From the NCBI GenBank assembly GCA_039028155.1, contig JBCCIS010000012.1:1-64000 (forward strand): a stretch of DNA of 64,000 nucleotides. Reading direction: 5' to 3'. Both the position numbers and the translations under genes were made by a program. Position 1 is the first letter of the stretch. Every line of letters begins with the position of its first letter. The notes under the pieces are model-generated. The model saw only the letters and a program-made list of their open reading frames with translations, was not told where the DNA came from and did no database searches. Origin of the DNA: Pseudomonadota bacterium (GTDB taxonomy: Bacteria > Pseudomonadota > Alphaproteobacteria > SP197). Of the stretch, positions 1 to 64,000 are shown piece by piece.

Positions 1-942
1 TTCGTTGAACGGAATGTCGGCGCTGGTCAGAACGGCCTTCAGTGCGGTGAATGCCGCGGAAAAGGTCGACGATCGCGGGCTGTTCAGGTTGCGCGTCACC
101 TGTTCGCTGGTGCCGGCCAGATCGACATGGGCGCTGTCGCCCTGGATGGTGACGGCGGCGCGGATCACGAGCGGCTCGTCGCTGACCCCGTCATCGTCGA
201 TCCGGTCCTCGCCGCGATAGGTGCCATCGGGTACCGCCTGGATCGCCGCGCGCACGCGTCGCTCGGAATAGGCCATCAACTCCTGCATGGCCGCATCCAA
301 AGCGTTGGCGCCGTACTTCGCCGCGAGTTCCTTAAGCCGCAACGCGCCGACGCCGTTGGCGGCGAACTGGGCGTCGAAATCGCCCATGGTCAGTTGCGGC
401 ACGCGAATGTTGCTGGCTATCAGCCGGTGCAGCGGCCCGCCATGCCAGTCGCGCGCCATGTTGTAACGCCCGGGCGGGATCCTGAGGCCCTCTTGATAGA
501 TATCGGTGGCGCCCGCGTTGATGCCCGGCGCGCCGCCGCCGAACTCCAGGTGATGGGCGACGGAGGCGGCAAAGCCGATCACCCAGCCGTCGAAGAAGAC
601 CGGCGAAAAGATGAACACGTCCGGCAAATGCTGGGCGCCGTTATAGGGATCGTTGGAGATATAGAAATCGCCTTCGACCAGCGTCTCGATTGGATCGAGC
701 GCGGCGCAGGCCTCCAAGGTCGCCTTCATGGAGCCCAGCTGCATGGGGATCATCTCGGCCTGGGCCACCACATTGCCACGTCGGTCCATCAGCGCCGCCG
801 ACGCGTCGGCCGCCTCGCGCACGACGGTTGAGAAGGCCGAGCGCACCAGTTTCGCGCCCATCTCGCGCGCCGCGGCGATCAGGCCCTGGCTGATGACGGC
901 GTAGTCGACGGGGTCGAGGGCGGTGGGTTTCGGTGTCGTCAT
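1..942 (-). CDS. hyuB: Hydantoinase B / 5-oxoprolinase subunit B, N-terminal part
   Basis: This reading frame is open from an ATG at 942 to the left edge, so only the first 314 codons are present and the 3' end is missing. The translation starts MTTPKPTALDPVDYAVISQG and continues with the layout of HyuB proteins: a helix ending in KLVRSAFSTVVREAADASAA, then RRGNVVAQAEMIPMQLGSM, and a middle stretch with YISNDPYNGAQHLPDVFIF. In this family HyuB works with HyuA in ATP-dependent opening of 5-oxoproline or hydantoin rings. The partner HyuA lies at 5254-7272 on the same strand but is not adjacent, which is unusual because the two are normally an operon. It is divergent from the TetR gene, with 82 bp between the starts. 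The substrate cannot be read from sequence. Confidence 0.9.
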   Translation of the reverse strand, partial: MTTPKPTALDPVDYAVISQGLIAAAREMGAKLVRSAFSTVVREAADASAALMDRRGNVVAQAEMIPMQLGSMKATLEACAALDPIETLVEGDFYISNDPYNGAQHLPDVFIFSPVFFDGWVIGFAASVAHHLEFGGGAPGINAGATDIYQEGLRIPPGRYNMARDWHGGPLHRLIASNIRVPQLTMGDFDAQFAANGVGALRLKELAAKYGANALDAAMQELMAYSERRVRAAIQAVPDGTYRGEDRIDDDGVSDEPLVIRAAVTIQGDSAHVDLAGTSEQVTRNLNSPRSSTFSAAFTALKAVLTSADIPFNE

Positions 943-1024
943 GGCGCGCCATCCTACAACATCGCTTTACCTGAAGCCCATCGCGGCGTAGCCATGGCGT
1001 ATCCAGCACCAAAGCATTGTTGTC

Positions 1025-1663
1025 ATGGCAACCGCCAAATCGTCCGGAAGGGCACCTAAGTTCACCCGTGAGGCCCGCGACGTACGCCGCCAGGCGCTGA
1101 TCGACGCCACCCGCCGGTGCATGGCGCGCGATGGGGGCGAGGGGGCGACCGTGCGTCAGATCTGCGAGGAGGCCGGCGTGTCGCCCGGCCTGTTGCGCCA
1201 CCACTTCGACGGCAAGGACGACCTGATGGCCGCAACCTATCGCGCCATGGTTTTCGAGCTGGCCGATGCCACCCGCGCGCTGATCGAACGCACCGACTTG
1301 GCCGCGCGCGAGCGGTTATCACGCATGATCGATATCACCTTGCGTCCACCGCTTGCCGCGCCGGAGCGCCGACGTGTGCAGATCGCGTTCTGGGATCTGG
1401 TGCCGCGCAACCCGATGATCGCCAAAACCCACAACAAGCTCTACGGCGACTATCGGCGCGATCTCGCGCGCATGATCGCCGAGGCCGCTGATGCGGACGG
1501 TGTTGATGTCGATGCCCGGCGCGTGGCGCGGGAACTGACCGCGCTGCTCGACGGCCTGTGGCTGCAGATGTGCCTGGAGCCGAGCCTCTTCTCGGCCAAG
1601 GCGGCACACGCCGCCTGCTGCTCCATGCTGGGTCAGCATTTACCTAGTTTCGCTGACACATGA
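1025..1663 (+). CDS. TetR-family regulator, BetI-like
   Basis: A 212-residue protein with an N-terminal TetR helix-turn-helix (about residues 24-66; VRQICEEAGVSPGLLRHHFD) followed by an all-helical ligand domain that resembles the C-terminal domain of BetI-type repressors (LDGLWLQMCLEPSLFSAKAA). The ATG at 1025 gives a normal family length. It is followed after a few bases by a near-perfect 24-bp palindrome (1669-1692) and then by a monooxygenase-hydrolase pair on the same strand. The simplest reading is that it represses those genes through the palindrome and perhaps the divergent hyuB. The inducer is unknown. A role in choline metabolism is not supported by the neighbours. Confidence 0.88.
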   Translation: MATAKSSGRAPKFTREARDVRRQALIDATRRCMARDGGEGATVRQICEEAGVSPGLLRHHFDGKDDLMAATYRAMVFELADATRALIERTDLAARERLSRMIDITLRPPLAAPERRRVQIAFWDLVPRNPMIAKTHNKLYGDYRRDLARMIAEAADADGVDVDARRVARELTALLDGLWLQMCLEPSLFSAKAAHAACCSMLGQHLPSFADT

Positions 1664-1668
1664 TGTTT

Positions 1669-1692
1669 CTTATTGTACGATCGTAAAATAAG
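1669..1692. promoter_or_regulatory. 24-bp palindrome, candidate TetR operator
   Basis: The two 12-base arms meet between 1680 and 1681; the left arm reads CTTATTGTACGA. Eleven of twelve base pairs match; only the sixth base from each outer end is unpaired. It starts 5 bp after the TetR stop codon and ends 41 bp before the ATG of the monooxygenase gene. It contains TAAAAT (1684-1689), a five-of-six match to a -10 hexamer. Position, size and symmetry fit a TetR-family operator. No terminator-like T-run follows it. Confidence 0.55.
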
Positions 1693-1733
1693 GACTATAC
1701 GGACAATAGACATCGCCACGAGAGGATGGCCCG

Positions 1734-2777
1734 ATGGTGCAGTTCAACGTCTTCCTGTCCTGTCATCACTTCAACGATACGCGCAGCCACCCCGAGCTCT
1801 ACCGCGACATGCTGGAGCAGGCGCGCCATGCCGAGGCACTTGGCTATGACGGGCTTTCGGTGCCCGAGCACCACTTCGTCAACGTGTTGATGAACCCCGA
1901 CCCCCTCATGCTCGCGGTCCAGGTCGCCAACGTAACGGAACGTTTGCCGATCGCGACGGCGGTCGTCGTGTTGCCGTTCCACGATATGCGCCGCTTCGCC
2001 GGTCAGGCCATGCTGGCCGACATCCTATCGGACGGGCGCATTGAGCTCGGTGTCGGGCGCGGCGCCTTCGCCTATGAGATGCAGCGCATGGGTGTCGATC
2101 CCGCCGAGACGCGCGACCGGTTCGACGAATCACTCGCGGTTCTCGAGGCGCTTCTGGAAGCTGAGGAGGTGTCCTGGGACGGCACTTACTACAAGTTCGA
2201 TTCGCTGACCGCCATGCCGCGCTCGCCGCACAAGCCGAACATCTGGATTGCCGCGTTGGGACCGGAAGCCATCTATCACACTGCGCGCAAGGGCTACGAC
2301 CTGCAGACGACACCGCTGCGCGGCGGGTTCCCGCTCGGCGTCAAGCAGATGGAGGCGTTCCACCGCGGTGCCGACGAGGCGCTGGCGGCGACGGGAAAGC
2401 GCCCGCGCATGTCGATGCTGCGCTCGGCCTATGTCGCGACCGACGAGGTGGACGCCCAGGCCAAGCGTGAGGTCGTTTACGAATACGGCCTGCGCTTCAC
2501 CAACGGTTTCGAGACGCCGGGTACGGTCAAGAACGGTTCGTTGGAGATCGTCGAGGTCGACTACGAAATGGAAGACGCGATGAAGCAGCTCATCGTCGGG
2601 ACCAAGGACGAAATTGTCGACAAGATCGGCGCCTATGTGGAACTCGGCATGGACGAGATCGCGCTCGACATGCATTTGGGGATCGCCAGCCACAAGGACG
2701 TCATGGAGTCCATGGAACGCTTCGCCGCAGACGTCATGCCGCAGTTCCGTGACGCCGAACTGGCGGTCGGCGCCTAG
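1734..2777 (+). CDS. LLM-class flavin-dependent oxidoreductase
   Basis: A 347-residue single-domain bacterial-luciferase-like protein. The N-terminal strand, the DGLSVPEHHF segment, the SDGRIELGVGRGA motif and the KPNIWIAALGPEAI segment before the flavin-binding region are typical of the LLM TIM-barrel family, whose members use reduced FMN or F420 to oxygenate or reduce small molecules. The start is an ATG with an AGAGGA ribosome site 7 bases upstream. It is followed 11 bp later by an alpha/beta hydrolase, so an oxidation-then-hydrolysis pair under the upstream TetR regulator is likely. No flavin reductase is next to it. The substrate is unknown. Confidence 0.88.
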   Translation: MVQFNVFLSCHHFNDTRSHPELYRDMLEQARHAEALGYDGLSVPEHHFVNVLMNPDPLMLAVQVANVTERLPIATAVVVLPFHDMRRFAGQAMLADILSDGRIELGVGRGAFAYEMQRMGVDPAETRDRFDESLAVLEALLEAEEVSWDGTYYKFDSLTAMPRSPHKPNIWIAALGPEAIYHTARKGYDLQTTPLRGGFPLGVKQMEAFHRGADEALAATGKRPRMSMLRSAYVATDEVDAQAKREVVYEYGLRFTNGFETPGTVKNGSLEIVEVDYEMEDAMKQLIVGTKDEIVDKIGAYVELGMDEIALDMHLGIASHKDVMESMERFAADVMPQFRDAELAVGA

Positions 2778-2788
2778 GGAGTTCGGTC

Positions 2789-3562
2789 ATGGCCGCTGTC
2801 GACTGCGTTCACGCGACCGAGGGCTCTGGCCCGCCGGTCTTCATGGTGCACGGCATCGGCTCACGCCGGTCGGGCTGGGACGCCATTGTCGAGCGGCTGA
2901 AGGACGACTTCACCTGCATCCGCTACGACCTGCGCGGCCATGGCGACTCGCCGGTGCCGCCGACGCCCTACTCCCTCGACGAACTGGTCGAGGATCTGGA
3001 GGCGTTGCGCGCGAAGCTTGGCATCGAGAAGGCGCACGTCATCGGCCATTCGCTGGGCGGCATGATCGGTCCGGCCTATGCGCGCACCTATCCCGACCGC
3101 GTGATGTCACTGGGTCTCCTGTCGACGGCGGCCGGGCGCACGGCGGACGACGCGGCCAAGGTGAAGGGCGTCATCACGGCGATGGAACGCGACGGCATTC
3201 CCAACATCCTGGAAACCCTGACCGATCGCTGGTTCACCGACGACTTTCTGCGCGACCATGCTGACGCCGTGAAGGCCAGGTTGAAGGAAGTCACCGACAC
3301 GCCGGCCGATGTGTTCCTCGCCGTTTTCCGCATCTACGCGGCGACCGAGATGGGGCCGTGGCTCAATCAGATCACCACGCCTTCGCTGGTTCTGACTGGC
3401 GAACTGGACGGCGGCTGCAACCCGCGCCTCAATCGGTTCATCGCAGACCAATTGCCGGACTCCGAACTCGTCATCATCCCGGATTACAAACACGCAATAC
3501 TGAAGGAAGCGGCCGATCAGGTGGCCGACAACGTGTGCCGTTTCCTGAAGGCGCACTCCTGA
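2789..3562 (+). CDS. Alpha/beta hydrolase, enol-lactonase-like
   Basis: A 257-residue alpha/beta-hydrolase fold protein. Visible are the oxyanion region MVHGIGS (about residues 19-25), the nucleophile elbow GHSLGG with Ser88, a likely acid in GELDGG (about residue 206) and a C-terminal His in DYKHAILKEA. The layout resembles 3-oxoadipate enol-lactonases and related esterases. It is the second gene after the LLM oxidoreductase (11 bp gap, AGGGAG ribosome site), so it probably hydrolyses the product of that enzyme. It converges on the MFS gene downstream. Substrate assignment would be a guess. Confidence 0.88.
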   Translation: MAAVDCVHATEGSGPPVFMVHGIGSRRSGWDAIVERLKDDFTCIRYDLRGHGDSPVPPTPYSLDELVEDLEALRAKLGIEKAHVIGHSLGGMIGPAYARTYPDRVMSLGLLSTAAGRTADDAAKVKGVITAMERDGIPNILETLTDRWFTDDFLRDHADAVKARLKEVTDTPADVFLAVFRIYAATEMGPWLNQITTPSLVLTGELDGGCNPRLNRFIADQLPDSELVIIPDYKHAILKEAADQVADNVCRFLKAHS

Positions 3563-3588
3563 TACCGCGCTGTCACCAAGCCATCGCC

Positions 3589-5220
3589 CTATGACATCGC
3601 TGCCTTCCCGTTCTTTCGGTCGCCGGACGGAAGGAAGAGGTAAAGCGCCAGGCCGATGGCGACGAAGACGAATGCGATCAACAGAACCGTGCGCGCGGCA
3701 TCGGAAAAGCCGGTGCGCAGGTCTACGACCAGCACCGCCGTCTCCGGCGACCGGGACAAACGCGCGATGACGTGCTGCGCTTCATCGCGCCCGACGCCGA
3801 CGCCAATGCGGAAGTGGGTCGCGGCTTCGATAGCATCTCTTTCATCGGCAGTAAGTGAGGGTGTGTCATCAAGCGTGGGTTGAACCTCGCCGACGGCGAT
3901 GCCGATGAACGCGCCGACGATGATGGCGGTGGCCAGGGCATCAAGGCCGAGACGCACCATGGCCGAGATACCGCTGGCCCTGGCGGCGAGCGGCTCCGGT
4001 ACGTCGATCAGGAGTTGGGCCATCATGCCGGAAAATGCCATGGCGTAAGCCGCTCCGAATGGCAGAACGAGCAAGCCCAGTACGACGAGCGGCGGCGAAT
4101 AGCCGACGATGACGGCCATGGCGATGAGCACGACGGCCTGGGCGGCGATCGCGAGGCTCACGACATACCGACGGCGAATACTCCTCAGCAACGCGCTGGC
4201 CGACATGCCGCCTGCCGCCAGGGCGACGCCAAGGACGGTAAGCACGGCGCCTGCGGTCAGTGCGTCCAGATCCAGCACGAATTGCACGTAGATCGCGATG
4301 AAGATCACCATGGCGTAAAGCGCCATCGACATGGCGGCACTGGCCAGCATCGTTTTGCGGAAGCTGGGAACGGTCAGCAAATCGTGGCGCATCAGGACCG
4401 CACGCCCGGCGCGGCCGCGCTTCCGCTCGACCTGTGTCACGACGATCAAAAAGAGCAAGCCCACGACGAATAGGAGCGGGATCGGTGAAAGACCGGCGAT
4501 CGTGAGAGTCGTCCCGTCCGCCGGACGGACCCAGCCGAGCGACGGCCCTTCCTGGAATGCGAAGACCAGGGCGCCCATGCCGGTGGCGAGCAGAACCATG
4601 CCCGGCCAATCGAATGCCGGTGTCACGTTTTCCGGACGGTCGTTGGCAAAGAAACGCAGGACACCGGCGGCGGCGCCAATGCAAAGCGGAATGCTCACGT
4701 AAAAGACGTCGCGCCACGAGGCGAACTCAGCAAACGCCGCGCCGATGAGCGGTCCAACCGCGACCGCCACAGCCGAGGCCGTCGCCCATAACGAAAAGGC
4801 GAGGTTGCGCTCATGACCTTCGGGAAAGTTGGCGTTCAGGAGCGCCAGGGTCGACGGTGCGATGGCGGCAAAAACGATACCTTGGAGCGCCCGGCCGACC
4901 ATCAGCCAGACGATATCCGGTGCACTTCCGGTGATGGCGCTGCTGACGGCGAACCCGACAAGCGCGATGGCCAGCATGTTGCGACGGCCGATCACGTCGG
5001 CAATCTGGCCAAGCGGCGCCAGTGTCGCGGCCGCGGCGATCATGAACACCGTGATCGAGAGCGAGGCCAGATCCAGACCGATTTCAAGGTCGTGATCGAT
5101 ACTGGGCAACAGCACGGCCGTTATCGTCTGATCGGCGACGACCAGCAGAATGCCAACCAGAAGGAAGGTCAGACCCAGCCAGGGGCGGCGGGTCCGCGAG
5201 GTGTCACGCACCGGCGCCAA
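3589..5220 (-). CDS. MFS transporter, DHA2 (EmrB/QacA) type
   Basis: A protein of about 540 residues with roughly 14 hydrophobic segments, the DHA2 drug:H+ antiporter layout. The first helix (LGLTFLLVGILLVVADQTIT), the PLGQIADVIGRRNMLAI loop-2/3 motif and the ALQGIVFAAIAPSTLALL segment fit the family. A soluble loop of about 80 residues precedes the last helix. The start is uncertain: the longest frame begins with TTG at 5220 and a GTG lies at 5211; I see no in-frame ATG nearby. It follows hyuA by 33 bp on the same strand and is probably cotranscribed with it, as exporter or importer of the compound handled there. Confidence 0.88.
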   Translation of the reverse strand: MAPVRDTSRTRRPWLGLTFLLVGILLVVADQTITAVLLPSIDHDLEIGLDLASLSITVFMIAAAATLAPLGQIADVIGRRNMLAIALVGFAVSSAITGSAPDIVWLMVGRALQGIVFAAIAPSTLALLNANFPEGHERNLAFSLWATASAVAVAVGPLIGAAFAEFASWRDVFYVSIPLCIGAAAGVLRFFANDRPENVTPAFDWPGMVLLATGMGALVFAFQEGPSLGWVRPADGTTLTIAGLSPIPLLFVVGLLFLIVVTQVERKRGRAGRAVLMRHDLLTVPSFRKTMLASAAMSMALYAMVIFIAIYVQFVLDLDALTAGAVLTVLGVALAAGGMSASALLRSIRRRYVVSLAIAAQAVVLIAMAVIVGYSPPLVVLGLLVLPFGAAYAMAFSGMMAQLLIDVPEPLAARASGISAMVRLGLDALATAIIVGAFIGIAVGEVQPTLDDTPSLTADERDAIEAATHFRIGVGVGRDEAQHVIARLSRSPETAVLVVDLRTGFSDAARTVLLIAFVFVAIGLALYLFLPSGDRKNGKAAMS

Positions 5221-5253
5221 CGCTTGCCATGCCTGACGTCGCGCCGTCTGCCG

Positions 5254-7272
5254 TCACGGCGATTTCGTGAGGACGAGATTGTGGTGGTCGTCAAGCTCAG
5301 CCGCCCAGCCATCGGGGATCGAGATGGTCGACGTCGTATCCTCCAGCAGATAGGGCCCGGCGAGGTTGTCGCCGGGTTTCATGGTGGCGCGCGATCCCGC
5401 TTGGCCCCCATGTTCGCCACCGTGCTCCCACATGGTCCAGGCCGTTGCCGGCGCGGGCGCTTCCTCGGTCTCTTCCGACAGCACCGGGATCTCGTCGAGC
5501 GGCGCGGTGACGCCGAGCCGGAAGGCGACGATCTCGATCGGGTTGCCGGCGTCACCGCCATGCATGAAGACGCGGTGGTGCTCAGCGGCGAAGAGCTGGC
5601 GCAACGTGTCGCCGGTCAAGGCGTCGAGCGCGGTGTGGTCGATCTCGACCGCGACCTCGAAGGCCTGGCCGACGAAACGCATGTCGGCGATGAACGTGAG
5701 ATCGGGGTCGTGGCCCAGCCCCATTAGCACGAACCGCTCGATCGCGCGCTTGCGCATCTCCTCGAACACCTCGGCGACAGCGGCGGGTGTCGCGTCGTCG
5801 ACCAGCATCTTGCGCGTCGTCGAATCGAACTGGCGGTAATCAGCGGCGATCAGGCCATAGGCCGACAGCACGCCCGCGTTGGGCGGCACGACCACGGTGC
5901 CGACGCCCAGATCCTCCGCGATGCGGCAGGCGTGCAACGGCCCGGCGCCACCGAAGGCGACCATGGCGTAGTCGCGCGGGTCCTTGCCGCGCTCGGTCGA
6001 GATGATCTGCATGGCGCGCACGATGTTGGCGTCGGCGACGCGGATGGCACTGTCGGCGATCTCCTGCAGCGACATGGAGAACCGTTCGGCGAGTGGTTCG
6101 AAGGCGCGTGCCGATGCCGCCCCGTCAATCGTCATGCGCCCGCCCAGGAAGGCGTCGGGCCTCAGCGTCTTGCGCAGCACATGGGCGTCGGTGATGGTCG
6201 GCTCGGTGCCGCCGCGCCCGTAACAGGCCGGCCCGGGATCGGCGCCGGCGCTTTGCGGGCCCGCGCGCAGCATGCCGCCGTCGTCGACCCAGATGATCGA
6301 ACCGCCGCCCGCGCCCACCGTGTTGATGTCGATGATCGGCGTCCTGATCGGCAGACCGTCCAGCGCGAATTCCGACGTCAGCTCCGGCTGGCCTTGGGTC
6401 ACCAGGCAAACATCAGTCGACGTACCACCCATGTCGAAGGTGATGAGATTATGGAAGCCGGAGCGTCCGACCTGGCGCACCGCGCCCATGACACCGGCCG
6501 CAGGCCCCGACAGCAGCGCGGTGATCGCGTTGCGCCGCATACCGTCGGCCGGCAGGCGCCCGCCGTTCGACTGCATGACCGAGAAGCGGCCGGTGAACCC
6601 GCCGCCGTTGAGCCGGTCTTCGAAGCGCTCGAGATAGCGGTTGATGACGGGCTGCACATAGGCCGACAGTGTCGTCGTGGAGGCGCGCTCGTATTCGCGG
6701 AACTCGCGGCTGACCGCCGACGAACAGGCGATCTGCATGTCCTGGCAATGGCGCGCGATGATCCCGGCAAGCTGTTCTTCATGTGCCGGGTTGGCGTAGG
6801 CGTTGACCAGGCAGATCGCGACGGCCTCATAGCCGCCTTCCTTCAGCTTCGGGATCAGCTCGTCGACCACGGCCTGTTCGTCGAGCGCCGCCTCGACGCT
6901 GCCGTCGGCCAACAGCCGTTCGGCGACTTCATAGCTGTCGCGCCGGCGCACGACCGGTTCCGGTTTCTGATACGTCAGGTCATAGACGCGCGAGCGGCTG
7001 TGGCGCTGCATGATCAGGATGTCGCGGAAGCCTTTGGTCGTGACGAACGCGACCTTGGCGCCCTTCCTCTCCAGCACCGCGTTGGTCGCGATGGTCGACC
7101 CGTGGGCGAGATCCTCGACCGCACCCAGATCGAGTTCGGCCGAAACCAGCGCGTTGAACGCGCCCTCGTCGGGCGCCGCCGGCACGCTCGGCACCTTGGT
7201 GACCCGTATCCCGTCCGGCCCGACCGCCACCAGATCGGTGAACGTTCCGCCCACCTCCACACCCACGCGCAT
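5254..7272 (-). CDS. hyuA: Hydantoinase A / 5-oxoprolinase subunit A
   Basis: A 672-residue protein with full HyuA architecture: N-terminal ATP-binding GGTFTD (residues 8-13), HGSTIATNA (57-65), the central FDMGGTSTDVCLV (about 279-291), GAGGGSI (320-326) and SAGADPGPACYG (341-352). HyuA enzymes belong to the ASKHA fold and activate the ring carbonyl of hydantoins or 5-oxoproline with ATP, acting with HyuB. The ATG at 7272 begins directly with MRVGVEVGG, so the start is secure. It is divergent from a pyroglutamyl peptidase gene at 7488 and followed by an MFS transporter. HyuB is 4.3 kb downstream on the same strand. Pyroglutamate as substrate is inferred from the neighbouring peptidases. Confidence 0.93.
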   Translation of the reverse strand: MRVGVEVGGTFTDLVAVGPDGIRVTKVPSVPAAPDEGAFNALVSAELDLGAVEDLAHGSTIATNAVLERKGAKVAFVTTKGFRDILIMQRHSRSRVYDLTYQKPEPVVRRRDSYEVAERLLADGSVEAALDEQAVVDELIPKLKEGGYEAVAICLVNAYANPAHEEQLAGIIARHCQDMQIACSSAVSREFREYERASTTTLSAYVQPVINRYLERFEDRLNGGGFTGRFSVMQSNGGRLPADGMRRNAITALLSGPAAGVMGAVRQVGRSGFHNLITFDMGGTSTDVCLVTQGQPELTSEFALDGLPIRTPIIDINTVGAGGGSIIWVDDGGMLRAGPQSAGADPGPACYGRGGTEPTITDAHVLRKTLRPDAFLGGRMTIDGAASARAFEPLAERFSMSLQEIADSAIRVADANIVRAMQIISTERGKDPRDYAMVAFGGAGPLHACRIAEDLGVGTVVVPPNAGVLSAYGLIAADYRQFDSTTRKMLVDDATPAAVAEVFEEMRKRAIERFVLMGLGHDPDLTFIADMRFVGQAFEVAVEIDHTALDALTGDTLRQLFAAEHHRVFMHGGDAGNPIEIVAFRLGVTAPLDEIPVLSEETEEAPAPATAWTMWEHGGEHGGQAGSRATMKPGDNLAGPYLLEDTTSTISIPDGWAAELDDHHNLVLTKSP

Positions 7273-7341
7273 GCTCGTGTCCCCAGGGTTATCGTTGGTG
7301 CGCGAGCTTAGGCGGGATTGGCGGGGACGGGAAGGTCAGGG
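7267..7341. repeat. 75-bp repeat, copy A (hyuA start and promoter region)
   Basis: This stretch covers the first bases and the upstream region of hyuA. A diverged direct copy lies at 8242-8316 between pcp1 and the TPR gene. By eye roughly 80-85% of positions match with two small gaps, and 26 consecutive bases are identical (7310-7335 against 8285-8310). Copy A should contain hyuA upstream signals, so copy B may carry a promoter remnant. Confidence 0.75.
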
Positions 7342-7487
7342 GGCAGGGCATCAGCGATCGATCGATTGTTTGTCGACGTTTGGCGGGGGTGTTTCCACAT
7401 CCATGTCGTCCATCATGCCTTGCTCGCCGGTGTCCACCGACGCACAGTCTGCCATCCGTTACCATCGCTATGAGGAGTCGCGATCCG

Positions 7488-8156
7488 ATGACGACCATCC
7501 TGCTCACCGGTTTCGAGCCGTTCGGCACCACGCCCATCAACCCCGCCGAAAAGGTGGCGAAGTTCCTCGACGGCGATGAGATCGACGGCGCGCGTGTCGT
7601 CTCGCGCATCGTTCCCAGCGCTTTCTTCACCTGCATCGATGCCGTCTGTGCGGCGATCGAAGAAGTTCGCCCCGAGACCGTCGTCATGATGGGCGAATAT
7701 GGCGGGCGCGCCATGCTGACGGTCGAGCGGATTGCGCAGAACTTGAACGACGGTACCCGATACAAGCTGGCCGATAACAAGGGGCGCGCCACCCAGGGCG
7801 AGCCGACGGTGCCGGGCGGGCCGGCCGCCTACTACACGACGCTGCCGATGCGGGCGATGGTGCAGGCCATGCGCGACGCCGGCATCCCCTCGGATATCTC
7901 CGACGTCATGGGCACCTTCTGCTGCAACCACCTGATGTACGGCGTGATGCATCATATCACCGTCAACCGCCTGGACATCCGGGCTGGCTGGATTCATCTG
8001 CCGCACCTGCCGGAGGTCGCCGCGCTCGACGACCATCTTGGCTTGCCGAGCATGTCGGTGGAGACAGCCGCCGCCGGTGTGCGCGCGGGCCTCGCAGCGA
8101 TCGTCACCCATGCAGAGGATATCGACGAGCCCAGCCTTTCGCGCTGGCAGATCTAG
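7488..8156 (+). CDS. pcp: Pyroglutamyl peptidase I family (pcp1)
   Basis: A 222-residue protein of the usual Pcp length (peptidase family C15), which removes N-terminal pyroglutamate from peptides. All three catalytic residues are in place: Glu80 in LTVERIAQN, Cys146 in TFCCNHLMYG and His170 in GWIHLPHLPE. The N terminus MTTILLTGFEPFG is the family signature. I chose the ATG at 7488 because GAGGAG precedes it by about 10 bases and the homology starts here; an ATG at 7470 overlaps that ribosome site. It is divergent from hyuA (215 bp between the starts) and has a paralogue of equal length at 11916. The enzyme would release 5-oxoproline for HyuA/HyuB. Confidence 0.92.
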   Translation: MTTILLTGFEPFGTTPINPAEKVAKFLDGDEIDGARVVSRIVPSAFFTCIDAVCAAIEEVRPETVVMMGEYGGRAMLTVERIAQNLNDGTRYKLADNKGRATQGEPTVPGGPAAYYTTLPMRAMVQAMRDAGIPSDISDVMGTFCCNHLMYGVMHHITVNRLDIRAGWIHLPHLPEVAALDDHLGLPSMSVETAAAGVRAGLAAIVTHAEDIDEPSLSRWQI

Positions 8157-8241
8157 AACGGATTCGCCGGTTTTGGCGGCATTGCGGTGCGGTCTGTTCA
8201 AGAGCGGATCGACTCTAGCGCCGACGTGCTGTCACGCCGAT

Positions 8242-8316
8242 GCGCATGCTCGTGTGTCCGGCGTTACTGATGGCGCGCGAGCTCAGGCGGGATTGGCGGG
8301 GACGGGAAGGCTAGGG
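8242..8316. repeat. 75-bp repeat, copy B (between pcp1 and TPR gene)
   Basis: Direct-orientation copy of the hyuA upstream region (7267-7341), lying between the convergent ends of pcp1 and the TPR gene. No open frame follows it, so it looks like a scar of duplication or recombination rather than a working start region. Together with copy A it brackets pcp1. Confidence 0.75.
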
Positions 8317-8321
8317 CGCAT

Positions 8322-9602
8322 TCAGTCGACGGCACAGTGTGCTTTGGCGAGACTGATCGACTTGCCCGCCAAGTCCCAGTACTGGTCGAAGTCTTGCTCC
8401 CAATCTCCGTCAGGGTCACCCATCTTGAGCTTTGCAATTGAACGTACTGAGTAAGCAAGCGACTTCATCCTCAAGACATCGACATCGGACGTTTCGTCCG
8501 GCAGGTCAGCAATAACGAGATTGAGCTCGTCAACCGCCTCATCAAATCGTCGAAGTTGCTCAAGCGCAAGCCCGCGAGCGAGATGAAGAACGACATGTTC
8601 TTCTCCCATTGACATCGCCTGACCAAGGTCGTCGAGTGCAAGCTCGTATCGGTAGTAGACCCACCATGCTAGCCCCCTTACTGCCCGTGCCTGCTCGGGA
8701 TGGGGGTCGCTATCCATTGCCCGGTCAAAATCCTCGATGGCCCGCTCAAAACCGGAAATCTGAATGTAGAGGAGACCGCGTTCGCGCAGGGCGGTGGGAT
8801 CAAGAGGGTGAGAATCGAGAATGATGTTGAGCTCATCCAACGTTGGACGAGCGGCATCTTCGACATAGGCATCGGGGCGAACGCTTCGATCATAGGCGTC
8901 CAACAAGGGCGCATCATAGTTGGTGTAAAGACATGCCAGAATATCCGCGTCGAGACGCCGGGCGAGCGAATAGGCGTTTGCCGCCTTGTCGTAGTCGCGG
9001 CGAGACCGCCATGTTTCTATCTCCCAAACGAGATCCTGGATCGCAGCTTCAATCTCACTCACGTCTAGAAGTTCTGAACCTGTCGCGTGCATCGCTTGCG
9101 CATAGGCGAGGGCGTCGAAGGTGACAATGGCGCACTGGTGGTCGAGCGCCTGTTCGGTCTGGTTATCGAGATCCATGGCGAGAAGCACGTCGATGCATCC
9201 TTGTCGGGCATCGGCGTGGTCAGGCGCCAACATGAGAACACGGCGGTAGTCTCGTCGTGCGCCTTCGAATGATCCGACCGCGATGTACGCCTCGGCGCGT
9301 GCGACGCGTGCGTCGACATCGGTCGGGTCGAGACGCAACGTTCGATCGAAGTCGGTAATGGCCTTGAGGTATTCGCCGCGTTGGTCATAGGCCGTGCCAC
9401 GGGCGCGATAGGCTGCGGCGAGTTCACTTTCGTCGAGACCGCCGTCATCGATCGCCTGTGTACACGCCTCGATCCGCGACTGCGGGCCAATGGTGTTACC
9501 CAGACACGCCTCTAGATCCGCAAGGGCACCTCTTGGAGATGCGCACACCGCAAACGCTCCAATAGAGAAGACAACGGCCAACAAAACGAACCGTTGCCTC
9601 AT
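8322..9602 (-). CDS. Exported TPR-repeat protein, downstream twin
   Basis: A 426-residue protein with a signal peptide (MRQRFVLLAVVFSIGAFAVC, then ASPRGALA) and several tetratricopeptide repeats (for example AYRARGTAYDQRGEYLKAIT, then ARVARAEAYIAVGSFEGARR, and RERGLLYIQISGFERAIEDF). I chose ATG 9602 because it overlaps the upstream gene's stop as ATGA and starts at the signal peptide; a longer frame reaches 9641. It is a diverged paralogue of the gene before it: both have an early EACxGN/DACLDR-type segment, a RRGCI motif and the same TALRERGLLY repeat. TPRs mediate protein contacts; a periplasmic scaffold role is all that can be inferred. Its G+C is lower than that of its neighbours. Confidence 0.85.
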   Translation of the reverse strand: MRQRFVLLAVVFSIGAFAVCASPRGALADLEACLGNTIGPQSRIEACTQAIDDGGLDESELAAAYRARGTAYDQRGEYLKAITDFDRTLRLDPTDVDARVARAEAYIAVGSFEGARRDYRRVLMLAPDHADARQGCIDVLLAMDLDNQTEQALDHQCAIVTFDALAYAQAMHATGSELLDVSEIEAAIQDLVWEIETWRSRRDYDKAANAYSLARRLDADILACLYTNYDAPLLDAYDRSVRPDAYVEDAARPTLDELNIILDSHPLDPTALRERGLLYIQISGFERAIEDFDRAMDSDPHPEQARAVRGLAWWVYYRYELALDDLGQAMSMGEEHVVLHLARGLALEQLRRFDEAVDELNLVIADLPDETSDVDVLRMKSLAYSVRSIAKLKMGDPDGDWEQDFDQYWDLAGKSISLAKAHCAVD

Positions 9603-10984
9603 CGCCGATTGGGGCATTTTTCGCTCATTTGGTCGGCCCACAGGCTAGCAAGATCGCCTGATGTCCCGACTGCTTCGCGAAAGCCGTCGAGATCTCCTAA
9701 GTCCATCAGGGAGAATGCCCTCATTTGATGAGCGTCGTGCGCCAGCATGGCCATGGCTGGCTCTGCTGACGTTAGTTCGGGCAACGACGCAATGGCACGT
9801 TCCGCGGCCCGCAGTTGGTACTCACTGAGGCCATCTGCTTGTGCGAGTCGGTACACATCGCCTTGTACAAGGTGGAGCAGAGGATCGTCGAGGCCTGCCG
9901 CAGATGCTTGGTCGAGATCGCTGAGCATCCTTGCGGGATCAAAGTACTCTGCATAGGCGTCAGGATAGATGATTTGAGCCAGGGTCGGGTTTTTGCTCAT
10001 GATCCACCGCGCCGTTGCGTTCAGGACGAGCAGGTTCGGTGAACTCGGCTCGGTCTTAAGGGCGGCTTCGAAATCTCCGATGGCGCGTTGCCATGCGCCC
10101 ACGGTCGAGTACAACAGACCCCGTTCGCGCAACGCTGCAGTATCCGTCGGGTCCTGCCACAAACGGCTTTCGATCTCTTCCAAGGACAGTGGCAAGGTTG
10201 TTTCCACGTACGCCTCCGGCCGCGTTCGTCGGTCGAAGTCGCGAAGCATGAACGCGTGCTCGTGACCGTAGAAGAGCAGGCAGAATGTGGCGCCTGGATC
10301 GAGCTGCGCTGCATGCGCGAGGCTCGACGCCGCATCGTAGTCTCTGTTCCAGTGAATGGCGTCCTTGGTGTTTTGAATCAACTCCAGTGCGTGCGGATCG
10401 AACAGGCTCGCAAACGCCGGTTCGATTCCCACGTCACTAAAGCAGTCGAGAAGAAGTTCTTCGTCACTGCCAAGTTGGTCACCAATTTGCTTTGTTTGAA
10501 TGCAACCCCGACGAGCCGCAGCGCTGAACGGATGATGGGCAAGCGCCGCCTGAAAGTCTGCCATTGCAGAACCGAAGTCGCTGATAAGTAGGTAGACGTG
10601 CCCGCGAGCGATCAGTGCCTCCTCGCTTGTTGGCCGTTCCTGAAGGGCTGATGACAAATCGCGCAACGCGTCTTCGGCGTTGTCGATCTCACGGTAGACC
10701 TCAGCTCGGCCGAGGTAGGCGCGAAACGAGAATGACAGTGGGTCGTTCTCAATAACCTCGCTGCAAAAGGCAACACGGGCTGCGGCGGAAAGCTGCCTAT
10801 CCAGGCAAGCGTCGAGATTGGCCGCCTGCTCGGCGATCTCCTTGTGACTGGCGATCAGCGGTTTTGAGTATGCTGTCGAACCGAATGCTAACGCCGAGAA
10901 AAAAGTCAGGAGCAGGGCGAATCCAAGGGTGCTCGCCAACTGTGTGCGAGCCGTCTCCTGTCGAAAGTGGCCATCTACACGCAT
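9599..10984 (-). CDS. Exported TPR-repeat protein, upstream twin
   Basis: A 461-residue protein with an N-terminal hydrophobic segment (about residues 18-36, LGFALLLTFFSALAFGSTAY) that looks like a signal peptide or anchor, followed by TPR units such as RAYLGRAEVYREIDNAEDAL, ALIARGHVYLLISDFGSAMA and RERGLLYSTVGAWQRAIGDF. It is translationally coupled to a paralogue downstream (4-bp ATGA overlap at 9599-9602), so the two are probably made in equal amounts and may form a complex. The pair lies between two pyroglutamyl peptidase genes and has lower G+C (roughly 56-58% by eye), which suggests separate acquisition. No enzymatic motif is visible. Confidence 0.82.
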   Translation of the reverse strand: MRVDGHFRQETARTQLASTLGFALLLTFFSALAFGSTAYSKPLIASHKEIAEQAANLDACLDRQLSAAARVAFCSEVIENDPLSFSFRAYLGRAEVYREIDNAEDALRDLSSALQERPTSEEALIARGHVYLLISDFGSAMADFQAALAHHPFSAAARRGCIQTKQIGDQLGSDEELLLDCFSDVGIEPAFASLFDPHALELIQNTKDAIHWNRDYDAASSLAHAAQLDPGATFCLLFYGHEHAFMLRDFDRRTRPEAYVETTLPLSLEEIESRLWQDPTDTAALRERGLLYSTVGAWQRAIGDFEAALKTEPSSPNLLVLNATARWIMSKNPTLAQIIYPDAYAEYFDPARMLSDLDQASAAGLDDPLLHLVQGDVYRLAQADGLSEYQLRAAERAIASLPELTSAEPAMAMLAHDAHQMRAFSLMDLGDLDGFREAVGTSGDLASLWADQMSEKCPNRR

Positions 10985-10991
10985 AACCCGA

Positions 10992-11012
10992 TTGTATCAC
11001 GTTGCGATACAA
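10992..11012. promoter_or_regulatory. Inverted repeat upstream of the TPR pair
   Basis: Perfect 7-base arms TTGTATC / GATACAA separated by 7 bases, starting 8 bp upstream of the TPR start codon at 10984 and 34 bp beyond the end of the HAD gene. On the minus strand it contains TACAAT, a fair -10 hexamer. There is no T-run, so an operator or promoter element is more likely than a terminator. Confidence 0.4.
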
Positions 11013-11046
11013 CCGTAGCTTACACCGAAGGCGTACCCCTGAAGCC

Positions 11047-11769
11047 CTAGCCGCCGACAGGTTCCAGCAGCTCCGGCAGCGCCTGGATGATGCGGTCCGG
11101 CTTGATGTCGCTGCCTTCCGGCAGGCCGTTGCCGTAGGCATCGCACCAGATCGCGTGGATGCCGAGTTTCTGGGGCGCGACGACCTCCCATTCCAGGTTG
11201 TCGCCGACGACCCAGGTGGTGTCGGGTGTGCTCTCCAACTGCTCCATCAGGTGCAGGAAGACGGCGGGTTCGGGCTTGCCGATGCCGAACTCACCTTCGA
11301 TCAGAATATGGTCGAAGCGGTGGGTGAGGTCGAAGCGTTCGACCTTGGCGCGCTGGCCGTCGGCGCCGCCGTTGGTGACGAGGCCCAGGGCGACGCCCCG
11401 CTGGCGCAGCTCGTCGATGGTTTCGATGGCGCCGGGGAAGGGTTTCATGGCGGCCTCGCGGTGGTCGCTGAAGGCATCCGCGATGGTGTGGGCGAGTTCG
11501 TCGTGGACCAGCTCGATGGTGGCAAAGGCCTGGGCGACGATGTCGCGGCGCGCCTGGCGGATATCCTGGCGGCCGATGCGGTGCTGCTCGGGATCGGCCC
11601 AATAGGCGCGTGCCGACGTGACGACGTGATCGTGCAGGTGGTCGTGGTCGTCGATGGCGTCGTGATCGGCGAAGGTCCGGAGCACCTGGCGCCAGGCATC
11701 GCCCTGCGCGCCATGGGCCTGGATGATCGTATCGTCGAGATCGAGCAGAATGGCTTTGGGCAAGGTCAT
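11047..11769 (-). CDS. HAD-superfamily hydrolase (phosphoglycolate phosphatase-like)
   Basis: A 240-residue HAD phosphatase. Motif I is LLDLDDT with nucleophile Asp10 and Asp12, motif II is VTNGG, motif III has Lys in GKPEPAVF and motif IV is VVGDNLEWEV. A helical cap of C1 type lies between motifs I and II. The start MTLPKAILLDLDD at 11769 was chosen because motif I sits at residue 10 as usual; the frame stays open to 11874 but has no homology there. Such enzymes dephosphorylate small metabolites and are rarely predictable further. It is divergent from the second pcp gene (146 bp apart), an arrangement that does not reveal its substrate. Confidence 0.87.
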   Translation of the reverse strand: MTLPKAILLDLDDTIIQAHGAQGDAWRQVLRTFADHDAIDDHDHLHDHVVTSARAYWADPEQHRIGRQDIRQARRDIVAQAFATIELVHDELAHTIADAFSDHREAAMKPFPGAIETIDELRQRGVALGLVTNGGADGQRAKVERFDLTHRFDHILIEGEFGIGKPEPAVFLHLMEQLESTPDTTWVVGDNLEWEVVAPQKLGIHAIWCDAYGNGLPEGSDIKPDRIIQALPELLEPVGG

Positions 11770-11915
11770 GCGTTCACCGTTCTCGTTGCGTCTCAGGCTA
11801 GCATCTCTGATCTTGCCGGTCTCCCGCAGCGCAAGGGGCGGACGTGCCTTGCCCCGCCATGCCGGCGGGCGCACAGTTGATCCTGACCACCACCGCCCCA
11901 GGGAGACCCGATCCG

Positions 11916-12584
11916 ATGGCCACTATCCTGCTCACCGGTTTTGAAGCGTTCGGCAACACACCTATCAATCCCGCCGAGCAGGTGGCGAATGCTTTGGACG
12001 GCGAGACCATTGACGGCGCACAGGTCGTCTCGCGCATCATTCCCAACACGTTCTTCACCTGCATCGATGTCGTCTGCGCCGCCATTGAAGAGCTTCGGCC
12101 CGAGACTGTTGTCATGATGGGCGAATACGGCGGGCGTTCGATGGTGACGGTGGAGCGTATCGCGCAGAACCTGAACGACTGCACCCGTTACCAACTGCGC
12201 GATAACGCCGGGCGCGCCATGCAGGGCGAGCTGACGGTGCCGGACGGGCCGGCTGCCTACTACGCGACGCTGCCGATCCGCGCGATGGTGAAGGCGATGC
12301 GCGAGGGCGGCATTCCCTCCGACATCTCCGACGTCACGGCCACCTTCTGCTGCAATCATCTGATGTACGGCATCCTGCATCAGATCGCGCTGAAGGGATG
12401 GGACATCCGGGCCGGTTGGATTCATCTGCCTCATCTGCCGGAAGTCGCGGCTCTCAACCACAATCTGGGTGCGCCCAGCATGTCAGTGGAGACGGCCGCT
12501 GCCGGCGTGCGCCTGGGCCTCGCGGCGATTGGCGCACACGCCGTGGATATCGACGAGCCGATCTTGTCGCGTCAGCAGATTTAG
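11916..12584 (+). CDS. pcp: Pyroglutamyl peptidase I family (pcp2)
   Basis: A 222-residue paralogue of the protein at 7488, with identical length, no gaps visible by eye and roughly three-quarters of positions identical. It keeps Glu80 (VTVERIAQN), Cys146 (TFCCNHLMYG) and His170 (GWIHLPHLPE). The ATG at 11916 follows a GGGAGA ribosome site. Two copies within 5 kb mean a local duplication later separated by the TPR pair and the HAD gene, or an insertion between copies. Upstream sequences of the two genes do not match, so they may be regulated differently. It converges on the M28-family gene. Confidence 0.92.
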   Translation: MATILLTGFEAFGNTPINPAEQVANALDGETIDGAQVVSRIIPNTFFTCIDVVCAAIEELRPETVVMMGEYGGRSMVTVERIAQNLNDCTRYQLRDNAGRAMQGELTVPDGPAAYYATLPIRAMVKAMREGGIPSDISDVTATFCCNHLMYGILHQIALKGWDIRAGWIHLPHLPEVAALNHNLGAPSMSVETAAAGVRLGLAAIGAHAVDIDEPILSRQQI

Positions 12585-12624
12585 GATTGCGCCGACGTCG
12601 GAACGGAGCCCGAGAGGTCGACGG

Positions 12625-14370
12625 TCACGATGGTCGCAAAACGTCGGCGACGATTCCGGTGGCTTCGTCGAGCGTGGCCACGACCCGGTTGCGGCCCCTC
12701 ACCAACTGGGCAAGCGCGAACTTCCGTTGGTCGTCGTCGAGGTTATCGAGATCGCTCGCCAGGCTCAGGATCGGCAGCGGCGGCACGGCGAGCGCGGGAT
12801 CGTGGTCAAAGCGCGGCCCCCGCGTGTAGTCGAGCGGCACCAGGATGCGCGACAGGCGCCGGATCACCGTGTTGGTCTCGTCTGCTTCGAGATTGCCGTT
12901 GTTTGCCGCGCGATAGAACCGCGCGAGCTGATCGGCGAGCGTATCGACGGCCTCGCGCGCCGGCTTCAGGTCGAGCCGGTCACCGGCGCTCGCCTGATAG
13001 CGGTCGACGGTCTGGGCCAGATCGTCGACCGCAAGGCGCCAGTCGAAGGGCAGCCGTTCGCCCATCGCCACACGTAACACGGAGAGCAGATAGACCTTCA
13101 TATCGGTCATCAGGATGTCGCGGTCGGCGATCTCCAGCGTATCGTTTTCCGTGTGCCAGCCGATATTGCCGCCGCAACCGCCAACCGGGTAGTAGCCCTT
13201 CTCGGCGCGCAGGTCGTCGGGCATCTTCGACGACAGCATGTAGAAACTCGACAGGCCGATGTTGTTGAACGCGTAGTCGCCGGCGCGCGGCGGGCGCACA
13301 CATTCAGGCGTCCTGTCGGCAACCTGCTGGATCACCTCGGTCACCAGAGACCGCGCCTCGGCCATGCAGGACAGCTTGGTGTATTCGGTGGCCCAGCGAC
13401 AGCCCGGACTGTCGCAATCGACCTGGGCGACGCAGTGCCGGTCGAGTTCCGTGGCGAAGGCATCCGCGAACCAGGTGCTGCCGGCGTAGCGCCCGGTCGA
13501 GTGGCCGGGCCACCAGGCGATCTTGACAGAGCGGCGGAGAGCGTCGCGGTGCCGCCACAGCACACGCGCCAGTTCCAGCATGCAGGCATCGCCGGTCGCG
13601 TTGTCGCCGACACCGACATCCCAACTGTCGAGATGGCCGTGCAGCAGCGCAAAACTCTCAGGCTCGATTGCGCCGGCAATGTCGGCAACAAGAACCTTCT
13701 GCCGGAACCAGTTTTCCTCAAGCTCGCAGGTAACCTTGGCGGCCTTGCCTTGGGCGGCAGCCTCGACCAGGAGATCGCCGTCCGGGCGATTGACGGCGAC
13801 CACGGGGATCCTGGGTTTCCGTGGCAGATCGTCCAGTCCCGGCGCGCCCCAGATCGTCGTGCAGGTACCCCAATGGATGTCGACGCCGGGATTGATGGCG
13901 ACGACGGCGGCGGCGCCAAGCTCGGCGAGTGGCGTGATGATGCCGGGAAGCGCGAAACCTTCGGTCAGCACGATCCTGCCGGCGACCGTGTCCGCCGTCA
14001 GGCCGGCGGCGTCGACGCCCATCTCCGAGACCGAGCGCTGACCGCTCGCCGCCTGGGCCGGCACGTGCAGCAACGGCGCCTTAAGACCTTCGGGCAATGA
14101 TAGAGAGAACGACGAGGGTTTGGCGCGCAAGCGCCGGTTGCCCAACTTGACCGAAGCCGCGCCGGGCAGGCTCAGATAAAGCTCGGGCTCATAGAGTTTG
14201 TGCGGCACGCCGAAGTCGCGAAGGCGTTCGGCGACCATGTCCATCGCCGCGTTAACGTCATCTGGCCGCTCACGCGGAAAGGCGGAAAACCGCTCGATCA
14301 GCGTCCACGGTTCGTCCAGGTTAAGATCGTCGAGAATCGTCTGTTCGGTTGGGTTCATGGCGCCCAGCAT
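12625..14370 (-). CDS. M28-family zinc peptidase homologue with altered active site
   Basis: A 581-residue protein with the M28 aminopeptidase plan: an N-terminal lobe with an inserted PA-like domain (about residues 90-215), then the metal site. HGHLDSW (244-250), GDNATG (255-260), VDCDSPG and the late GWHTEND supply His, Asp, Asp and His ligands. The GEE segment that normally provides the catalytic base and a metal ligand reads WWPGHSTGRYAGS (286-298), with no Glu. It may use different chemistry or belong to a known non-canonical branch. The start may be ATG 14370 or ATG 14358. It converges on pcp2; a role in peptide or N-acyl amino acid breakdown is inferred. Confidence 0.85.
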   Translation of the reverse strand: MLGAMNPTEQTILDDLNLDEPWTLIERFSAFPRERPDDVNAAMDMVAERLRDFGVPHKLYEPELYLSLPGAASVKLGNRRLRAKPSSFSLSLPEGLKAPLLHVPAQAASGQRSVSEMGVDAAGLTADTVAGRIVLTEGFALPGIITPLAELGAAAVVAINPGVDIHWGTCTTIWGAPGLDDLPRKPRIPVVAVNRPDGDLLVEAAAQGKAAKVTCELEENWFRQKVLVADIAGAIEPESFALLHGHLDSWDVGVGDNATGDACMLELARVLWRHRDALRRSVKIAWWPGHSTGRYAGSTWFADAFATELDRHCVAQVDCDSPGCRWATEYTKLSCMAEARSLVTEVIQQVADRTPECVRPPRAGDYAFNNIGLSSFYMLSSKMPDDLRAEKGYYPVGGCGGNIGWHTENDTLEIADRDILMTDMKVYLLSVLRVAMGERLPFDWRLAVDDLAQTVDRYQASAGDRLDLKPAREAVDTLADQLARFYRAANNGNLEADETNTVIRRLSRILVPLDYTRGPRFDHDPALAVPPLPILSLASDLDNLDDDQRKFALAQLVRGRNRVVATLDEATGIVADVLRPS

Positions 14371-14493
14371 AGAGCCTGACCCGGCCCCGGGGCGACCCTC
14401 GCATTTCCAAAGTGGCTCTCAGCACCGCGCGCGACGGTGGTCCCCATCCATTTGGATCCATATCGCGCGTTCCGAAGCCGAACCGTTCGCGTA

Positions 14494-15867
14494 TCAGGCT
14501 TGCGGGTGCCGTTCGATAGTGAGCCGCGCGACAAGCAGGACAAGCAGCATGACGGCGCCGGTCATGAAGAACATGCTTGCGTAGTCGCCGGTCACCGCCA
14601 GGATCGTGCTGCACAAGGCGACACCGATGGTGCCGCCCAGCATCTGGATGGTCAGGTTGACGCCGCCTGCCTGGCCGCGTTGGGTTGCCGGAACGGAACT
14701 CATCACCGCCCGGCGGGTCGGCACCGCCACGACCGGCATGGCGACACCCCACACCGCGAGCGCCGTGATGATGATGGCATGGCTCTCGGCCTCCATGCCG
14801 ATGCCGACGACGATCAGCGCGACGCCTTGCACCAACATGCCGAGCGAGAGTGGCAACCGTGAGCCAAATCGATCGGCCGCCTTGCCTGCCAAGAGCGACG
14901 TCGCGATCGTTGGCGCGACGGCGACGAGCACGATAAGTCCGGCATCGATCGGCGAGTCACCCAGGACGTCTTGGAAGTAGAGCGCGACAAACACGAAGAC
15001 CGCCAGCTGGCTCCACTGAAAGATGAAGAAGACGAGGTTGCCGCCTGAGAAGGTCGCGATGCGCAGGAGACCGAGTTCAAACAGCGGGTTGGCGCGCCGT
15101 AGCTCGACCGTGACAAAGACGATGAGCAGGACAACGCCGGCGCCAAAGAACGACAAGGTCGTGACGGAGACCCATCCCCATGCGTCACCCTCCATCAGCG
15201 CGACGACCAGCGCGGAGAGACCGGCGACCAGGGTGATCAGACCCGGAAAATCAACACCCTCATGCGGTTTCTTGTCCTCGGCGCGGCCGGGTTGTTTCGC
15301 GGTCGACCAGCCGATCATGGCCAACACGCCGATGACGACAACGAATGGCAGGTTGATCCAGAAGATCCAACGCCACGAGATCACCTCGGAGAAGTAACCG
15401 CCGACCAGCGGCCCCATCGACATGAAGATCGCGCCGACGGTCGTTTGAATGCCGAGCGCCAGACCGCGTTGCTCCAAGTCGAAGGTATGGGTGATGGCGG
15501 CAAGCGCTGTCGGGAAGATAATGGCGCCGCCAACACCCTGGACGGCGCGCGCGCTGATCAGCCAGGCGCCGTCCTGGGCGAAACCGGCGGCCAGTGAGGC
15601 CAGACCGAAGATAGTGACGCCGGCAAGGAAAAGATCGCGCAGTCCGATCACATCGCCCAGCCGCCCGCCGACGGCGACAAAGCAGGTGAAGGTCAGAAAG
15701 TAGGCGTTGACGACCCAGTGTGCCCCGGTCTTGGTCATGCCGAGCTCCGGCTGGATCGTGGCGAGCGCCACGCCGACCACAGTCTCGTCCAGGACCACCA
15801 GGCCCATGACACCGCTCATGGCGGCCAGCAGCCACCACTTGCGGTTCCTTTCGTTGATTCCCAGCAA
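14494..15867 (-). CDS. MFS transporter, DHA2-type drug exporter
   Basis: A 457-residue membrane protein with about 14 hydrophobic segments. The first helix (LLAAMSGVMGLVVLDETVVG), the GGRLGDVIGLRDLFL loop and the RAVQGVGGAIIFPTALAAI helix match the EmrB/QacA branch. The only start that fits is a TTG at 15867 preceded by AAAGGGA; a nearby ATG is in another frame. It lies 18 bp downstream of an AraC-type regulator on the same strand, and the two are probably cotranscribed. The substrate is unknown. Confidence 0.87.
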   Translation of the reverse strand: MLGINERNRKWWLLAAMSGVMGLVVLDETVVGVALATIQPELGMTKTGAHWVVNAYFLTFTCFVAVGGRLGDVIGLRDLFLAGVTIFGLASLAAGFAQDGAWLISARAVQGVGGAIIFPTALAAITHTFDLEQRGLALGIQTTVGAIFMSMGPLVGGYFSEVISWRWIFWINLPFVVVIGVLAMIGWSTAKQPGRAEDKKPHEGVDFPGLITLVAGLSALVVALMEGDAWGWVSVTTLSFFGAGVVLLIVFVTVELRRANPLFELGLLRIATFSGGNLVFFIFQWSQLAVFVFVALYFQDVLGDSPIDAGLIVLVAVAPTIATSLLAGKAADRFGSRLPLSLGMLVQGVALIVVGIGMEAESHAIIITALAVWGVAMPVVAVPTRRAVMSSVPATQRGQAGGVNLTIQMLGGTIGVALCSTILAVTGDYASMFFMTGAVMLLVLLVARLTIERHPQA

Positions 15868-15885
15868 GCGCCATTTCCCTTTACT

Positions 15886-16731
15886 TCAGAGCGAAGGTTC
15901 GTCGACCGGGTTTGCCGCATGCTGCAGATAGCGGCCGGGTGTCGCCCCGAGCGTCCGGCGGAACATGGTAATGAAGGCGCTCGGACTGTCATAGCCGAGG
16001 TCATAGGCAACCGACGTTACCGGCCTGCCTTCCGCCAGCCGGCCGATCGCGGCGAGCAGGCGGCGGCGCTGTCGCCAAGTGCCGAAGGTCATGCCGGTCT
16101 CCTTGACGAAGAGTCGAGCGAGCGTTCGCTCGCTGGCGCCGGCGGTTCTTGCCCAGGCCTTCAGGTCGCGCCCGTCGCTGGGATCGGCGATCAGCGCATC
16201 GGTCACGGTGCGCAGCCGGGGATCGGCCGGCAGCGGCAGATGCAGCGGTTCGGGATCAAGCCGCGAGAGCTCGTCGGGGATCACCGCCATCAGGCGCGCC
16301 TGGGAGCCGTCCGGAGGATAGTCCAGGCCGATCTCAATCGCGCGCATGATCAGTTCGCGCAGCAGCGGCGACACACTGACGACGCAGCATGTCTCCGGCA
16401 GCCCACCGACGACCGTCGGGTCGAGGTAGAGCGAGCGCATTGCGATATCCTGCATGAACAGGACGTCGTGTTCGGTTCCGGCCGGCACCCAGACCGCCTG
16501 CTGCGGCGGCACCACCCAAGTGCCGTCGCGGGTGCTGACGGTCATGACGCCCTCGATGGCGAACAACAACTGGGCGCGACAATGGCTATGCCAGCCGGTC
16601 TCATCGGGGCCGCTGTCTCGGGCGTAACCCAGCACCGGGCGGCCGGGATCAAGTATTGCGCCTGGATCGGGATCGGTCAGGAAGCGGCTGCCCGCCCGTA
16701 TGGGCCGATTAAGGTGACCGTTTTGCGTCAT
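15886..16731 (-). CDS. AraC-family regulator with cupin sensor domain
   Basis: A 281-residue regulator. The N-terminal half is a cupin-like sensor (GWHSHCRAQLLFAIEGVMTV, then WVVPPQQAVWVPAGTEHDV), and the C-terminal 100 residues hold the double helix-turn-helix (ASERTLARLFVKETGMTFGT and VTSVAYDLGYDSPSAFITMF). This is the plan of the small AraC regulators that often control adjacent exporters. It precedes a DHA2 exporter by 18 bp and is divergent from a second MFS gene (54 bp between starts), so it may control one or both. Confidence 0.9.
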   Translation of the reverse strand: MTQNGHLNRPIRAGSRFLTDPDPGAILDPGRPVLGYARDSGPDETGWHSHCRAQLLFAIEGVMTVSTRDGTWVVPPQQAVWVPAGTEHDVLFMQDIAMRSLYLDPTVVGGLPETCCVVSVSPLLRELIMRAIEIGLDYPPDGSQARLMAVIPDELSRLDPEPLHLPLPADPRLRTVTDALIADPSDGRDLKAWARTAGASERTLARLFVKETGMTFGTWRQRRRLLAAIGRLAEGRPVTSVAYDLGYDSPSAFITMFRRTLGATPGRYLQHAANPVDEPSL

Positions 16732-16785
16732 CGAATGTCAGTCTATAGCAGGACGGGCAAAGCCGAAACGTCTACATAGACCCCC

Positions 16786-18021
16786 ATGCGATTTCTCAAA
16801 CCCCTTCTGCGCGACTGGCACGGCGTCTTGGACCAGGGCTGGCGCAGCCCACAGATCTTGCTGCTGCTGTTCGCCGCCTCCCTACCGCTGGCCTTCGAGG
16901 CGTGGGCGGTGCTGCTCAACAACTTTTCGATCGAGCAGGCCGACTTCACCGGGCGCGAGATCGGCATTCTGCAGTCGCTGCGCGAGGTGCCTGGCTTCCT
17001 CGCCTTCACCGTCGTCTTCATGCTGCTGATCTGGAAGCAGCAGACCTTTGCGGTCCTGTCGCTGGCGGTGATGGGCCTGGGCGTCGCCCTGACAGGCTTC
17101 TTCCCGACTGTATGGGGGCTCTATTTCACGACAGTCATCATGTCGACGGGGTTCCACTATCTCGCGACCATGGAGCAGGCGCTTGCCATGCAGTGGACGG
17201 AGTCCAAGGAACTGCCGGTCGTGCTGGGCCGCATGGCGGCGGCGGCATCGTTCGCTTCGCTGGTCACCTTCGGGCTGGTCTACGTTGCGCTCAGCGTGTT
17301 CGACATGGCGTTTGTCTGGGTCTACTTCATCGCCGGCGTCGCCGTGATGGGCGTCGCCGTGTTTGCTTGGTTCGCCTTCCCGCACTTCAAGACCTCGTCC
17401 TACCAGAACATGTCGATCGTCCTGCGCAAGCGCTACTGGCTCTACTACGCGCTGGAGTTCATGTCGGGCGCGCGCCGCCAGATCTTCATGGTGTTCGCTG
17501 CCTTCATGATGGTCGAGAAGTTCCATTACGACGCCGAGATGATCACGCTGCTGTTCCTGGTGAACTGCCTCATCTCGATCTGGATCGCGCCGAAGGTCGG
17601 CAATCTGATCAAACGCTGGGGCGAGCGCCCGGCGCTGGTGCTGGAGTATGTCGGCCTGATCGGCGTCTTCACGGCTTACGCCTTTGTCGAGGTCGGCTGG
17701 ATGGCGGCCGGCCTCTACATCATCGATCACCTGTTCTTTGCGCTCGCCATCGCGATCAAGAGCTACTTCCGCAAGATCGCCGATCCTGCCGAGATCGCGT
17801 CGACCGCCGGTGTCTCCTTCACCATCAACCACATTGCCGCGGTCGGCCTGCCGGCGGCGCTCGGCTTTGTCTGGCTCTACAACCCGTCTGTGGTGTTCCT
17901 GATCGGCGCCGGTCTGGCCGCCGGATCCCTGGCGCTCTCGCTCCTCATTCCGCGCGACCCCGACTGGGGCAACGAAACGACGGTCTGGCGCAGCCGGACC
18001 GTGCCCTCCGCGGCGGAGTAA
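16786..18021 (+). CDS. MFS transporter
   Basis: A 411-residue membrane protein with about 11-12 hydrophobic segments and a central loop near residues 200-215. It differs from the DHA2 proteins nearby in length and lacks their signature loops; segments such as QSLREVPGFLAFTVVFMLLI and NHIAAVGLPAALGFVWLYN fit an MFS permease. The ATG at 16786 has no strong ribosome site. It is divergent from the AraC gene and converges on a PhyH-type oxygenase gene. Transport direction and substrate are not readable. Confidence 0.82.
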   Translation: MRFLKPLLRDWHGVLDQGWRSPQILLLLFAASLPLAFEAWAVLLNNFSIEQADFTGREIGILQSLREVPGFLAFTVVFMLLIWKQQTFAVLSLAVMGLGVALTGFFPTVWGLYFTTVIMSTGFHYLATMEQALAMQWTESKELPVVLGRMAAAASFASLVTFGLVYVALSVFDMAFVWVYFIAGVAVMGVAVFAWFAFPHFKTSSYQNMSIVLRKRYWLYYALEFMSGARRQIFMVFAAFMMVEKFHYDAEMITLLFLVNCLISIWIAPKVGNLIKRWGERPALVLEYVGLIGVFTAYAFVEVGWMAAGLYIIDHLFFALAIAIKSYFRKIADPAEIASTAGVSFTINHIAAVGLPAALGFVWLYNPSVVFLIGAGLAAGSLALSLLIPRDPDWGNETTVWRSRTVPSAAE

Positions 18022-18044
18022 CATCTAGGTAACGTTCCGCTCGC

Positions 18045-18068
18045 GTGGGCCGGTGATGCCAACTAGAC
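18045..18068. repeat. Partial copy of the palindromic intergenic repeat
   Basis: These 24 bases match 21 of 24 with the right edge and flank of the palindromic repeat (19950-19973) and lie, like the full copies, between convergent gene ends. The rest of the element is absent, so this is a fragment or a shared end motif. Confidence 0.5.
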
Positions 18069-18078
18069 CGAGATCGCC

Positions 18079-19005
18079 TTAAGCGCTCAGGCGAACGCCC
18101 GGATCGCGCGGCGTCGGTTTGGCGTCCTCGCCCGATTGATAGGCATAGATCGACGTATAGCCGCCCGACCAGTCCGGCGGGATCGGGCACGGCTCGGGAT
18201 CGTGGTGCGCCCAGGTCGCCGGCTCGCCGCGTACGAAGTCGCGGTAGTGTTGAGAGTAAGACGATTTGGGCGAGGTATAGGGAAACGCGTCCGCGGCCGC
18301 ATAGGCGTTGATCAAAAGCGGCCGGCCGTTCGCCTGGGTCGTCGGTTTGGAACCGTGCACCGCGCGGCTGTGGTGGATGGTGATCGATCCCTTGGGTCCG
18401 GGCAGATAAGCGGCGCTATCCGTCGCCAGCGTCGCGATATCGCCGTCACGCAGCGCGCCGGTCCAGATGCCGCGCTCGTCGAAGTGTTCGAAGATCGGGC
18501 CCTTGTGGCTGCCGGGGATGACGCCCAGCGGCCCGTCCTCCATGGCGACATCGGCCAGATAGGTGCCGATCGCGAGCACGTTGTAGTTGGTGTGCGGATA
18601 AAACGGGATGTCCTGGTGCCACTTCACGGCATCGCGCCCGTCGGACCATTTGAAGTTCAGTTTGGAGTGGTTGAAGGTCACGTCCGGGCCCAGCAGGTCG
18701 GCGGCGATATCGGCGATGATGCCGTTGGCGAAATCCCAATAGATCCCGTCCATAGCGTCGGGCGCGGTCAACCGGCGCACCACCGGGTGATCGGCGTTGT
18801 GGCCGGGTCCGATATCGATGTGGTCGTCTGAGGCCGTCAAGGTGCGGCTTCTCTCGACCATGCGAGCCGTCACCGCGTTGATCCCATCGATCACGTCGGC
18901 GGGGATCACGTTTTCAACCAGCAGGTAGCCGTTCTCGAAGTAGGTTTCGCGCTGGTTTTGGGTCAGCACGCGGGGCGCGCAGGCCATAATGGCGTCGGGT
19001 GTCAT
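18079..19005 (-). CDS. Phytanoyl-CoA dioxygenase family protein
   Basis: A 308-residue Fe(II)/2-oxoglutarate oxygenase. The metal-binding HxD is in WHQDIPFYP and the distal His in HHSRAVHGS, with the Arg/Ser region after it. An internal DGPLGVIPGSHKGPI stretch is a PhyH hallmark. I chose ATG 19005 because AGAGG lies 7 bases upstream and it sits just before the conserved region; the frame is open to 19119 but overlaps the divergent SDR gene. These enzymes hydroxylate acyl-CoAs or various small molecules. It is divergent from an SDR dehydrogenase, which could oxidise the alcohol it makes. Confidence 0.88.
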   Translation of the reverse strand: MTPDAIMACAPRVLTQNQRETYFENGYLLVENVIPADVIDGINAVTARMVERSRTLTASDDHIDIGPGHNADHPVVRRLTAPDAMDGIYWDFANGIIADIAADLLGPDVTFNHSKLNFKWSDGRDAVKWHQDIPFYPHTNYNVLAIGTYLADVAMEDGPLGVIPGSHKGPIFEHFDERGIWTGALRDGDIATLATDSAAYLPGPKGSITIHHSRAVHGSKPTTQANGRPLLINAYAAADAFPYTSPKSSYSQHYRDFVRGEPATWAHHDPEPCPIPPDWSGGYTSIYAYQSGEDAKPTPRDPGVRLSA

Positions 19006-19096
19006 GGCGGACCTCTTTTCAGCACGCGGTTCCTGCGTAGGATGCGCCCAACGCCAAGTCGGCGTCCAGAGTGAATGAATGGAGGGTTTGTGCGAG

Positions 19097-19837
19097 ATGA
19101 CGGGTTTTCTGGAGGGCAAAGCCGCCCTTGTGACGGGCGCTGCGTCGGGTATCGGTCAGGCAATCGCCGTGGCGTTCGCGGGCGAGGGCGCGGCAGTGGC
19201 GCTGGCGGATATAGGCGACACGGCTGAGACCGAACGCCGGATCGCCGATGTCGGTGGCAAGGCCCTGGCGGTGACAATGGACGTCAGCGACGAACAATCG
19301 GTCGTCGACGGCGTGGCGGGCGCGGTCGAGACCTTGGGCGGGTTCGACATTGCCGTCGCCAGCGCCGGCATCCCGTCGGACGTTCCGCTCTTGCAGACGT
19401 CGGCCGACGACTGGAACCGAGTCATTGCTGTGAACCTGACCGGCGTCTTCTTGACCGGGCGCGAAGCGATCCGCGCCATGTCGGCGCGCGGTACCGGACG
19501 TATCATCGTCATAGCGTCCGACCACGCCTTTTTCAGCTGGCCGGAACGGTCGGCCTATTGCGCGTCGAAGGCCGGTGCCCTGGGGCTGGTGCGCGTCTGG
19601 GCCGAGGAGTTCGCGCCCGATATCCTGGTCAATGCCATCTGTCCCGGACCGGTCGAAACGCCCTTGCTGATGGACGAGATGACGCCGGAACTGATGGCGC
19701 GCGAGACCGACATACCGCTACGCCGCCTGGGCCAGCCCGACGAGATCGCCGCTGCTGCCCTGGCGCTTGCTGGCAAGGCAGGCAGTTTCACCACCGGCCA
19801 GGCCTGGGGCGTCAACGGCGGATCGGCCATGCGGTGA
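19097..19837 (+). CDS. Short-chain dehydrogenase/reductase
   Basis: A 246-residue classical SDR. The cofactor motif is TGAASGIG near the N terminus, followed by an Asp-containing LADIGD turn that suggests NAD(H), the NAG-like ASAGIP, and the catalytic Ser/Tyr/Lys with YCASK. The C-terminal FTTGQAWGVNGGSAMR is typical of this group. A GGAGG lies 11 bases before the ATG at 19097; an in-frame ATG at 19079 is possible. Ser position: IASDHAFFSW carries the expected Ser. It is divergent from a PhyH oxygenase and followed by a palindromic repeat. Confidence 0.9.
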   Translation: MTGFLEGKAALVTGAASGIGQAIAVAFAGEGAAVALADIGDTAETERRIADVGGKALAVTMDVSDEQSVVDGVAGAVETLGGFDIAVASAGIPSDVPLLQTSADDWNRVIAVNLTGVFLTGREAIRAMSARGTGRIIVIASDHAFFSWPERSAYCASKAGALGLVRVWAEEFAPDILVNAICPGPVETPLLMDEMTPELMARETDIPLRRLGQPDEIAAAALALAGKAGSFTTGQAWGVNGGSAMR

Positions 19838-19853
19838 CGATTGTTCGCTGCGG

Positions 19854-19960
19854 CACCGGCCCATTCCCCCGCCGTCCGGGACAAAACGCCGAGAGGCATT
19901 TTCGCCGAGACCACCCCGAGGATGCTGCCATGGGTGGTCGGGCGGGGGAGTGGGCTGGTG
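19854..19960. repeat. 107-bp palindromic intergenic element, copy 1
   Basis: The ends CACCGGCCCATTCCCCCGCC and GGCGGGGGAGTGGGCTGGTG are inverted repeats (18 of 20). Between them lie two smaller hairpins: AACGCC/GGCATT near 19883-19900 and CCACCC/GGGTGG near 19911-19937. It fills the gap between the convergent SDR and M20 amidase genes. A second copy is at 52444-52548 in reverse orientation, but with the CCACCC...GGGTGG hairpin flipped. It could act as a two-way transcription stop or be a mobile palindromic unit. Confidence 0.8.
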
Positions 19961-19973
19961 ATACCAGCTAGAC

Positions 19974-21215
19974 TTAACCGTTCGCCATCTCCACAAGCGC
20001 GTCAGCCAAAACACGCGCGCCTGCGGCGAGATCCGCGGCGTCCGCCCTTTCGGCTTCGTTATGGCTGATGCCGCGCAGACACGGCACGAAGATCATGCCG
20101 GTCGGACACAGCGGCACCATCAGCTTGGCGTCATGATCGGCGCCGGACGACATGCGCATGGCGGGGATGTCGAGCTCGCCCGCGATGCGTTCGATGCTGG
20201 CGATGACCGTCTCGTCGAAATCGGCCGGCTCGCCGACATGCCGTTTGCTGACCGTGACATCGCACGGGCCTGCGTTGGCTTGGCAGATCTCGGGGATTCG
20301 CGCGACGGTCGCGGCGAAATAGGCGGCGTCTGGATGGCGGAAGTCGATGGTGAAGCGCACCTCGCCCGGAATCGTGTTGGGTGAGCCCGGATAGGCCTGG
20401 AAGCGGCCGACGGTAAACCGCACGGTGTCCTGAGGGTCCGCCGTTTCCTTGTAGAGCGCGTCGATCATGGCCACGGCCGAACGGAAGGCGTCGCGGCGCT
20501 GTTTCAGCGGCACGGTGCCGGCATGGCCATCCTCGCCGGTTACGACGACCTCGAACGAGCTGCCGCCCTGGATGCCGGTAACGGCGCCGACGGTCAGGCC
20601 TTCGGCCTCCAGGCGCGGACCCTGCTCGATATGGGTCTCGATATAGCCGGCGACGGGAATGCCGGGCGCGCGGTGAGCGGCATCGGGCGTCATGGCGATG
20701 GTGCGGGCGAGATCGTCGCGCAGCACCGAGCCGTCCGGCGCGGTGTTGTCGAGGAACTCATCGATACTGTGCTTGCCCGAGAACACCATGGATCCAGTAC
20801 AGCCGGGCGCATAACGGCAGCCCTCCTCGTTGGTCCAGACGACAGCCTCGATCGGGTGTTTGTGGCTGATCCCCGCATCGTCCAGCGCCTCCAGAACTTC
20901 GAAGGCCGAGAGCACGCCAAAGATACCGTCGAAGTTGCCGCCGGCAGGTTGGGTGTCCAAATGACTGCCGGAAAGAACGGCTGGTGCGTCGGCGTCGGTG
21001 CCGTTGCGACGCACAAAGAGGTTCGCGGCGTCATCGACATAAAGATCAAAACCACGAGCCGTCGCCCAGCCGGCCAATGCGGCGCGCGCCTGGCCATCCT
21101 CTTCGGTCAGCGCCTGGCGATTGACGCCGCCGCGCCCGGTGGCGCCAAACTTTGCGATCGCCATGTGTCGGTCCCACAGGCGTTGCTGGTCGATGGCGCT
21201 GCTGGCGCGGCTCAT
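19974..21215 (-). CDS. M20-family amidase (N-carbamoylase / allantoate amidohydrolase type)
   Basis: A 413-residue dinuclear-zinc amidohydrolase of the hydantoinase/carbamoylase group. The first ligands are in GSHLDTQPAGGNFDG, the catalytic Glu pair in WTNEEGCRYAPGCTGS, then the His of ETHIEQGPRLEAEG, and the C-terminal His of GISHNEAE. A dimerisation domain interrupts the catalytic part (around VTGEDGHAGTVPLKQRRDAF). Such enzymes hydrolyse N-carbamoyl amino acids, ureidoglycolate or allantoate. ATG 21215 is the natural start. It is divergent from a class II aldolase gene. It would complement a hydantoinase, but HyuA/HyuB is 13 kb away. Confidence 0.9.
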   Translation of the reverse strand: MSRASSAIDQQRLWDRHMAIAKFGATGRGGVNRQALTEEDGQARAALAGWATARGFDLYVDDAANLFVRRNGTDADAPAVLSGSHLDTQPAGGNFDGIFGVLSAFEVLEALDDAGISHKHPIEAVVWTNEEGCRYAPGCTGSMVFSGKHSIDEFLDNTAPDGSVLRDDLARTIAMTPDAAHRAPGIPVAGYIETHIEQGPRLEAEGLTVGAVTGIQGGSSFEVVVTGEDGHAGTVPLKQRRDAFRSAVAMIDALYKETADPQDTVRFTVGRFQAYPGSPNTIPGEVRFTIDFRHPDAAYFAATVARIPEICQANAGPCDVTVSKRHVGEPADFDETVIASIERIAGELDIPAMRMSSGADHDAKLMVPLCPTGMIFVPCLRGISHNEAERADAADLAAGARVLADALVEMANG

Positions 21216-21286
21216 AGGTGTTCTCCCGATTGACGAAGCAACTGGCTATACCATGTAATAGTGCAGAATTATTCATGGAGGATGTC

Positions 21287-22042
21287 ATGGCGATCAAGGC
21301 CGTTGGCGGTACGTCAACCCGCTGGTCGGAAGCCGAGTGGCAGGCAAGGCTCGATCTTGCCGCCTGTTACCGTCTGGCCGATCGCTTCGGGTTCTCCGAC
21401 ATCATCTGGAACCACATCACGGCCAAGATCCCGGGCACGGACGATCACTTCCTGCTGAACCGCATGGGGTTGCGCTATGACGAAATCACCGCGTCGAACC
21501 TGATCAAGGTCGATCGCGAAGGCAACGTTCTGGACGGGCCGGATGATGTGAACGTGACCGGTTTTGTCATTCACAGCGCCATCCATCAGGCGCGCCCCGA
21601 CATCCACGTCATCTTCCACACGCACGCAGAAGAAGCGCTCGCGGTCACCGCGCTGCACGAGGGCCTGCTGCCGCTGACCCAGGACGCGGCGATGCTATGG
21701 AAGAATGTCGCCTATCACGAATGGGAAGGCCTGTCGGTCGACATGGACGAGCGAGAGCGCCTTGCCAGAAGCCTGGGCGACAAGAAGGTCATGATCATGC
21801 GCAACCATGGTCTCATCACCTGCGGCGCAACGGCGGGCGAGGCGTTCATTCTGATGCATTACCTGAACCGCGCCTGCAAGGTGCAACTCCAGGCGCTCGC
21901 GACCGGCCGCAAGCTGCACATGCCCGATCCCAAGGTCTGGAAACAGGCGGCCGATCAGTACAGCCACTTCGAACCTGGCGTGCACGAATGGCCGGCGCTG
22001 GTCCGCCTGCTGGATAAAGAAGACCCGTCTTACCGGGATTAG
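21287..22042 (+). CDS. Class II aldolase/adducin family protein
   Basis: A 251-residue class II aldolase-fold protein. Zinc-binding His residues are visible in FHTHAEEALAV and MRNHGLITCG; the nucleotide-binding-like N-terminal part has SDIIWNHITAKIPG. It is longer than fuculose aldolases (about 215) and has the SDIxWNHI start common in the hydroxy-acid group. I chose ATG 21287 because GGAGG lies 5 bases upstream; the frame is open to 21218, but that would overlap the divergent gene. It ends 4 bp before the convergent Lrp gene. The substrate is unknown. Confidence 0.9.
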   Translation: MAIKAVGGTSTRWSEAEWQARLDLAACYRLADRFGFSDIIWNHITAKIPGTDDHFLLNRMGLRYDEITASNLIKVDREGNVLDGPDDVNVTGFVIHSAIHQARPDIHVIFHTHAEEALAVTALHEGLLPLTQDAAMLWKNVAYHEWEGLSVDMDERERLARSLGDKKVMIMRNHGLITCGATAGEAFILMHYLNRACKVQLQALATGRKLHMPDPKVWKQAADQYSHFEPGVHEWPALVRLLDKEDPSYRD

Positions 22043-22046
22043 CGTC

Positions 22047-23045
22047 TCAACCTCTGAACGGCGTCAGGCGTTTGTAGTGGAGCGCCTGATAGATCGAGAC
22101 CTCGATCTCGCCGACACCGGGCAACTGCCTGATGTCGTCATCGAGCACGCGGCGCAGTTCATCCGGTGAGACGCAGGCGACCTCTGCGAAGATGTCGGCG
22201 CGACCGGTGCAGATCGTGACATAGGTGATGTGCGGGAGGTCGGAGAGCGCGCCCGCGACATCGATCACCTTGTGGCTGGACGCAACACGAACGGCAACCC
22301 AGGCCATGGTCGTATAGGCAAAGCTGATCGGGTTGACGATCGCGATGACATTCATGACGCCGGCCGCCGTCATCTCGTTAACCCGGTTGCGCACCTGTGT
22401 CTCCGAAATGCCGAGCGTGTCGGCGATCGACTGAAGTGGCGCGCGTCCGTCATCGCTTAAGGCGCGCACGATCTGCCGGTCGGTTTCGTTTAGTTGGCGC
22501 GGCCTGACGCCAGCCTCCTGCGGGCTCTTGCGCCGTGCCGCGTCGAACCGCGCCAGCTGATAGTGCAGAGAGAGATAGGGAAAACTCTCGATCGCGCGGA
22601 TGCCGTCGATCGGTCCTATCTGCTTTTCAATAATGTCCTGGAGTGCTGCCATGTCGCGGCATATCACCTCGGCGAACAGCGTATAGCGTCCCGCCGCGAC
22701 GACCACATAATCGACCGCCTCGATGTCGACCAGCGATAGTGCGATGTCGGATGCCGGCACCGCAGGGTCGGTGGTCAGGCCGATCAGAGCCGCGGCGTTA
22801 TAGCCAAGCGCCACCGGGTTGGTAACAGCGGTGATCTGGATGACGCCACGGTCCAACAGGTCACGCACACGATGACGAACCGTGCGTTCGGTTATGCCGA
22901 TCTCGCGCGCGATGTTGGCGTAGGCGCGCCGGCCGTCCTCCTGCAAAAGCAAGACGATCGCGCGGTCTGTGTCGGAGAGATCGGACACGTGAGCCAGGAA
23001 CTGGCCGGCGCCGCCGCTGGGCAGATTGAGAGCAAGGTCAGCCAT
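22047..23045 (-). CDS. Double Lrp/AsnC regulator (two HTH plus two RAM domains)
   Basis: A 332-residue protein, twice the length of ordinary Lrp proteins. Residues about 20-165 and 185-330 each form a helix-turn-helix followed by a RAM/AsnC sensor domain: LSDTDRAIVLLLQEDGRRAY begins the first and LNETDRQIVRALSDDGRAPL the second, and each sensor half contains a GRADIFAEV/GRYTLFAEV segment. Both halves look intact. It lacks the landmarks of AhbA/AhbB siroheme decarboxylases, so a transcription regulator is favoured. It overlaps the upstream hydrolase gene by 8 bp on the same strand, so the two are cotranscribed, and both are divergent from the LLM cluster at 24062. Confidence 0.9.
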   Translation of the reverse strand: MADLALNLPSGGAGQFLAHVSDLSDTDRAIVLLLQEDGRRAYANIAREIGITERTVRHRVRDLLDRGVIQITAVTNPVALGYNAAALIGLTTDPAVPASDIALSLVDIEAVDYVVVAAGRYTLFAEVICRDMAALQDIIEKQIGPIDGIRAIESFPYLSLHYQLARFDAARRKSPQEAGVRPRQLNETDRQIVRALSDDGRAPLQSIADTLGISETQVRNRVNEMTAAGVMNVIAIVNPISFAYTTMAWVAVRVASSHKVIDVAGALSDLPHITYVTICTGRADIFAEVACVSPDELRRVLDDDIRQLPGVGEIEVSIYQALHYKRLTPFRG

Positions 23046-23901
23046 CGCGAATCAGCGCGATCGAGCGGCGGAAGAACTCGCTGTCGGCCTCCGCCAATCG
23101 GTTCAGTTCGTCGAAGTGATCGGCATCGGGCACGCTGTAACGATCGATGCGGCGGCCGTCGGTCCGATACTTCTCGCAGTAGTCGTCGGATTGGCGATGA
23201 AACTCCGGCGTCTCGGCGCCGCCGACCACGACAAGCTGCGGCGCGTCGGTGGCCGGCGCCATGAACATCGGGCTTTCCCTGATCGCTTCCTCGACATCCA
23301 TCCGTGGGCCTTCGTTGATCGAGGTGTGGACCAGGGGCTCCAGTTCGAACAGGGCCGAGATGGGCACGCCCGCTTTCACCAGATCAGCGGGCAGTCCGCT
23401 ATCGTGCGCCGGCCAATCGGTCGCCATCATCATGGCCGTCAGATGACCGCCGGCCGAGTGGCCCATGACGTAGAGCTGGTTGCCGTCATAGCCATGGTCG
23501 CCGGCTGAGGCGTGAAGCGAGATCACCGCGCGGCGGATCTGCGGCGCTATCTCGCCGAGTCGGACTGACGGGCAGAGATTGTAGTTCAGCACAGCGACCG
23601 TGACCCCGTTCTCGAGAAACGGCTCGGCGACGAAGCTGTACATCCCCTTGTCGCCGCGCTGCCAATAGCCGCCATGGATGTAGATCAGCAGGGCGCCGGT
23701 TGGTTCGCGGGCCGGAAACAGGTCGAACGTCTCGCGCTCGCCCGGGCCATAGGCGATATCGCATTGGGCGCCGGAAGCCTCGCGAAAGGCGGCACAGCGC
23801 TCCAGCCAACCGGCGACGACGTCGTCGAAATCGGGCCGGCGGGCCCGCAGATTGTATTGGGCTTCCAGCTCGTCGCCCGTCATGCCTCGGTACAGCGCCA
23901 T
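23038..23901 (-). CDS. Alpha/beta hydrolase, kynurenine-formamidase/carboxylesterase type
   Basis: A 287-residue alpha/beta hydrolase. The oxyanion motif is HGGYW (76-80), the nucleophile elbow GHSAGGH with Ser149, and the catalytic His is in DADHFDEL near residue 258. HGGYWQ plus GHSAGGH is the pattern of the bacterial formamidase/esterase group related to kynurenine formamidase. A GGGGGA ribosome site precedes ATG 23901. It is the first gene of a two-gene unit with the double Lrp regulator. The neighbours show no tryptophan pathway, so the exact substrate stays open. Confidence 0.88.
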   Translation of the reverse strand: MALYRGMTGDELEAQYNLRARRPDFDDVVAGWLERCAAFREASGAQCDIAYGPGERETFDLFPAREPTGALLIYIHGGYWQRGDKGMYSFVAEPFLENGVTVAVLNYNLCPSVRLGEIAPQIRRAVISLHASAGDHGYDGNQLYVMGHSAGGHLTAMMMATDWPAHDSGLPADLVKAGVPISALFELEPLVHTSINEGPRMDVEEAIRESPMFMAPATDAPQLVVVGGAETPEFHRQSDDYCEKYRTDGRRIDRYSVPDADHFDELNRLAEADSEFFRRSIALIRDG

Positions 23902-23981
23902 GCTTCCCCCGCATCATTGTCGTCGCAACGGCACATTGTCGTTCACGACCGCCTTGGTTACAGTTTCTGCGAAATCGGTCA

Positions 23982-24011
23982 TTGACTCCAGTAAATTATG
24001 CGAAATACGAT
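23982..24011 (+). promoter_or_regulatory. Candidate promoter of the LLM/flavin-reductase cluster
   Basis: TTGACT (23982-23987) and TACGAT (24006-24011) with an 18-base spacer form a fair sigma-70-type promoter 50 bases before the ATG at 24062. The region is markedly A+T-rich compared with its surroundings. A strong spacer match is absent, so this is a candidate only. Confidence 0.4.
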
Positions 24012-24061
24012 CATCCAAGTGCTGCACGGCACGAAATTCGGTTGGCGTGAGGGAATAGGCG

Positions 24062-25126
24062 ATGAAAGTCGGATTGTTGCAGGAAGGCGAGTTGATGCCC
24101 GGCGTTGATTGCGCCCAGCGTTATGAGGAAATGATCGAGGAGGTCGCCATCGCCGACCGCAACGGCTTTTCCTGTTGGGGCACGTCGGAGCAGCATTTCA
24201 GCCCGCCGCGGTTCGCCGTTTCGGCGCCCGAGGTGCTCTACGCCGCCGTCGCGCGCCATACCGAGCAGATCAAACTCAGGATCATGTGCGCAGTGCTTCT
24301 GCAGTGGAACCATCCGATCCTGGTCGCCGAGCGGCTGGCGACTCTGGACATCGTTTCGAAGGGCCGCGCCGAACTGGCGACCGCGCGTTCGAACAACCTG
24401 ACGACGCTGGAAGCTTTCGGCGTCGATCCCAAGGAGACGCGGACCCAATGGGCCGATTCGATTGAGGTCATCGTCAAGGCGCTCTCCGACGACGTCCTGG
24501 AGCATGACGGACCGGTCTGGAAAATTCCGCCGCGCGAGATCGTGCCGCACTGCATTCAGAAACCGCATCCGCCGCTCTCGGTGGCCGCATCAAGCGTCGA
24601 CAGCCACGTCAACGCCGGCGAGCGCGGCATCGGCGCGCTGTGTTTCGAGAGTTACTTCGGTTTCGATTATCTGCAGCAGTGTATCGAAGGCTACCGCCAA
24701 GGCCTCGCCAAGGGCACCAGCATGGGCCCCCGGCGCACCGAACACATGGGGCTTTATGTCGCGACAGCGTTTTGCGCTGAGACCCGCGAGGAAGCCGTCA
24801 GGATCGCGCGCGACGTGGCGCTGGGTTACTACGAATTCATCGTCAGCATCTACGCGCCGCTTGGCAAAGCGGGATCCTACGAATACCTCAACGAGTACAT
24901 GCAGGCTGCCGTCGAAAACCTCGGCAACATCGACTTTCTGTTGACCGAAACCCCGTCGGTCATGATCGGTACACCCGAGGACTTTGTCGCGCGGCTTAAG
25001 GATCTGGAATCGCGCGGTATCGACGAGGTCCTGCTCAGGGTCGACGGCGTGCCTCATGAAGACATCAAGAAATCGTTCGAGCTGATGGGCGCGGAGGTCA
25101 TCCCGCGGGTTAACGGACATGCTTGA
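24062..25126 (+). CDS. LLM-class flavin-dependent monooxygenase
   Basis: A 354-residue luciferase-like protein, unlike the one at 1734 in most of its sequence. Landmarks are NGFSCWGTSEQHFSPPRFAV, MCAVLLQWNHPILVAERLAT (a long segment lacking the usual Gly-rich form), SKGRAELATARSNNLTTLEA and the late EDFVARLKDLESRGIDEVLL. A GAGGGA ribosome site precedes ATG 24062. Four further genes follow on the strand, including an FMN reductase that could supply its reduced flavin, which marks this as a two-component monooxygenase system. The oxidised compound is unknown. Confidence 0.88.
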   Translation: MKVGLLQEGELMPGVDCAQRYEEMIEEVAIADRNGFSCWGTSEQHFSPPRFAVSAPEVLYAAVARHTEQIKLRIMCAVLLQWNHPILVAERLATLDIVSKGRAELATARSNNLTTLEAFGVDPKETRTQWADSIEVIVKALSDDVLEHDGPVWKIPPREIVPHCIQKPHPPLSVAASSVDSHVNAGERGIGALCFESYFGFDYLQQCIEGYRQGLAKGTSMGPRRTEHMGLYVATAFCAETREEAVRIARDVALGYYEFIVSIYAPLGKAGSYEYLNEYMQAAVENLGNIDFLLTETPSVMIGTPEDFVARLKDLESRGIDEVLLRVDGVPHEDIKKSFELMGAEVIPRVNGHA

Positions 25127-25258
25127 TAAGCTGGTGTGGGTCGCACCCCTCGTACGGAACCCACTGGCTCTTGTTGCTGTCGTTGACCAGAGGCGCCAGC
25201 CAGCGGCTTATCGTTGCCGCCAGAGATACCCTTCGCCCGATCATATGGAGCTGTTGTC

Positions 25259-25567
25259 ATGAAACGCGTTCTTGTCTGTTACGGCCAACCCGACGACGCT
25301 GCCGCGTTCGACCGGCACTACAGTGACACGCACATGCCGCTGGTCGCCAAGATGCCGCACCTCGTCTCGTTCGAGGCCAGCAGCGGACCCGTCGTGTCAA
25401 GCGAACCCTCCGTCGACTATCATCTCATCGCGATTCTGTCCTACGCCAACCAGGAGGACCTGGACGCGTCGCTCGCTTCGCCAGAGGGCCAGGCGGCGGT
25501 GGACGATCTCGCCAACTTTGCGACCGGCGGCGTCACCATCCTGACCGTCGACATGGCGGCACCCTGA
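25259..25567 (+). CDS. EthD-domain small protein
   Basis: A 102-residue protein with the EthD/ABM-like ferredoxin fold: an N-terminal strand (MKRVLVCYGQPDD), the FDRHYSDTHMPL helix with its conserved Tyr and two His, and a C-terminal strand. EthD-type proteins occur beside monooxygenases and are needed for ether or polyketide oxidation in some systems. The start at ATG 25259 has GGAG 9 bases upstream. It is the second gene of the LLM cluster, with a 132-bp gap before it. Confidence 0.82.
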   Translation: MKRVLVCYGQPDDAAAFDRHYSDTHMPLVAKMPHLVSFEASSGPVVSSEPSVDYHLIAILSYANQEDLDASLASPEGQAAVDDLANFATGGVTILTVDMAAP

Positions 25568-25643
25568 TCGGTCTTCGATCCGGGGGTCGCTCAAGATGTC
25601 GTCGATAGCGCGCCTGCCAGATACCGGTGGGAAGGAGACCTTG

Positions 25644-26078
25644 ATGCAAGAGCGGAGCATGAGCGAACGGCTAGGGCTGGCCTGGGACAGGGCGTGGAAC
25701 AACGGGGATGTGGACGCGCTCGATGAGGTCTTCGCGCCGGAATACGTGCGGACGAGCCTGTTTGACAAGCGAACCCTTGATCGCACCGGCATGAAATCAG
25801 CGATCTCGACGGTACGCGAGTCGTTCCCCGATATGACGACGACCATCGAGCGTATCGTGGAAACAGACGACGAGCTTGCCGTTCTCTGGAGCAGCGTCGG
25901 CACGCATCTGGGCAGGTTCAGAGATGTTCCCCCTACGGGAAAACCCATTGAGACTTCCGGATCGTCGTTCTTTCGCAAGCGAGACGGGCTGATCGTCGAA
26001 GAGATCGAGACGTGGGACTCCAGAGACATACTCTCGACCCTTGGTATCCACTCGTTGCGTAGCACGCGCGACGCTTAG
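25644..26078 (+). CDS. SnoaL-like polyketide cyclase / NTF2-fold protein
   Basis: A 144-residue NTF2-like protein of the SnoaL type: an N-terminal helix (AWDRAWNNGDVDALDEVFAP), a Tyr/His-less pocket strand and a final ETWDSRDILSTLGI helix-strand, as in ester cyclases. AAGGAGA lies 5-6 bases before ATG 25644; a longer frame to 25596 lacks homology. It overlaps nothing and is followed 8 bp later by the flavin reductase, so the two are almost certainly cotranscribed. Function could be cyclase, isomerase or simple binding protein. Confidence 0.83.
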   Translation: MQERSMSERLGLAWDRAWNNGDVDALDEVFAPEYVRTSLFDKRTLDRTGMKSAISTVRESFPDMTTTIERIVETDDELAVLWSSVGTHLGRFRDVPPTGKPIETSGSSFFRKRDGLIVEEIETWDSRDILSTLGIHSLRSTRDA

Positions 26079-26086
26079 GACGCGGC

Positions 26087-26581
26087 ATGACGACCTCTGA
26101 ACTAACAATCGATCAGGTCAAGAGCTTTCACCACAAGTTCGTCACCGGCGTCACCGTTGTCACGACGTCGGACGGGTCGGAGCCTCGTGGACTGGTGGTC
26201 AATGCGTTCTCCAGTTTGTCGCTCGATCCGCCGATGATCATCGTTTGCGTTCAGAAGACCTCGTCAAGCTACGACTCCCTCTTCGCGCGCGACCATCTCG
26301 CCGTTAACGTCCTGGCAGCCGATCAGGTGGACGTCGCCAAACGCTTCGCGAGCAAGGCTCCGGATAAGTTCGCGGCCGTGCCATGGACGTCGGGACCATT
26401 CGGCTCTCCGTTGCTTGAAGGGGTGGCGGCCTGGCTGGAAGCAGAGCTCACCGAACGCATCCAGGCTTCGACGCACACCATGTTCATCGCGCGCCTTGTG
26501 GCCGTGGGGCACTTTGAGCGGCCGCCCTTACTCTACGCCGCCGGACAGTTTTTTGACGGCGGCAAGCTGCACCAGGTTTGA
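26087..26581 (+). CDS. Flavin reductase domain protein (HpaC type)
   Basis: A 164-residue FMN-binding split-barrel protein with the HpaC landmarks: FVTGVTVVTT near the N terminus, NAFSSLSLDPPMIIVCVQ, then SSYDSLFARDHLAVNVLA and the late AAGQFFDGG. These enzymes use NAD(P)H to produce reduced flavin for a partner monooxygenase. It lies four genes after the LLM monooxygenase and 8 bp after the SnoaL-like gene, so it is the likely electron supplier of that system. ATG 26087 is the evident start. Confidence 0.9.
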   Translation: MTTSELTIDQVKSFHHKFVTGVTVVTTSDGSEPRGLVVNAFSSLSLDPPMIIVCVQKTSSSYDSLFARDHLAVNVLAADQVDVAKRFASKAPDKFAAVPWTSGPFGSPLLEGVAAWLEAELTERIQASTHTMFIARLVAVGHFERPPLLYAAGQFFDGGKLHQV

Positions 26582-26684
26582 GGAGCAGTGGCGGTCCAGC
26601 TCGATTGGGCGCTGGAATGGGTTGAACGTGGGGTCACCGCAGGCGCAAGGTATGGTCCGTGGTGACGGCGTCAGGAGCTGCGTC

Positions 26685-27764
26685 ATGCCGATATCCTTTT
26701 CAGCCATACCCGCGTGCGCTGAGACGCAGCCTTTCGCGCAATGCCATGGCGTCGATCTCTCACAGGGGCTAAGCGCACAGGACATCGAGACCATCAGAGA
26801 TGGTCTGCTGAAGCACGGTGTCTTGGTGTTTCGCGATCAAGGCGGGATGACGCCGCGCGACGAAGTCGCCTTCAACCAGGCTTTCGGCTGGCACGATCCC
26901 AATGGCGCCTATCTCTTCGGCTTCGGCGCGCCGACGACTGAGCATCGTGTCAGCGGCGGCGCGCAGCTTCCCGAATGGCCGGAGGTCTCGGTGCTGGGCA
27001 ACGTCAAACTCGACGACTATCACGGCATCCGCAACACGCAGCTAAAGCCCGTTCTGGGATTCACCAATGCCGCCTGGCATGCCGACGGTCTGCACGACAT
27101 GTTCGATGGCTTGCCGGAGATGACCACGATGTACAATCCGGTGGGCTGGCAAACCCAAGGCGGCGGCGCGACCTACTTCACCTCCGGCGTGCGCGCGGTC
27201 GAACGTATGGACCCGGATCTCGTAGCCGAACTCTCTCGATGCTCTGTGGCCTATGCCCGCTGCCCCAACGACGACAAACCGGACGAGGCGCGGCGCGTCG
27301 TGCCAAGCGCATCCTGTATGGTGGAGGAAGGGACGCGCCGGGTCGGTTTTGCGGCCGACTCCGATGATATGGCAGCCGGCCTGCGCGATTTCGATCTTCT
27401 GCCCGAGCATGCAGACGATGGTGGACGGCATCGCTGCATTCGCGTTCACCCGGATACGGGTGAGGCGTCGCTCTACATCACGCCCGGCCGATCGGTACAC
27501 CTGGTGGACATCGAATCCGGCGCCATGCGTCACGGCGTCGACGAGACCATCGATCTTCTCGCACGGGCATTGAGGCCGAGCGCCGGACCGGAGATCCGCT
27601 ACGAGCATCAATGGCAGGAAGGCGACTTTGTCGCCTGGATCAATACGCTGGTGTTGCACAGTGCGTCCGATCCCTCAGAGATCGACGGTCCACGGTTGAT
27701 GCACCGCGTCAGGCTCTCAACACCCAAGACCCGCTGGGTCGACGGTCAGTACCACAGTCTCTAG
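26685..27764 (+). CDS. TauD/TfdA-family 2-oxoglutarate oxygenase
   Basis: A 359-residue Fe(II)/2-oxoglutarate enzyme. The metal motif is HADG in AAWHADGLHDMF, the distal His is in VLHSASDP and the Arg that binds 2-oxoglutarate is in LMHRVRLSTP. The N-terminal segment has LLKHGVLVFRDQ as in TauD. AGGAG lies 7 bases before ATG 26685; the longer open frame from 26415 overlaps the flavin reductase gene and has no homology. TauD-like enzymes cleave taurine or aryloxy-alkanoate ethers. Ending the LLM run suggests a second oxidation step. Confidence 0.85.
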   Translation: MPISFSAIPACAETQPFAQCHGVDLSQGLSAQDIETIRDGLLKHGVLVFRDQGGMTPRDEVAFNQAFGWHDPNGAYLFGFGAPTTEHRVSGGAQLPEWPEVSVLGNVKLDDYHGIRNTQLKPVLGFTNAAWHADGLHDMFDGLPEMTTMYNPVGWQTQGGGATYFTSGVRAVERMDPDLVAELSRCSVAYARCPNDDKPDEARRVVPSASCMVEEGTRRVGFAADSDDMAAGLRDFDLLPEHADDGGRHRCIRVHPDTGEASLYITPGRSVHLVDIESGAMRHGVDETIDLLARALRPSAGPEIRYEHQWQEGDFVAWINTLVLHSASDPSEIDGPRLMHRVRLSTPKTRWVDGQYHSL

Positions 27765-27785
27765 GTGCAGCTCACACCGTCCTGG

Positions 27786-30152
27786 TTAGCCCGTCGCTTG
27801 CTTGATTGCCCGCCACACCTTGTCCGGTGTCGCCGGCATGTCGATCGCATAGATGCCGAGCGGGGCCAACGCATCGATCACAGCGTTCATGACGGCAGCC
27901 GGCGCGGCGATCGTGCCGACCTCGCCGGCGCCTTTGGCGCCGAGCGCGTTGGTCGCGGTCATGGTCGGCTGTAGGTCGCTGGTAAGGTCCGGCAAACGGT
28001 CGGCGCGGGGCAGGCCGTAGTCCATGGGCGATCCGGTCAGCAACTGGCCGGTATCGGGATCGTAGATGACCTCTTCCCACAAGGCTTGACCGATGCCCTG
28101 GACAGCGCCGCCCTGCACCTGGCCTTCGACCACCATTGGGTTGATCGCCTGACCGACATCGTCGACGGCGATGTAACGCTCGAGCCGCACCAGGCCGGTC
28201 GCCGCATCGATCTCGACTTCGGCGACATGGACGCCCATAGGCCAGGTGAAATCCTTGGGGTCGTAGAAACACGCTTCTTCGAGGCCCGGCTCCAGCGTGT
28301 CGTGGGGAAAGTCAGTGGGCACATAGGCCTGTGTGGCGACGTCATTAAACGCGACCTCGCGGTCGGTGCCGGCAATGCGGAACGCGCCGTCGCATAGCTC
28401 GATGTCGGCGGCCGAGGCTTCCAGCATGTGCGCGGCGATCTGCTTGGCCTTGTCCAGAACCCGGTCCGTCGCGTTCAGCACCGCCGGCCCGGCGATGACG
28501 GCGGAGCGGGAAAAGAAGGAACCGAGCCCTTGCTGAACGCGATCGGTATCACCGAACACAACCTCGACCTGATTGAGATCCAGGCCCAGCCGTTCGGCGA
28601 CGATCTGCGCAAACACCGTTTCGTGGCTTTGGCCGTGGCTATGGGTACCCAGAAACAGCGTCGCCGATCCGGTCGGGTGCAGGCGCAGCCGCGCGCTCTC
28701 CCAACTGCCGGTATCGATGCCCGCGCGTTCGTCGCGTGCCGACGAGCAGTTGCCGCACGATGCCGCATAGGCACTGAGACCGAAGCCGCGATAGCGGTTT
28801 GCGGCGCGTGACGCCGCGCGCCGCGCCTCGAGCTCGTCGTGATTGGCGAGTTTGAGGGCGTGGTTGAGCAGCGCCGGCGGGTCGCCGCTATCAAAATTTG
28901 AGCCGACCGCCGTCACATAGGGCAGGTCGGCGGGGGCCACCATGTTCTGGCGCCGCAGGTCGGCGGGGTCGCGGGCGAGTTCGCGCGCTGCCTGATCGAC
29001 CAGGCGTTCGGTGACATAGACCGCTTCCGACCGCCCGGCGCCTCGATAGGCGTCAATCGGTACCGTGTGGGTGAAGGTCGTGTGGATCTCGGCGTGGACT
29101 GCCTCGAAGCGATAGGGACCGGGCAGCACATAGGTCGAATAGACCGTCGGCACGGCGGACGCATGCTGCGACAGGTAAGCGCCCATATTCGCCGCCGTCT
29201 CGACACGCATGGCCAGAAACCGACCGGTCTCGTCGAGTGCCAGTTCGGCGTGGGTCAGATGGTCGCGGCCGTGATGATCGGCCAGAAAGGCCTCGCTCCG
29301 ATCGCTGGTCCAGCGCACGGTTCTGCCCAGGCGTCGGGCCGCCCAAAGGACGGTGACCTCGTCGGGATAGATGTAGCACTTCATGCCGAAGCCGCCGCCG
29401 ACATCGGGCGCGATGACGCGCAGATCGGTCTCCGGAATGCCGAAGACATCAGTGGCCAGCATACGGCGGAGCTCATGGGGCAGTTGCGTCGCGCAAGTCA
29501 AAAGCAGACGGCCGTCCGCCTCGACGGAACCGATGGCGATGCGTGGCTCGACCGGGGTCGGTGCAAGCCGTGTGTTCACCAGGTCGAGTTTCGTGATGTG
29601 AGCGGCCCGGGCGAACAGGTCGTCGGTGGCGGCTTTGTCGCCGTTCGTCCAACGCAGGCCGATGTTGTCGGGCGCATCCGGCCAGACCGCATGTGCGCCG
29701 GGCGCGCGGGCGGCCGCCAGGTTCGCGATCGCCGGGCGTTCGTCGAACTCGACGTCGACCCGCTCAGCCGCGTCCTTGGCCTGATCGATGGTCTCGGCGA
29801 TGACGACCGCGTAGGGTTCGCCGACAAAACGCACGACATCGTCGGCCAGCGCCACATGGGGCGGCACGAACATGGCCGAGCCGTCGGCGTCATGCAGCGT
29901 CCAGTTGATCGGGATCGCACGCAAGCCGTCGGCCGCCATATCAGCGCCGGTCAGAACGGCCACCACGCCCGGTGCGGCAAGCGCGTCGTCGATCGCATTG
30001 ATCTGGACGCCGGCATGGGCGTAAGGCGAGCGCAGAAAAGCCGCGTGCAGTTGACCGGCTACCGGGCGGTCGCCGGTATAGCGCCCGCGCCCGGTGATGA
30101 AACGCCGGTCCTCCTTGCGCCGGACCGCCGCACCGATGCCCTGATTGATCAC
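27786..30152 (-). CDS. Molybdopterin-binding hydroxylase subunit, CoxL form II type
   Basis: A 788-residue large subunit of the xanthine dehydrogenase/CO dehydrogenase family. Motifs include GGGFGMK (252-258), AYRGAGR (368-374) and the late GAKGAGEVG carrying the catalytic Glu. AYRGAGR marks form II (not CO-oxidising form I, which has a Cys-containing loop). The start is a GTG at 30152 reading MINQGIGAAVRRKEDRRFIT. The usual FAD and 2Fe-2S partner genes are not adjacent on either side, so it is an orphan here. It is divergent from a D-aminoacylase gene. Confidence 0.9.
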   Translation of the reverse strand: MINQGIGAAVRRKEDRRFITGRGRYTGDRPVAGQLHAAFLRSPYAHAGVQINAIDDALAAPGVVAVLTGADMAADGLRAIPINWTLHDADGSAMFVPPHVALADDVVRFVGEPYAVVIAETIDQAKDAAERVDVEFDERPAIANLAAARAPGAHAVWPDAPDNIGLRWTNGDKAATDDLFARAAHITKLDLVNTRLAPTPVEPRIAIGSVEADGRLLLTCATQLPHELRRMLATDVFGIPETDLRVIAPDVGGGFGMKCYIYPDEVTVLWAARRLGRTVRWTSDRSEAFLADHHGRDHLTHAELALDETGRFLAMRVETAANMGAYLSQHASAVPTVYSTYVLPGPYRFEAVHAEIHTTFTHTVPIDAYRGAGRSEAVYVTERLVDQAARELARDPADLRRQNMVAPADLPYVTAVGSNFDSGDPPALLNHALKLANHDELEARRAASRAANRYRGFGLSAYAASCGNCSSARDERAGIDTGSWESARLRLHPTGSATLFLGTHSHGQSHETVFAQIVAERLGLDLNQVEVVFGDTDRVQQGLGSFFSRSAVIAGPAVLNATDRVLDKAKQIAAHMLEASAADIELCDGAFRIAGTDREVAFNDVATQAYVPTDFPHDTLEPGLEEACFYDPKDFTWPMGVHVAEVEIDAATGLVRLERYIAVDDVGQAINPMVVEGQVQGGAVQGIGQALWEEVIYDPDTGQLLTGSPMDYGLPRADRLPDLTSDLQPTMTATNALGAKGAGEVGTIAAPAAVMNAVIDALAPLGIYAIDMPATPDKVWRAIKQATG

Positions 30153-30261
30153 GCTCTAAGCTCCATGCCGGCGAAGACTAGCTTGTCTCGCCCTACCTGC
30201 GCCAGCGCTGGACCGTCCGGTGTGTGGCCCATAAAGTCGGCGCAGCGAAAGGAGAGATCTC

Positions 30262-31704
30262 ATGGCGGAGCACGGCGTTGTCATCAAAGGCGGCTGGGTC
30301 ATCGATGGCACGGGCCGCAATCGCTACCGAGCCGACGTGGCGATCGACGACGACCGCATCGCGGCAATCGGTGACCTCGCCGACGCGGCGGCCGAAACCG
30401 TGATCGATGCGACGGACCGTATCGTCGCGCCCGGTTTCATCGACGTCCACACCCATGATGACCGCATGCTGCGCGATGCCAGCGACATGACACCCAAGAT
30501 CAGCCAGGGCGTGACGACCGTGGTGGCCGGCAATTGCGGTATCAGCCTGGCGCCGTTCGTCGCGACCGAGCGGCCGATGGAGCCGCTCGATCTGGTCGGC
30601 GATTTCAGCGCGTTTCGCTATCCGACCTTCGCCGCGTTTGTCGACGATCTAACGCGCCAGCAACCATCGACCAACGCCGCGCTTCTGGTCGGCCACGGCA
30701 CACTGCGCGTGGCGAACATGGACGACACACAACGCCCGGCGACCGACGACGAGGTAGAGGTGATGCGCTCCAAGGTCGGCGAGGCCATGGACTCCGGCGC
30801 GGTCGGTCTGTCCACCGGGCTTGAGTATCCGCCGGCCCGCATGAGTGAGACACCGGAGATCATTCGCCTCGCCGAAGTGGCCGGCGAGAAGGGCGGCGTT
30901 TACGCGACCCATATGCGCAGCTATGCGGCGGATGCGCGGAGCTCCATGGACGAGGCGATGCAGATCGGCCGCGAGGCCAAGCTCCCGGTGATCGTCTCCC
31001 ATTTCCACTGCCACACCGACGACAATCCCGGCATCTGTTCCGAAGCGCTTTCCTGGTACGAGACCGCGCGCGAACACCAGGACGTCGTGGTCGATGCTTA
31101 CCCTTATGAGGCCAGCAGCACGTCAATCCTGCCGGAGTTCGTGATGAAACGAACGAAGGCGCTGGTGACCTGGTCAAAGCCGCATCCTGAAATGAACGGC
31201 AAGTATCTGCACGAGATCGCGGACGAGTGGGACACCGACGTGATCGATGCGGCGAAGCGTCTGGCACCTGGCGGCGCGATCTATTTCGGGCGTGACGAGG
31301 AAAACGTCAAACGGCTGATGACCCATCAGGGCGTCATCATCGGCTCGGACGGTATTCCAATGAACCCCCATCCCCATCCGCGACTGTGGGGCACGTTCCC
31401 CCGCGTGCTCGGGCATTACGCCCGTGACCTCGACCTGATGACCATGGAAGACGCGATCCATCGCATGAGCGGGCTCTCCGCGGAACGGTTCGGCCTGACC
31501 GATCGCGGGTCTGTCGCCGTTGGTGCCTACGCAGACCTTGTCGCCTTTAATCCTGCGACGATCGCCGATACCGCGACGTTCATGGAACCCGAACAGCCGG
31601 CGGCAGGCATTGACCACGTGTTCGTCAACGGTGTCTCGGTCTGGCAGGCCGGCCGCCACACCGGCGCGGGACCAGGCCGGATCGTCGGCCAACGTCAAGT
31701 CTAG
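30262..31704 (+). CDS. N-acyl-D-amino-acid deacylase family amidohydrolase
   Basis: A 480-residue amidohydrolase-superfamily enzyme. The metal-binding HTH is at residues 63-65 (GFIDVHTHDD), followed by GVTTVVAGNCGIS, ATHMRSY, SHFHCHTDDN and a late SDGIPMNPHPHPRLWG. This is the layout of D-aminoacylases and related D-hydantoinase-like enzymes. An AGGAGAG ribosome site precedes ATG 30262. It is divergent from the CoxL-type gene (109 bp) and followed 4 bp later by a GNAT gene. Substrate: probably an N-acyl-D-amino acid. Confidence 0.92.
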   Translation: MAEHGVVIKGGWVIDGTGRNRYRADVAIDDDRIAAIGDLADAAAETVIDATDRIVAPGFIDVHTHDDRMLRDASDMTPKISQGVTTVVAGNCGISLAPFVATERPMEPLDLVGDFSAFRYPTFAAFVDDLTRQQPSTNAALLVGHGTLRVANMDDTQRPATDDEVEVMRSKVGEAMDSGAVGLSTGLEYPPARMSETPEIIRLAEVAGEKGGVYATHMRSYAADARSSMDEAMQIGREAKLPVIVSHFHCHTDDNPGICSEALSWYETAREHQDVVVDAYPYEASSTSILPEFVMKRTKALVTWSKPHPEMNGKYLHEIADEWDTDVIDAAKRLAPGGAIYFGRDEENVKRLMTHQGVIIGSDGIPMNPHPHPRLWGTFPRVLGHYARDLDLMTMEDAIHRMSGLSAERFGLTDRGSVAVGAYADLVAFNPATIADTATFMEPEQPAAGIDHVFVNGVSVWQAGRHTGAGPGRIVGQRQV

Positions 31705-31708
31705 TCCG

Positions 31709-32212
31709 GTGTCGGGCGAGGCGATCACACTGAACGATGGACGTGTGGTTCGCCTGCGCGCGGGTGTGCCCGATGACGGCACGGCGCTCCTCGCGCTGCA
31801 CCACGCCTCAATCCTGTCCTTGGGTCAGGGTTTCTATTCGGCTGAGGAACTGGAGGACTGGGCATCCGGTCTGACGCCGGGAGGTTACGGCAGAGCGATG
31901 AAGGAAGAGGATTTTCTGGTTGCCGAAGCGGTCACTGACCAAGCGCTGGCCGGCTTCACCTCATTCAAGGACGATGAGGTTGTCGGGTTCTATGTGCATC
32001 CTGATTGGGCGCGCTGTGGCCTTGGCAGTCTGCTTCTGGAGCGCGCTGAAGCCGCCATTGCGGCCGGCGGCCACACGACCATTCGCATCGAAGCCAGTCT
32101 GAGTGGACTGCCGTTCTATGAAGCGCGCGGTTACCGCAACGTTCGTCGCAGGCCTTACAGAACACGCGGCGGGCTGCAGGTCGACATCGTTGAATTGACG
32201 AAGGCGCTCTAG
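31709..32212 (+). CDS. GNAT-family N-acetyltransferase
   Basis: A 167-residue GNAT protein: strand ITLNDGRVVRLRAGVPDD, a helix region, then the acetyl-CoA loop RCGLGSLLLERAEAAIA (V/I-x-x-x-x-R/Q-x-x-G/A form: PDWARCGLGS) and a C-terminal FYEARGYRNVRRRPY. The start is a GTG at 31709, 4 bp after the amidohydrolase stop; there is no ATG in that part of the frame. It could N-acetylate an amine liberated by the deacylase. Its 3' end overlaps the convergent POT gene by 4 bp. Confidence 0.82.
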   Translation: MSGEAITLNDGRVVRLRAGVPDDGTALLALHHASILSLGQGFYSAEELEDWASGLTPGGYGRAMKEEDFLVAEAVTDQALAGFTSFKDDEVVGFYVHPDWARCGLGSLLLERAEAAIAAGGHTTIRIEASLSGLPFYEARGYRNVRRRPYRTRGGLQVDIVELTKAL

Positions 32213-33666
32213 AACGCTTTCACGTTCTTGCCGATCAGTCGTTTCAACCATGGCACCATCACCAGCAGCAACAAACCGCTGGCCACACCGATCCAGCCAT
32301 AGGTGCTGAATCCGCTCGCGTAGATATCGTTGGTTGCGGCCGACTTTGTGTCTTTCGGTACGGCCGCGAAGTCCGCCAAGACGCCACTCATATACAATCC
32401 GCCCGCCGTCGCGAGATACCAGATGCCCATGGCGAGGCCGGTCAGGTTTCGAGGCGCGAGATCCGACACCATGGCAAGACCGACCGGCGACAACACCATC
32501 TCGCCGGCCGTAAACAGGAAGAAGAAAAGGATCAGCCACTCCCATGGCACCCGGTCCGTCGACGTTGCGATCCCGAGCACCAGGACAAAAAAGGCGGCGC
32601 CGAGAAAGATCAGACCCATGACGAATTTCAGTGGGATCGACGGATTGCTGCCGCGCTTGCCAAGCCAGATCCACAATGCCGCCAGCGGCATTCCCATCGA
32701 CAGGATGAAGAGTGGGTTGAAAGCCTGAAAGGCCGTCGGCGGAATAGTCAGGTCGAACATAGTTCGGTCGACGCTGCGTTCGACAAACAGCATGAACGAT
32801 GAGTCGACCTCCATGTAGACGGCCCAAAACACGATCGAAAAGGCTGAAAGGATCGCAAGGGCGATGATCCGACGCCTGACACTTCGGCCTTCGCGCCAGC
32901 CTGCGTAGATGAAGTAGGCGAAGGCAAGGACACCGACAACGGCAAGCACCTCGCCGGCGACGACATCGTGGATCATGAAAAACGCGGCGATGGCGGCCAC
33001 CGCGACAGATCCGATCGCGATCAGGCCAAACACGGGAATGCCGAAATGCCGTTCCTTGAGGACCTCCGGATGCGGCGCATGGCCGACATCGTTAAGCCAT
33101 CGCTGACCGATAACGAAAGTCAGGAAGGCGATCAGCTTGCCGATGCCGGCCAGACCAAAAGCCCAGTTGTAGCCGACCTGTGTGGCTATCCAGCCGGAAA
33201 TCAGGAAGGCTGTGAACGAGCCGACATTGATGCCCAAGTAAAAGATCGTGAAGCCGCTTTCCAGACGTGGGTCGTCATCGTCGTAGAGATGACCCAGTAG
33301 AGCGCTGGTGTTCGGTTTGAAGAACCCGTTGCCGACAATAAGTACAGCGAGTGAAACGGGAATGAGACTTGCCTCGCCGATGGCGAGCGAGAGGTATCCA
33401 GCGCCCATAATCAAAGCGCCCAACATGATGGCGCTTCGGAAACCCATCAGCCGGTCGGCAAGATAGCCGCCGATCAATGGCGTGACGTAGAGAATCGATG
33501 CGAACGCACCGAACAGAAGCGCTGCCTGGGCGTCCGAGACCTTGAGGTCCTGGGTCATGTAAAGGACAAAAAGACCGGCAAGCGTGTAGAAACCGAAACG
33601 CTCCCACATTTCGGTCAGGAACAAGACGTAAAGCCCTTTGGGGTGCTTCCGCTTTGCGTCGCTCAT
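32209..33666 (-). CDS. POT-family proton-dependent oligopeptide transporter
   Basis: A 485-residue protein with about 14 hydrophobic segments. EMWER (residues 19-23) is the proton-coupling ExxER motif of the POT family, followed by FGFYTLAGLFVLYMTQ; later segments GGYLADRLMGFRSAIMLGAL and GNGFFKPNTSALLGHLYDDD (PTR2-type signature) confirm the family. It imports di- and tripeptides with protons in known members. I chose MSDAKRKHPKG at ATG 33666; the frame is open to 33723. It is divergent from a CocE-type hydrolase. Confidence 0.93.
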   Translation of the reverse strand: MSDAKRKHPKGLYVLFLTEMWERFGFYTLAGLFVLYMTQDLKVSDAQAALLFGAFASILYVTPLIGGYLADRLMGFRSAIMLGALIMGAGYLSLAIGEASLIPVSLAVLIVGNGFFKPNTSALLGHLYDDDDPRLESGFTIFYLGINVGSFTAFLISGWIATQVGYNWAFGLAGIGKLIAFLTFVIGQRWLNDVGHAPHPEVLKERHFGIPVFGLIAIGSVAVAAIAAFFMIHDVVAGEVLAVVGVLAFAYFIYAGWREGRSVRRRIIALAILSAFSIVFWAVYMEVDSSFMLFVERSVDRTMFDLTIPPTAFQAFNPLFILSMGMPLAALWIWLGKRGSNPSIPLKFVMGLIFLGAAFFVLVLGIATSTDRVPWEWLILFFFLFTAGEMVLSPVGLAMVSDLAPRNLTGLAMGIWYLATAGGLYMSGVLADFAAVPKDTKSAATNDIYASGFSTYGWIGVASGLLLLVMVPWLKRLIGKNVKAF

Positions 33667-33819
33667 GCTGGGCGCCCCCCGCGCTGCGCGTGGGCAGTAT
33701 GAAGTCATGTGCCCCGCGTGCACAGAATCAGTTTTCGCTGTCCCTGACGCGCCAACTATCCGGTTGCAGTATGACGTGGAACCATGTCGTGATGCGTTAT
33801 CGCAAGGGGAGGGTCTGCC

Positions 33820-35841
33820 ATGGCCAAGGTTGTCACGCGGTTTCCGCGCCGGGTGCGCGAGATCGAAAACGTCTGGATCCCGATGCCCGACGGCACCAAG
33901 CTAGCCGCGCGGATCTGGCTGCCTGAAGACGCCGAGACCGATCCGGTGCCGGCGGTGCTGGAATTCATCCCCTATCGCAAGCGCGATTTCACCGCGATGG
34001 GTGACGCGCTGCACCATCCCTACATGGCCGGACACGGCTATGCGGCCGTGCGCTGCGACCTGCGCGGCAACGGCGACAGCGAAGGCCTGTTCGACGACGA
34101 GTACTCGGCCCAGGAACTCGACGACGGCTATCATGTCATCCAGTGGCTGGCGGAACAGTCCTGGTGCACGGGCGCCGTCGGCATGATGGGGATCAGTTGG
34201 GGCGGCTTTAACTGCCTGCAGGTCGCCGCGCTGCAACCGCCCGCGCTGAAGGCGATCTATTCGGTCTGTTCGACCGACGACCGCTACGCCGACGACGTGC
34301 ATTACCAGGGCGGCTGCCTGATCAGCGAGAACGTCAACTGGGGCGCCACCATGTCAAGCTTCGCGATGCGTCCACCCGATCCGCTGATCGTCGGGGATCG
34401 CTGGCGCGACATGTGGCGCGACCGCCTGGAGGCCGCACCCAATCTGGTTTTGAACTGGATGCGCCACCAGCGACGCGACGCCTTCTGGAAGCACGGGTCC
34501 GTTTGCGAGGACTACGGCGCCATCAAAGCGGCGGTCTATGCGGTCGGCGGCTGGGCCGACGGCTACACCAACGCGATCTTCCGCCTGATGGCGGGCCTCA
34601 AGGCACCGGCCAAGGCGCTGGTCGGGCCGTGGTCCCATGCCTATCCGTGGAAGGCGAAACCGGAGCCGTCGATCGGTGGGCTGCAGGACCTCGTGCGCTG
34701 GTGGGACCATTGGCTGAAGGGTCAGGACACCGGCATGATGGATGAGCCTAAGCTGCGCATCTGGATGCAGGAGAGCGTGCCGCCCCGGACGTTCTATAAC
34801 GAGAGGCCCGGCCGCTGGATCGCCGAGGATGCATGGCCCAGCGCCAGCGTCACGCCGCGCCGTTATCACCTCAATCCCGGCGCGCTCGATACCAAGGCGA
34901 AACGCGAACAGGCGATGGCCCATCGTTCGGAACTGATCGCCGGCGCGATTCATGCGGACTGGTGTCCCTATGGGTACGAGGCCGAGATGCCGTCCGACCA
35001 GCGCGAGGAGGACGGCCGGTCGTTGTCGTTCGACACGCCACCGCTTGGCAGCCGGACGGAAATCCTCGGTGCGCCGATGGTCGAGTTGGAACTTGCATCC
35101 GACCGGCCTCAGGCATTCGTCTATGTGCGCCTCAATGACGTCGCGCCGGACGGCGCTTCGACGCGCGTGACCTACGGCCTCTTGAACCTGACCCACCGCG
35201 ACAGTGATGAGACACCGACACCGCTGGAGCCCGGCAAGCGCTACCGCGTCAACGTGCAGCTCAATGACATCGCCCATGTCTTCCCGCGCGGCCACCGCAT
35301 TCGGCTGACGGTGCAGACGAACTGCTGGCCGCACGTACTGCCGTCGCCGGATCAGGTCACGTTGACCGTCTTCAGCGGTGCCAGCACGCTCGATCTGCCG
35401 GTGCGTCCCAAGCAGCCGGGCGACAAGAAGTTGAAGCCGTTTGCCAAGCCGGAGACGGCCGCGCCCATGGCGGTCACGACCCATCGGCCCTATCACCGCG
35501 CACGGCGCATGGCCCGCGACTTCGTATCGGGCGAGACGACCGTCGAGATGGTCAAGGATCGAGGTGAGCACACGTTGCGCGATATCGGCGTGACCTATTC
35601 CGGAGGCGGGCATGAACGCTATACGATCCGCGAGGACGACCCGCTATCCGCCCGCGCGGAGGTCAGCTATGCGATCTCGATCAAACGCGACGACGACTAC
35701 GATACCCGGGTCGAGACCGTCTTCGCGCTGTCCGTAACCGAAACGGATTTTGTACTGACCAGCCGGGCAGAGGCCTTTGATCGCGGCGTCAGGACGTGGA
35801 CGCGCAGCTGGGATGAACGGGTCTCAAGGGATGGTACCTGA
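33820..35841 (+). CDS. CocE/NonD family hydrolase
   Basis: A 673-residue serine hydrolase of the cocaine-esterase / X-Pro dipeptidyl-peptidase (S15) type: an alpha/beta-hydrolase domain (residues about 10-330) and a C-terminal jelly-roll. The nucleophile is in MGISWGGFNCLQ (about residue 128), with a helical cap insert, and the His is in GPWSHAYPWKAKP. Strong ribosome site AGGGGAGGG before ATG 33820. Known members cleave ester or peptide bonds. The POT peptide transporter is divergent, which would fit a peptide-like substrate. It precedes the DppA-type binding-protein pair by 83 bp. Confidence 0.9.
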   Translation: MAKVVTRFPRRVREIENVWIPMPDGTKLAARIWLPEDAETDPVPAVLEFIPYRKRDFTAMGDALHHPYMAGHGYAAVRCDLRGNGDSEGLFDDEYSAQELDDGYHVIQWLAEQSWCTGAVGMMGISWGGFNCLQVAALQPPALKAIYSVCSTDDRYADDVHYQGGCLISENVNWGATMSSFAMRPPDPLIVGDRWRDMWRDRLEAAPNLVLNWMRHQRRDAFWKHGSVCEDYGAIKAAVYAVGGWADGYTNAIFRLMAGLKAPAKALVGPWSHAYPWKAKPEPSIGGLQDLVRWWDHWLKGQDTGMMDEPKLRIWMQESVPPRTFYNERPGRWIAEDAWPSASVTPRRYHLNPGALDTKAKREQAMAHRSELIAGAIHADWCPYGYEAEMPSDQREEDGRSLSFDTPPLGSRTEILGAPMVELELASDRPQAFVYVRLNDVAPDGASTRVTYGLLNLTHRDSDETPTPLEPGKRYRVNVQLNDIAHVFPRGHRIRLTVQTNCWPHVLPSPDQVTLTVFSGASTLDLPVRPKQPGDKKLKPFAKPETAAPMAVTTHRPYHRARRMARDFVSGETTVEMVKDRGEHTLRDIGVTYSGGGHERYTIREDDPLSARAEVSYAISIKRDDDYDTRVETVFALSVTETDFVLTSRAEAFDRGVRTWTRSWDERVSRDGT

Positions 35842-35859
35842 CTGCGCGTCATCGCTTTC

Positions 35860-35898
35860 TTGACGGGACAGGGCCAGCCTGTGAGGATTTCAGACAAC
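35860..35898 (+). promoter_or_regulatory. Conserved upstream module of binding-protein gene 1
   Basis: TTGACG at 35860-35865, then 16 bases later TGAGGA, within a 20-base block (35879-35898) that is repeated with one difference at 37632-37651 before the second binding-protein gene. The -35-like hexamer is good and a -10 is poor. The copy before gene 2 has the same TTGACG with a 17-base spacer. Confidence 0.45.
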
Positions 35899-35924
35899 TA
35901 GAACACCGTGTCGGGGAGGCACCT

Positions 35925-37517
35925 ATGACGAGAACACACCTTTCACGCCGTCATCTCATGCAGGCAACCGCCGGATCGGTCGCGGCAGCCGGTTTTGTCG
36001 AGGGGTTGCTCGATCCAACAAGCGCCTGGGCCCAGTCGAACAGGCCGCTTAGAATCCGCACCAATCGCGCTATCGTCTCGACCGATCCCGGCTACATGGT
36101 CGGCGGCTTCGAGATGGTGTTGCAGTTCGCCTGCCTCGCCCGCTTGGCAAGCTATACCGAGGGCAACGAATGGGGTTGGAAACCCAGCGAGTTCGTGACC
36201 TCGCTGGAGCAGGTCGACGCCCAGACCATCACGTTCGAGCTGAAGTCCGGAATCATGTGGTACGACAGCACGACCGGCGACGAGATCGGCGAACTGGATG
36301 CCGAGGATGTGAAGTTCTCGCTGGAGCGCATGGGCGAGTCCGAGTGGAAGGACAAGGCCGTCGCGCTTGATCATGTTGAGGTGACGGGCACCCATTCCGG
36401 CACCATTCACCTGAACCAGCCGTTCGCGCCGATCTGGTACACCTGGATCTGCGACGGCACCGGCACGATCGTCTCGAAGAAGGCCGTCGAGGCGGCCGGC
36501 GGCACCTATGACGGCATCTTTAACTTCTACTGCGGACCCTATCGTGTCTCCGAATGGGTGCAAAAGCAGAGCTATTCGTTGGAGCCCAACCCGCACTGGA
36601 CGGGAACGCCGCCCGGCATTGATGACGTCAGGTTCATCATCATTGACGATGAGAAGACGGCGGAGATCGCGTTCGAGGCCGGTGAGATCGACATCACCCA
36701 TATCGCCATCGATGCCATCCCACGCTTGCAGGAGGACCCGCCGGAAGACGCCATCGTCAAGGTCTATGACGGCACCCAATGGTATTGGATGGGGCTGAAC
36801 GTCGATCACCCGAATCTGCAGGATATCCGTGTGCGACAGGCCATCCAACACGCGGTCGACGTCGATACCATCATCCAGGGCGCCTGGGCCGGTGTGCCGA
36901 CCAGGGCCTACGGCATCGTGCCGCCGGGTCTGATCGGCTTTCGCGAGAGCGGCAAGTTTGCCACACCCGATCCCGACAAGGCGCGTGAGCTGATCGCCGA
37001 GGCCGGCGCTGAAGGTACCAAGATCACCTTGAAGACAATCAATCTGGCCGACCGCATGGCCGCCGCGCAGATCATCCAGGCGAACCTCGCCGATATCGGC
37101 CTTGAAGTCGAAATCGTGCCGATGGATGCCGGACCGTTCTGGAATCTCGGCCTCGAAACGGAGGGCGAGGACTGGAAGGATCTGGAAATGTGGATCATGC
37201 AATACGGCGATTCACCGGACCCCAGCCAAATGGCCCAGTGGTACATCTCCGATCAGGTTGGCGTGTGGAACTGGGAACGCTGGTCCGATCCCGAGTTCGA
37301 CGAGCTATTCGCGGCCGGTCTAGGCGAGACCGACGAGGGCAAGCGCCATGACATGTATGTCCGGATGCAGGAGATCATGGAGGATACCGGCGCTTATGTC
37401 TGGCTGATGTTCCCGCCGCTCGGCGTCATGTATCGCGCCGATCTCGAACCGTCGATCAGGCCAAACGGCTATCTTTGGTACATCCAGGACTTCAAGTGGA
37501 AGGACGAATCCGCGTAA
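35925..37517 (+). CDS. ABC transporter substrate-binding protein, DppA type, copy 1
   Basis: A 530-residue family-5 solute-binding protein. The N terminus has a twin-arginine-like SRRHLMQATAGSVAAAGF followed by an AWAQS cleavage region, so a Tat-exported periplasmic protein is likely. The mature protein has TDPGYMVGGFEMV and SLEQVDAQTITFEL as in dipeptide or nickel binding proteins. No permease or ATPase genes are nearby, so the partner transporter is elsewhere. A second copy with about 80% identity (by eye) follows at 37697. GGGAGG precedes ATG 35925. Confidence 0.9.
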   Translation: MTRTHLSRRHLMQATAGSVAAAGFVEGLLDPTSAWAQSNRPLRIRTNRAIVSTDPGYMVGGFEMVLQFACLARLASYTEGNEWGWKPSEFVTSLEQVDAQTITFELKSGIMWYDSTTGDEIGELDAEDVKFSLERMGESEWKDKAVALDHVEVTGTHSGTIHLNQPFAPIWYTWICDGTGTIVSKKAVEAAGGTYDGIFNFYCGPYRVSEWVQKQSYSLEPNPHWTGTPPGIDDVRFIIIDDEKTAEIAFEAGEIDITHIAIDAIPRLQEDPPEDAIVKVYDGTQWYWMGLNVDHPNLQDIRVRQAIQHAVDVDTIIQGAWAGVPTRAYGIVPPGLIGFRESGKFATPDPDKARELIAEAGAEGTKITLKTINLADRMAAAQIIQANLADIGLEVEIVPMDAGPFWNLGLETEGEDWKDLEMWIMQYGDSPDPSQMAQWYISDQVGVWNWERWSDPEFDELFAAGLGETDEGKRHDMYVRMQEIMEDTGAYVWLMFPPLGVMYRADLEPSIRPNGYLWYIQDFKWKDESA

Positions 37518-37547
37518 GCCAAATCGAAAAGCGAACGTTCTCTGATG

Positions 37548-37580
37548 CCCCCGGCGTTTCGGCGCCGGGGGTCTCCTTTT
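37548..37580 (+). terminator. Terminator after binding-protein gene 1
   Basis: A 9-bp stem CCCCCGGCG / CGCCGGGGG with a 6-base loop, followed by TCTCCTTTT. It separates copy 1 from copy 2, so the two are separate transcription units. Confidence 0.85.
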
Positions 37581-37611
37581 GCCGACGTGATTTGTGAGGC
37601 AGTTTCGCAAC

Positions 37612-37651
37612 TTGACGTGCCGCCCCAAAGACTGTGAGGATTTCGGACAAC
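37612..37651 (+). promoter_or_regulatory. Conserved upstream module of binding-protein gene 2
   Basis: TTGACG at 37612-37617 with TGAGGA 17 bases later, and a 20-base block (37632-37651) that matches 19 of 20 with 35879-35898. It lies 45 bases before the start codon. The duplication of this block with the gene shows that the leader was copied together. Confidence 0.45.
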
Positions 37652-37696
37652 AGTCCAGTTTTCCAACTGCAAAACGAAAATGTCTGGGAGGCATTG

Positions 37697-39292
37697 ATGA
37701 GCAAGTTAAACCTGTCACGTCGTCGTCTGATGCAGGCGTCGGCTGGATCTGTCGCGGCCGCCGGCCTGGTCGACGGTCTGCTCGACCCCAACAGCGCCTG
37801 GGCGCAGTCGTCGAAGCAGCTGAGGGTCCGTAGCAACCGCGCCATTCTGTCGACCGATCCCGGCTACATGATCGGCGGCTTCGAAATGGTCCTGCAGTAC
37901 GCCTGCCTGGCGCGCTTGGCCAAGTACACCAACAGCCCGGACGAATGGGGCTGGGAACCCAGCGAATTCGTCACGTCGCTGGAGCAGGTCGACGCCCAGA
38001 CGATCACCTTCGAACTGAAGCCGGGTATCATGTGGTACAACGGCACGACCCACGAAGAGATTGGCGAGCTGAACGCCGAAGACGTCAAGTACTCGCTGGA
38101 GCGCATGCAGGAGTCCGAGTGGAAGGACAAGGCTGTTGCGCTTGACCATGTCGAAGTAACGGGCACGCATGCCGGCACCATCCATCTCAACCAGCCGTTC
38201 GCGCCGATCTGGCTGACCTGGATCTGTGACGGCACAGGCACCATCGTGTCGAAGGTCGCGGTCGAGGCGGCCGGCGGCAAGTACGACGGCATGTTCGACT
38301 TCTACTGCGGCTATTACCGAGTCAAAGAGTGGGTGCAAAAGCAGAATTACACGTTGGAGCCGAACCCGAACTGGGGTGGCACGCCGCCGGGCATCGGTGA
38401 CGTCAAGTTTATCATCATCGATGACGAGAAGACGGCGGAAATCGCGTTCGAGGCTGACGAGATCGACATTACCAACATTGCCGTCGACGCCATCCCTCGG
38501 CTTCTGGAAGCACCGCCGGAAGGTGGCGTGGTCAAGGCGTTCTCCGGTACCCAGTGGTACTGGATGGGCATGAACACCGACCATCCGAACCTGCAGGACA
38601 TCCGTGTCCGTCAGGCGATTCAGCATGCCATCGACGTCGACACCATCATCCAGGGTGCCTGGGCCGGTGTCGGCACGCGCGCCCATGGTATCGTGCCGCC
38701 GGGTCTGATCGGTCACCGCACCGAGGGCAAGTTCTCAACGCCCGATCCCGACAAGGCGCGTGAACTGATCGCCGAGGCGGGTGCGGAAGGCACCAAGATT
38801 ACGCTGAAGACGATCAACTTGGCCGACCGTATGGCGGCCGCCCAGATCATCCAGGCGAACTTGGCCGATGTCGGTCTGGAGGTTGAAGTTGTGCCGCTGG
38901 ATGCCGGTCCATTCTGGAACCTCGGGCTCGAGTCCGAAGGCGAAGACTGGAAGGATCTGGAGCTGTGGATCATGTCCTATCTGGACTCGCCCGATCCCAG
39001 CCAGATGACCCAGTGGTACATCTCCGACCAGGTCGGCGTGTGGAACTGGGAACGCTGGTCCGATCCTGAGTTCGACGAGTTGTTCGCGGCCGGTCTTGGC
39101 GAGACCGACGAAGGCAAACGCCACGACATCTATGTCCGTATGCAGGAGATCATGGAGGACACCGGCGCTTACGTCTTCCTGATGTTCCCGCCGAACGGCG
39201 TCATGTATCGCGACACGCTCGATCCGGTGATCACGCCGAACGGCTACATCTGGCAGATCCAGGAGTTCAAGTGGAACGATGAATCGGCCTAG
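37697..39292 (+). CDS. ABC transporter substrate-binding protein, DppA type, copy 2
   Basis: A 531-residue paralogue of the preceding gene. The signal segment is SRRRLMQASAGSVAAAGL with AWAQS after it. Lengths differ by one residue and most of the mature sequence aligns without gaps apart from one extra residue near NSPDEWGW. ATG 37697 has GGGAGG 5-6 bases upstream; the frame is open to 37634 but that overlaps the promoter block. Differences concentrate in scattered positions (for example VYDGTQ against AFSGTQ). A tandem gene duplication gives two binding proteins for one transporter or for two related ligands. Confidence 0.9.
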   Translation: MSKLNLSRRRLMQASAGSVAAAGLVDGLLDPNSAWAQSSKQLRVRSNRAILSTDPGYMIGGFEMVLQYACLARLAKYTNSPDEWGWEPSEFVTSLEQVDAQTITFELKPGIMWYNGTTHEEIGELNAEDVKYSLERMQESEWKDKAVALDHVEVTGTHAGTIHLNQPFAPIWLTWICDGTGTIVSKVAVEAAGGKYDGMFDFYCGYYRVKEWVQKQNYTLEPNPNWGGTPPGIGDVKFIIIDDEKTAEIAFEADEIDITNIAVDAIPRLLEAPPEGGVVKAFSGTQWYWMGMNTDHPNLQDIRVRQAIQHAIDVDTIIQGAWAGVGTRAHGIVPPGLIGHRTEGKFSTPDPDKARELIAEAGAEGTKITLKTINLADRMAAAQIIQANLADVGLEVEVVPLDAGPFWNLGLESEGEDWKDLELWIMSYLDSPDPSQMTQWYISDQVGVWNWERWSDPEFDELFAAGLGETDEGKRHDIYVRMQEIMEDTGAYVFLMFPPNGVMYRDTLDPVITPNGYIWQIQEFKWNDESA

Positions 39293-39317
39293 CGGGGCAA
39301 GTTGCTAGGAGGCTAGA

Positions 39318-39352
39318 AGAGCCCCCGGTGCCAAGGCGCCGGGGGCTCTTTT
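39318..39352 (+). terminator. Terminator after binding-protein gene 2
   Basis: A long stem AGAGCCCCCGGTGCC / GGCGCCGGGGGCTCT (one G-T pair, tight AA loop) runs into a TTTT tract. Its core GCCCCCGG...GGCGCCGGGGG is shared with the terminator at 37548, showing that the whole transcription unit was duplicated. It also separates the convergent PhyH gene. Confidence 0.85.
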
Positions 39353-39401
39353 GCATTGGAGCGCTTGCGGTCTGCTGGGCCGGCGCTGACGCCCTCATCC
39401 A

Positions 39402-40253
39402 CTACGTCTCGTCGACGCCGGCGCCATCGTAGAGTGCTTCGTTCTGCGCGCCCCGGACGCGGCGGTGCCACGCCATGCCTTCGTCGGAGAAGTTGCTGGT
39501 GGGCGCGGGGATGTGCTGGAAGTGGCCGAAGCGGTCCTCGCCGCGCACCAGCGAGGCGAAGTCTTCGTTGGCGACGATCTGCCGGACATGCGGGGCGATG
39601 TAATTGATCACCAGTCCGACGCGCCGTTCGTCCGTGTTGTTGGGGCCGGACGCGTGCAGGAGCTTGCCGTGGTGCAGCGACGCCTGTCCCGGCTCCAGCT
39701 CGACCATCACAGTGTCGCTCTCGTCGATCTCGACTTCGGCTTCCTGGCCGCGGGTCAGGAAGTTGTCGCCGGCGAAGGTGTCGCGATGGGCCAGCATCTT
39801 TCCCTTGTGCGAGCCCGGCACGAAGCGCATGCAGCCGTGAGCTTCGGTCACCGGTCCCAGCGCGACCCAGACGGAAACCTGATCCTCGCTGTCCAGACCC
39901 CAGTAACGGAGATCCTGATGCCAGCTGACATAGGACGGGCTGTGTGCATCTTTGATGAAGAAGGTCGATCCCCAGGCCAGGATGTCGGGGCCCAGAATGG
40001 TCTCGACCGCGTCCAGAATGCGCGGGTGCCGGGCGATCTGGTCGGCGAACGGAAAGATGATGTGGCCGAAGTTGAGCTGGCCTTTGTTGCCCAGCTTCTC
40101 CTTCTCGATGCGCTCCTGCAGGCTGTCCAGCTCGGCGCGATGAGCCATCGCCTCGCTTGGGCTCATGACCTCGAGCGGAAAGTAGTAGCCGTCCCGCTCA
40201 TAGCGCGTGGCGATATCAGTAACGTCCCTTGTGGGTGCGGCGGCTAGGGCCAT
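39402..40253 (-). CDS. Phytanoyl-CoA dioxygenase family protein
   Basis: A 283-residue Fe(II)/2-oxoglutarate oxygenase, the second PhyH-type enzyme here. The metal HxD is in SWHQDLRYWGL, the distal His in LHHGKLLHASGPN, and CMRFVPGSHKG is the family loop. The protein is similar in size to ectoine-hydroxylase-like and other small PhyH members, but the substrate is not clear. ATG 40253 is the start. It is divergent from a LysR-type gene (138 bp), whose product probably regulates it. Confidence 0.9.
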   Translation of the reverse strand: MALAAAPTRDVTDIATRYERDGYYFPLEVMSPSEAMAHRAELDSLQERIEKEKLGNKGQLNFGHIIFPFADQIARHPRILDAVETILGPDILAWGSTFFIKDAHSPSYVSWHQDLRYWGLDSEDQVSVWVALGPVTEAHGCMRFVPGSHKGKMLAHRDTFAGDNFLTRGQEAEVEIDESDTVMVELEPGQASLHHGKLLHASGPNNTDERRVGLVINYIAPHVRQIVANEDFASLVRGEDRFGHFQHIPAPTSNFSDEGMAWHRRVRGAQNEALYDGAGVDET

Positions 40254-40331
40254 AGCGCAATCTCCCGCTTCAGGCGGTTATTGAACGTCAGGTATCGCGG
40301 CGAGACAATCAGTCTATGTTGTCCTATATGT

Positions 40332-40344
40332 TAAGTTGAGCTTA
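40332..40344. promoter_or_regulatory. Candidate LysR-type box
   Basis: TAAG (40332-40335) and CTTA (40341-40344) form a small dyad with the T-N11-A geometry of LysR binding sites, 48 bases before the LysR ATG and 79 before the divergent PhyH start. The arms are short, so chance is possible. Confidence 0.35.
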
Positions 40345-40391
40345 GTCTTCTAGCGGCGATTCCTCACTTCCTGCCGTTTCGAGTTCTTGCC

Positions 40392-41282
40392 ATGGCCCAG
40401 CGCCGGATCCCTTCGCTGAACTGGCTGCGTGTTTTTGACGCGGCGGCCCGCACCGAGAACTTCACCCGTGCCGGCGAGGCACTCAACATGAGCGCGGCGG
40501 CGGTCAGCCAGCAGATAAAGGCGCTGGAAGCGCATCTGGGGACCCAATTGTTCGATCGCGGGCCGCGCAGCGTGTCGCTGACCGGTGCCGGCCGCGCCTT
40601 CCTGCCGGTGGTTCGTCAGGCGCTCCTGTCGGTTGAGACGACGGCCGCGTCACTATTCAGCCGGGACCGCTACGCGACCGTGACGATCGAGGCGACACTA
40701 GTCTTCGCCGCCTCGTGGCTCGCTGAGCGTCTGCCCGCGTTCCAGGTGGCCCACCCGTCGATCCATGTCCATGTCATGGGCGCTTTCCACGATGCCAGTG
40801 TCGACCGTGAAGGTGTCGACCTCGCCATCGCCTATGGCGGCATCTCCCAGGATGAAGCCGACAGCGACCTGTTGTTCGGCGAGCGCATCTACCCGGTCGC
40901 GCCGCCGGCGACCGCGTCGGCGATCACCGCGCCCGACCATCTTATCCGGCATCGCCTTCTGGAGATCTCAACGCACAGAACGAGCTGGCTCCGACTTTTG
41001 GAAACGACGCCGGACCTCGATATGTCAGAGGCGGAGTTCTGCTTCACCGATACGACGGTCGTGGCGCTCGCCATGGCGGCCGCGGGTCACGGCATCGGAC
41101 TGGCGCGCGCACCAGCCAGCGACTACCTGGAGCGCCTCTATGGTCTCGAACGCTGTCTGCCCGGTCTCGAGGTGGAGAGCGGCCAGGCTTACTTCCTGGT
41201 TTCTCGGGCTGCCGCATCGCTGACACCGGCGGCGCAGCAGTTCCGGTCGTGGTTGCTCGACGAGACGGCGCGCTGGCGCTAG
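40392..41282 (+). CDS. LysR-family transcription regulator, GcvA-like
   Basis: A 296-residue LysR regulator. The helix-turn-helix occupies about residues 8-65 (SLNWLRVFDAAARTENFTRA, then SAAAVSQQIKALEAHLGTQL) and a periplasmic-binding-fold effector domain follows. The SAAAVSQQIKALE helix and FDRGPRSVSLT are characteristic of the GcvA branch. It is divergent from the PhyH oxygenase gene and ends 4 bp before the convergent sulfatase gene. The effector is unknown. Confidence 0.92.
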   Translation: MAQRRIPSLNWLRVFDAAARTENFTRAGEALNMSAAAVSQQIKALEAHLGTQLFDRGPRSVSLTGAGRAFLPVVRQALLSVETTAASLFSRDRYATVTIEATLVFAASWLAERLPAFQVAHPSIHVHVMGAFHDASVDREGVDLAIAYGGISQDEADSDLLFGERIYPVAPPATASAITAPDHLIRHRLLEISTHRTSWLRLLETTPDLDMSEAEFCFTDTTVVALAMAAAGHGIGLARAPASDYLERLYGLERCLPGLEVESGQAYFLVSRAAASLTPAAQQFRSWLLDETARWR

Positions 41283-41286
41283 CTGG

Positions 41287-42819
41287 TCACCACTTGGCGA
41301 TCAGCTCGGTGCCGGCCCGCGGTCTTGCGGTGAAACGTTGCGTCAGCACCTCGGCCAAGCGGTCGCGGGTCGCCCGATGCCGGGCTTCGTGAAACAGGTT
41401 CCGGTGTTCGCCGGGATCGGCGTTAAGATCGAACAACTCGCCCCAGTCTTCGTCGCTCTCGGGATAAAGCGTCAGCCGCCAGTCGTCGGTGACCATGGAG
41501 TGGTTGTAGGTGCGCGGATCGATGCGGGGATGAAACTCCAGAAACCGCGCCTCGCGTTCGAGTTCCCTTCCTTCGAGAGCCGGCTTCAGCGAGAGTCCGT
41601 CATCGCGGATACCGTGATGGTCGACCCCGGCCAGATCGAGCGTGGTCGCCATGATGTCGAGATGGCTGCTGGGCGCCCGCGTCATTTCGCCTGGCGGTAC
41701 GCCGGGCCCGGCCATAATGAAGCTGACCCTAGTGAGGTCGCCATAAGGCGGCGGGCCCTTGTGCAGGAGGCCGTGGTTGCCCAGGAACTCACCGTGGTCG
41801 GAGGTGAAGATCACGATGGTGTTCTCGGTTAGGCCGCGCGCGTCGAGTGTGGCGAGGACGCGCCCGAAACACGCATCGATCTGCGCTTCCATGCCGCGGG
41901 TAAGGGCGGTGGCCCGGGCCAGGCTCTCGGCCGACACGTCGTTCGTTGTCGTCATGCCGCCCTGTTCGACCGCTGGTGCGTCATTGTCGATCCAGTTGGC
42001 CGGCAGCCGCTGACGGACGTAGCTCGGCATCAGGTCCAACTCGCCGGCAATCGCATCGGGCGCCGGCATGGCGCCGGGATCGATCAGGTCTGCCCATGGA
42101 CGTGGCGGACTGAAGGGGTGATGGGGATCAGGCGAGGAGACGAACAGCATGAAGGGGCCGTCCGTCCGATCAAGGAAATCGATCGCACGCTCTGAGATCC
42201 ACGTGTTGTAGTGGCGGTCGTCGGGAACCGCCGCCGTCCAGGCTTCGTCGAGATCGGTCAGCGGACCGTCGAGGGCCGCCTCCGGCTGATAAAGCGGGAC
42301 GACCTCCGGATGATAGTCGCGAAGCCAGGCCGCGTGATGGCCGCCTTCCGTCGCCAACAGCGATTCGCCGATCATGAAGTCGACGGTTTGGTAGCCGAAA
42401 TAGGGGCCGTTCCAATCCACGCAGCGACCGGTCTGCCAGAACGGCACGGACTCCGGATAACCATAGGACACGTCTGCCATGATCGGCTGCAGGTGCAGCT
42501 TGCCGACGGCATGGGTGGCGTAACCGGCTTCGGCCAGCAGGCCAGGCAGGGTGGCCAGGCCGTCATAGAGCGTGCGGCCGTTCGTCGTCATACCGTGATG
42601 GCGCGGATAGAGCCCGGTGATCATAGTGCCGCGGCTGGGGCAGCAGATCTGGTTGGGCGTCAGGTGGTTGTCGAAACGCATCCCACGCGCGGCCAGCCGG
42701 TCGATGTGCGGCGTCCGGGCGTGCGCGTTGCCGTAGCAGCCCAGACTGTCGGCGCGCTGCTGGTCGGTGCAGAGAATCAAGATGTTGGGATGATCGGACA
42801 GCGTGTGTTCCTCACTCAA
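41287..42819 (-). CDS. Sulfatase (formylglycine-dependent type)
   Basis: A 510-residue sulfatase. The metal site starts with ILCTDQQRADSLGCYGN, and the modification motif CCPSR (residues 59-63) provides Cys59 for conversion to formylglycine by a maturase not in this window. Further motifs are HGMTTNGRTL, the FTSDHGEFLGNHGLLHKG metal segment and the ending ELFDLNADPGEHRNL. The start is a TTG at 42819: an in-frame TAG lies just upstream and no ATG is near. Its start lies only 19 bp from the divergent creatininase-fold gene. It releases sulfate from an organic ester; no signal peptide is visible, so it is probably cytoplasmic. Confidence 0.9.
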   Translation of the reverse strand: MSEEHTLSDHPNILILCTDQQRADSLGCYGNAHARTPHIDRLAARGMRFDNHLTPNQICCPSRGTMITGLYPRHHGMTTNGRTLYDGLATLPGLLAEAGYATHAVGKLHLQPIMADVSYGYPESVPFWQTGRCVDWNGPYFGYQTVDFMIGESLLATEGGHHAAWLRDYHPEVVPLYQPEAALDGPLTDLDEAWTAAVPDDRHYNTWISERAIDFLDRTDGPFMLFVSSPDPHHPFSPPRPWADLIDPGAMPAPDAIAGELDLMPSYVRQRLPANWIDNDAPAVEQGGMTTTNDVSAESLARATALTRGMEAQIDACFGRVLATLDARGLTENTIVIFTSDHGEFLGNHGLLHKGPPPYGDLTRVSFIMAGPGVPPGEMTRAPSSHLDIMATTLDLAGVDHHGIRDDGLSLKPALEGRELEREARFLEFHPRIDPRTYNHSMVTDDWRLTLYPESDEDWGELFDLNADPGEHRNLFHEARHRATRDRLAEVLTQRFTARPRAGTELIAKW

Positions 42820-42838
42820 GCCGGTCTAGACTAGCGCC

Positions 42839-43615
42839 ATGAGCAAACCGGTTGATAGTGCCTGGATCGAAGATCTGACCTGGCCCGAGGTCGGCGACAG
42901 ATTGGCGGCGAGGCAGATTGTTCTGGTTCCGATCGGCGCCATCGCCAAGGAGCACGGACCGCACCTGCCGATGAAGACCGATTGGCTCTTGGCGGCCGAA
43001 CTGGCGCGCCGGGTCGCCGGCGTCTTGCCGGTGCTCATCGCGCCGGTCATCCCTTTCGGCTATTACCCGGCCTTCCGTCACTACCCTGGCAGCCAGCATC
43101 TCAGGCCCGAGACCTTTGCCGCGCTGGTGTCCGATCTTCTGTCTGGCCTTATCGCGCAAGGCGCCGGCCGTATCGCGTTGATCAATACCGGCATCCCGAC
43201 ACAGGCCATCCTGCATACGGTCGTGCGCGAGCTCTACGAGACGACCGGTGTCAGGGTGGCGGTCGCCGATATCGCTCGGATGGGCAAGGGCGCCGCCCAT
43301 CTGATGGAACACGATATCGATGGGCATGCGGACGAGGAGGAAACATCGATGATCCTCTCGATAGCACCGGAGTTGGTGCGTCTCGATCGTGCGCGCCGTG
43401 ACGACGGCAACATGCGCGGGGCGCCCGATACCGTGTTCTTCCGTCCGCAGGTTTTCCGCGACGACCCCGGGGGCGACATCGACCACAGCGAAACCGGCGC
43501 CCGGGGCGATCCGACTTTGGCGACGGTCAAGAAGGGCGAGGCGGCGCTTCAGGCCATGGCGGACGAACTCGTCGACGGCTTGCGCGCCCTATACCCTGAA
43601 CTTCAGACATCATAG
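42839..43615 (+). CDS. Creatininase-family amidohydrolase, variant metal site
   Basis: A 258-residue creatininase-fold protein. The first metal motif KEHGPHLPMKTD (residues 37-48) is intact, but the second, normally NGHGGN or NGHYEN, reads INTGIPTQ (115-122), so the His ligand is missing. The later DEEETSMIL keeps the Glu region. Family members hydrolyse creatinine-like amides or act in cofactor maturation. It is first in an operon with an acyl-CoA ligase (8 bp) and a VOC protein. Confidence 0.82.
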   Translation: MSKPVDSAWIEDLTWPEVGDRLAARQIVLVPIGAIAKEHGPHLPMKTDWLLAAELARRVAGVLPVLIAPVIPFGYYPAFRHYPGSQHLRPETFAALVSDLLSGLIAQGAGRIALINTGIPTQAILHTVVRELYETTGVRVAVADIARMGKGAAHLMEHDIDGHADEEETSMILSIAPELVRLDRARRDDGNMRGAPDTVFFRPQVFRDDPGGDIDHSETGARGDPTLATVKKGEAALQAMADELVDGLRALYPELQTS

Positions 43616-43623
43616 GACACAGC

Positions 43624-45186
43624 ATGGATCAACGACGTGCCGGCAATCTCGGCTACTTCAGTCACGAGGCCGCTTTAGCGTTTCCCGATAAGACCGCGAT
43701 GATCGATTTGACTCGCGACGAACCGCGCGAGGTCACCTACGCCGAATTGGAAGAACGGCTCGACCGTTTCGCCTCGCTGACACGGACCATGGGTCTGAAG
43801 CCGGGCGATCGGCTCGCCATGTGTGTCGGCAACCGGTTCGAGTTCATCGAGATCATGTACGGCGCCATGCGCGCCGGTGTCGTGCCGGTAACCCTGAACA
43901 CCAAGCTGGGCGCTGACGTCCTTGAGTTTACCGTGAAGGACAGCGACGCGGTCGCGGCGATTGTCGAGCCGGTGTCGAATCGCTTTGTCGTCGACGTGGT
44001 CGAGCAGGCGGGGCTTAAGCCACTGATCGCCTTCGACCCGGTGCCGGTCGGATGGCAGCGTTATGAAGACATGCTGATGGCCGAATCGACATCGTTCGAC
44101 CCGCCGGAACTCGCAGGCGACCACCCGTCTTTTCAGCCCTACACTTCCGGCTCCACGGGCCGGCCCAAGGGCGTCGTGCTGACTCATGACGGTCAGCTCT
44201 GGGGCATCCACGTCTTCCAGAGATTCTGGCCGGAAAAAACCGACAACCGGGCGCTCGCCGCCGTGCCGATGTATCACAAGAACGCCATGGCCGGCGCCTT
44301 CAAGCCACTGCTTCATGTCGGCGGTTCGGTGGTCATCCTGGAGAACTTTGAACCCAAACGGTTCTTGCGCGCACTCAGTGACTACCGCTGTACCAATACC
44401 GGCGGCGTGCCCGCCGTCTATACGGCGCTGCTCCAGGAAAAGGAACTGATCGAGAGTCTCAACTGGTCGGCGTTGAAGGGTCTCTCGGTCGGCTCGGCGC
44501 CGGTACCGCCGGAGCTGTTACATCAGATCGAAGACGCGTTCGGCGTGCGCTGTATCGAGACCTATGGCCTGACCGAAGGCGGGCCGGTGCCAATTGCCGC
44601 GCCCGCCGACGGATCGCCCATGCCGCCGGGCAGTTGCGGCAAGGTTCTGCCCGAAGGCGAGGTGAAGCTTGTCGGCGCGGACGGCAAGGACGACGACAGT
44701 TACGGCGAACTCTGGGTCAAGAACCCCGGTGTCACGCCGGGCTACTACAAACGCCCGGACGTCAACGATGAGAAGATCGTCGATGGCTGGCTCAAGACGG
44801 GTGATCTCTTCCGCAAGGACGAAGACGGGTTCTATTTCTTCATGGGCCGCACCGACGACATGTTCAATTGCGGCGGCGAGAACATCTATCCCAAGGAGGT
44901 CGAGAACCTACTGCTCGCGCATCCGGAGATTATCGAGGCATCGGTCGTGCCGCTGACCCACAAGATCAAGGGCGAAGCGCCTGTCGCGTTCGTCACGCTG
45001 ACACCGGACAGCGCGCTCGACGAGCAGGCGATCAAGACCTATTGCCTGGAGAACGGCCCGGCCTACGCGCATCCGCGCCATGTGGCCGTGGTCGATGAGA
45101 TGCCACTCAACGGCCCCGGCAAGATCGACCGGCTGGTCGTGCAGAAGCAGGCGCGCGAGGCGTTTGGCGAGGTCATCGGCGGATGA
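43624..45186 (+). CDS. AMP-dependent acyl-CoA synthetase/ligase
   Basis: A 520-residue ANL-superfamily enzyme. The P-loop is YTSGSTGRPKGV (about residues 175-186), the A5 motif is ETYGLTEGG, A7 is GWLKTGDLF and the C-terminal Lys region ends LNGPGKIDRLV. It activates a carboxylic acid with ATP and CoA; the acid cannot be named. It is in an operon after the creatininase-family gene (8-bp gap) and before a VOC-domain gene (4-bp overlap). Amide hydrolysis followed by CoA ligation is the suggested order of steps. Confidence 0.92.
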   Translation: MDQRRAGNLGYFSHEAALAFPDKTAMIDLTRDEPREVTYAELEERLDRFASLTRTMGLKPGDRLAMCVGNRFEFIEIMYGAMRAGVVPVTLNTKLGADVLEFTVKDSDAVAAIVEPVSNRFVVDVVEQAGLKPLIAFDPVPVGWQRYEDMLMAESTSFDPPELAGDHPSFQPYTSGSTGRPKGVVLTHDGQLWGIHVFQRFWPEKTDNRALAAVPMYHKNAMAGAFKPLLHVGGSVVILENFEPKRFLRALSDYRCTNTGGVPAVYTALLQEKELIESLNWSALKGLSVGSAPVPPELLHQIEDAFGVRCIETYGLTEGGPVPIAAPADGSPMPPGSCGKVLPEGEVKLVGADGKDDDSYGELWVKNPGVTPGYYKRPDVNDEKIVDGWLKTGDLFRKDEDGFYFFMGRTDDMFNCGGENIYPKEVENLLLAHPEIIEASVVPLTHKIKGEAPVAFVTLTPDSALDEQAIKTYCLENGPAYAHPRHVAVVDEMPLNGPGKIDRLVVQKQAREAFGEVIGG

Positions 45187-46025
45187 TGGCGACTCCCTGG
45201 CTCGATCACGTCGCGGTCGCGACCGACGATCTGGATCGCGCGGCCGCCGCCTACGGCCGGCTCGGTTTCAACCTGACGCCCCGCTCAAGCCATAGTGGCG
45301 ACGACGGACCGTGGGGCACCGGCAATCACTGTGCGATGTTTCGCGACGGCTATTTCGAATTGATCGGTATCACCGATCCCGCGCTCTATCACGACCATCT
45401 AAAGGCCGCGTTGGCGCGTTACACCGGCCTTCATCTGATTGCCCTGGGTACCGATGACAGTCAAAGCACGTATCGCGAGGTGGCGTCGCGCGGCGTGACG
45501 ATTGGCGAGCCTTACGGGATCGCGCGCCAGGTTCCCTATGGCGATAGCACCCGTGAGGGCCGCTTCCACATCACGGAGATCGATACCACATGGTTTCCCG
45601 AAGCCGACTTCTTCTTTTGCCAGCATCATACGCCCGATGTCTTGTGGCAGCCTGACTTGCTCGACCACCCCAATGGCGTCATGGGTCTGGCCGGCGTCAC
45701 GATCGTCGCACTTGATCCCGTCGCCACGGCGCGTCGTATCGCTGCCGTCTCCAGTGTCGCAGACACCGAAACAGAGGACGGTCACCGGTTCGTCTTGGCG
45801 CGCGGCACGATCGATGTCGTGTCGGCCGATGGACTAGGCGCTCACTTCGTGGGGATCAAACCGCCGGTGTTGCCATGGGTTGCCGCGGTGACCTTTACCG
45901 TTTCTGATCCACGAGCGATCGAGGACCTGGCGGCCAGCCGGGGCATCAAAACCGTTACGACCGGCGCCGGTGTTTGGGTTGGACCCGACGATGCCGACGG
46001 CGCCCTCCTTGTGTTCGGCTCCTGA
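45183..46025 (+). CDS. VOC-superfamily protein (glyoxalase-like)
   Basis: A 280-residue protein with two VOC modules. It starts LDHVAVATDDLDRAAAAYGR, a classical first beta-alpha-beta unit, followed by HCAMFRDGYFELIGI with a metal-type Glu; the second half (about 155-280) is a weaker copy with LAGVTIVALDPVATARRIAA. The ATG at 45183 overlaps the ligase stop as ATGATG; the frame could start three bases later. It is the third gene of the creatininase-ligase unit. It may be a lyase, isomerase or dioxygenase. Confidence 0.85.
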   Translation: MMATPWLDHVAVATDDLDRAAAAYGRLGFNLTPRSSHSGDDGPWGTGNHCAMFRDGYFELIGITDPALYHDHLKAALARYTGLHLIALGTDDSQSTYREVASRGVTIGEPYGIARQVPYGDSTREGRFHITEIDTTWFPEADFFFCQHHTPDVLWQPDLLDHPNGVMGLAGVTIVALDPVATARRIAAVSSVADTETEDGHRFVLARGTIDVVSADGLGAHFVGIKPPVLPWVAAVTFTVSDPRAIEDLAASRGIKTVTTGAGVWVGPDDADGALLVFGS

Positions 46026-46034
46026 CGCCTTTGG

Positions 46035-46457
46035 TCAGCCGGCGGCTGTCGCGTAGGTGCCGCGCCCGACCGCGCACAGGCGGTCCCGGGCGTCGATCAC
46101 CTCGACATCGGCGACGCCGATGGTGCGCCCGGCCTTGACCGTGCGGGCCATGACCGTGAGGTCGCCGTCGCCGGCCATACGCAGATAGTCGACGCGCAGG
46201 TCGATCGTTGGAAAGCCCAACTTGTCGGTCTTGATGGCGAGCGCAAAGTCGCCGGCGATGTCGATAACGCTGGCCAGGACGCCGCCGTGATAACCTTCCT
46301 CATGCGCGGTTCGCTTGTAGCCGTGCTTGAACGGCAGGCGAAACGTGACCTCGCCCTTGGCCGCGTCCCAGGTGTCGAGCTCCATGGTGACGAGGTCGTG
46401 GAACGGCCCGCGCTGCCAGCCGCGCCATAACCTCTCCACATCGATCTTGCCGGTCAT
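46035..46457 (-). CDS. PaaI-type thioesterase (hotdog fold)
   Basis: A 140-residue single-hotdog protein. HEEGYHGGVLASVIDIAGDFA carries the HGG/Asp active-site helix typical of PaaI-like acyl-CoA thioesterases, followed by TIDLRVDYLRMAGDGDLTV and AGRTIGVADVEV. It overlaps the upstream MDR gene by 4 bp (ATGA), so the two are translationally coupled. It may release CoA from the product of the adjacent convergent acyl-CoA ligase operon. Confidence 0.9.
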   Translation of the reverse strand: MTGKIDVERLWRGWQRGPFHDLVTMELDTWDAAKGEVTFRLPFKHGYKRTAHEEGYHGGVLASVIDIAGDFALAIKTDKLGFPTIDLRVDYLRMAGDGDLTVMARTVKAGRTIGVADVEVIDARDRLCAVGRGTYATAAG

Positions 46458-47431
46458 GGGTTCAGTACTACCTTTCCGAAGACATTGCGTGTCTCCAGTT
46501 TTGTTTCGGCCGCCTGGATATCGCTCAATGGAAAGATCGAGTCGATGACCGGTTCGATCTCACCCGCCGCGACCTGTTCCAGCAGCCAGACGATACCTTC
46601 GTCTGTCCATCCGTTGGCACCGAGGATGCGCAGTTCGCGGGTCCAGATGTAACGAATATCAGTCTGCGGATCGAAGCCGGCCGAGGCGCCGCATGTCACC
46701 ACCCGCCCGTCCTGCGCCATGGCGCGCAGCGATGGCACCCAGGTTTCGCCGCCGATGTAGTTGACGCAGACGTTGATGCCTTTCTTGCCGGAGATCGCCC
46801 AGGCCTCGCGGCTGAAGTCCTGTTCGGCCGTGTTGATGACGTGGTTGGCCCCGAGCGCCGAGAGTTTCTCCAGATTGTCCTTCGACGATGAGGCGCAGAT
46901 GGTTTTGGCCCCGATCGCCTTCGCAATTTGCAGACAGCCGGTGCCGACGCCGCCTGCGGCACCCAGGATCAGCACCAGTTCGCCGGCCTTAACGTGGGCG
47001 CGGTCGAACATGATGCGGTGCGCGGTGCCATAGCCCACCGGAAGCGCGGCCGCCTGCTCGAACGTCACGGCGTCGGGCAGCGCGATGACTTGGTTCTCCG
47101 GCGCTTTGGCCAGCTCGGCCAGACCGCCTTGGCAATCCTCGCCCATCATGCCGTCGCGTCCGAACGGGTTGAAGACGATGCGGTCGCCGGGCTTGAAGCG
47201 CGTGACATCCGTGCCGACACCTTCGACCACGCCGGCCATGTCGCCACCGGAAATGAACGGTGTCTCAATCGGAAAACCCGGCATGCCGCGCCGGACCTCC
47301 AAGTCCAGATAGTTAAGGGCACAGGCCTTGACCTGCATCAGAACTTCGTCAGGGCCGATCTGGGGATCCGGCCAGTCGCGATAGACCAGGTTCTCGACGG
47401 AACCCTGTTCTTCGATGACGGCTGCTTTCAT
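46454..47431 (-). CDS. MDR-family quinone oxidoreductase / zinc-free alcohol dehydrogenase
   Basis: A 325-residue medium-chain dehydrogenase/reductase of the quinone-oxidoreductase branch. The N-terminal GroES-like domain has FISGGDMAGVVEGVGTDVTR, and the NADPH-binding Rossmann segment is VLILGAAGGVGTGCLQIAKA. No structural zinc cysteine cluster is visible. It starts with ATG 47431 and is followed by a coupled thioesterase. It probably reduces an enoyl or quinone substrate with NADPH. Confidence 0.9.
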   Translation of the reverse strand: MKAAVIEEQGSVENLVYRDWPDPQIGPDEVLMQVKACALNYLDLEVRRGMPGFPIETPFISGGDMAGVVEGVGTDVTRFKPGDRIVFNPFGRDGMMGEDCQGGLAELAKAPENQVIALPDAVTFEQAAALPVGYGTAHRIMFDRAHVKAGELVLILGAAGGVGTGCLQIAKAIGAKTICASSSKDNLEKLSALGANHVINTAEQDFSREAWAISGKKGINVCVNYIGGETWVPSLRAMAQDGRVVTCGASAGFDPQTDIRYIWTRELRILGANGWTDEGIVWLLEQVAAGEIEPVIDSIFPLSDIQAAETKLETRNVFGKVVLNP

Positions 47432-47486
47432 GGCTGGCTTTCTTCGGTGCGTGATAAGGACGCACTGTTACCCGTTTCCGGCGTGC

Positions 47487-47521
47487 CAACAAGAAGAGGC
47501 GCGGACCCAGTGTCCCGCGCC
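47487..47521 (-). terminator. Terminator after the beta-lactamase-fold hydrolase gene
   Basis: On the minus strand a GGCGCGG / CCGCGCC stem with a 10-base loop is followed by the T-rich TCTTCTTGTT. It ends the gene that finishes at 47555 and precedes the MDR start at 47431. Confidence 0.65.
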
Positions 47522-47554
47522 CCTTGCCGATGCTGGGACGATGACAGATCTGGT

Positions 47555-48730
47555 TCAGAGTTTCGCCAGAATCTCCTCGCCCATGGCAATGACCTCGGGC
47601 AAGTAGGTTTCGTCGCTGGCGTGGCTGGTCTCCAGGACACTGAAGAAGGCGAACACCGCCTCCTTATCCGGATCGGCCATGAGATACTGGCCGCCATAGC
47701 CGCCGTGACCGACAAACGTGCCGTTTGAATAGATCTGATTGCGATAGCGTTGGCCTTCGCGCGGGCCGGCAAGCCAGGTGCCGCCACCTTTCCGGGTGGC
47801 TTCGATGAAGTCGCTGTCGCCGACCGGTTCGCCGTGAACGCCCAGGCCGCCGCGTGCGAAGATGAGGCCGTAGCGGGCGAGGTCGCGCAATGTCAGGGCC
47901 CCGCCGCCGCTCAGCACCGGTACGAAGTCGCAGTCGAGCGACATGTGAAACGCGCGCTCCAGGCCCGCGCCGTTGGCAATGTCGACCAGATAGGACTTGA
48001 GGTCCCGCCCGCTCACCACCTCGGCGATCCAGGCCGCGACGTCCGAGTTGGTCGACTTGTAGTGGGTGATGTTGTCGGGATTGGTCGTGCCGTCGTCGAC
48101 GAGGTCGCAGACGAAGCCGCGTAAGCTCTGTTCGGGTTCCCCCTCGGGCGGCAGACGCCAGCCCAGGGATATCTCTTCACGGCCATAGCCGATCCGTTCG
48201 CCCGGGCCCGGTGGCGGATCATAAGGCGCGGTATAGTCCTCGTCGAAATTGTTCATGACATTCATGTCCAGCACCTGCTGGACCGTCGCGCCGCGATAGC
48301 CGCTACCGATCTCCGGCAGGTAGTGTTCGACCTTGGCCTCCAGTTCGACCAGGCCTTCGGCAACAAGGCGGCCGAAGATCAGATTCAAGGTCGTCTTGCT
48401 GATCGACTGAATGCTGTGCGGCATGTCTGGGCCGAAGTCCGGCGCGTAACTTTCAAAGAGAATGTCCTGACCCCGAACGACGATCATGCCGTCGAAAATA
48501 GATGTCGTCGTCAGCCGTCTGACCTCCGGTAAATCTCCGATATGCCGGTCGATGCGTTTGCGCAGTGGCAGCACGTGACTGGACCGTGTGCTGAACCCGT
48601 AGCGGTTCAGCCAATGCACGTTTCGAAATCCCCAGCGCCGTGTGTCCGGTTGGTTCCAGGTGTTTAGATTGTCGTCACCGACGACAAGCTGGGGGTTGCG
48701 GATCAGATGAGAAGCGGTATCCGTCGCCAT
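47555..48730 (-). CDS. Serine hydrolase, class C beta-lactamase fold
   Basis: A 391-residue protein of the beta-lactamase/D-Ala-D-Ala peptidase S12 type. The SxxK motif is SISKT (about residues 108-112), the Tyr motif is in HYKSTNSD and the late Lys/His-Gly segment is GHGGYGGQYL. There is no signal peptide, so it is probably a cytoplasmic esterase or 6-aminohexanoate-dimer-hydrolase-like amidase rather than a resistance enzyme. The stretch CDLVDDGTTNPDNITHYKST fits that amidase branch. It is transcribed alone between two hairpin terminators. Confidence 0.87.
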   Translation of the reverse strand: MATDTASHLIRNPQLVVGDDNLNTWNQPDTRRWGFRNVHWLNRYGFSTRSSHVLPLRKRIDRHIGDLPEVRRLTTTSIFDGMIVVRGQDILFESYAPDFGPDMPHSIQSISKTTLNLIFGRLVAEGLVELEAKVEHYLPEIGSGYRGATVQQVLDMNVMNNFDEDYTAPYDPPPGPGERIGYGREEISLGWRLPPEGEPEQSLRGFVCDLVDDGTTNPDNITHYKSTNSDVAAWIAEVVSGRDLKSYLVDIANGAGLERAFHMSLDCDFVPVLSGGGALTLRDLARYGLIFARGGLGVHGEPVGDSDFIEATRKGGGTWLAGPREGQRYRNQIYSNGTFVGHGGYGGQYLMADPDKEAVFAFFSVLETSHASDETYLPEVIAMGEEILAKL

Positions 48731-48802
48731 GGTTTATTGACTCGCCGGTTGCGTGGGGATTGGGGACTAGCATTGGTCTAGCAGGATTTGCCCTGCGGTC
48801 TG

Positions 48803-48841
48803 GCGAAAAAAGAAAGAGGCGCGGCGATCGCTCGCCGCGCC
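48803..48841 (-). terminator. Terminator after the PotD-like gene
   Basis: On the minus strand a perfect 10-bp stem GGCGCGGCGA / TCGCCGCGCC with a 4-base loop is followed by CTCTTTCTTTTTTC. This is the strongest intrinsic terminator in the window and ends the gene that stops at 48868. Confidence 0.88.
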
Positions 48842-48867
48842 CCTGGACGGATGCCCTCTCGGTAAAA

Positions 48868-49992
48868 CTAGAGGCCGACCTGAATGTCTTCCCAAAGCTG
48901 GAGCTGCTTGGCGTCCTGCTCGGGATCGGGCGTGATAAAAAAGGTCGTGCCCGCCATTAACGCCTCGGGGTCGTCGTAGCCCAACGCGGTCACGGTCTCA
49001 GCATCGGCCAGTTCGAACGACTTGGCGTTGCCATGGCCGTATCCATAGGCTTCGATCAGGAACTTGCCGGCCTCAGGCGCCAGCCAGGCGTCGATGAAGT
49101 CGTAGGCCATCTGGTCGTCGCCTTCGCCGCCGCTCATGCGAACGAGACCGCAAGCCCAGCCGAACGCGCCTTCCTTAGGCGCCGCGAAGGCGACTGGAAT
49201 GCCTTGCTCGGAGAGGTTCACCAGCGCTTCGTTCCAGGCGTAACCGGCGACACATTCACCGCTGGCGATCGCCTGTTCCATGTCGGTCTGGCTTTCCCAG
49301 TAGAACCGCACGAGCTCGCGTTGCGCGCGCGCCATGTCGCCCGCCTCGGCCAACTGCTCGTCGGTCGGGTTGAAGACGTCATAACCCAGGATCTTCAGCG
49401 CGATCGAGAGGTTGACATAGGTGCCGCGGGCGCAGATGCGGCCGGCATAGCGGTCATCGAACAGCATCTCCCAGGTCTCTTCGCCCTCGTAGATGTCCGT
49501 CCGGTAGATGATCGACGACAGACCGAAGTCGGTGATGACCATGTAGAGGTCGCCGTCGATCGCCGCGCCGTTCATGGTCTGCAGCGACGGGAAGACGTCA
49601 TCCCAGTACTGCACTCGCGAGGTGTCAATGGGCGACAGGATGCCGGCATTGTGCCACTTCTGCACGTTGTCGATGCAGGGATGGGAAAGATCGGGCGAGA
49701 AACCGGCGCGGATCTTTTGCAGACCGTCTTCGGCCGATGCAAACACCGACCAATGCGGCGATTCGCCGTACTTGTCGATGAATTCCTGGTGCAGCTCCGG
49801 CACCTCGTATCCGGACCAGGTAAAATAGTTGATCATGTCGCCGGCCGCCGCTTGCGCGCCGGTCGTCATGGAATTCGTCACGGGAACGATACCGGCGGCC
49901 GCTGCCGCACCCATAAAGGTCCGGCGGCTGATACGGCCGTTGATCAGATCGTTCTGAAGCTTCTCCACATTGGGTTTGCGAAGGAAGTGCAT
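48868..49992 (-). CDS. Polyamine-type ABC substrate-binding protein (PotD-like)
   Basis: A 374-residue periplasmic binding protein. A twin-arginine-type SRRTFMGAAAAAGIVPV signal near residues 22-45 suggests Tat export. The mature part starts INYFTWSGYEVPELHQEFID, has GFSPDLSHPCIDNVQKW and DFGLSSIIYRTDIYEGE, which fit the spermidine/putrescine-binding family. GGAGAG precedes ATG 49992. No permease or ATPase is nearby. A glutamine-synthetase-family gene 1 kb away could be a gamma-glutamyl-polyamine synthetase, which would fit polyamine use. Confidence 0.88.
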   Translation of the reverse strand: MHFLRKPNVEKLQNDLINGRISRRTFMGAAAAAGIVPVTNSMTTGAQAAAGDMINYFTWSGYEVPELHQEFIDKYGESPHWSVFASAEDGLQKIRAGFSPDLSHPCIDNVQKWHNAGILSPIDTSRVQYWDDVFPSLQTMNGAAIDGDLYMVITDFGLSSIIYRTDIYEGEETWEMLFDDRYAGRICARGTYVNLSIALKILGYDVFNPTDEQLAEAGDMARAQRELVRFYWESQTDMEQAIASGECVAGYAWNEALVNLSEQGIPVAFAAPKEGAFGWACGLVRMSGGEGDDQMAYDFIDAWLAPEAGKFLIEAYGYGHGNAKSFELADAETVTALGYDDPEALMAGTTFFITPDPEQDAKQLQLWEDIQVGL

Positions 49993-50229
49993 GAATGGCT
50001 CTCCAAGATCGTGTTTGCCTCAATTGGGCCGACTGCCCTTATTTTTGCCGTCTCTTAGGCGGCGGCGGTTCATGGACGACTCGGCGTGAGCTTATCTTAG
50101 GACAGATTTTTACCGTGTCGTCAGGTCAAACCCGACAATTATGACGAATCGTGGCAAGAATGGGCCGCGCGGTATCAAAGACGCGTGTTCTGGGCGCCGC
50201 CACCTTACTCTCGGTTGGGCAGGATCCGA

Positions 50230-50574
50230 CTATTTCGATCCGCCGGCGCAGCGCACACAAACCGCAGCCGCCGGGTCCAATTCCAGCCGTTTCGGCGCGA
50301 TCTCCTCGCCGCAGGAGATGCAGTAGCCGTATTCGTCCGCTTCCAGACGCGCCATCGCCTCGTCGATCCGGCGAAGCTCCGCTCTACGCCGGTCCGCCTG
50401 GGCTTCAGCCATTGCCTGGACCTGCAGCGCGTCCATGCGCGACAGACGCCCGACGCTCTGTTGATCCAGTTCGACCGGCGCGCGATCACCAGCCGTCGCC
50501 GCCTCATCGGCAAGGAGTTCGGCATGGCGGGCTTCCAGCTTCCGGCGCAGCGCATCGATGTTCATATCGCCCAT
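50230..50574 (-). CDS. DksA/TraR-type C4 zinc-finger protein
   Basis: A 114-residue protein with an N-terminal coiled-coil-like helix pair (residues about 5-80, rich in Glu/Arg/Ala) and a C-terminal zinc finger with CISC and CVRC separated by about 17 residues. This is the DksA/TraR fold that enters the RNA polymerase secondary channel. It is shorter than DksA (about 150), and the coiled-coil tip (ADRRRAELRRIDEA) lacks the DxxDxA motif of true DksA, so it is probably a TraR-like variant. ATG 50574 is the start. Confidence 0.87.
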   Translation of the reverse strand: MGDMNIDALRRKLEARHAELLADEAATAGDRAPVELDQQSVGRLSRMDALQVQAMAEAQADRRRAELRRIDEAMARLEADEYGYCISCGEEIAPKRLELDPAAAVCVRCAGGSK

Positions 50575-50652
50575 GACGCGGTATGATGCGCCCGTTGCGG
50601 GCCCGGGGGCAAAGAGATTGCGGGGTGGTCCGCGCTATCGGAGGGGAACTAT

Positions 50653-51051
50653 ATGACCGATCCATCCACGCAGTCCGGTGACAACCTGCCGGCCAAGAGT
50701 ACTGACGACACGGGCATGCCGCTCATCATCTATATTCTCTATCTCGTGACATGCCTTGGTATTGGGATCGCAGCCCTGGTCGGCGTCATCATGGCCTATG
50801 TTCTGCAGGGCAAAGCGTCGAGCTGGGTGCAGAGCCACTACCAGTTTCAGATTCGCACGTTCTGGATTGCTTTGGTCGTCTCAATCATAGCTTTCTTGTT
50901 GTTGTTCGTGTTTTTCCTCGGCGCCATTCTGTATGGCCTTCTGGCGATTTGGATCATCATCCGTTGTGTGAGGGGCATCATCTGGCTTCAGGCCGGAGAG
51001 GCGGTGCCTGACCCGACATCGTGGTTGTTCGGACAGCCAAAGTCGGCGTAG
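50653..51051 (+). CDS. Small membrane protein, DUF4870-like
   Basis: A 132-residue protein with three hydrophobic segments: about residues 24-49, 68-92 and 90-105 (FWIALVVSIIAFLLLFVFFL, then a further helix). The loop HYQFQIRTFW between the first and second helices resembles DUF4870 proteins, which carry a similar HxxFQxRTxW stretch. The N terminus (residues 1-22) is soluble and polar. GGAGGGG precedes ATG 50653. Function is unknown. It is divergent from the zinc-finger gene and followed 16 bp later by the GS-family gene. Confidence 0.82.
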   Translation: MTDPSTQSGDNLPAKSTDDTGMPLIIYILYLVTCLGIGIAALVGVIMAYVLQGKASSWVQSHYQFQIRTFWIALVVSIIAFLLLFVFFLGAILYGLLAIWIIIRCVRGIIWLQAGEAVPDPTSWLFGQPKSA

Positions 51052-51067
51052 TTCGTGTCCCCACTTC

Positions 51068-52420
51068 ATGAGTAACAACCCTTTTGCCGGCTGCCGCCAC
51101 GCCGATGACGTGGCGGCTGCCCTGGAGGCGCAAGGCATCCGCGCCGTCCACATCGGTATCTTCGATATCGATGCGCGCTTCCGCGTCAAACGGGTCGACG
51201 CCGCGAAGTTTCTGAAGCTGCTGACCTCGGGCTACGAGTTCTGCAAGGTCCTCTACCAATGGGATACCGCGGAGTTGCCCTATGGCCAGGGCGATTGGGC
51301 CGATGTGCCGGCGCCGATCGATCCGGCAAGCGGGCGGTTGTTTCCGTTCGCCGACGGCGAGGCGGTGTTTGTCGCCGAGTTCAGCGATGAGATTGGCGAG
51401 CTCGCGCCGCGCAATCTGCTGCGGCGTCAACTCGACAAGGCCGCGGGCATGGGTTTCTCGGTCAAGGCCGGCTTCGAGTATGAGTACTTCATCCTGGACG
51501 AGACGCCGGCCACGGTGCGCGAGAAGGGTTACCGCGATTTGACTTCGTGGCAGCCCGGCAACAGCACGTATTCGCTGGTGCCCTCGATCGAAACGGAGTT
51601 TGTCGCTGGCCTCGAGGCGGTCATGGCCGATCTCGACGTCGCGTTCGATGCCTTCCACACCGAACAAGGGCCGGGCTGCCTTGAGACGGCGCTGAAGGCG
51701 GGTGAAGGCATGCGCGCCGCCGACGCGGCGGCGTTCTTCAAGACCTACACCAAGGCCTATTGCCAGCGTCACGGTCTGATGGCGACGTTCATGGCGAAGT
51801 GGTCGAACGCGACCAATGGCCAGTCCGGTCACATGCATATCTCCATGCAGGACGAGGCCGGCGCGCCGATCTTCCATGATGCCGGCGAGCCGGACGGGAT
51901 GAGCCAGACCATGCGCCATTTCATCGGCGGCCTGGTGCGGCTTTTGCCGGAGACGCTCGCGATGTGCAGCCACACGGTCAACGCCTACCGGCGTATGATC
52001 CCCGGCATCTGGGCGCCGTTGACGGCGACGTGGGGTGTGCAGAACCGCACCTGCGCGTTTCGGGTCATCAACCCGGAACCGGACGCGACGCGGGTCGAGT
52101 TTCGCGTGCCAGCCGCCGACGCTAATCCGCACCTGACGCTTACCCAGTGCCTGGGTGCCGGGTTGTGGGGCATCGAAAACCGCATCGAACCGCCACCGCC
52201 GACGGCGGGCGAGGCGACCGTCGATGATGCCCCCGCCGACCAACGGCTGCCGCGCAACCTTCTGGAAGCGGCCGAGCGGTTGGACGGCTCGGCCTTGGCG
52301 CGTGAGATCTTCGGCGATCCGTTCGTCGACAATTTCGCGCGCACACGACGCTGGGAAGACGATGTCTTCCGTCGCCATGTCAGCGACCTCGATACCGCCC
52401 GCTACCTCGACGTCTTCTAG
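51068..52420 (+). CDS. Glutamine synthetase family protein
   Basis: A 450-residue GS-fold enzyme. Metal and ATP motifs are visible: GFEYEYFILDE (Glu ligands, about residue 137), EQGPGCLETALK, NGQSGHMHISM with the His, and the FRVINPEPDATRVEFRVPAA segment with the substrate Arg. It lacks the adenylylation-site Tyr of GlnA-I. Family members ligate ammonia or an amine to glutamate, including gamma-glutamylputrescine synthetase (PuuA). A PotD-like gene is nearby on the other strand. ATG 51068 is the start. A palindromic element lies just after the stop. Confidence 0.88.
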   Translation: MSNNPFAGCRHADDVAAALEAQGIRAVHIGIFDIDARFRVKRVDAAKFLKLLTSGYEFCKVLYQWDTAELPYGQGDWADVPAPIDPASGRLFPFADGEAVFVAEFSDEIGELAPRNLLRRQLDKAAGMGFSVKAGFEYEYFILDETPATVREKGYRDLTSWQPGNSTYSLVPSIETEFVAGLEAVMADLDVAFDAFHTEQGPGCLETALKAGEGMRAADAAAFFKTYTKAYCQRHGLMATFMAKWSNATNGQSGHMHISMQDEAGAPIFHDAGEPDGMSQTMRHFIGGLVRLLPETLAMCSHTVNAYRRMIPGIWAPLTATWGVQNRTCAFRVINPEPDATRVEFRVPAADANPHLTLTQCLGAGLWGIENRIEPPPPTAGEATVDDAPADQRLPRNLLEAAERLDGSALAREIFGDPFVDNFARTRRWEDDVFRRHVSDLDTARYLDVF

Positions 52421-52443
52421 GGTGATCAAGACTTGGCTTTCAT

Positions 52444-52548
52444 CACCGGCTCACTCCCCCTCCCGGCCGCCCCAAGAATGCTGCCATGGGTGGCCTCGGC
52501 GAGAACGCCTCAAGGCGTTTTGCCCCGGAGGAGAGGAGTGGGCCGGCG
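52444..52548. repeat. 105-bp palindromic intergenic element, copy 2
   Basis: The reverse complement aligns along its whole length with the element at 19854-19960: outer stem (CACCGGCTCACTCCCCCTCC against GGAGAGGAGTGGGCCGGCG), the AACGCC-TCAA-GGCGTT hairpin (52504-52519) and the second hairpin CCxCCC...GGGTGG. The second hairpin is inverted relative to copy 1: here it reads GCCGCCCCAAGAATGCTG on the plus strand, where the reverse complement is expected. It again fills the gap between convergent genes. Confidence 0.8.
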
Positions 52549-52566
52549 CTGCGGCCGCGACAGTCA

Positions 52567-53790
52567 TTAGCCGATGTCGATCGTGAAGAGTTCCTGGTCG
52601 GTGTCGACGCCACGCAGGTGATGCCGGCCGAGGCTCCTCAGCCGCCGGCCGCAGCGCGCGCTGGCCCGTGCAAAGCTGGGTGAGGTGAGCAGCGCGTGAC
52701 CTAATTGGTCACACAGCCCTTCGATCCGGCTTGCCTCGTTCACCGCCGGTCCGATCACCGTGAAGTCCAACCGGTCGACCGTACCGACATTGCCGTAGAG
52801 CACGTCGCCCAGGTGGAGCGCGACATCCAGCATCATCGCTTTGCCTGTATCCGGTTCCCCGATTGACGCGACGGCGGTGATGGCCTCGTGGGCCGCATCC
52901 AGCGCACCCTCGCACAGATCGTCTTCGTTGCGGCCTTCGCGGTCGAAGACTGCCAGCACACCGTCGCCCATGTACTTGAGAACCTCGCCGCCGCGCCGCG
53001 TGACAGGTTCGACCATGGCATCAAAGCAGTCGTTCAAAAGACTGGCGACCGCCTCCGTCTCCAGCCGATCGGACAGGGTCGTGAAGCCGCGCAGATCAGC
53101 AAAGAAGATTGCCGCGGGGATCGTGCGAAACGTGCCGCGGCGGAATGCCCCGTCAAGAATACGCCGGCCGGCGTCATGACCGACATAGGTCTCCAGAAGA
53201 TTGGTCGAGATCTCATGTCCCAGCGTCGACTTCACCGACAGGGCCAAGCGCGGCATCAGACGCTCCAGGATCAAGGCTTCGGCGTCCAGAAAACCGCCGG
53301 GCCGGTCGGTCAGCCATGTCGACACCATACCGCTTCGATGATCGTGCGCGCCCTCGTGTCCAAACCCGATCAGCCGGGCCACGTACTCGGTCGCGCCGAG
53401 ATCACGAAACTCCTTGAACAAGGGAAACGCGAAAGCGGCTTCGTCTCTATCCAGACGGGTGCGCTGCGTGCGCTGATCCTGACTCTCGACCAGGCTGCGT
53501 ATCGGGCTGTTCTGCCATTGATCGCCAGCCTGGTCGGCGAAGGCATTGGGATTGACGTCGATGCCGCTGTCGCGCCGCCAGATATGGGTCACCGAGTCGA
53601 TGACCGGGTGCATCGTCCGTGTCGAGACATTGGCGCGCAACAGCTGAAAGCCGACCCGATCATTCAGCTGTTCACAGACACCCGCCAGCATGGTGCCAAT
53701 GGGCATCTGTTTCAGGCCGCATTCAATCAACCAGTCACTGACCGGTTGAAGACGCGGGTCGGCAGAGGCGGGATTGTCGGGCGGCGGCAC
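52567..53790 (-). CDS. Class III adenylate/guanylate cyclase
   Basis: A 407-residue protein with an N-terminal sensor-like region (about 1-215) and a C-terminal class III cyclase domain. Cyclase motifs include FADLRGFTTLSDRL (metal Asp), GGEVLKYMGDGVLAVF (second Asp and beta-hairpin) and DFTVIGPAVNEASRIEGLC with the transition-state Asn/Arg. It makes cAMP, or possibly cGMP. The start is a GTG at 53790 without a clear ribosome site; upstream codons are open, so the start is uncertain. It begins 14 bp after the stop of the cold-shock protein gene and is likely cotranscribed. Confidence 0.87.
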   Translation of the reverse strand: MPPPDNPASADPRLQPVSDWLIECGLKQMPIGTMLAGVCEQLNDRVGFQLLRANVSTRTMHPVIDSVTHIWRRDSGIDVNPNAFADQAGDQWQNSPIRSLVESQDQRTQRTRLDRDEAAFAFPLFKEFRDLGATEYVARLIGFGHEGAHDHRSGMVSTWLTDRPGGFLDAEALILERLMPRLALSVKSTLGHEISTNLLETYVGHDAGRRILDGAFRRGTFRTIPAAIFFADLRGFTTLSDRLETEAVASLLNDCFDAMVEPVTRRGGEVLKYMGDGVLAVFDREGRNEDDLCEGALDAAHEAITAVASIGEPDTGKAMMLDVALHLGDVLYGNVGTVDRLDFTVIGPAVNEASRIEGLCDQLGHALLTSPSFARASARCGRRLRSLGRHHLRGVDTDQELFTIDIG

Positions 53791-53804
53791 GGATGCCGGC
53801 AGCG

Positions 53805-54326
53805 TCAGATCACTTCGATGCTGGTGGCCAGCGGTCCACGATCGCCCATTCTCGACTCAACCCTCACGCGCTGGCGCGGCTGCAGCATCGGAATGCCCGC
53901 ATGTTCCAAGACGCGCGCGGAAACGAACACATCACGGCTGCCGTCATCCGGCGTGATGAAGCCGAACCCCTTTTGCATATCGAAGAACTTCACCATGCCC
54001 TCGACCGTTGTCGCGGGACCAAAGTCCTGCGGCTCGTGTCGCCTGGGCGGCGGTGCCTGATCCTCCGTCGCGGTCGACAAATCGATGCTGTAGATCTCGG
54101 CCACCTGCAGGCCGCGCTGGCCTTCGGTCACCTCGCACATCACGGTCGCGCCGTTCGGCAGTGACCGTTCACCCAGACGCTCGACAACAGAGATATGCAG
54201 GAAAGCGTCGGAAGAACCGTCCGACAACTGCACGAAACCAAAACCCTTGGTCGGATTAAACCACTTGACGGTCGCCGATACGCCGGCCTGGCCGCCACCG
54301 TACCGGCCCTCTAACTCATCTGACAT
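53805..54326 (-). CDS. Double cold-shock-domain protein
   Basis: A 173-residue protein with two cold-shock domains. The first (about 15-80) has VKWFNPTKGFGFVQL and DAFLHISVVE; the second (about 108-172) has VKFFDMQKGFGFITP and DVFVSARVLE. A linker (about 82-105) is acidic. This two-domain form is common in Alphaproteobacteria and binds single-stranded nucleic acid. ATG 54326 has GGAG about 11 bases upstream. The 336-bp upstream gap may hold a long 5' leader, typical of cold-shock genes, but no structure is clear. Confidence 0.92.
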   Translation of the reverse strand: MSDELEGRYGGGQAGVSATVKWFNPTKGFGFVQLSDGSSDAFLHISVVERLGERSLPNGATVMCEVTEGQRGLQVAEIYSIDLSTATEDQAPPPRRHEPQDFGPATTVEGMVKFFDMQKGFGFITPDDGSRDVFVSARVLEHAGIPMLQPRQRVRVESRMGDRGPLATSIEVI

Positions 54327-54662
54327 AAGCTCACAGCTCCTTCCATCCCCTCGGGAAATCGCTGCAACGAAATAGTCGCCAAGGAGACGGCTCCCTTACA
54401 ACGATCCGCCCGCACGAACCCACGCGGCGGCGATCGGTTCGTGACAAAAATCAGGGCGGTGTCTAGCCATTCGAGCTCTTTTTGCCACCCCAACATAAGT
54501 ATCCTGCACGAAACCTGCGCCCGGCGGCAAACGGATTCGCCACAGTAAAATTCGCAAAAATGCTGGCCGGGTACGGCTATGGCGTTTGCTGATGGAGCGT
54601 CTAAACTGCTGTGCCACATATCAAATCGCCGTCGCGAGGCGCGTTAGTCGAAAGGGGAATCG
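54327..54662. other. Gene-free 336-bp divergent region
   Basis: Between the cold-shock gene and the acetamidase gene. I see no intact open frame with coding character here. A cold-shock-type long leader on the minus strand is possible. An AAAGGGGA ribosome site precedes the acetamidase ATG at 54663. Confidence 0.5.
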
Positions 54663-55595
54663 ATGAAACACACGATCCATAGTCACCACAGCCATTTCGG
54701 CTGGGACAATGGCAATGAGCCGGTTTTGACCATTGCGCCGGGTGATGAGGTCGCCTTTGACACGGTCGATTCTTCCGGAGGTCAATTGTCGCCGGACTCC
54801 ACCGTCGAAGACATCGCGACCCTCGATTTCGGCAAGATCAATCCGGTTACCGGGCCGGTTGTCATCGATGGGGCTGAGCCGGGCGACGCTCTCAAGATTA
54901 CGTTACTGGACTTCACCCCGTCGGGATGGGGTTGGACGGCGCTGATTCCAGGCTTCGGTTTGCTGGCCGATCAGTTCGAAGACCCGGCGCTACATATCTG
55001 GACTTACGAATCCGACAGCTTGAAGCCGGCCGCCTATGGTCCCGGCGGACGCGTGCCGCTGAAACCATTCGCCGGCACGATCGGTCTGGCGCCCGCGGAG
55101 CCCGGTCTGCACAGCATCGTGCCGCCGCGCCGCATGGGCGGCAACATGGATATCCGTGACATGTGCGTGGGCACCGAACTCTACCTGCCGGTCGAGGTCG
55201 CCGGTGCCATGTTCTCGATCGGCGATACGCATGCCGCGCAGGGTGACGGCGAGGTGTGCGGCACGGCGATCGAAAGTCAGATGGCGGTCGCGTGCAAGTT
55301 CGAGTTGGAGAAGGACGCGAACCTCGCGTATCCGCGCTACACCACCGCCGGGCCGGTCAGCCGCCATTTCGATGAGAAAGGTTACGAGGTGACGACCGGT
55401 GTCGGGCCCGATTTGATGCAGGGCGCCAAAGACGCGGTGGCCGGCATGATCGATCTCCTGTCCGCCCGCCACGGCATGGCGCCGCACGAAGCGTACATGC
55501 TGGCCAGTGTGTGCGGCGACCTACGCATTAGCGAGATCGTCGACATGCCCAACTGGCTCGTGTCGTTCTACTTCCCGCGGGTGGTGATGGAGTAG
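54663..55595 (+). CDS. Acetamidase/formamidase family protein
   Basis: A 310-residue FmdA/AmdA-type metal-dependent amidase. It starts HSHHSHFGWDNGNEP (metal-binding His), has GPVVIDGAEPGDALKITLLD (the conserved GP..(V/I)..A.PGD..V), NMDIRDMCVGTELYLPVEV and a late MLASVCGDLRISEIVDMPN. Family members split formamide or acetamide into acid and ammonia. Strong ribosome site AAAGGGGA. It is transcribed alone, with a decayed membrane gene downstream. Confidence 0.92.
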   Translation: MKHTIHSHHSHFGWDNGNEPVLTIAPGDEVAFDTVDSSGGQLSPDSTVEDIATLDFGKINPVTGPVVIDGAEPGDALKITLLDFTPSGWGWTALIPGFGLLADQFEDPALHIWTYESDSLKPAAYGPGGRVPLKPFAGTIGLAPAEPGLHSIVPPRRMGGNMDIRDMCVGTELYLPVEVAGAMFSIGDTHAAQGDGEVCGTAIESQMAVACKFELEKDANLAYPRYTTAGPVSRHFDEKGYEVTTGVGPDLMQGAKDAVAGMIDLLSARHGMAPHEAYMLASVCGDLRISEIVDMPNWLVSFYFPRVVME

Positions 55596-55691
55596 GTCGG
55601 ACGCGGGGCATGTTTTGGCAACACTTGGATCGTCAAGCATGCGTCGCTTCGACGGCATTCGTGGCGGATCGTCACAGCACGGATTTCTGAT

Positions 55692-55961
55692 GTGGACGAC
55701 GTAGCTATCGCGCGCGCCGTTCACGTGGTCGGCGTCATTCTGTGGATCGGCGGCGTCGCCTTTGTCACCTCGGTTTTGTTGCCGGCAGTATGACGCATGA
55801 AGGAGCCCGCCGAGCCCTTGGTCTTGCACCGGTGGTTCCTGAGACGCGCGAGCGAAATGCCAGAGCAGACATTCCGCCTGATCCAAGGCCTTTATTGGGT
55901 GCTGTTGATCGTCAGCCTTGTCACCGTGGTTGGCGCCACCATTGGTTCCTACGGCGGTTAG
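55692..55961 (+). pseudogene. Decayed CopD/DUF2269-type membrane protein gene
   Basis: One frame from a GTG at 55692 reads VDDVAIARAVHVVGVILWIG, GGVAFVTSVLLPAV, then a TGA at 55791, then continues in frame as RMKEPAEPLVLHRWFLRRAS and ends EQTFRLIQGLYWVLLIVSLV with TVVGATIGSYGG before TAG at 55959. Both parts look like the first and last helices of CopD-like membrane proteins (usually about 150 residues), but roughly 60 central residues are missing and one in-frame stop breaks the frame. It is therefore a degraded gene rather than a working one. Confidence 0.65.
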
Positions 55962-56055
55962 GGCGAACTGTCCTCATCGTCGAGCTCGGCGCACGCGATG
56001 GACCAGAACGGTGTTGTCTACCCTATAGGATAGCGGTTGGATGAGCGGCCGATGT

Positions 56056-56247
56056 TCAGTCGACTTGATCCAGCCATTCAGCGACGGTGAAACGCGCATC
56101 CAGCGCCGAGACGTTGGGATGATACCAACGATAGATCTTGGTCGCTGCGTGAAACGCTGATTCGTCCGCTTCATCACGATCTTTCAGTGCGCGATACGCG
56201 CGCTCTACAGCGGCGCGACATGAACATGCGCGAAACCGTTCTTGCAT
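56056..56247 (-). CDS. Small protein of unknown function
   Basis: A 63-residue protein starting MQERFRACSCRAAVERAYRA and ending TVAEWLDQVD, with a central KIYRWYHPN stretch. The ATG at 56247 has GGAGGAGTGAGG upstream at good spacing, which makes real translation likely; the frame is open further up to 56343 without coding character. It is a soluble helical protein with two Cys in a CSC pair. I do not recognise a family and assign no function. Confidence 0.6.
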   Translation of the reverse strand: MQERFRACSCRAAVERAYRALKDRDEADESAFHAATKIYRWYHPNVSALDARFTVAEWLDQVD

Positions 56248-56450
56248 CGTCCTCACTCCTCCCAATTCCGCTCGCGGCCCATGGTTGGTCCAGCGCCGCC
56301 GGCGCGCGGTGGCACCATGGGAACTAGTGCAACCCTTTGTCAATGGTGCAAATGACGCATCCGCGCTGGAGAAGATCTTGTTTTGATCGATTCACTTTGC
56401 GATGACATCAAGACAGGTGAATCTGCTCTACTCGAAGATATACAGCGGAA

Positions 56451-56479
56451 TCAAATGGTTAGATGGAGTCGATCTAACC
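56451..56479 (-). terminator. Hairpin after the MttB gene
   Basis: Perfect 8-bp arms GGTTAGAT / ATCTAACC with a 7-base loop, 11 bp past the MttB stop codon at 56490, followed on the minus strand by ATTTGATT. The T-run is weak, so efficiency is uncertain. Confidence 0.55.
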
Positions 56480-56489
56480 ACAACTGGCT

Positions 56490-58028
56490 CTAGTCGCGCG
56501 CGCCGCCTTCTTCCTTGCGCCGGGCGATGAAGGTGTCGAGTTCCTCGCGCACGGCCGGGTCCAACGGCGGCTCCTCGTATTCGGCCAAAAGCTGTTTCCA
56601 AATCTGGTGGGCGCGTGTTTGGGCATCCGGCGAGCCTGCCTCGCGCCAGCTCTCATAGTTGCGCCAGTCCGACAGAATGGGGTTGTAGAACGCGGTCTCG
56701 TAGCGGTCCAGCGTGTGCTGGGTGCCGAAGAAATGGCCACCAGGTCCAACATCGCGCATCGCCTCGATGCCGATGGCATCGTCTGAGATGTCGATCGGGT
56801 TCAGCATCTCGGCCATACCCTGGATCATCTCCGCATCCAGGATCAGTTTTTCGAAGCTCGCCACCAAGCCGCCCTCGAGCCAGCCCGCGCCCTGATAGAG
56901 CAGGTTCGCCTGGCCGGTGACCGCCGCCCATAAGGACATCTCCGATTCGTATGCCGCCTGCGCGTCGACCGTGTTGGACGCATTGACGTTCGACGTGCGG
57001 TAGGGAATGCCGTAACGGCGCGCCAGCTGACAGCCGGCCAAGACCGCTTTGGCGTATTCCGGCGTGCCGAAGGCGGGCGCGCCCGACTTCATGTCGACAT
57101 TCGATGTAAATCCGCCATAGACCACTGGCGTGCCCGGACGAATGCACTGGGCGATCGCGATGACGCCGAGCGCCTCGGCATTTTGTTGGGCGAGCGCGCC
57201 GGCGATGGTCGCTGGACTCATGGCGCCGGCAAGCGTGAACGGCGTGATGGTGACCGGCTGGCCGCATCGGACATAGGCCGTCATGCCTTCGGCCATTGGG
57301 ATATCGAACCTGAGTGGCGAGTTGGTATTGATAATGGTAATCGCGGCCGGTTTCTCCGCCAGCGTCTCGCGATCGCATTGCAGCGCGATGCAGGTCGCCT
57401 CGATGGCGTCTTCGGCGCGTTCGGCGCCCAGCGCATAACCCTGCCACGTCTTGTCGGTCAGTGTGATCATGGCGCGGTACATGTCGAGATGGCGCGTCGA
57501 CGCCGGCAGATCCTGTGGCTCGACGGCGCCGCCGCCGTCCTGATGCACGATGTTCAGGCTCTGCAGGACGCGGGTGAAGTTGCACATGTCCTCGAAGTTG
57601 CCTATGCGCCGGCCGCCTTCTAGATCGCTGACATAGGGCGGTCCGCCGACGCCGGTGACGACCATGCGGTTGCCGCCAAGCGTCACGTTGTGCGCGGGGT
57701 TACGCGCGTGCAGGGTGAACTCCGACGGCGCCAGAGCAGCCTTCTCTTCGATCATGTTCCGGTCAAACTTGACGAGCTCGCCGTCGACGTCTGCACCTTC
57801 GCGTTTGAGCATGTCGCGCGTCGGTGCGTGCAGCACCTCCATGCCGATCGACTCAAGGATCGTTAGCGATGCCTGGTGCAGGCGTTCGACCTGTTCGTCG
57901 TGCAGGATATCGAATGGACGATAGGGATTGACGATCTCGCGCCATGGCAGCTGGTGGATCGTGCCGGCCTTGCGTTCGGTTCCGCCTGTGCCGCGTCGCC
58001 CGCGTCGCCCTGCTCTTTCGCGTGCCAT
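56490..58028 (-). CDS. mttB: MttB-family methyltransferase, non-pyrrolysine
   Basis: A 512-residue TIM-barrel protein of the trimethylamine methyltransferase superfamily. Landmarks: HDEQVERLHQASLTILESIG, the PRDMLKREGAD-like THAPTRDMLKREGADVDG region, VTITPFTLAGAMSPATIAGA and VYGGFTSNVDMKSGAPAFGT, ending YNPILSDWRNYESWREAGSP. The frame has no internal amber codon, so it is a Pyl-free member; such enzymes demethylate glycine betaine or other quaternary amines in the cases studied. The corrinoid protein and second methyltransferase are absent nearby. Last gene of a four-gene minus-strand run. Confidence 0.88.
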   Translation of the reverse strand: MARERAGRRGRRGTGGTERKAGTIHQLPWREIVNPYRPFDILHDEQVERLHQASLTILESIGMEVLHAPTRDMLKREGADVDGELVKFDRNMIEEKAALAPSEFTLHARNPAHNVTLGGNRMVVTGVGGPPYVSDLEGGRRIGNFEDMCNFTRVLQSLNIVHQDGGGAVEPQDLPASTRHLDMYRAMITLTDKTWQGYALGAERAEDAIEATCIALQCDRETLAEKPAAITIINTNSPLRFDIPMAEGMTAYVRCGQPVTITPFTLAGAMSPATIAGALAQQNAEALGVIAIAQCIRPGTPVVYGGFTSNVDMKSGAPAFGTPEYAKAVLAGCQLARRYGIPYRTSNVNASNTVDAQAAYESEMSLWAAVTGQANLLYQGAGWLEGGLVASFEKLILDAEMIQGMAEMLNPIDISDDAIGIEAMRDVGPGGHFFGTQHTLDRYETAFYNPILSDWRNYESWREAGSPDAQTRAHQIWKQLLAEYEEPPLDPAVREELDTFIARRKEEGGARD

Positions 58029-58039
58029 TGCCTTTCGCC

Positions 58040-58855
58040 CTATAGGTTATTGGTCTCAAGAAAGTCGTCGACCAGCGTGTTGAACCGGTCGGCGAACTCC
58101 CAGAACATGAAGTGTTCGCCCAGCACCTCGCAGCGCGCCTTGGGTGTACGCTGGGTTAGCCAGGTTCGCGCGCGCGCCCCCTTCTCCTCGCAGACAACGT
58201 GCATGACCGGCAAGGCACCATCGATAGCTTCGGCATCCGCCGTGTAGTCCCTGGCCGCGCCATCGGCGGCCAGGATCTGGGCGACGAACTGTTGTGTCTT
58301 CATGGATTGATCGGCGACCCAGTCCAGTTCGTCCGGTGGCGGTTTACCTTGCCACATGGAGGCGCAGAACGCGCGCGTCGCGTCGCGATGGTTGTCGGCC
58401 ATCGCGCTCTGGAAGTCGACCATGTACTGACCGTCACCTTCACCCCAAATGTCGGGGTCGGGCTGAAACGGTTTTGGCGCCTCGTCAATGAAGACCAAAC
58501 CCGCCATACCGTTGACGCCGCGGTCGCGCACCAGTTGCCAGACCTTCAGGCAGCCATAGGACCAGGGCAGATAGACAGGGTTTTTGAGGCCCAGCGCGTC
58601 GGCGAGGCAGCCGAGGTCAGCGCCGTGCTGACGATAGCTATTGGCGTTCACGGTTGTCGTCGAACGACCCTGGCTGCGTGGATCGTAGGTCACCACGCGA
58701 TAGCGGTCGGCGAAGTGTGGCACCTGGCGCGCGAACACCTCCGTCGTCATCGTCCAGCCGGGCACGAAGACGAGCGGCCGTCCGTCGCCAGTTTGCTCGA
58801 CATAGAGATCGACGCCGGGCGACACCTCGACGTAGCGGGATTCAGTTCCGTGCAT
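58040..58855 (-). CDS. Alpha/beta hydrolase
   Basis: A 271-residue alpha/beta hydrolase. FVPGWTMTTEVF (oxyanion), the YDPRSQGRSTT segment, an elbow-like PWSYGCLKVW (G-x-S-x-G replaced by W-S-Y-G-C) and a late His in GEHFMFWEFAD. The ATG at 58855 follows GAGG; the frame is open to TTG 58873. It begins 52 bp after the dehalogenase gene and ends 11 bp before mttB, so it belongs to the same transcription unit. The nucleophile is probably Ser in PWSYG. The substrate is unknown. Confidence 0.85.
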   Translation of the reverse strand: MHGTESRYVEVSPGVDLYVEQTGDGRPLVFVPGWTMTTEVFARQVPHFADRYRVVTYDPRSQGRSTTTVNANSYRQHGADLGCLADALGLKNPVYLPWSYGCLKVWQLVRDRGVNGMAGLVFIDEAPKPFQPDPDIWGEGDGQYMVDFQSAMADNHRDATRAFCASMWQGKPPPDELDWVADQSMKTQQFVAQILAADGAARDYTADAEAIDGALPVMHVVCEEKGARARTWLTQRTPKARCEVLGEHFMFWEFADRFNTLVDDFLETNNL

Positions 58856-58907
58856 CACCGACCTCGTGGACAAACGCCAAGAAGAGACATCGTAAACTGC
58901 AGAGCGG

Positions 58908-59774
58908 TCATGGACGAAGCTGTGGTTTGAGCCAAGCGACCAAGGCCGCCGCGATCTCGGGCGACGAGTCTTCTTGGATGTAGTGGATGCCCGGCACGGT
59001 TACCTCGGTCTGATTGGGCCAGGTGCGGCAGAAGTCGCGGTGGCGTCCGGTCAGGATTGAACCGGGTTCGGCATTGATGAACAGCTTCGGCATCTCAGCG
59101 TTTGCCATGAACGCGCCATAGGCCTCGACCGCGGCCACGACATCGGCCGGTTCGCCGTCGAATGGCAGTTCGCGCGGCCATGTCAGCATCGGCCGCCGGC
59201 CTTCGCCCGCAGCCTGGAAAGGCGCACGGTATGCCGCCATCTCATCGTCGCTCAAATCGCGCAACACGTCGGCGGGCAACACTTCCTCGATGAAGACGTT
59301 GTCGCTCAACACCATCTTCTCACCCTCGGGCCCGCGAAACGCCTTGAAGACCGGGACATCGCCCGGCGGCAGGTCGTCCCAGGCCATCGGTTCGACAATG
59401 GCTTCCATGTAGGCGATGGCCCGAACGGCGTCGGCGTGGCGCGCCGCCCAGTGAAAACCCAGGGCGGAACCCCAGTCGTGGATCACCAGGGTGACGTTCC
59501 CGCCCAACGCCATGCGCTCGATGAAGGCGTCGAGCCAACGGCTTTGATCGACGAACCGGTAGGCGCCAGGGCCACTCTCCGGGAGTTTGTCCGATGCGCC
59601 CATGCCGATCAGATCCGGGGCGATGCAGCGTCCGAGACCCGCCAGTTCCGGCATGATGTTGCGCCACAGATAAGACGAGGTCGGATTGCCGTGGAGGAAT
59701 ACGATGGGATCGCCCTCGCCGATTTCGGCATAGGCCATCGAAAGTCCGTCGATGTCGATCCGGCGGCGCGTCAT
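58908..59774 (-). CDS. dhaA: Haloalkane dehalogenase (HLD-II type)
   Basis: A 288-residue alpha/beta hydrolase with a full haloalkane-dehalogenase pentad: nucleophile Asp100 and halide-binding Trp101 in LVIHDWGSALG, Asn30 in LHGNPTSSYLWR, catalytic Glu124 in YMEAIVEP and His264 in GIHYIQED. These are the Asp-His-Glu with Asn-Trp of the DhaA/LinB branch, which hydrolyses carbon-halogen bonds to alcohol and halide. I chose ATG 59774; a TTG at 59795 would overlap the upstream stop as TTGA. Preceded by a GST gene on the same strand. Confidence 0.87.
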   Translation of the reverse strand: MTRRRIDIDGLSMAYAEIGEGDPIVFLHGNPTSSYLWRNIMPELAGLGRCIAPDLIGMGASDKLPESGPGAYRFVDQSRWLDAFIERMALGGNVTLVIHDWGSALGFHWAARHADAVRAIAYMEAIVEPMAWDDLPPGDVPVFKAFRGPEGEKMVLSDNVFIEEVLPADVLRDLSDDEMAAYRAPFQAAGEGRRPMLTWPRELPFDGEPADVVAAVEAYGAFMANAEMPKLFINAEPGSILTGRHRDFCRTWPNQTEVTVPGIHYIQEDSSPEIAAALVAWLKPQLRP

Positions 59775-59791
59775 ACCACCGTTCGTCACGG

Positions 59792-60412
59792 TCAATTTAA
59801 CCCATGCTGTTGCATCAGGGCAGCAATCTTCGGGCGTGCGGAAATGCGTTCGACCAGGGCGCCGACCTTGGGGTTCTCGGCCAACATGCGCGGGGCGTCA
59901 TAGTGAAAGTTGGCCTGCAGCCAGAACAGAATGTCGGCGGCGGTGAATTGCTCGCCGAGCAGCCATGGACCGTCGCCAATCTGGGTCTCGATCTCCGACC
60001 ATACCTTGTCGGCGCGCTGCATGGCGTTGTCGCGCACCTCGGTGACGGCCGCTTCGCTCTCGGCGTACCAGTCGGCGTGGTATTCCTGTGCCACAAGCGG
60101 ATGCACCATGGAGCCCAGATAGACCAGCCATTGGTAATAGGCGGCCCGCCTGGGGTCGCCCACAGGCGGCGCCAGATTGGCCTCCGTGTGTTTGTCGGCC
60201 AGGTGCATGGCGATCGCCGAACCTTCGTAGAGTACGAGGTCGCCGTCGACCAGCGTCGGCACCAGACCGTCGGGCCTTAGCGCCAGATAGTCGGGATCGG
60301 TCACCGCGCCTTCCTCGGTCAGCGTGACGAGGTCATAGGGCGCGCCGATTTCATCGAGCACCGCCTGGGGCACCATCGACATGGTGAAGGTCTTTCCGTA
60401 AAGCGTGTACAT
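59792..60412 (-). CDS. Glutathione S-transferase
   Basis: A 206-residue GST: an N-terminal thioredoxin-like domain (MYTLYGKTFTMSMVPQAVLD, DGLVPTLVDGDLVLYEGSAI with the GSH-binding E-S) and an all-helical C-terminal half with FTAADILFWLQANFH. The stop overlaps the next gene by up to 4 bp if that gene uses its TTG start. It is first of a minus-strand run with a haloalkane dehalogenase, a hydrolase and MttB. GST-dependent handling of an electrophilic or halogenated compound is plausible. Confidence 0.9.
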   Translation of the reverse strand: MYTLYGKTFTMSMVPQAVLDEIGAPYDLVTLTEEGAVTDPDYLALRPDGLVPTLVDGDLVLYEGSAIAMHLADKHTEANLAPPVGDPRRAAYYQWLVYLGSMVHPLVAQEYHADWYAESEAAVTEVRDNAMQRADKVWSEIETQIGDGPWLLGEQFTAADILFWLQANFHYDAPRMLAENPKVGALVERISARPKIAALMQQHGLN

Positions 60413-60599
60413 GTCTTCTATCCTCTGGCTGTCCGATCCCTTGCCGAGGCCCCTGTCTTAGAGCAGATCCTGAATTGATGGAATCGCTTCGCGACTCCGT
60501 GTGGGTAGGTAAAGCCATTCTGGCCTGGCCCGCACCAAAACCGTTAGCCCGTTCGGACCAGCGGTGTCGTCATCGAAGCTGATCCGGATGCTGGATCGA

Positions 60600-61715
60600 C
60601 TAGTCGTCAAGCGCGAAACGGCGAACGGCGTCTTCGTCAATTTCGATGCCGAGTCCCGGTCCTGAGGGGACAGCGATCATGCCGTCCGCATCGGGGCGCG
60701 GCGGGTTACGGCAGATGGCATCGCGGATCGGGTTGGCGTTGCCCGGGGTTTCGCATAGGTCGATGGTGTCGACCGCAGCCAGAAAGTGCAGCGAGGCCGC
60801 CAGATTGACGTCGAGGACATAGTGGTGATTGACGATGGCGATGCCCCGGCTGTTGGCCGACGCTGCAATCGTCATGGCCGGCGTCAGCCCGGTCTGGGTC
60901 AGTTCGATCTGCAGGACGTCGACAGCATGCGCATCGATCAGGCGGTTGAGCTCGCCCGCCGTTGCCGCCATCTCCCCGGCGGTTATCGTCAACGCGCTTT
61001 CCCGGCGCAAGCGGGCATAACCTTCGACGTCATAGGCCGTCAGGGATTCCTCGAACCAATAGATGTCATAGGGGGCGAACCGACGGGTCCGCTCGAGCGC
61101 TGTGTCGACATCCCAGTACATGCCGCAATCGATCAGGAGTTTGATATCGGGCCCGATCGCCTGACGCAGCGCCGCGACAATCGCTTCGTCCTCGTCGGCG
61201 TTGTTGCCTTTGGGTAGCCAGCCGAACTTGACCGCGCGAAAGCCGCGCTCGACCAAGGCCTTTGCATAGCCCGCCGTCTCGTCGATCGTGTCGCCCAACG
61301 TATGGGTGGCGTAACAGGCGACGCGGTCGCGTCGCGCCCCGCCCAGCAACGCGTGGACCGGCTGATCAGCCGCCTTGCCCTTGATGTCCCACAGCGCCAG
61401 ATCGATGGCCGCCATGGCGTGTACGGCGACGCCGTCGCGGCCGAGCATGAGCGTGCCTTCAGACATGCGGTGCCAAAGCGCGTCGGTGTCCAGCGGGTCT
61501 TCGCCAACAAGAAGGGCCTTAAGGCCGCTGCGTCGGTCGCGGGCAAAATCGGCCTCGATGATCATCCGGATGATAGCGGGCGCGGTAAAAGCTTCGCCCC
61601 ATCCGGTCAGGCCGTTATCGGTCTCGACCTTGACCAGAAGGTGTCCGTCAGACGCGGAGACCGAACGGCCGTCATGGGCGTCAAGAATGAAGGTCTTCAC
61701 GTCGGTGATACGCAT
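60600..61715 (-). CDS. Mandelate racemase/muconate lactonizing enzyme family dehydratase
   Basis: A 371-residue enolase-superfamily protein. The N-terminal capping domain starts MRITDVKTFILDAHDGRSVS. The barrel carries KFGW (first catalytic/general base region), metal ligands Asp in LLIDCGMYWD, Glu in WFEESL and Glu in ITAGEMA, and a His in NHHYVL. This arrangement suits a sugar-acid dehydratase of the galactonate or mandelate group; substrate is not predictable. ATG 61715 was chosen; upstream codons to 61808 have no homology. It is divergent from an alpha/beta hydrolase and 187 bp upstream of the GST operon. Confidence 0.88.
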   Translation of the reverse strand: MRITDVKTFILDAHDGRSVSASDGHLLVKVETDNGLTGWGEAFTAPAIIRMIIEADFARDRRSGLKALLVGEDPLDTDALWHRMSEGTLMLGRDGVAVHAMAAIDLALWDIKGKAADQPVHALLGGARRDRVACYATHTLGDTIDETAGYAKALVERGFRAVKFGWLPKGNNADEDEAIVAALRQAIGPDIKLLIDCGMYWDVDTALERTRRFAPYDIYWFEESLTAYDVEGYARLRRESALTITAGEMAATAGELNRLIDAHAVDVLQIELTQTGLTPAMTIAASANSRGIAIVNHHYVLDVNLAASLHFLAAVDTIDLCETPGNANPIRDAICRNPPRPDADGMIAVPSGPGLGIEIDEDAVRRFALDD

Positions 61716-61845
61716 GGCCGGTGTTCCTCTGTTCGCGCCGGCCATAGTGGTGCGCCCCGCAGGCCGCAGGCAAGGCGCTTGCGCGGGCTGGTGATGCCGT
61801 GTGAACAAAAAAGTGCTCTAGTCTCCGGGCAAACGGAGACCACCC

Positions 61846-62760
61846 ATGCCCCATATCGATGCCAACGGCATCTCGCTCTATGTCGAAAGCCACGGTGACG
61901 CGACGGCGACGCCACTTATCCTGGTGCGCGGTCTGGGCAGCCAGATCATCCATTGGCCGCGCGCTTTCATCGACGGCTTCGTCGACAACGGCTTTTTCGT
62001 CATCACCCACGACAATCGCGACGCCGGCCTGAGTCAGTCGTTTGACGGCTGGGGCGTGATTGACGAGCAGGACGTGCAACGAAGGCTCGACGCCGGCGAG
62101 CCGATCGACATTCCGTACCGCGTACGCGACATGGCCGATGACGCGATCGCGGTGCTCGACCACTTCGGCATCGATCGCGCGCATCTGGCCGGCATCTCCA
62201 TGGGCGGCATGATCGCGCAGCTCGCCGCCGTCCATCACGCCGACCGCTTGATCAGCATGACCTCGATCATGTCGTCCTCCGGCAATACCGACATTCCACT
62301 CGGAACGCCCGAGGCGCGCGAGCTTCTCTTGCGGCAGCCGGACGATCCGAACGACCGCGAAAGCGTCATCGCTTTCACGCTGAAGGCCGACCGGGTCTGG
62401 GGCAGTCCGGGCTACCCGTTCGACGATGCCGAACGCGCCGACCTCATCGGGCGTGCGTTTGACCGCTGCTGGACGCCCGAAGGCGTCAAGCGTCAGTGGG
62501 CGGCGGTGCGCGGCGACGGCAGCCGGGTCGAGCGGCTCAAGACGATCACCGTACCGACGCTGGTGATCCATGGTCTTGACGACAGCCTGGTGCAGGCCGA
62601 GCACGGACGCGATGTCGCGGCCCATGTTCCCGGCGCCACGCTGATCGAGGTCCCGGGCATGGGCCACGATCTGGAGGGCGATCTGTCGCCGATAATCGTC
62701 GACCACGTCTCCCGCCACGCCCGCGCGTCGGAGGCGGCTGACGCGGCTGAGGCAACCTGA
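61846..62760 (+). CDS. Alpha/beta hydrolase, methylesterase-like
   Basis: A 304-residue alpha/beta hydrolase. VRGLGSQIIHWPRAFID (oxyanion, with a Gly-Leu-Gly), HDNRDAGLSQS, nucleophile elbow GISMGGMIAQLA, Asp in HGLDDSLV and His in MGHDLEG. The layout resembles RdmC-type polyketide methylesterases and related enzymes; the family has varied substrates. GGAG lies before ATG 61846. It is divergent from the enolase-superfamily gene. The C-terminal tail is Ala-rich. Confidence 0.88.
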   Translation: MPHIDANGISLYVESHGDATATPLILVRGLGSQIIHWPRAFIDGFVDNGFFVITHDNRDAGLSQSFDGWGVIDEQDVQRRLDAGEPIDIPYRVRDMADDAIAVLDHFGIDRAHLAGISMGGMIAQLAAVHHADRLISMTSIMSSSGNTDIPLGTPEARELLLRQPDDPNDRESVIAFTLKADRVWGSPGYPFDDAERADLIGRAFDRCWTPEGVKRQWAAVRGDGSRVERLKTITVPTLVIHGLDDSLVQAEHGRDVAAHVPGATLIEVPGMGHDLEGDLSPIIVDHVSRHARASEAADAAEAT

Positions 62761-62969
62761 CACCGCGACCCGTATGGGCCTTGCGATGAGATCAGACGTC
62801 TATCGTTCTCGGTGCCGTAACGGGGTGTTTGTTGACGCATCGGTCGGAGCGGGAAGGTGGCTCGTGAGCATGCGGTGCGCCGCAACGATGCCATCTTCGA
62901 GAGACGTCAATGCCAAGTGCCTGAGTGCGCCATCAACGCTCAAGACCTGAGAGAGGATAGGTCCGGAAC

Positions 62970-64000
62970 CTAGTAGTCTTCGCCGTTCAGACTCCTGATT
63001 ACGGATGCCTGCCATTCCTCCAAGTCAGCCATCAGTCGCATGGCGACATCCTCTCGTTCTTCGATCAGGTTTGTTGTCTCCAGAGGATCGTCCTCCAAAT
63101 TGTACAACTCCGTGACGGGATTTCTGGACCACGCGAAGTCATACCAAGCCGACTTCTCTATTCTGTGCAGTTTCCATGGCCACTCTAGAATTGCAGCGTG
63201 GCCTTCAAAGAAGTCCTCGTCATACGTTGTTCGGATGACGCCCGCGTCGAGGTACAGGAGATCCGCCGCATTCTCGTCGTCTCCATCATTGCTCGCTATC
63301 GACATGATCGTGTCGCTGTTCATACGGATTCCCGGCACGTCATAGAACTTCCAGAACGTTAGCGGCCGTGAAAAGTCAGCGGTTTCACTACGTATCGTGT
63401 CCAGTAGCGAGGTGCCGTCCAAAGGGCGGGACGCGGGATAGGCAATGTTCGCAACGTCAAGAATCGTTGGTAGAACATCTGATGTGCTGGCGGGAGTTTC
63501 GATGATTTGCGGTTGTGGGAAGCCTCTTGGCCATTCCATTACAGAAGGAACCCTTAAGCCTCCCTCGTAGATGCTTCCTTTGCTTTCCCGGCCTCCGTTC
63601 AAGCCGATATCGGGCAATCCGCCGTTGTCTCCGAGGTACCAAACAATCGTGTTCTCTCTAAGTCCACTCTGTTCAAGATAGGTGCGCAGTGTTCCGACTG
63701 TCCTATCGATCGCTGTTGTTTCGGCATAAAAGTTCGCGACGTCTTCGGGGTAGTCTGAATACAAAATCCTATCTTCGTCTTCGGCTATGTGTGGCTTATG
63801 CGGATTGCCAAACCAAATGGCGATGAAGAACGGCCCATCGTCTTCCGCACGGCTTTCCAAGAAATCGATGGCCAAATCAACGATGATCTCTGAGCCTTCT
63901 CCGTTGGTTTCCACCACTTCGCCTTTGTGACTAAGCAGCGGTGAAAAGTCGAAGAAGTTGGGTGCTGAGATCCATTCCTGGAATCCCGACGCGCCCGGAT
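62970..64000 (-). CDS. Sulfatase, C-terminal part (5' end outside window)
   Basis: An open frame reaching the right edge; its last 343 codons are present. Visible is GFQEWISAPNFFDFSPLLSH near the edge, FFIAIWFGNPHKPH, NTIVWYLGDNGGLPDIGLNG (metal Asp-Asn region), and SIYEGGLRVPSVMEWPRGFP, which fit a type I sulfatase, together with ELYNLEDDPLETTNL. The CxPxR modification motif lies outside the window. G+C is clearly lower than that of the neighbours (about 50% by eye), which suggests recent horizontal acquisition. Confidence 0.9.
   Translation of the reverse strand, partial: PGASGFQEWISAPNFFDFSPLLSHKGEVVETNGEGSEIIVDLAIDFLESRAEDDGPFFIAIWFGNPHKPHIAEDEDRILYSDYPEDVANFYAETTAIDRTVGTLRTYLEQSGLRENTIVWYLGDNGGLPDIGLNGGRESKGSIYEGGLRVPSVMEWPRGFPQPQIIETPASTSDVLPTILDVANIAYPASRPLDGTSLLDTIRSETADFSRPLTFWKFYDVPGIRMNSDTIMSIASNDGDDENAADLLYLDAGVIRTTYDEDFFEGHAAILEWPWKLHRIEKSAWYDFAWSRNPVTELYNLEDDPLETTNLIEEREDVAMRLMADLEEWQASVIRSLNGEDY

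Follow-up and report, generated by a model that had tools for sequence, protein, structure and literature searches.

Gene content and organization of the locus

The window, a stretch of 64,000 nucleotides from contig JBCCIS010000012.1 of a Pseudomonadota bacterium, carries a luciferase-like FMN monooxygenase (LLM) and a set of neighboring genes and putative regulatory elements (Table 1). All five ORFs predicted on the forward strand between 24062 and 27764 exist and are intact, and each passed the Pfam cut-offs in a profile search: Bac_luciferase (1.3e-39), EthD (2.2e-11, with NCBIfam TIGR02118 also above its cut-off), SnoaL (4.3e-25), Flavin_Reduct (2.6e-41) and TauD (5.4e-29). The TauD protein retained the HxD...H set (H132, D134, and H325). 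The start of the EthD gene was corrected to ATG 25259 as the most likely, with GGAG upstream, and that of the TauD gene to ATG 26685, which is preceded by AGGAG, in place of TTG 26415, which overlaps the reductase gene. Consecutive genes from LLM to TauD were separated by 132, 28, 8, and 103 bp, so that tight packing was limited to the EthD, SnoaL and flavin reductase (FR) genes. Gene order was identical in a sister genome of the same genus (G001/L034), with 89–96% identity.

Table 1. Genes and putative regulatory elements at the LLM locus of the window.
Feature	Position	Strand	Basis
Luciferase-like FMN monooxygenase (LLM), 354 aa, core enzyme	24062..25126	+	Pfam Bac_luciferase
EthD-family small protein, 102 aa from ATG 25259	25259..25567	+	Pfam EthD, TIGR02118
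SnoaL-like NTF2-fold protein	25596..26078	+	Pfam SnoaL
Flavin reductase (FR), 164 aa, proposed FMNH2 supplier	26087..26581	+	Pfam Flavin_Reduct
TauD/TfdA-family Fe(II)/2-oxoglutarate oxygenase, 359 aa	26685..27764	+	Pfam TauD
Alpha/beta hydrolase resembling kynurenine formamidase, divergent from LLM	23038..23901	-	phmmer, motifs
Tandem Lrp/AsnC regulator	22047..23045	-	HTH_AsnC + AsnC_trans_reg, two stretches each
Putative operator, three CGAAAT direct repeats	23970..24037	+	Repeat search, family alignment
Candidate sigma-70-type promoter TTGACT-18-TACGAT	23982..24011	+	Motif scan, family alignment
Molybdenum hydroxylase large subunit (CoxL/XDH family)	27786..30152	-	MoCoBD_1/2, Ald_Xan_dh_C
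Amidohydro_3 amidohydrolase	30262..31704	+	Pfam Amidohydro_3

The divergent hydrolase and regulator (22047-23901), conserved partners of the LLM that the original prediction had left out, are encoded by genes overlapping by 8 bp. The regulator contains two HTH_AsnC and two AsnC_trans_reg stretches in one chain, and thus the AsnC-type DNA-binding and ligand-binding domains of the Lrp/AsnC class occur twice. The hydrolase carries the motifs HGGYW and GHSAGG, and its phmmer matches included kynurenine formamidase 4e11 (3e-17) and the putative esterase 2pbl (1.8e-37); both 2pbl and a second esterase, 9n8r, outscored the formamidase. We propose that it acts on an N-formyl amide.

The score of the candidate promoter was by itself near chance (two found versus 1.2 expected in shuffled sequences), although its TTGAC was invariant in eight aligned intergenic regions of the family. 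Straddling it are CGAAAT direct repeats at 23970, 24001, and 24032, spaced exactly 31 bp apart, the second of which is overlapped by the promoter. The array has no mismatches, while only 0.05 such arrays would be expected even allowing up to three, and it was conserved in the eight aligned family genomes. The existence of five same-strand genes behind a candidate promoter was borne out. An extended motif, CGAAWTNCGG, was 64-fold enriched upstream of the LLM and recurred 5′ of the LLM in other genera. For Lrp, binding sites that share one DNA face at a spacing of two or three helical turns have been described (PMC2995911).

Phylogeny and structure of the monooxygenase

Phylogenetic analysis placed the window LLM in a subfamily of 25 rows (support 100/99), which formed one clade with the pyridine monooxygenase PyrA and the tetramethylpyrazine monooxygenase TpdA (97/95); this clade was apart from the outgroup, composed of 12 LLMs only, in 100% of bootstraps. 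End-to-end identity was 36% to PyrA and 37% to TpdA, values that fix neither the substrate nor the reaction. SsuD, RutA and other LLMs fell outside the clade, RutA joining SsuD on a very long branch. On this tree, the window LLM belongs to a PyrA/TpdA-type branch rather than to other LLM types. The AlphaFold model (pLDDT 87) had a luciferase-family fold. Among wider members of the clade, LLMs of Paraburkholderia and Pseudonocardia had acyl-CoA genes as neighbors, and for more distant ones, genes for N-formylglutamate and peptide deformylase (Aminobacter) or an amidase (Pseudonocardia) lay alongside.

LLM orthologues in other genera were 59–81% identical to the window LLM, and the subfamily was carried by methylotrophic Alphaproteobacteria, Actinomycetota and plasmids, either conjugative or mobilizable. 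Its distribution is patchy, because no LLM of at least 60% identity was detected outside the window's own family in a sample of 386 genomes of the class.

Conservation of the gene neighborhood

Orthologues of the LLM and the hydrolase were both present in 12 of 16 family genomes and both absent from the other four, with no mixed case, and the hydrolase adjoined the LLM divergently wherever the contig covered the site. An orthologue of the regulator was present in 22 other LLM loci, and the distances of LLM and regulator were correlated (0.87, uncorrected for the species tree). Judging from these sequence comparisons, the conserved unit is the LLM facing the divergent tandem Lrp/AsnC regulator and formamidase-like hydrolase. 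EthD homologues (36–61% identity) lay near the LLM in most loci, and we regard EthD as an accessory protein conserved with the module. The window FR shared about 30–35% identity with the reductases of relatives and is a non-orthologous replacement of these.

The molybdenum hydroxylase, possibly an aldehyde or heterocycle oxidase to judge by its sequence, adjoined the LLM in eight of the 12 LLM-bearing family genomes and lay elsewhere in the other four. It is divergently paired with the Amidohydro_3 gene, and the pair was kept with or without an adjoining LLM; its occurrence away from the LLM in G008, G010, and G011 weakens the case for these two as obligate LLM partners.

Homologous loci of the subfamily in other genera contained a flavin reductase, EthD, a PyrC-like amidohydrolase, an aldehyde dehydrogenase (ALDH), the tandem Lrp regulator and betaine- or nucleobase-type transporters. 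The amidohydrolase of these loci was 28% identical to that of plasmid p2MP over its full length (3e-43). Transporter genes of these loci scored above cut-off with the models for proV and for the choline ABC permease, and the NCS1 permease was nearest to CytX. The amidohydrolase/ALDH pair was missing beside the LLM in the window's family. At the window itself, neither an ALDH or PyrC-type gene nor a betaine-type transporter was found adjoining the LLM. The window Amidohydro_3 was rejected as a PyrC orthologue, as the alignment covered a 40-residue N-terminal stretch only, and the best match to the subfamily amidohydrolase in G000 (31%) lay on another contig.

Comparison with known systems

The PyrA/PyrE pyridine monooxygenase system on plasmid p2MP of Arthrobacter sp. 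68b resembles the window locus in its LLM, aligned over its full length, and its separate flavin reductase, a role filled in the window by the protein at 26087-26581. Its Amidohydro_3 and ALDH genes also occur in the homologous modules of other genera. However, LLM identity is only 36%, only the window side has EthD and the tandem Lrp regulator, and the aldehyde dehydrogenases and PyrC amidohydrolase that mark a PyrABCDE cluster were not found at the window, where the family instead has the formamidase-like hydrolase and the molybdenum enzyme. The p2MP cluster is reported to be the pyridine pathway.

The tpdABC locus of Rhodococcus shares with the window an LLM of the same clade and an NTF2-fold (SnoaL/DUF4440) neighbor. 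Its operon also holds an amide hydrolase, to which the formamidase/esterase-like protein may correspond in the window, but it has a LuxR-type regulator in place of Lrp and an amidase of a different family. Identification of this locus was backed by the neighbors of tpdA, namely tpdB, an amidase and the LuxR-type regulator (PMC6099782). The two NTF2-fold proteins had no similarity detectable by BLAST, and the window SnoaL was rejected as a TpdB orthologue on that ground.

The Rut pathway likewise combines an LLM (RutA), a flavin reductase (RutF), hydrolases and a permease for an N-heterocycle, yet RutA lies far outside the window clade and a pyrimidine route was rejected by the tree. Sulfonate assimilation through SsuD and TauD shares the Pfam families of the LLM and the last gene. 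The LLM, however, did not group with SsuD and scored 36 bits against the 518 cut-off of NCBIfam TIGR03565 (SsuD), and TauD scored 54.5 bits against the 313 cut-off of PRK09553 (taurine dioxygenase); a sulfonate route was rejected on these scores and the tree. Support for the ether or sulfonate substrates suggested earlier was thus not found. TgnAB of Acinetobacter baylyi consists of an LLM and a flavin reductase. This trigonelline oxygenase opens an aromatic N-methylpyridinium ring (PMC8269262).

Proposed function and alternatives

The reading we favor, with moderate confidence, is that a two-component FMN monooxygenase under Lrp control opens the ring of an N-heteroaromatic compound. The LLM would be the oxygenase half, supplied with FMNH2 by the FR, and would most likely cleave the ring to an N-formyl (or N-acyl) enamine aldehyde or ketone. 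Degradation would then be completed by ALDH and the PyrC-like amidohydrolase in most genera, whereas in the window family the formamidase-like hydrolase probably replaces them, perhaps together with the molybdenum oxidase and Amidohydro_3 (27786-31704). The tandem regulator may be arrayed on the three CGAAAT sites along one DNA face, covering the −10 region and leader, and would therefore repress the LLM; this repression, possibly extending to its own hydrolase-regulator operon, would be lifted by a pathway ligand. EthD would act as a conserved accessory, with SnoaL and TauD as later, genus-level additions. Our best guess for the substrate is an N-methylpyridinium betaine, for example trigonelline or homarine. 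This guess builds on the transporters encoded in homologous modules, which are of the betaine/choline ABC or NCS1 heterocycle type, and on the presence of such modules in methylotrophs, which could use the methylamine and formate set free. To our knowledge, only a handful of enzymes are known that use FMNH2 and oxygen to open N-heteroaromatic rings.

It is unlikely, in our estimate, that the module oxidizes another class of compound, a carbonyl (type II Baeyer–Villiger) or polyketide-like one, with the hydrolase acting as an esterase or lactonase on an ester product. Type II Baeyer–Villiger and secondary-metabolite LLMs were among the near structures in Foldseek, MupA- and MsnO8-type families were among the top NCBIfam scores (below cut-off), and the hydrolase most resembles esterases. 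However, fold searches against the PDB gave only general, family-wide matches at ~20% identity, the tree parts the LLM from the outgroups used, and the genes found with it in other genera encode an amidohydrolase and transporters for N-heterocycles or betaines, not lactone or acyl-CoA functions.

Similarly improbable is a single new pathway in which all five genes act sequentially on one substrate, TauD adding an N-demethylation or hydroxylation. The intact order in the sister genome fits such a pathway, as does the gene after tpdA, whose SnoaL/DUF4440-fold product carries the annotation of an oxygenase beta subunit. Three other family genomes also had TauD-family and Rieske genes near the LLM, although these fell into another sequence cluster than the window TauD. 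Against it, TauD has its own ribosome binding site after the 103-bp gap, and its orthologues (~70% identity) lay on other contigs in G009, G012, G013, and G015, one of which had no LLM orthologue and three of which had a solute-binding protein gene adjoining TauD. SnoaL had no match outside the genus in 11 family genomes. When co-occurrence was examined, the five genes were not inherited as a unit: TauD and SnoaL were unlinked to the LLM outside the genus, and the reductase had been replaced. Of the complete oxidation module originally proposed, the homologue neighborhoods and phylogeny uphold a two-component LLM oxygenase, probably for an N-heterocycle, but not the five-gene completeness. From its distribution, TauD is a facultative addition outside the conserved module, and both SnoaL and TauD look like recent arrivals beside the conserved unit.

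We consider it very unlikely that this is a loose neighborhood of oxidoreductases unrelated to one another, in which regulator, hydrolase and LLM alone work together, perhaps in detoxification instead of catabolism. The facultative presence of FR, EthD, XDH and Amidohydro_3 beside the LLM within the family speaks for this reading. Against it, EthD, a reductase and the regulator recur alongside the LLM in different phyla and diverge in a correlated manner (uncorrected for the species tree), and transporters accompany the module elsewhere.

Beyond the proposed ring-opening oxygenase, we tentatively raise the possibility that the locus belongs to a pathway for opening N-heterocycles that has so far not been described and has spread horizontally. 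Its substrate would probably be an N-methylpyridinium betaine, a tandem-domain Lrp repressor would control it through the 31-bp-spaced CGAAWT array, and in the window family a formamidase-type hydrolase and a molybdenum oxidase would have taken over from the usual amidohydrolase and ALDH. The operator motif could allow the putative regulon to be traced in other genomes. A coherent subfamily reaching from methylotrophs to Actinomycetota and plasmids, with a common regulator and operator, would open a new pathway to testing, one for N-heterocycles of natural origin or from pollution.

Gene organization and conservation

The five plus-strand reading frames starting with the luciferase-like FMN monooxygenase (LLM) were as originally predicted: all scored above Pfam cut-offs, and their order was identical, at 89–96% identity, in a sister genome of the same genus (G001), so the arrangement is real and no assembly accident. 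They were separated, in order, by 132, 28, 8 and 103 bp. The likeliest EthD and TauD starts (25259 and 26685) both had good ribosome-binding sites; the alternative TauD start, TTG 26415, falls within the reductase gene.

Features of the window and their coordinates
Feature	Position	Strand	Remark
LLM, EthD, SnoaL-like, flavin reductase and TauD-type oxygenase genes, in this order	24062–27764	+	
LLM	24062–25126	+	
Flavin reductase	26087–26581	+	
Alpha/beta hydrolase	23038–23901	-	
Tandem Lrp/AsnC regulator	22047–23045	-	
Divergent LLM/hydrolase intergenic region			160 bp
Promoter	23982–24011		TTGACT-18-TACGAT (candidate)
CGAAAT repeats (three)	23970, 24001, 24032		spacing exactly 31 bp
Molybdenum hydroxylase large subunit	27786–30152	-	
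MTTB-family trimethylamine methyltransferase-like protein	56490–58028	-	full-length; Pfam 1.5e-197
Second luciferase-like monooxygenase	1734–2777	+	
Pyroglutamyl-peptidases (two)	7380–8156, 11844–12584	+	
Hydantoinase/oxoprolinase A	5254–7272	-	

The claim that the five genes form one inherited module and route did not hold, because SnoaL was confined to the genus (zero matches in family genomes outside it), TauD orthologues lay on other contigs and the reductase was non-orthologous to those of relatives. The TauD orthologues (∼70%; G009, G012, G013 and G015) were all on contigs separate from the LLM's, preceded in three of these four genomes by a solute-binding-protein-like gene; G012 lacked an LLM orthologue. 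The window reductase was about 30–35% alike to those following the LLM in relatives, and thus looks like a replacement.

LLM orthologues (77–81%) occurred in nine family genomes outside the genus. A further one, in G009 (L044:9030–10092), was seemingly frame-broken into two overlapping segments, as were its hydrolase and molybdenum-enzyme genes, reflecting either sequencing error or decay. The hydrolase was divergent from the LLM at every site spanned by a contig (that of G014 stops within the hydrolase), and its orthologues (at least 60%) were found in all 12 LLM-bearing family genomes and none of the four LLM-less ones. The regulator lay beyond the hydrolase in most family genomes, with none detected in the G007 stretch.

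In 8 of 12 genomes, the genes after the LLM encoded a molybdenum hydroxylase and an Amidohydro_3 enzyme. In G008, G010 and G011 the pair was kept together, but away from the LLM, and the two are therefore LLM companions, not proven partners. The window's large subunit gene adjoined no called small or FAD subunit gene, and was likewise alone in relatives. In place of the molybdenum enzyme, the LLM regions of G008, G010 and G011 (L037, L041 and L043) held genes for a Rieske oxygenase and a solute-binding protein together with two of the TauD type, which suggests that the pathway there is a different or an extended one.

Homologous modules and phylogeny

Scanning named genomes and plasmids yielded LLM orthologues (59–75%) in Methyloligella, Ancylobacter, Hansschlegelia, Hyphomicrobium, Pseudochrobactrum, Pseudohalocynthiibacter, Pseudonocardia, two actinobacterial MAGs, plasmid pYKAM101 and Arthrobacter crystallopoietes plasmid pLDW-10. 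No subfamily member of at least 60% was found outside the window's family in a 386-genome sample of the class. This patchy distribution and the plasmid copies suggest horizontal spread. Neighbor clustering recovered a recurrent set of LLM, flavin reductase, EthD, a 560-residue Amidohydro_3, aldehyde dehydrogenase and tandem Lrp, joined in many loci by an NCS1 permease or betaine/choline ABC transporter. Pairwise distances, uncorrected for the species tree, correlated with those of the LLM at 0.87 (regulator) and 0.90 (amidohydrolase). RibBA-type riboflavin-synthesis or riboflavin-kinase genes lay close to four homologous modules (L031, L066, L071 and L033), presumably meeting their flavin demand.

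Maximum-likelihood analysis placed the window LLM within a 25-row subfamily (support 100/99). This subfamily shared a clade (97/95) with two LLMs, one encoded on plasmid p2MP of Arthrobacter 68b and one adjacent to tpdB in Rhodococcus; SsuD, RutA and ten other LLMs were kept apart as outgroups. The p2MP locus contained a flavin reductase, an amidohydrolase and succinate-semialdehyde dehydrogenases, which we take to agree with the pyridine pathway (Casaite et al., 2020). The wider module's amidohydrolase aligned with that of p2MP over its whole length (28%, 3e-43). The Rhodococcus locus (LLM, tpdB, amidase and LuxR-type regulator) agreed with the tpdABC-tpdR locus for tetramethylpyrazine degradation (PMC6099782). 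Among more distant members, the Aminobacter LLM lay beside deformylases and a Pseudonocardia LLM beside an amidase and RidA. Some clade LLMs adjoined acyl-CoA genes, so other substrates are possible within the clade. The window's second luciferase-like gene, followed by an alpha/beta-hydrolase-like gene, fell among the outgroups. The pyroglutamyl-peptidase and hydantoinase/oxoprolinase A genes all lay within 8 kb.

Candidate promoter and putative operator

The CGAAAT triple occurred once, with zero mismatches (0.05 expected even with three mismatches allowed). In eight family genomes the three sites aligned without inter-site gaps, and some of these genomes had a degenerate third site. Upstream of LLM genes, 5.2 kb of sequence contained 14 copies of CGAAWTNCGG, vs 23 copies in 543 kb from the same loci, a 64-fold enrichment among related, not independent, loci. 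The upstream copies include those of Methyloligella, Hansschlegelia and Hyphomicrobium, the last with copies likewise 31 bp apart and extra ones close to transporter genes; none was seen upstream of actinobacterial LLMs. Lrp-type proteins are known to bind groups of sites that share one face of the DNA at intervals of two or three helical turns (PMC2995911). As the -10 element shares bases with the second repeat and the leader contains the third, the simplest reading is that binding to the putative operator would repress the LLM, with relief by a ligand.

Predicted function

The AlphaFold model of the LLM (pLDDT 87, pTM 0.88) was a luciferase-family barrel closest, at about 20% identity, to RslO1 and other LLMs, and confirms nothing beyond the fold. 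S42, R109, N111 and Y273 are among the residues specific to the clade. The tree clade with the p2MP and tpd LLMs, the amidohydrolase match and the deformylase/amidase neighbors argue for an oxygenase that would open an N-heteroaromatic ring, yielding a product with an N-formyl or N-acyl group. The aldehyde dehydrogenase and amidohydrolase usual elsewhere were absent beside the LLM in the window's family. The divergent hydrolase, related to kynurenine formamidase 4e11 (3e-17) with generic esterases scoring higher, is a candidate N-formyl hydrolase, and the molybdenum enzyme could oxidize the aldehyde.

Four homologous loci carried betaine/choline-type transporters and others NCS1 heterocycle permeases; from these and the methylotrophic hosts, our best single guess for the substrate is an N-methylpyridinium betaine (trigonelline, homarine). 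TgnA/TgnB open the trigonelline ring (PMC8269262). The MTTB-family gene is a sign of quaternary-amine metabolism within the same window. The finding is a probable variant of the LLM systems already known to cleave N-heterocycle rings; its regulator and putative operator can be identified, and its substrate is a proposed one.
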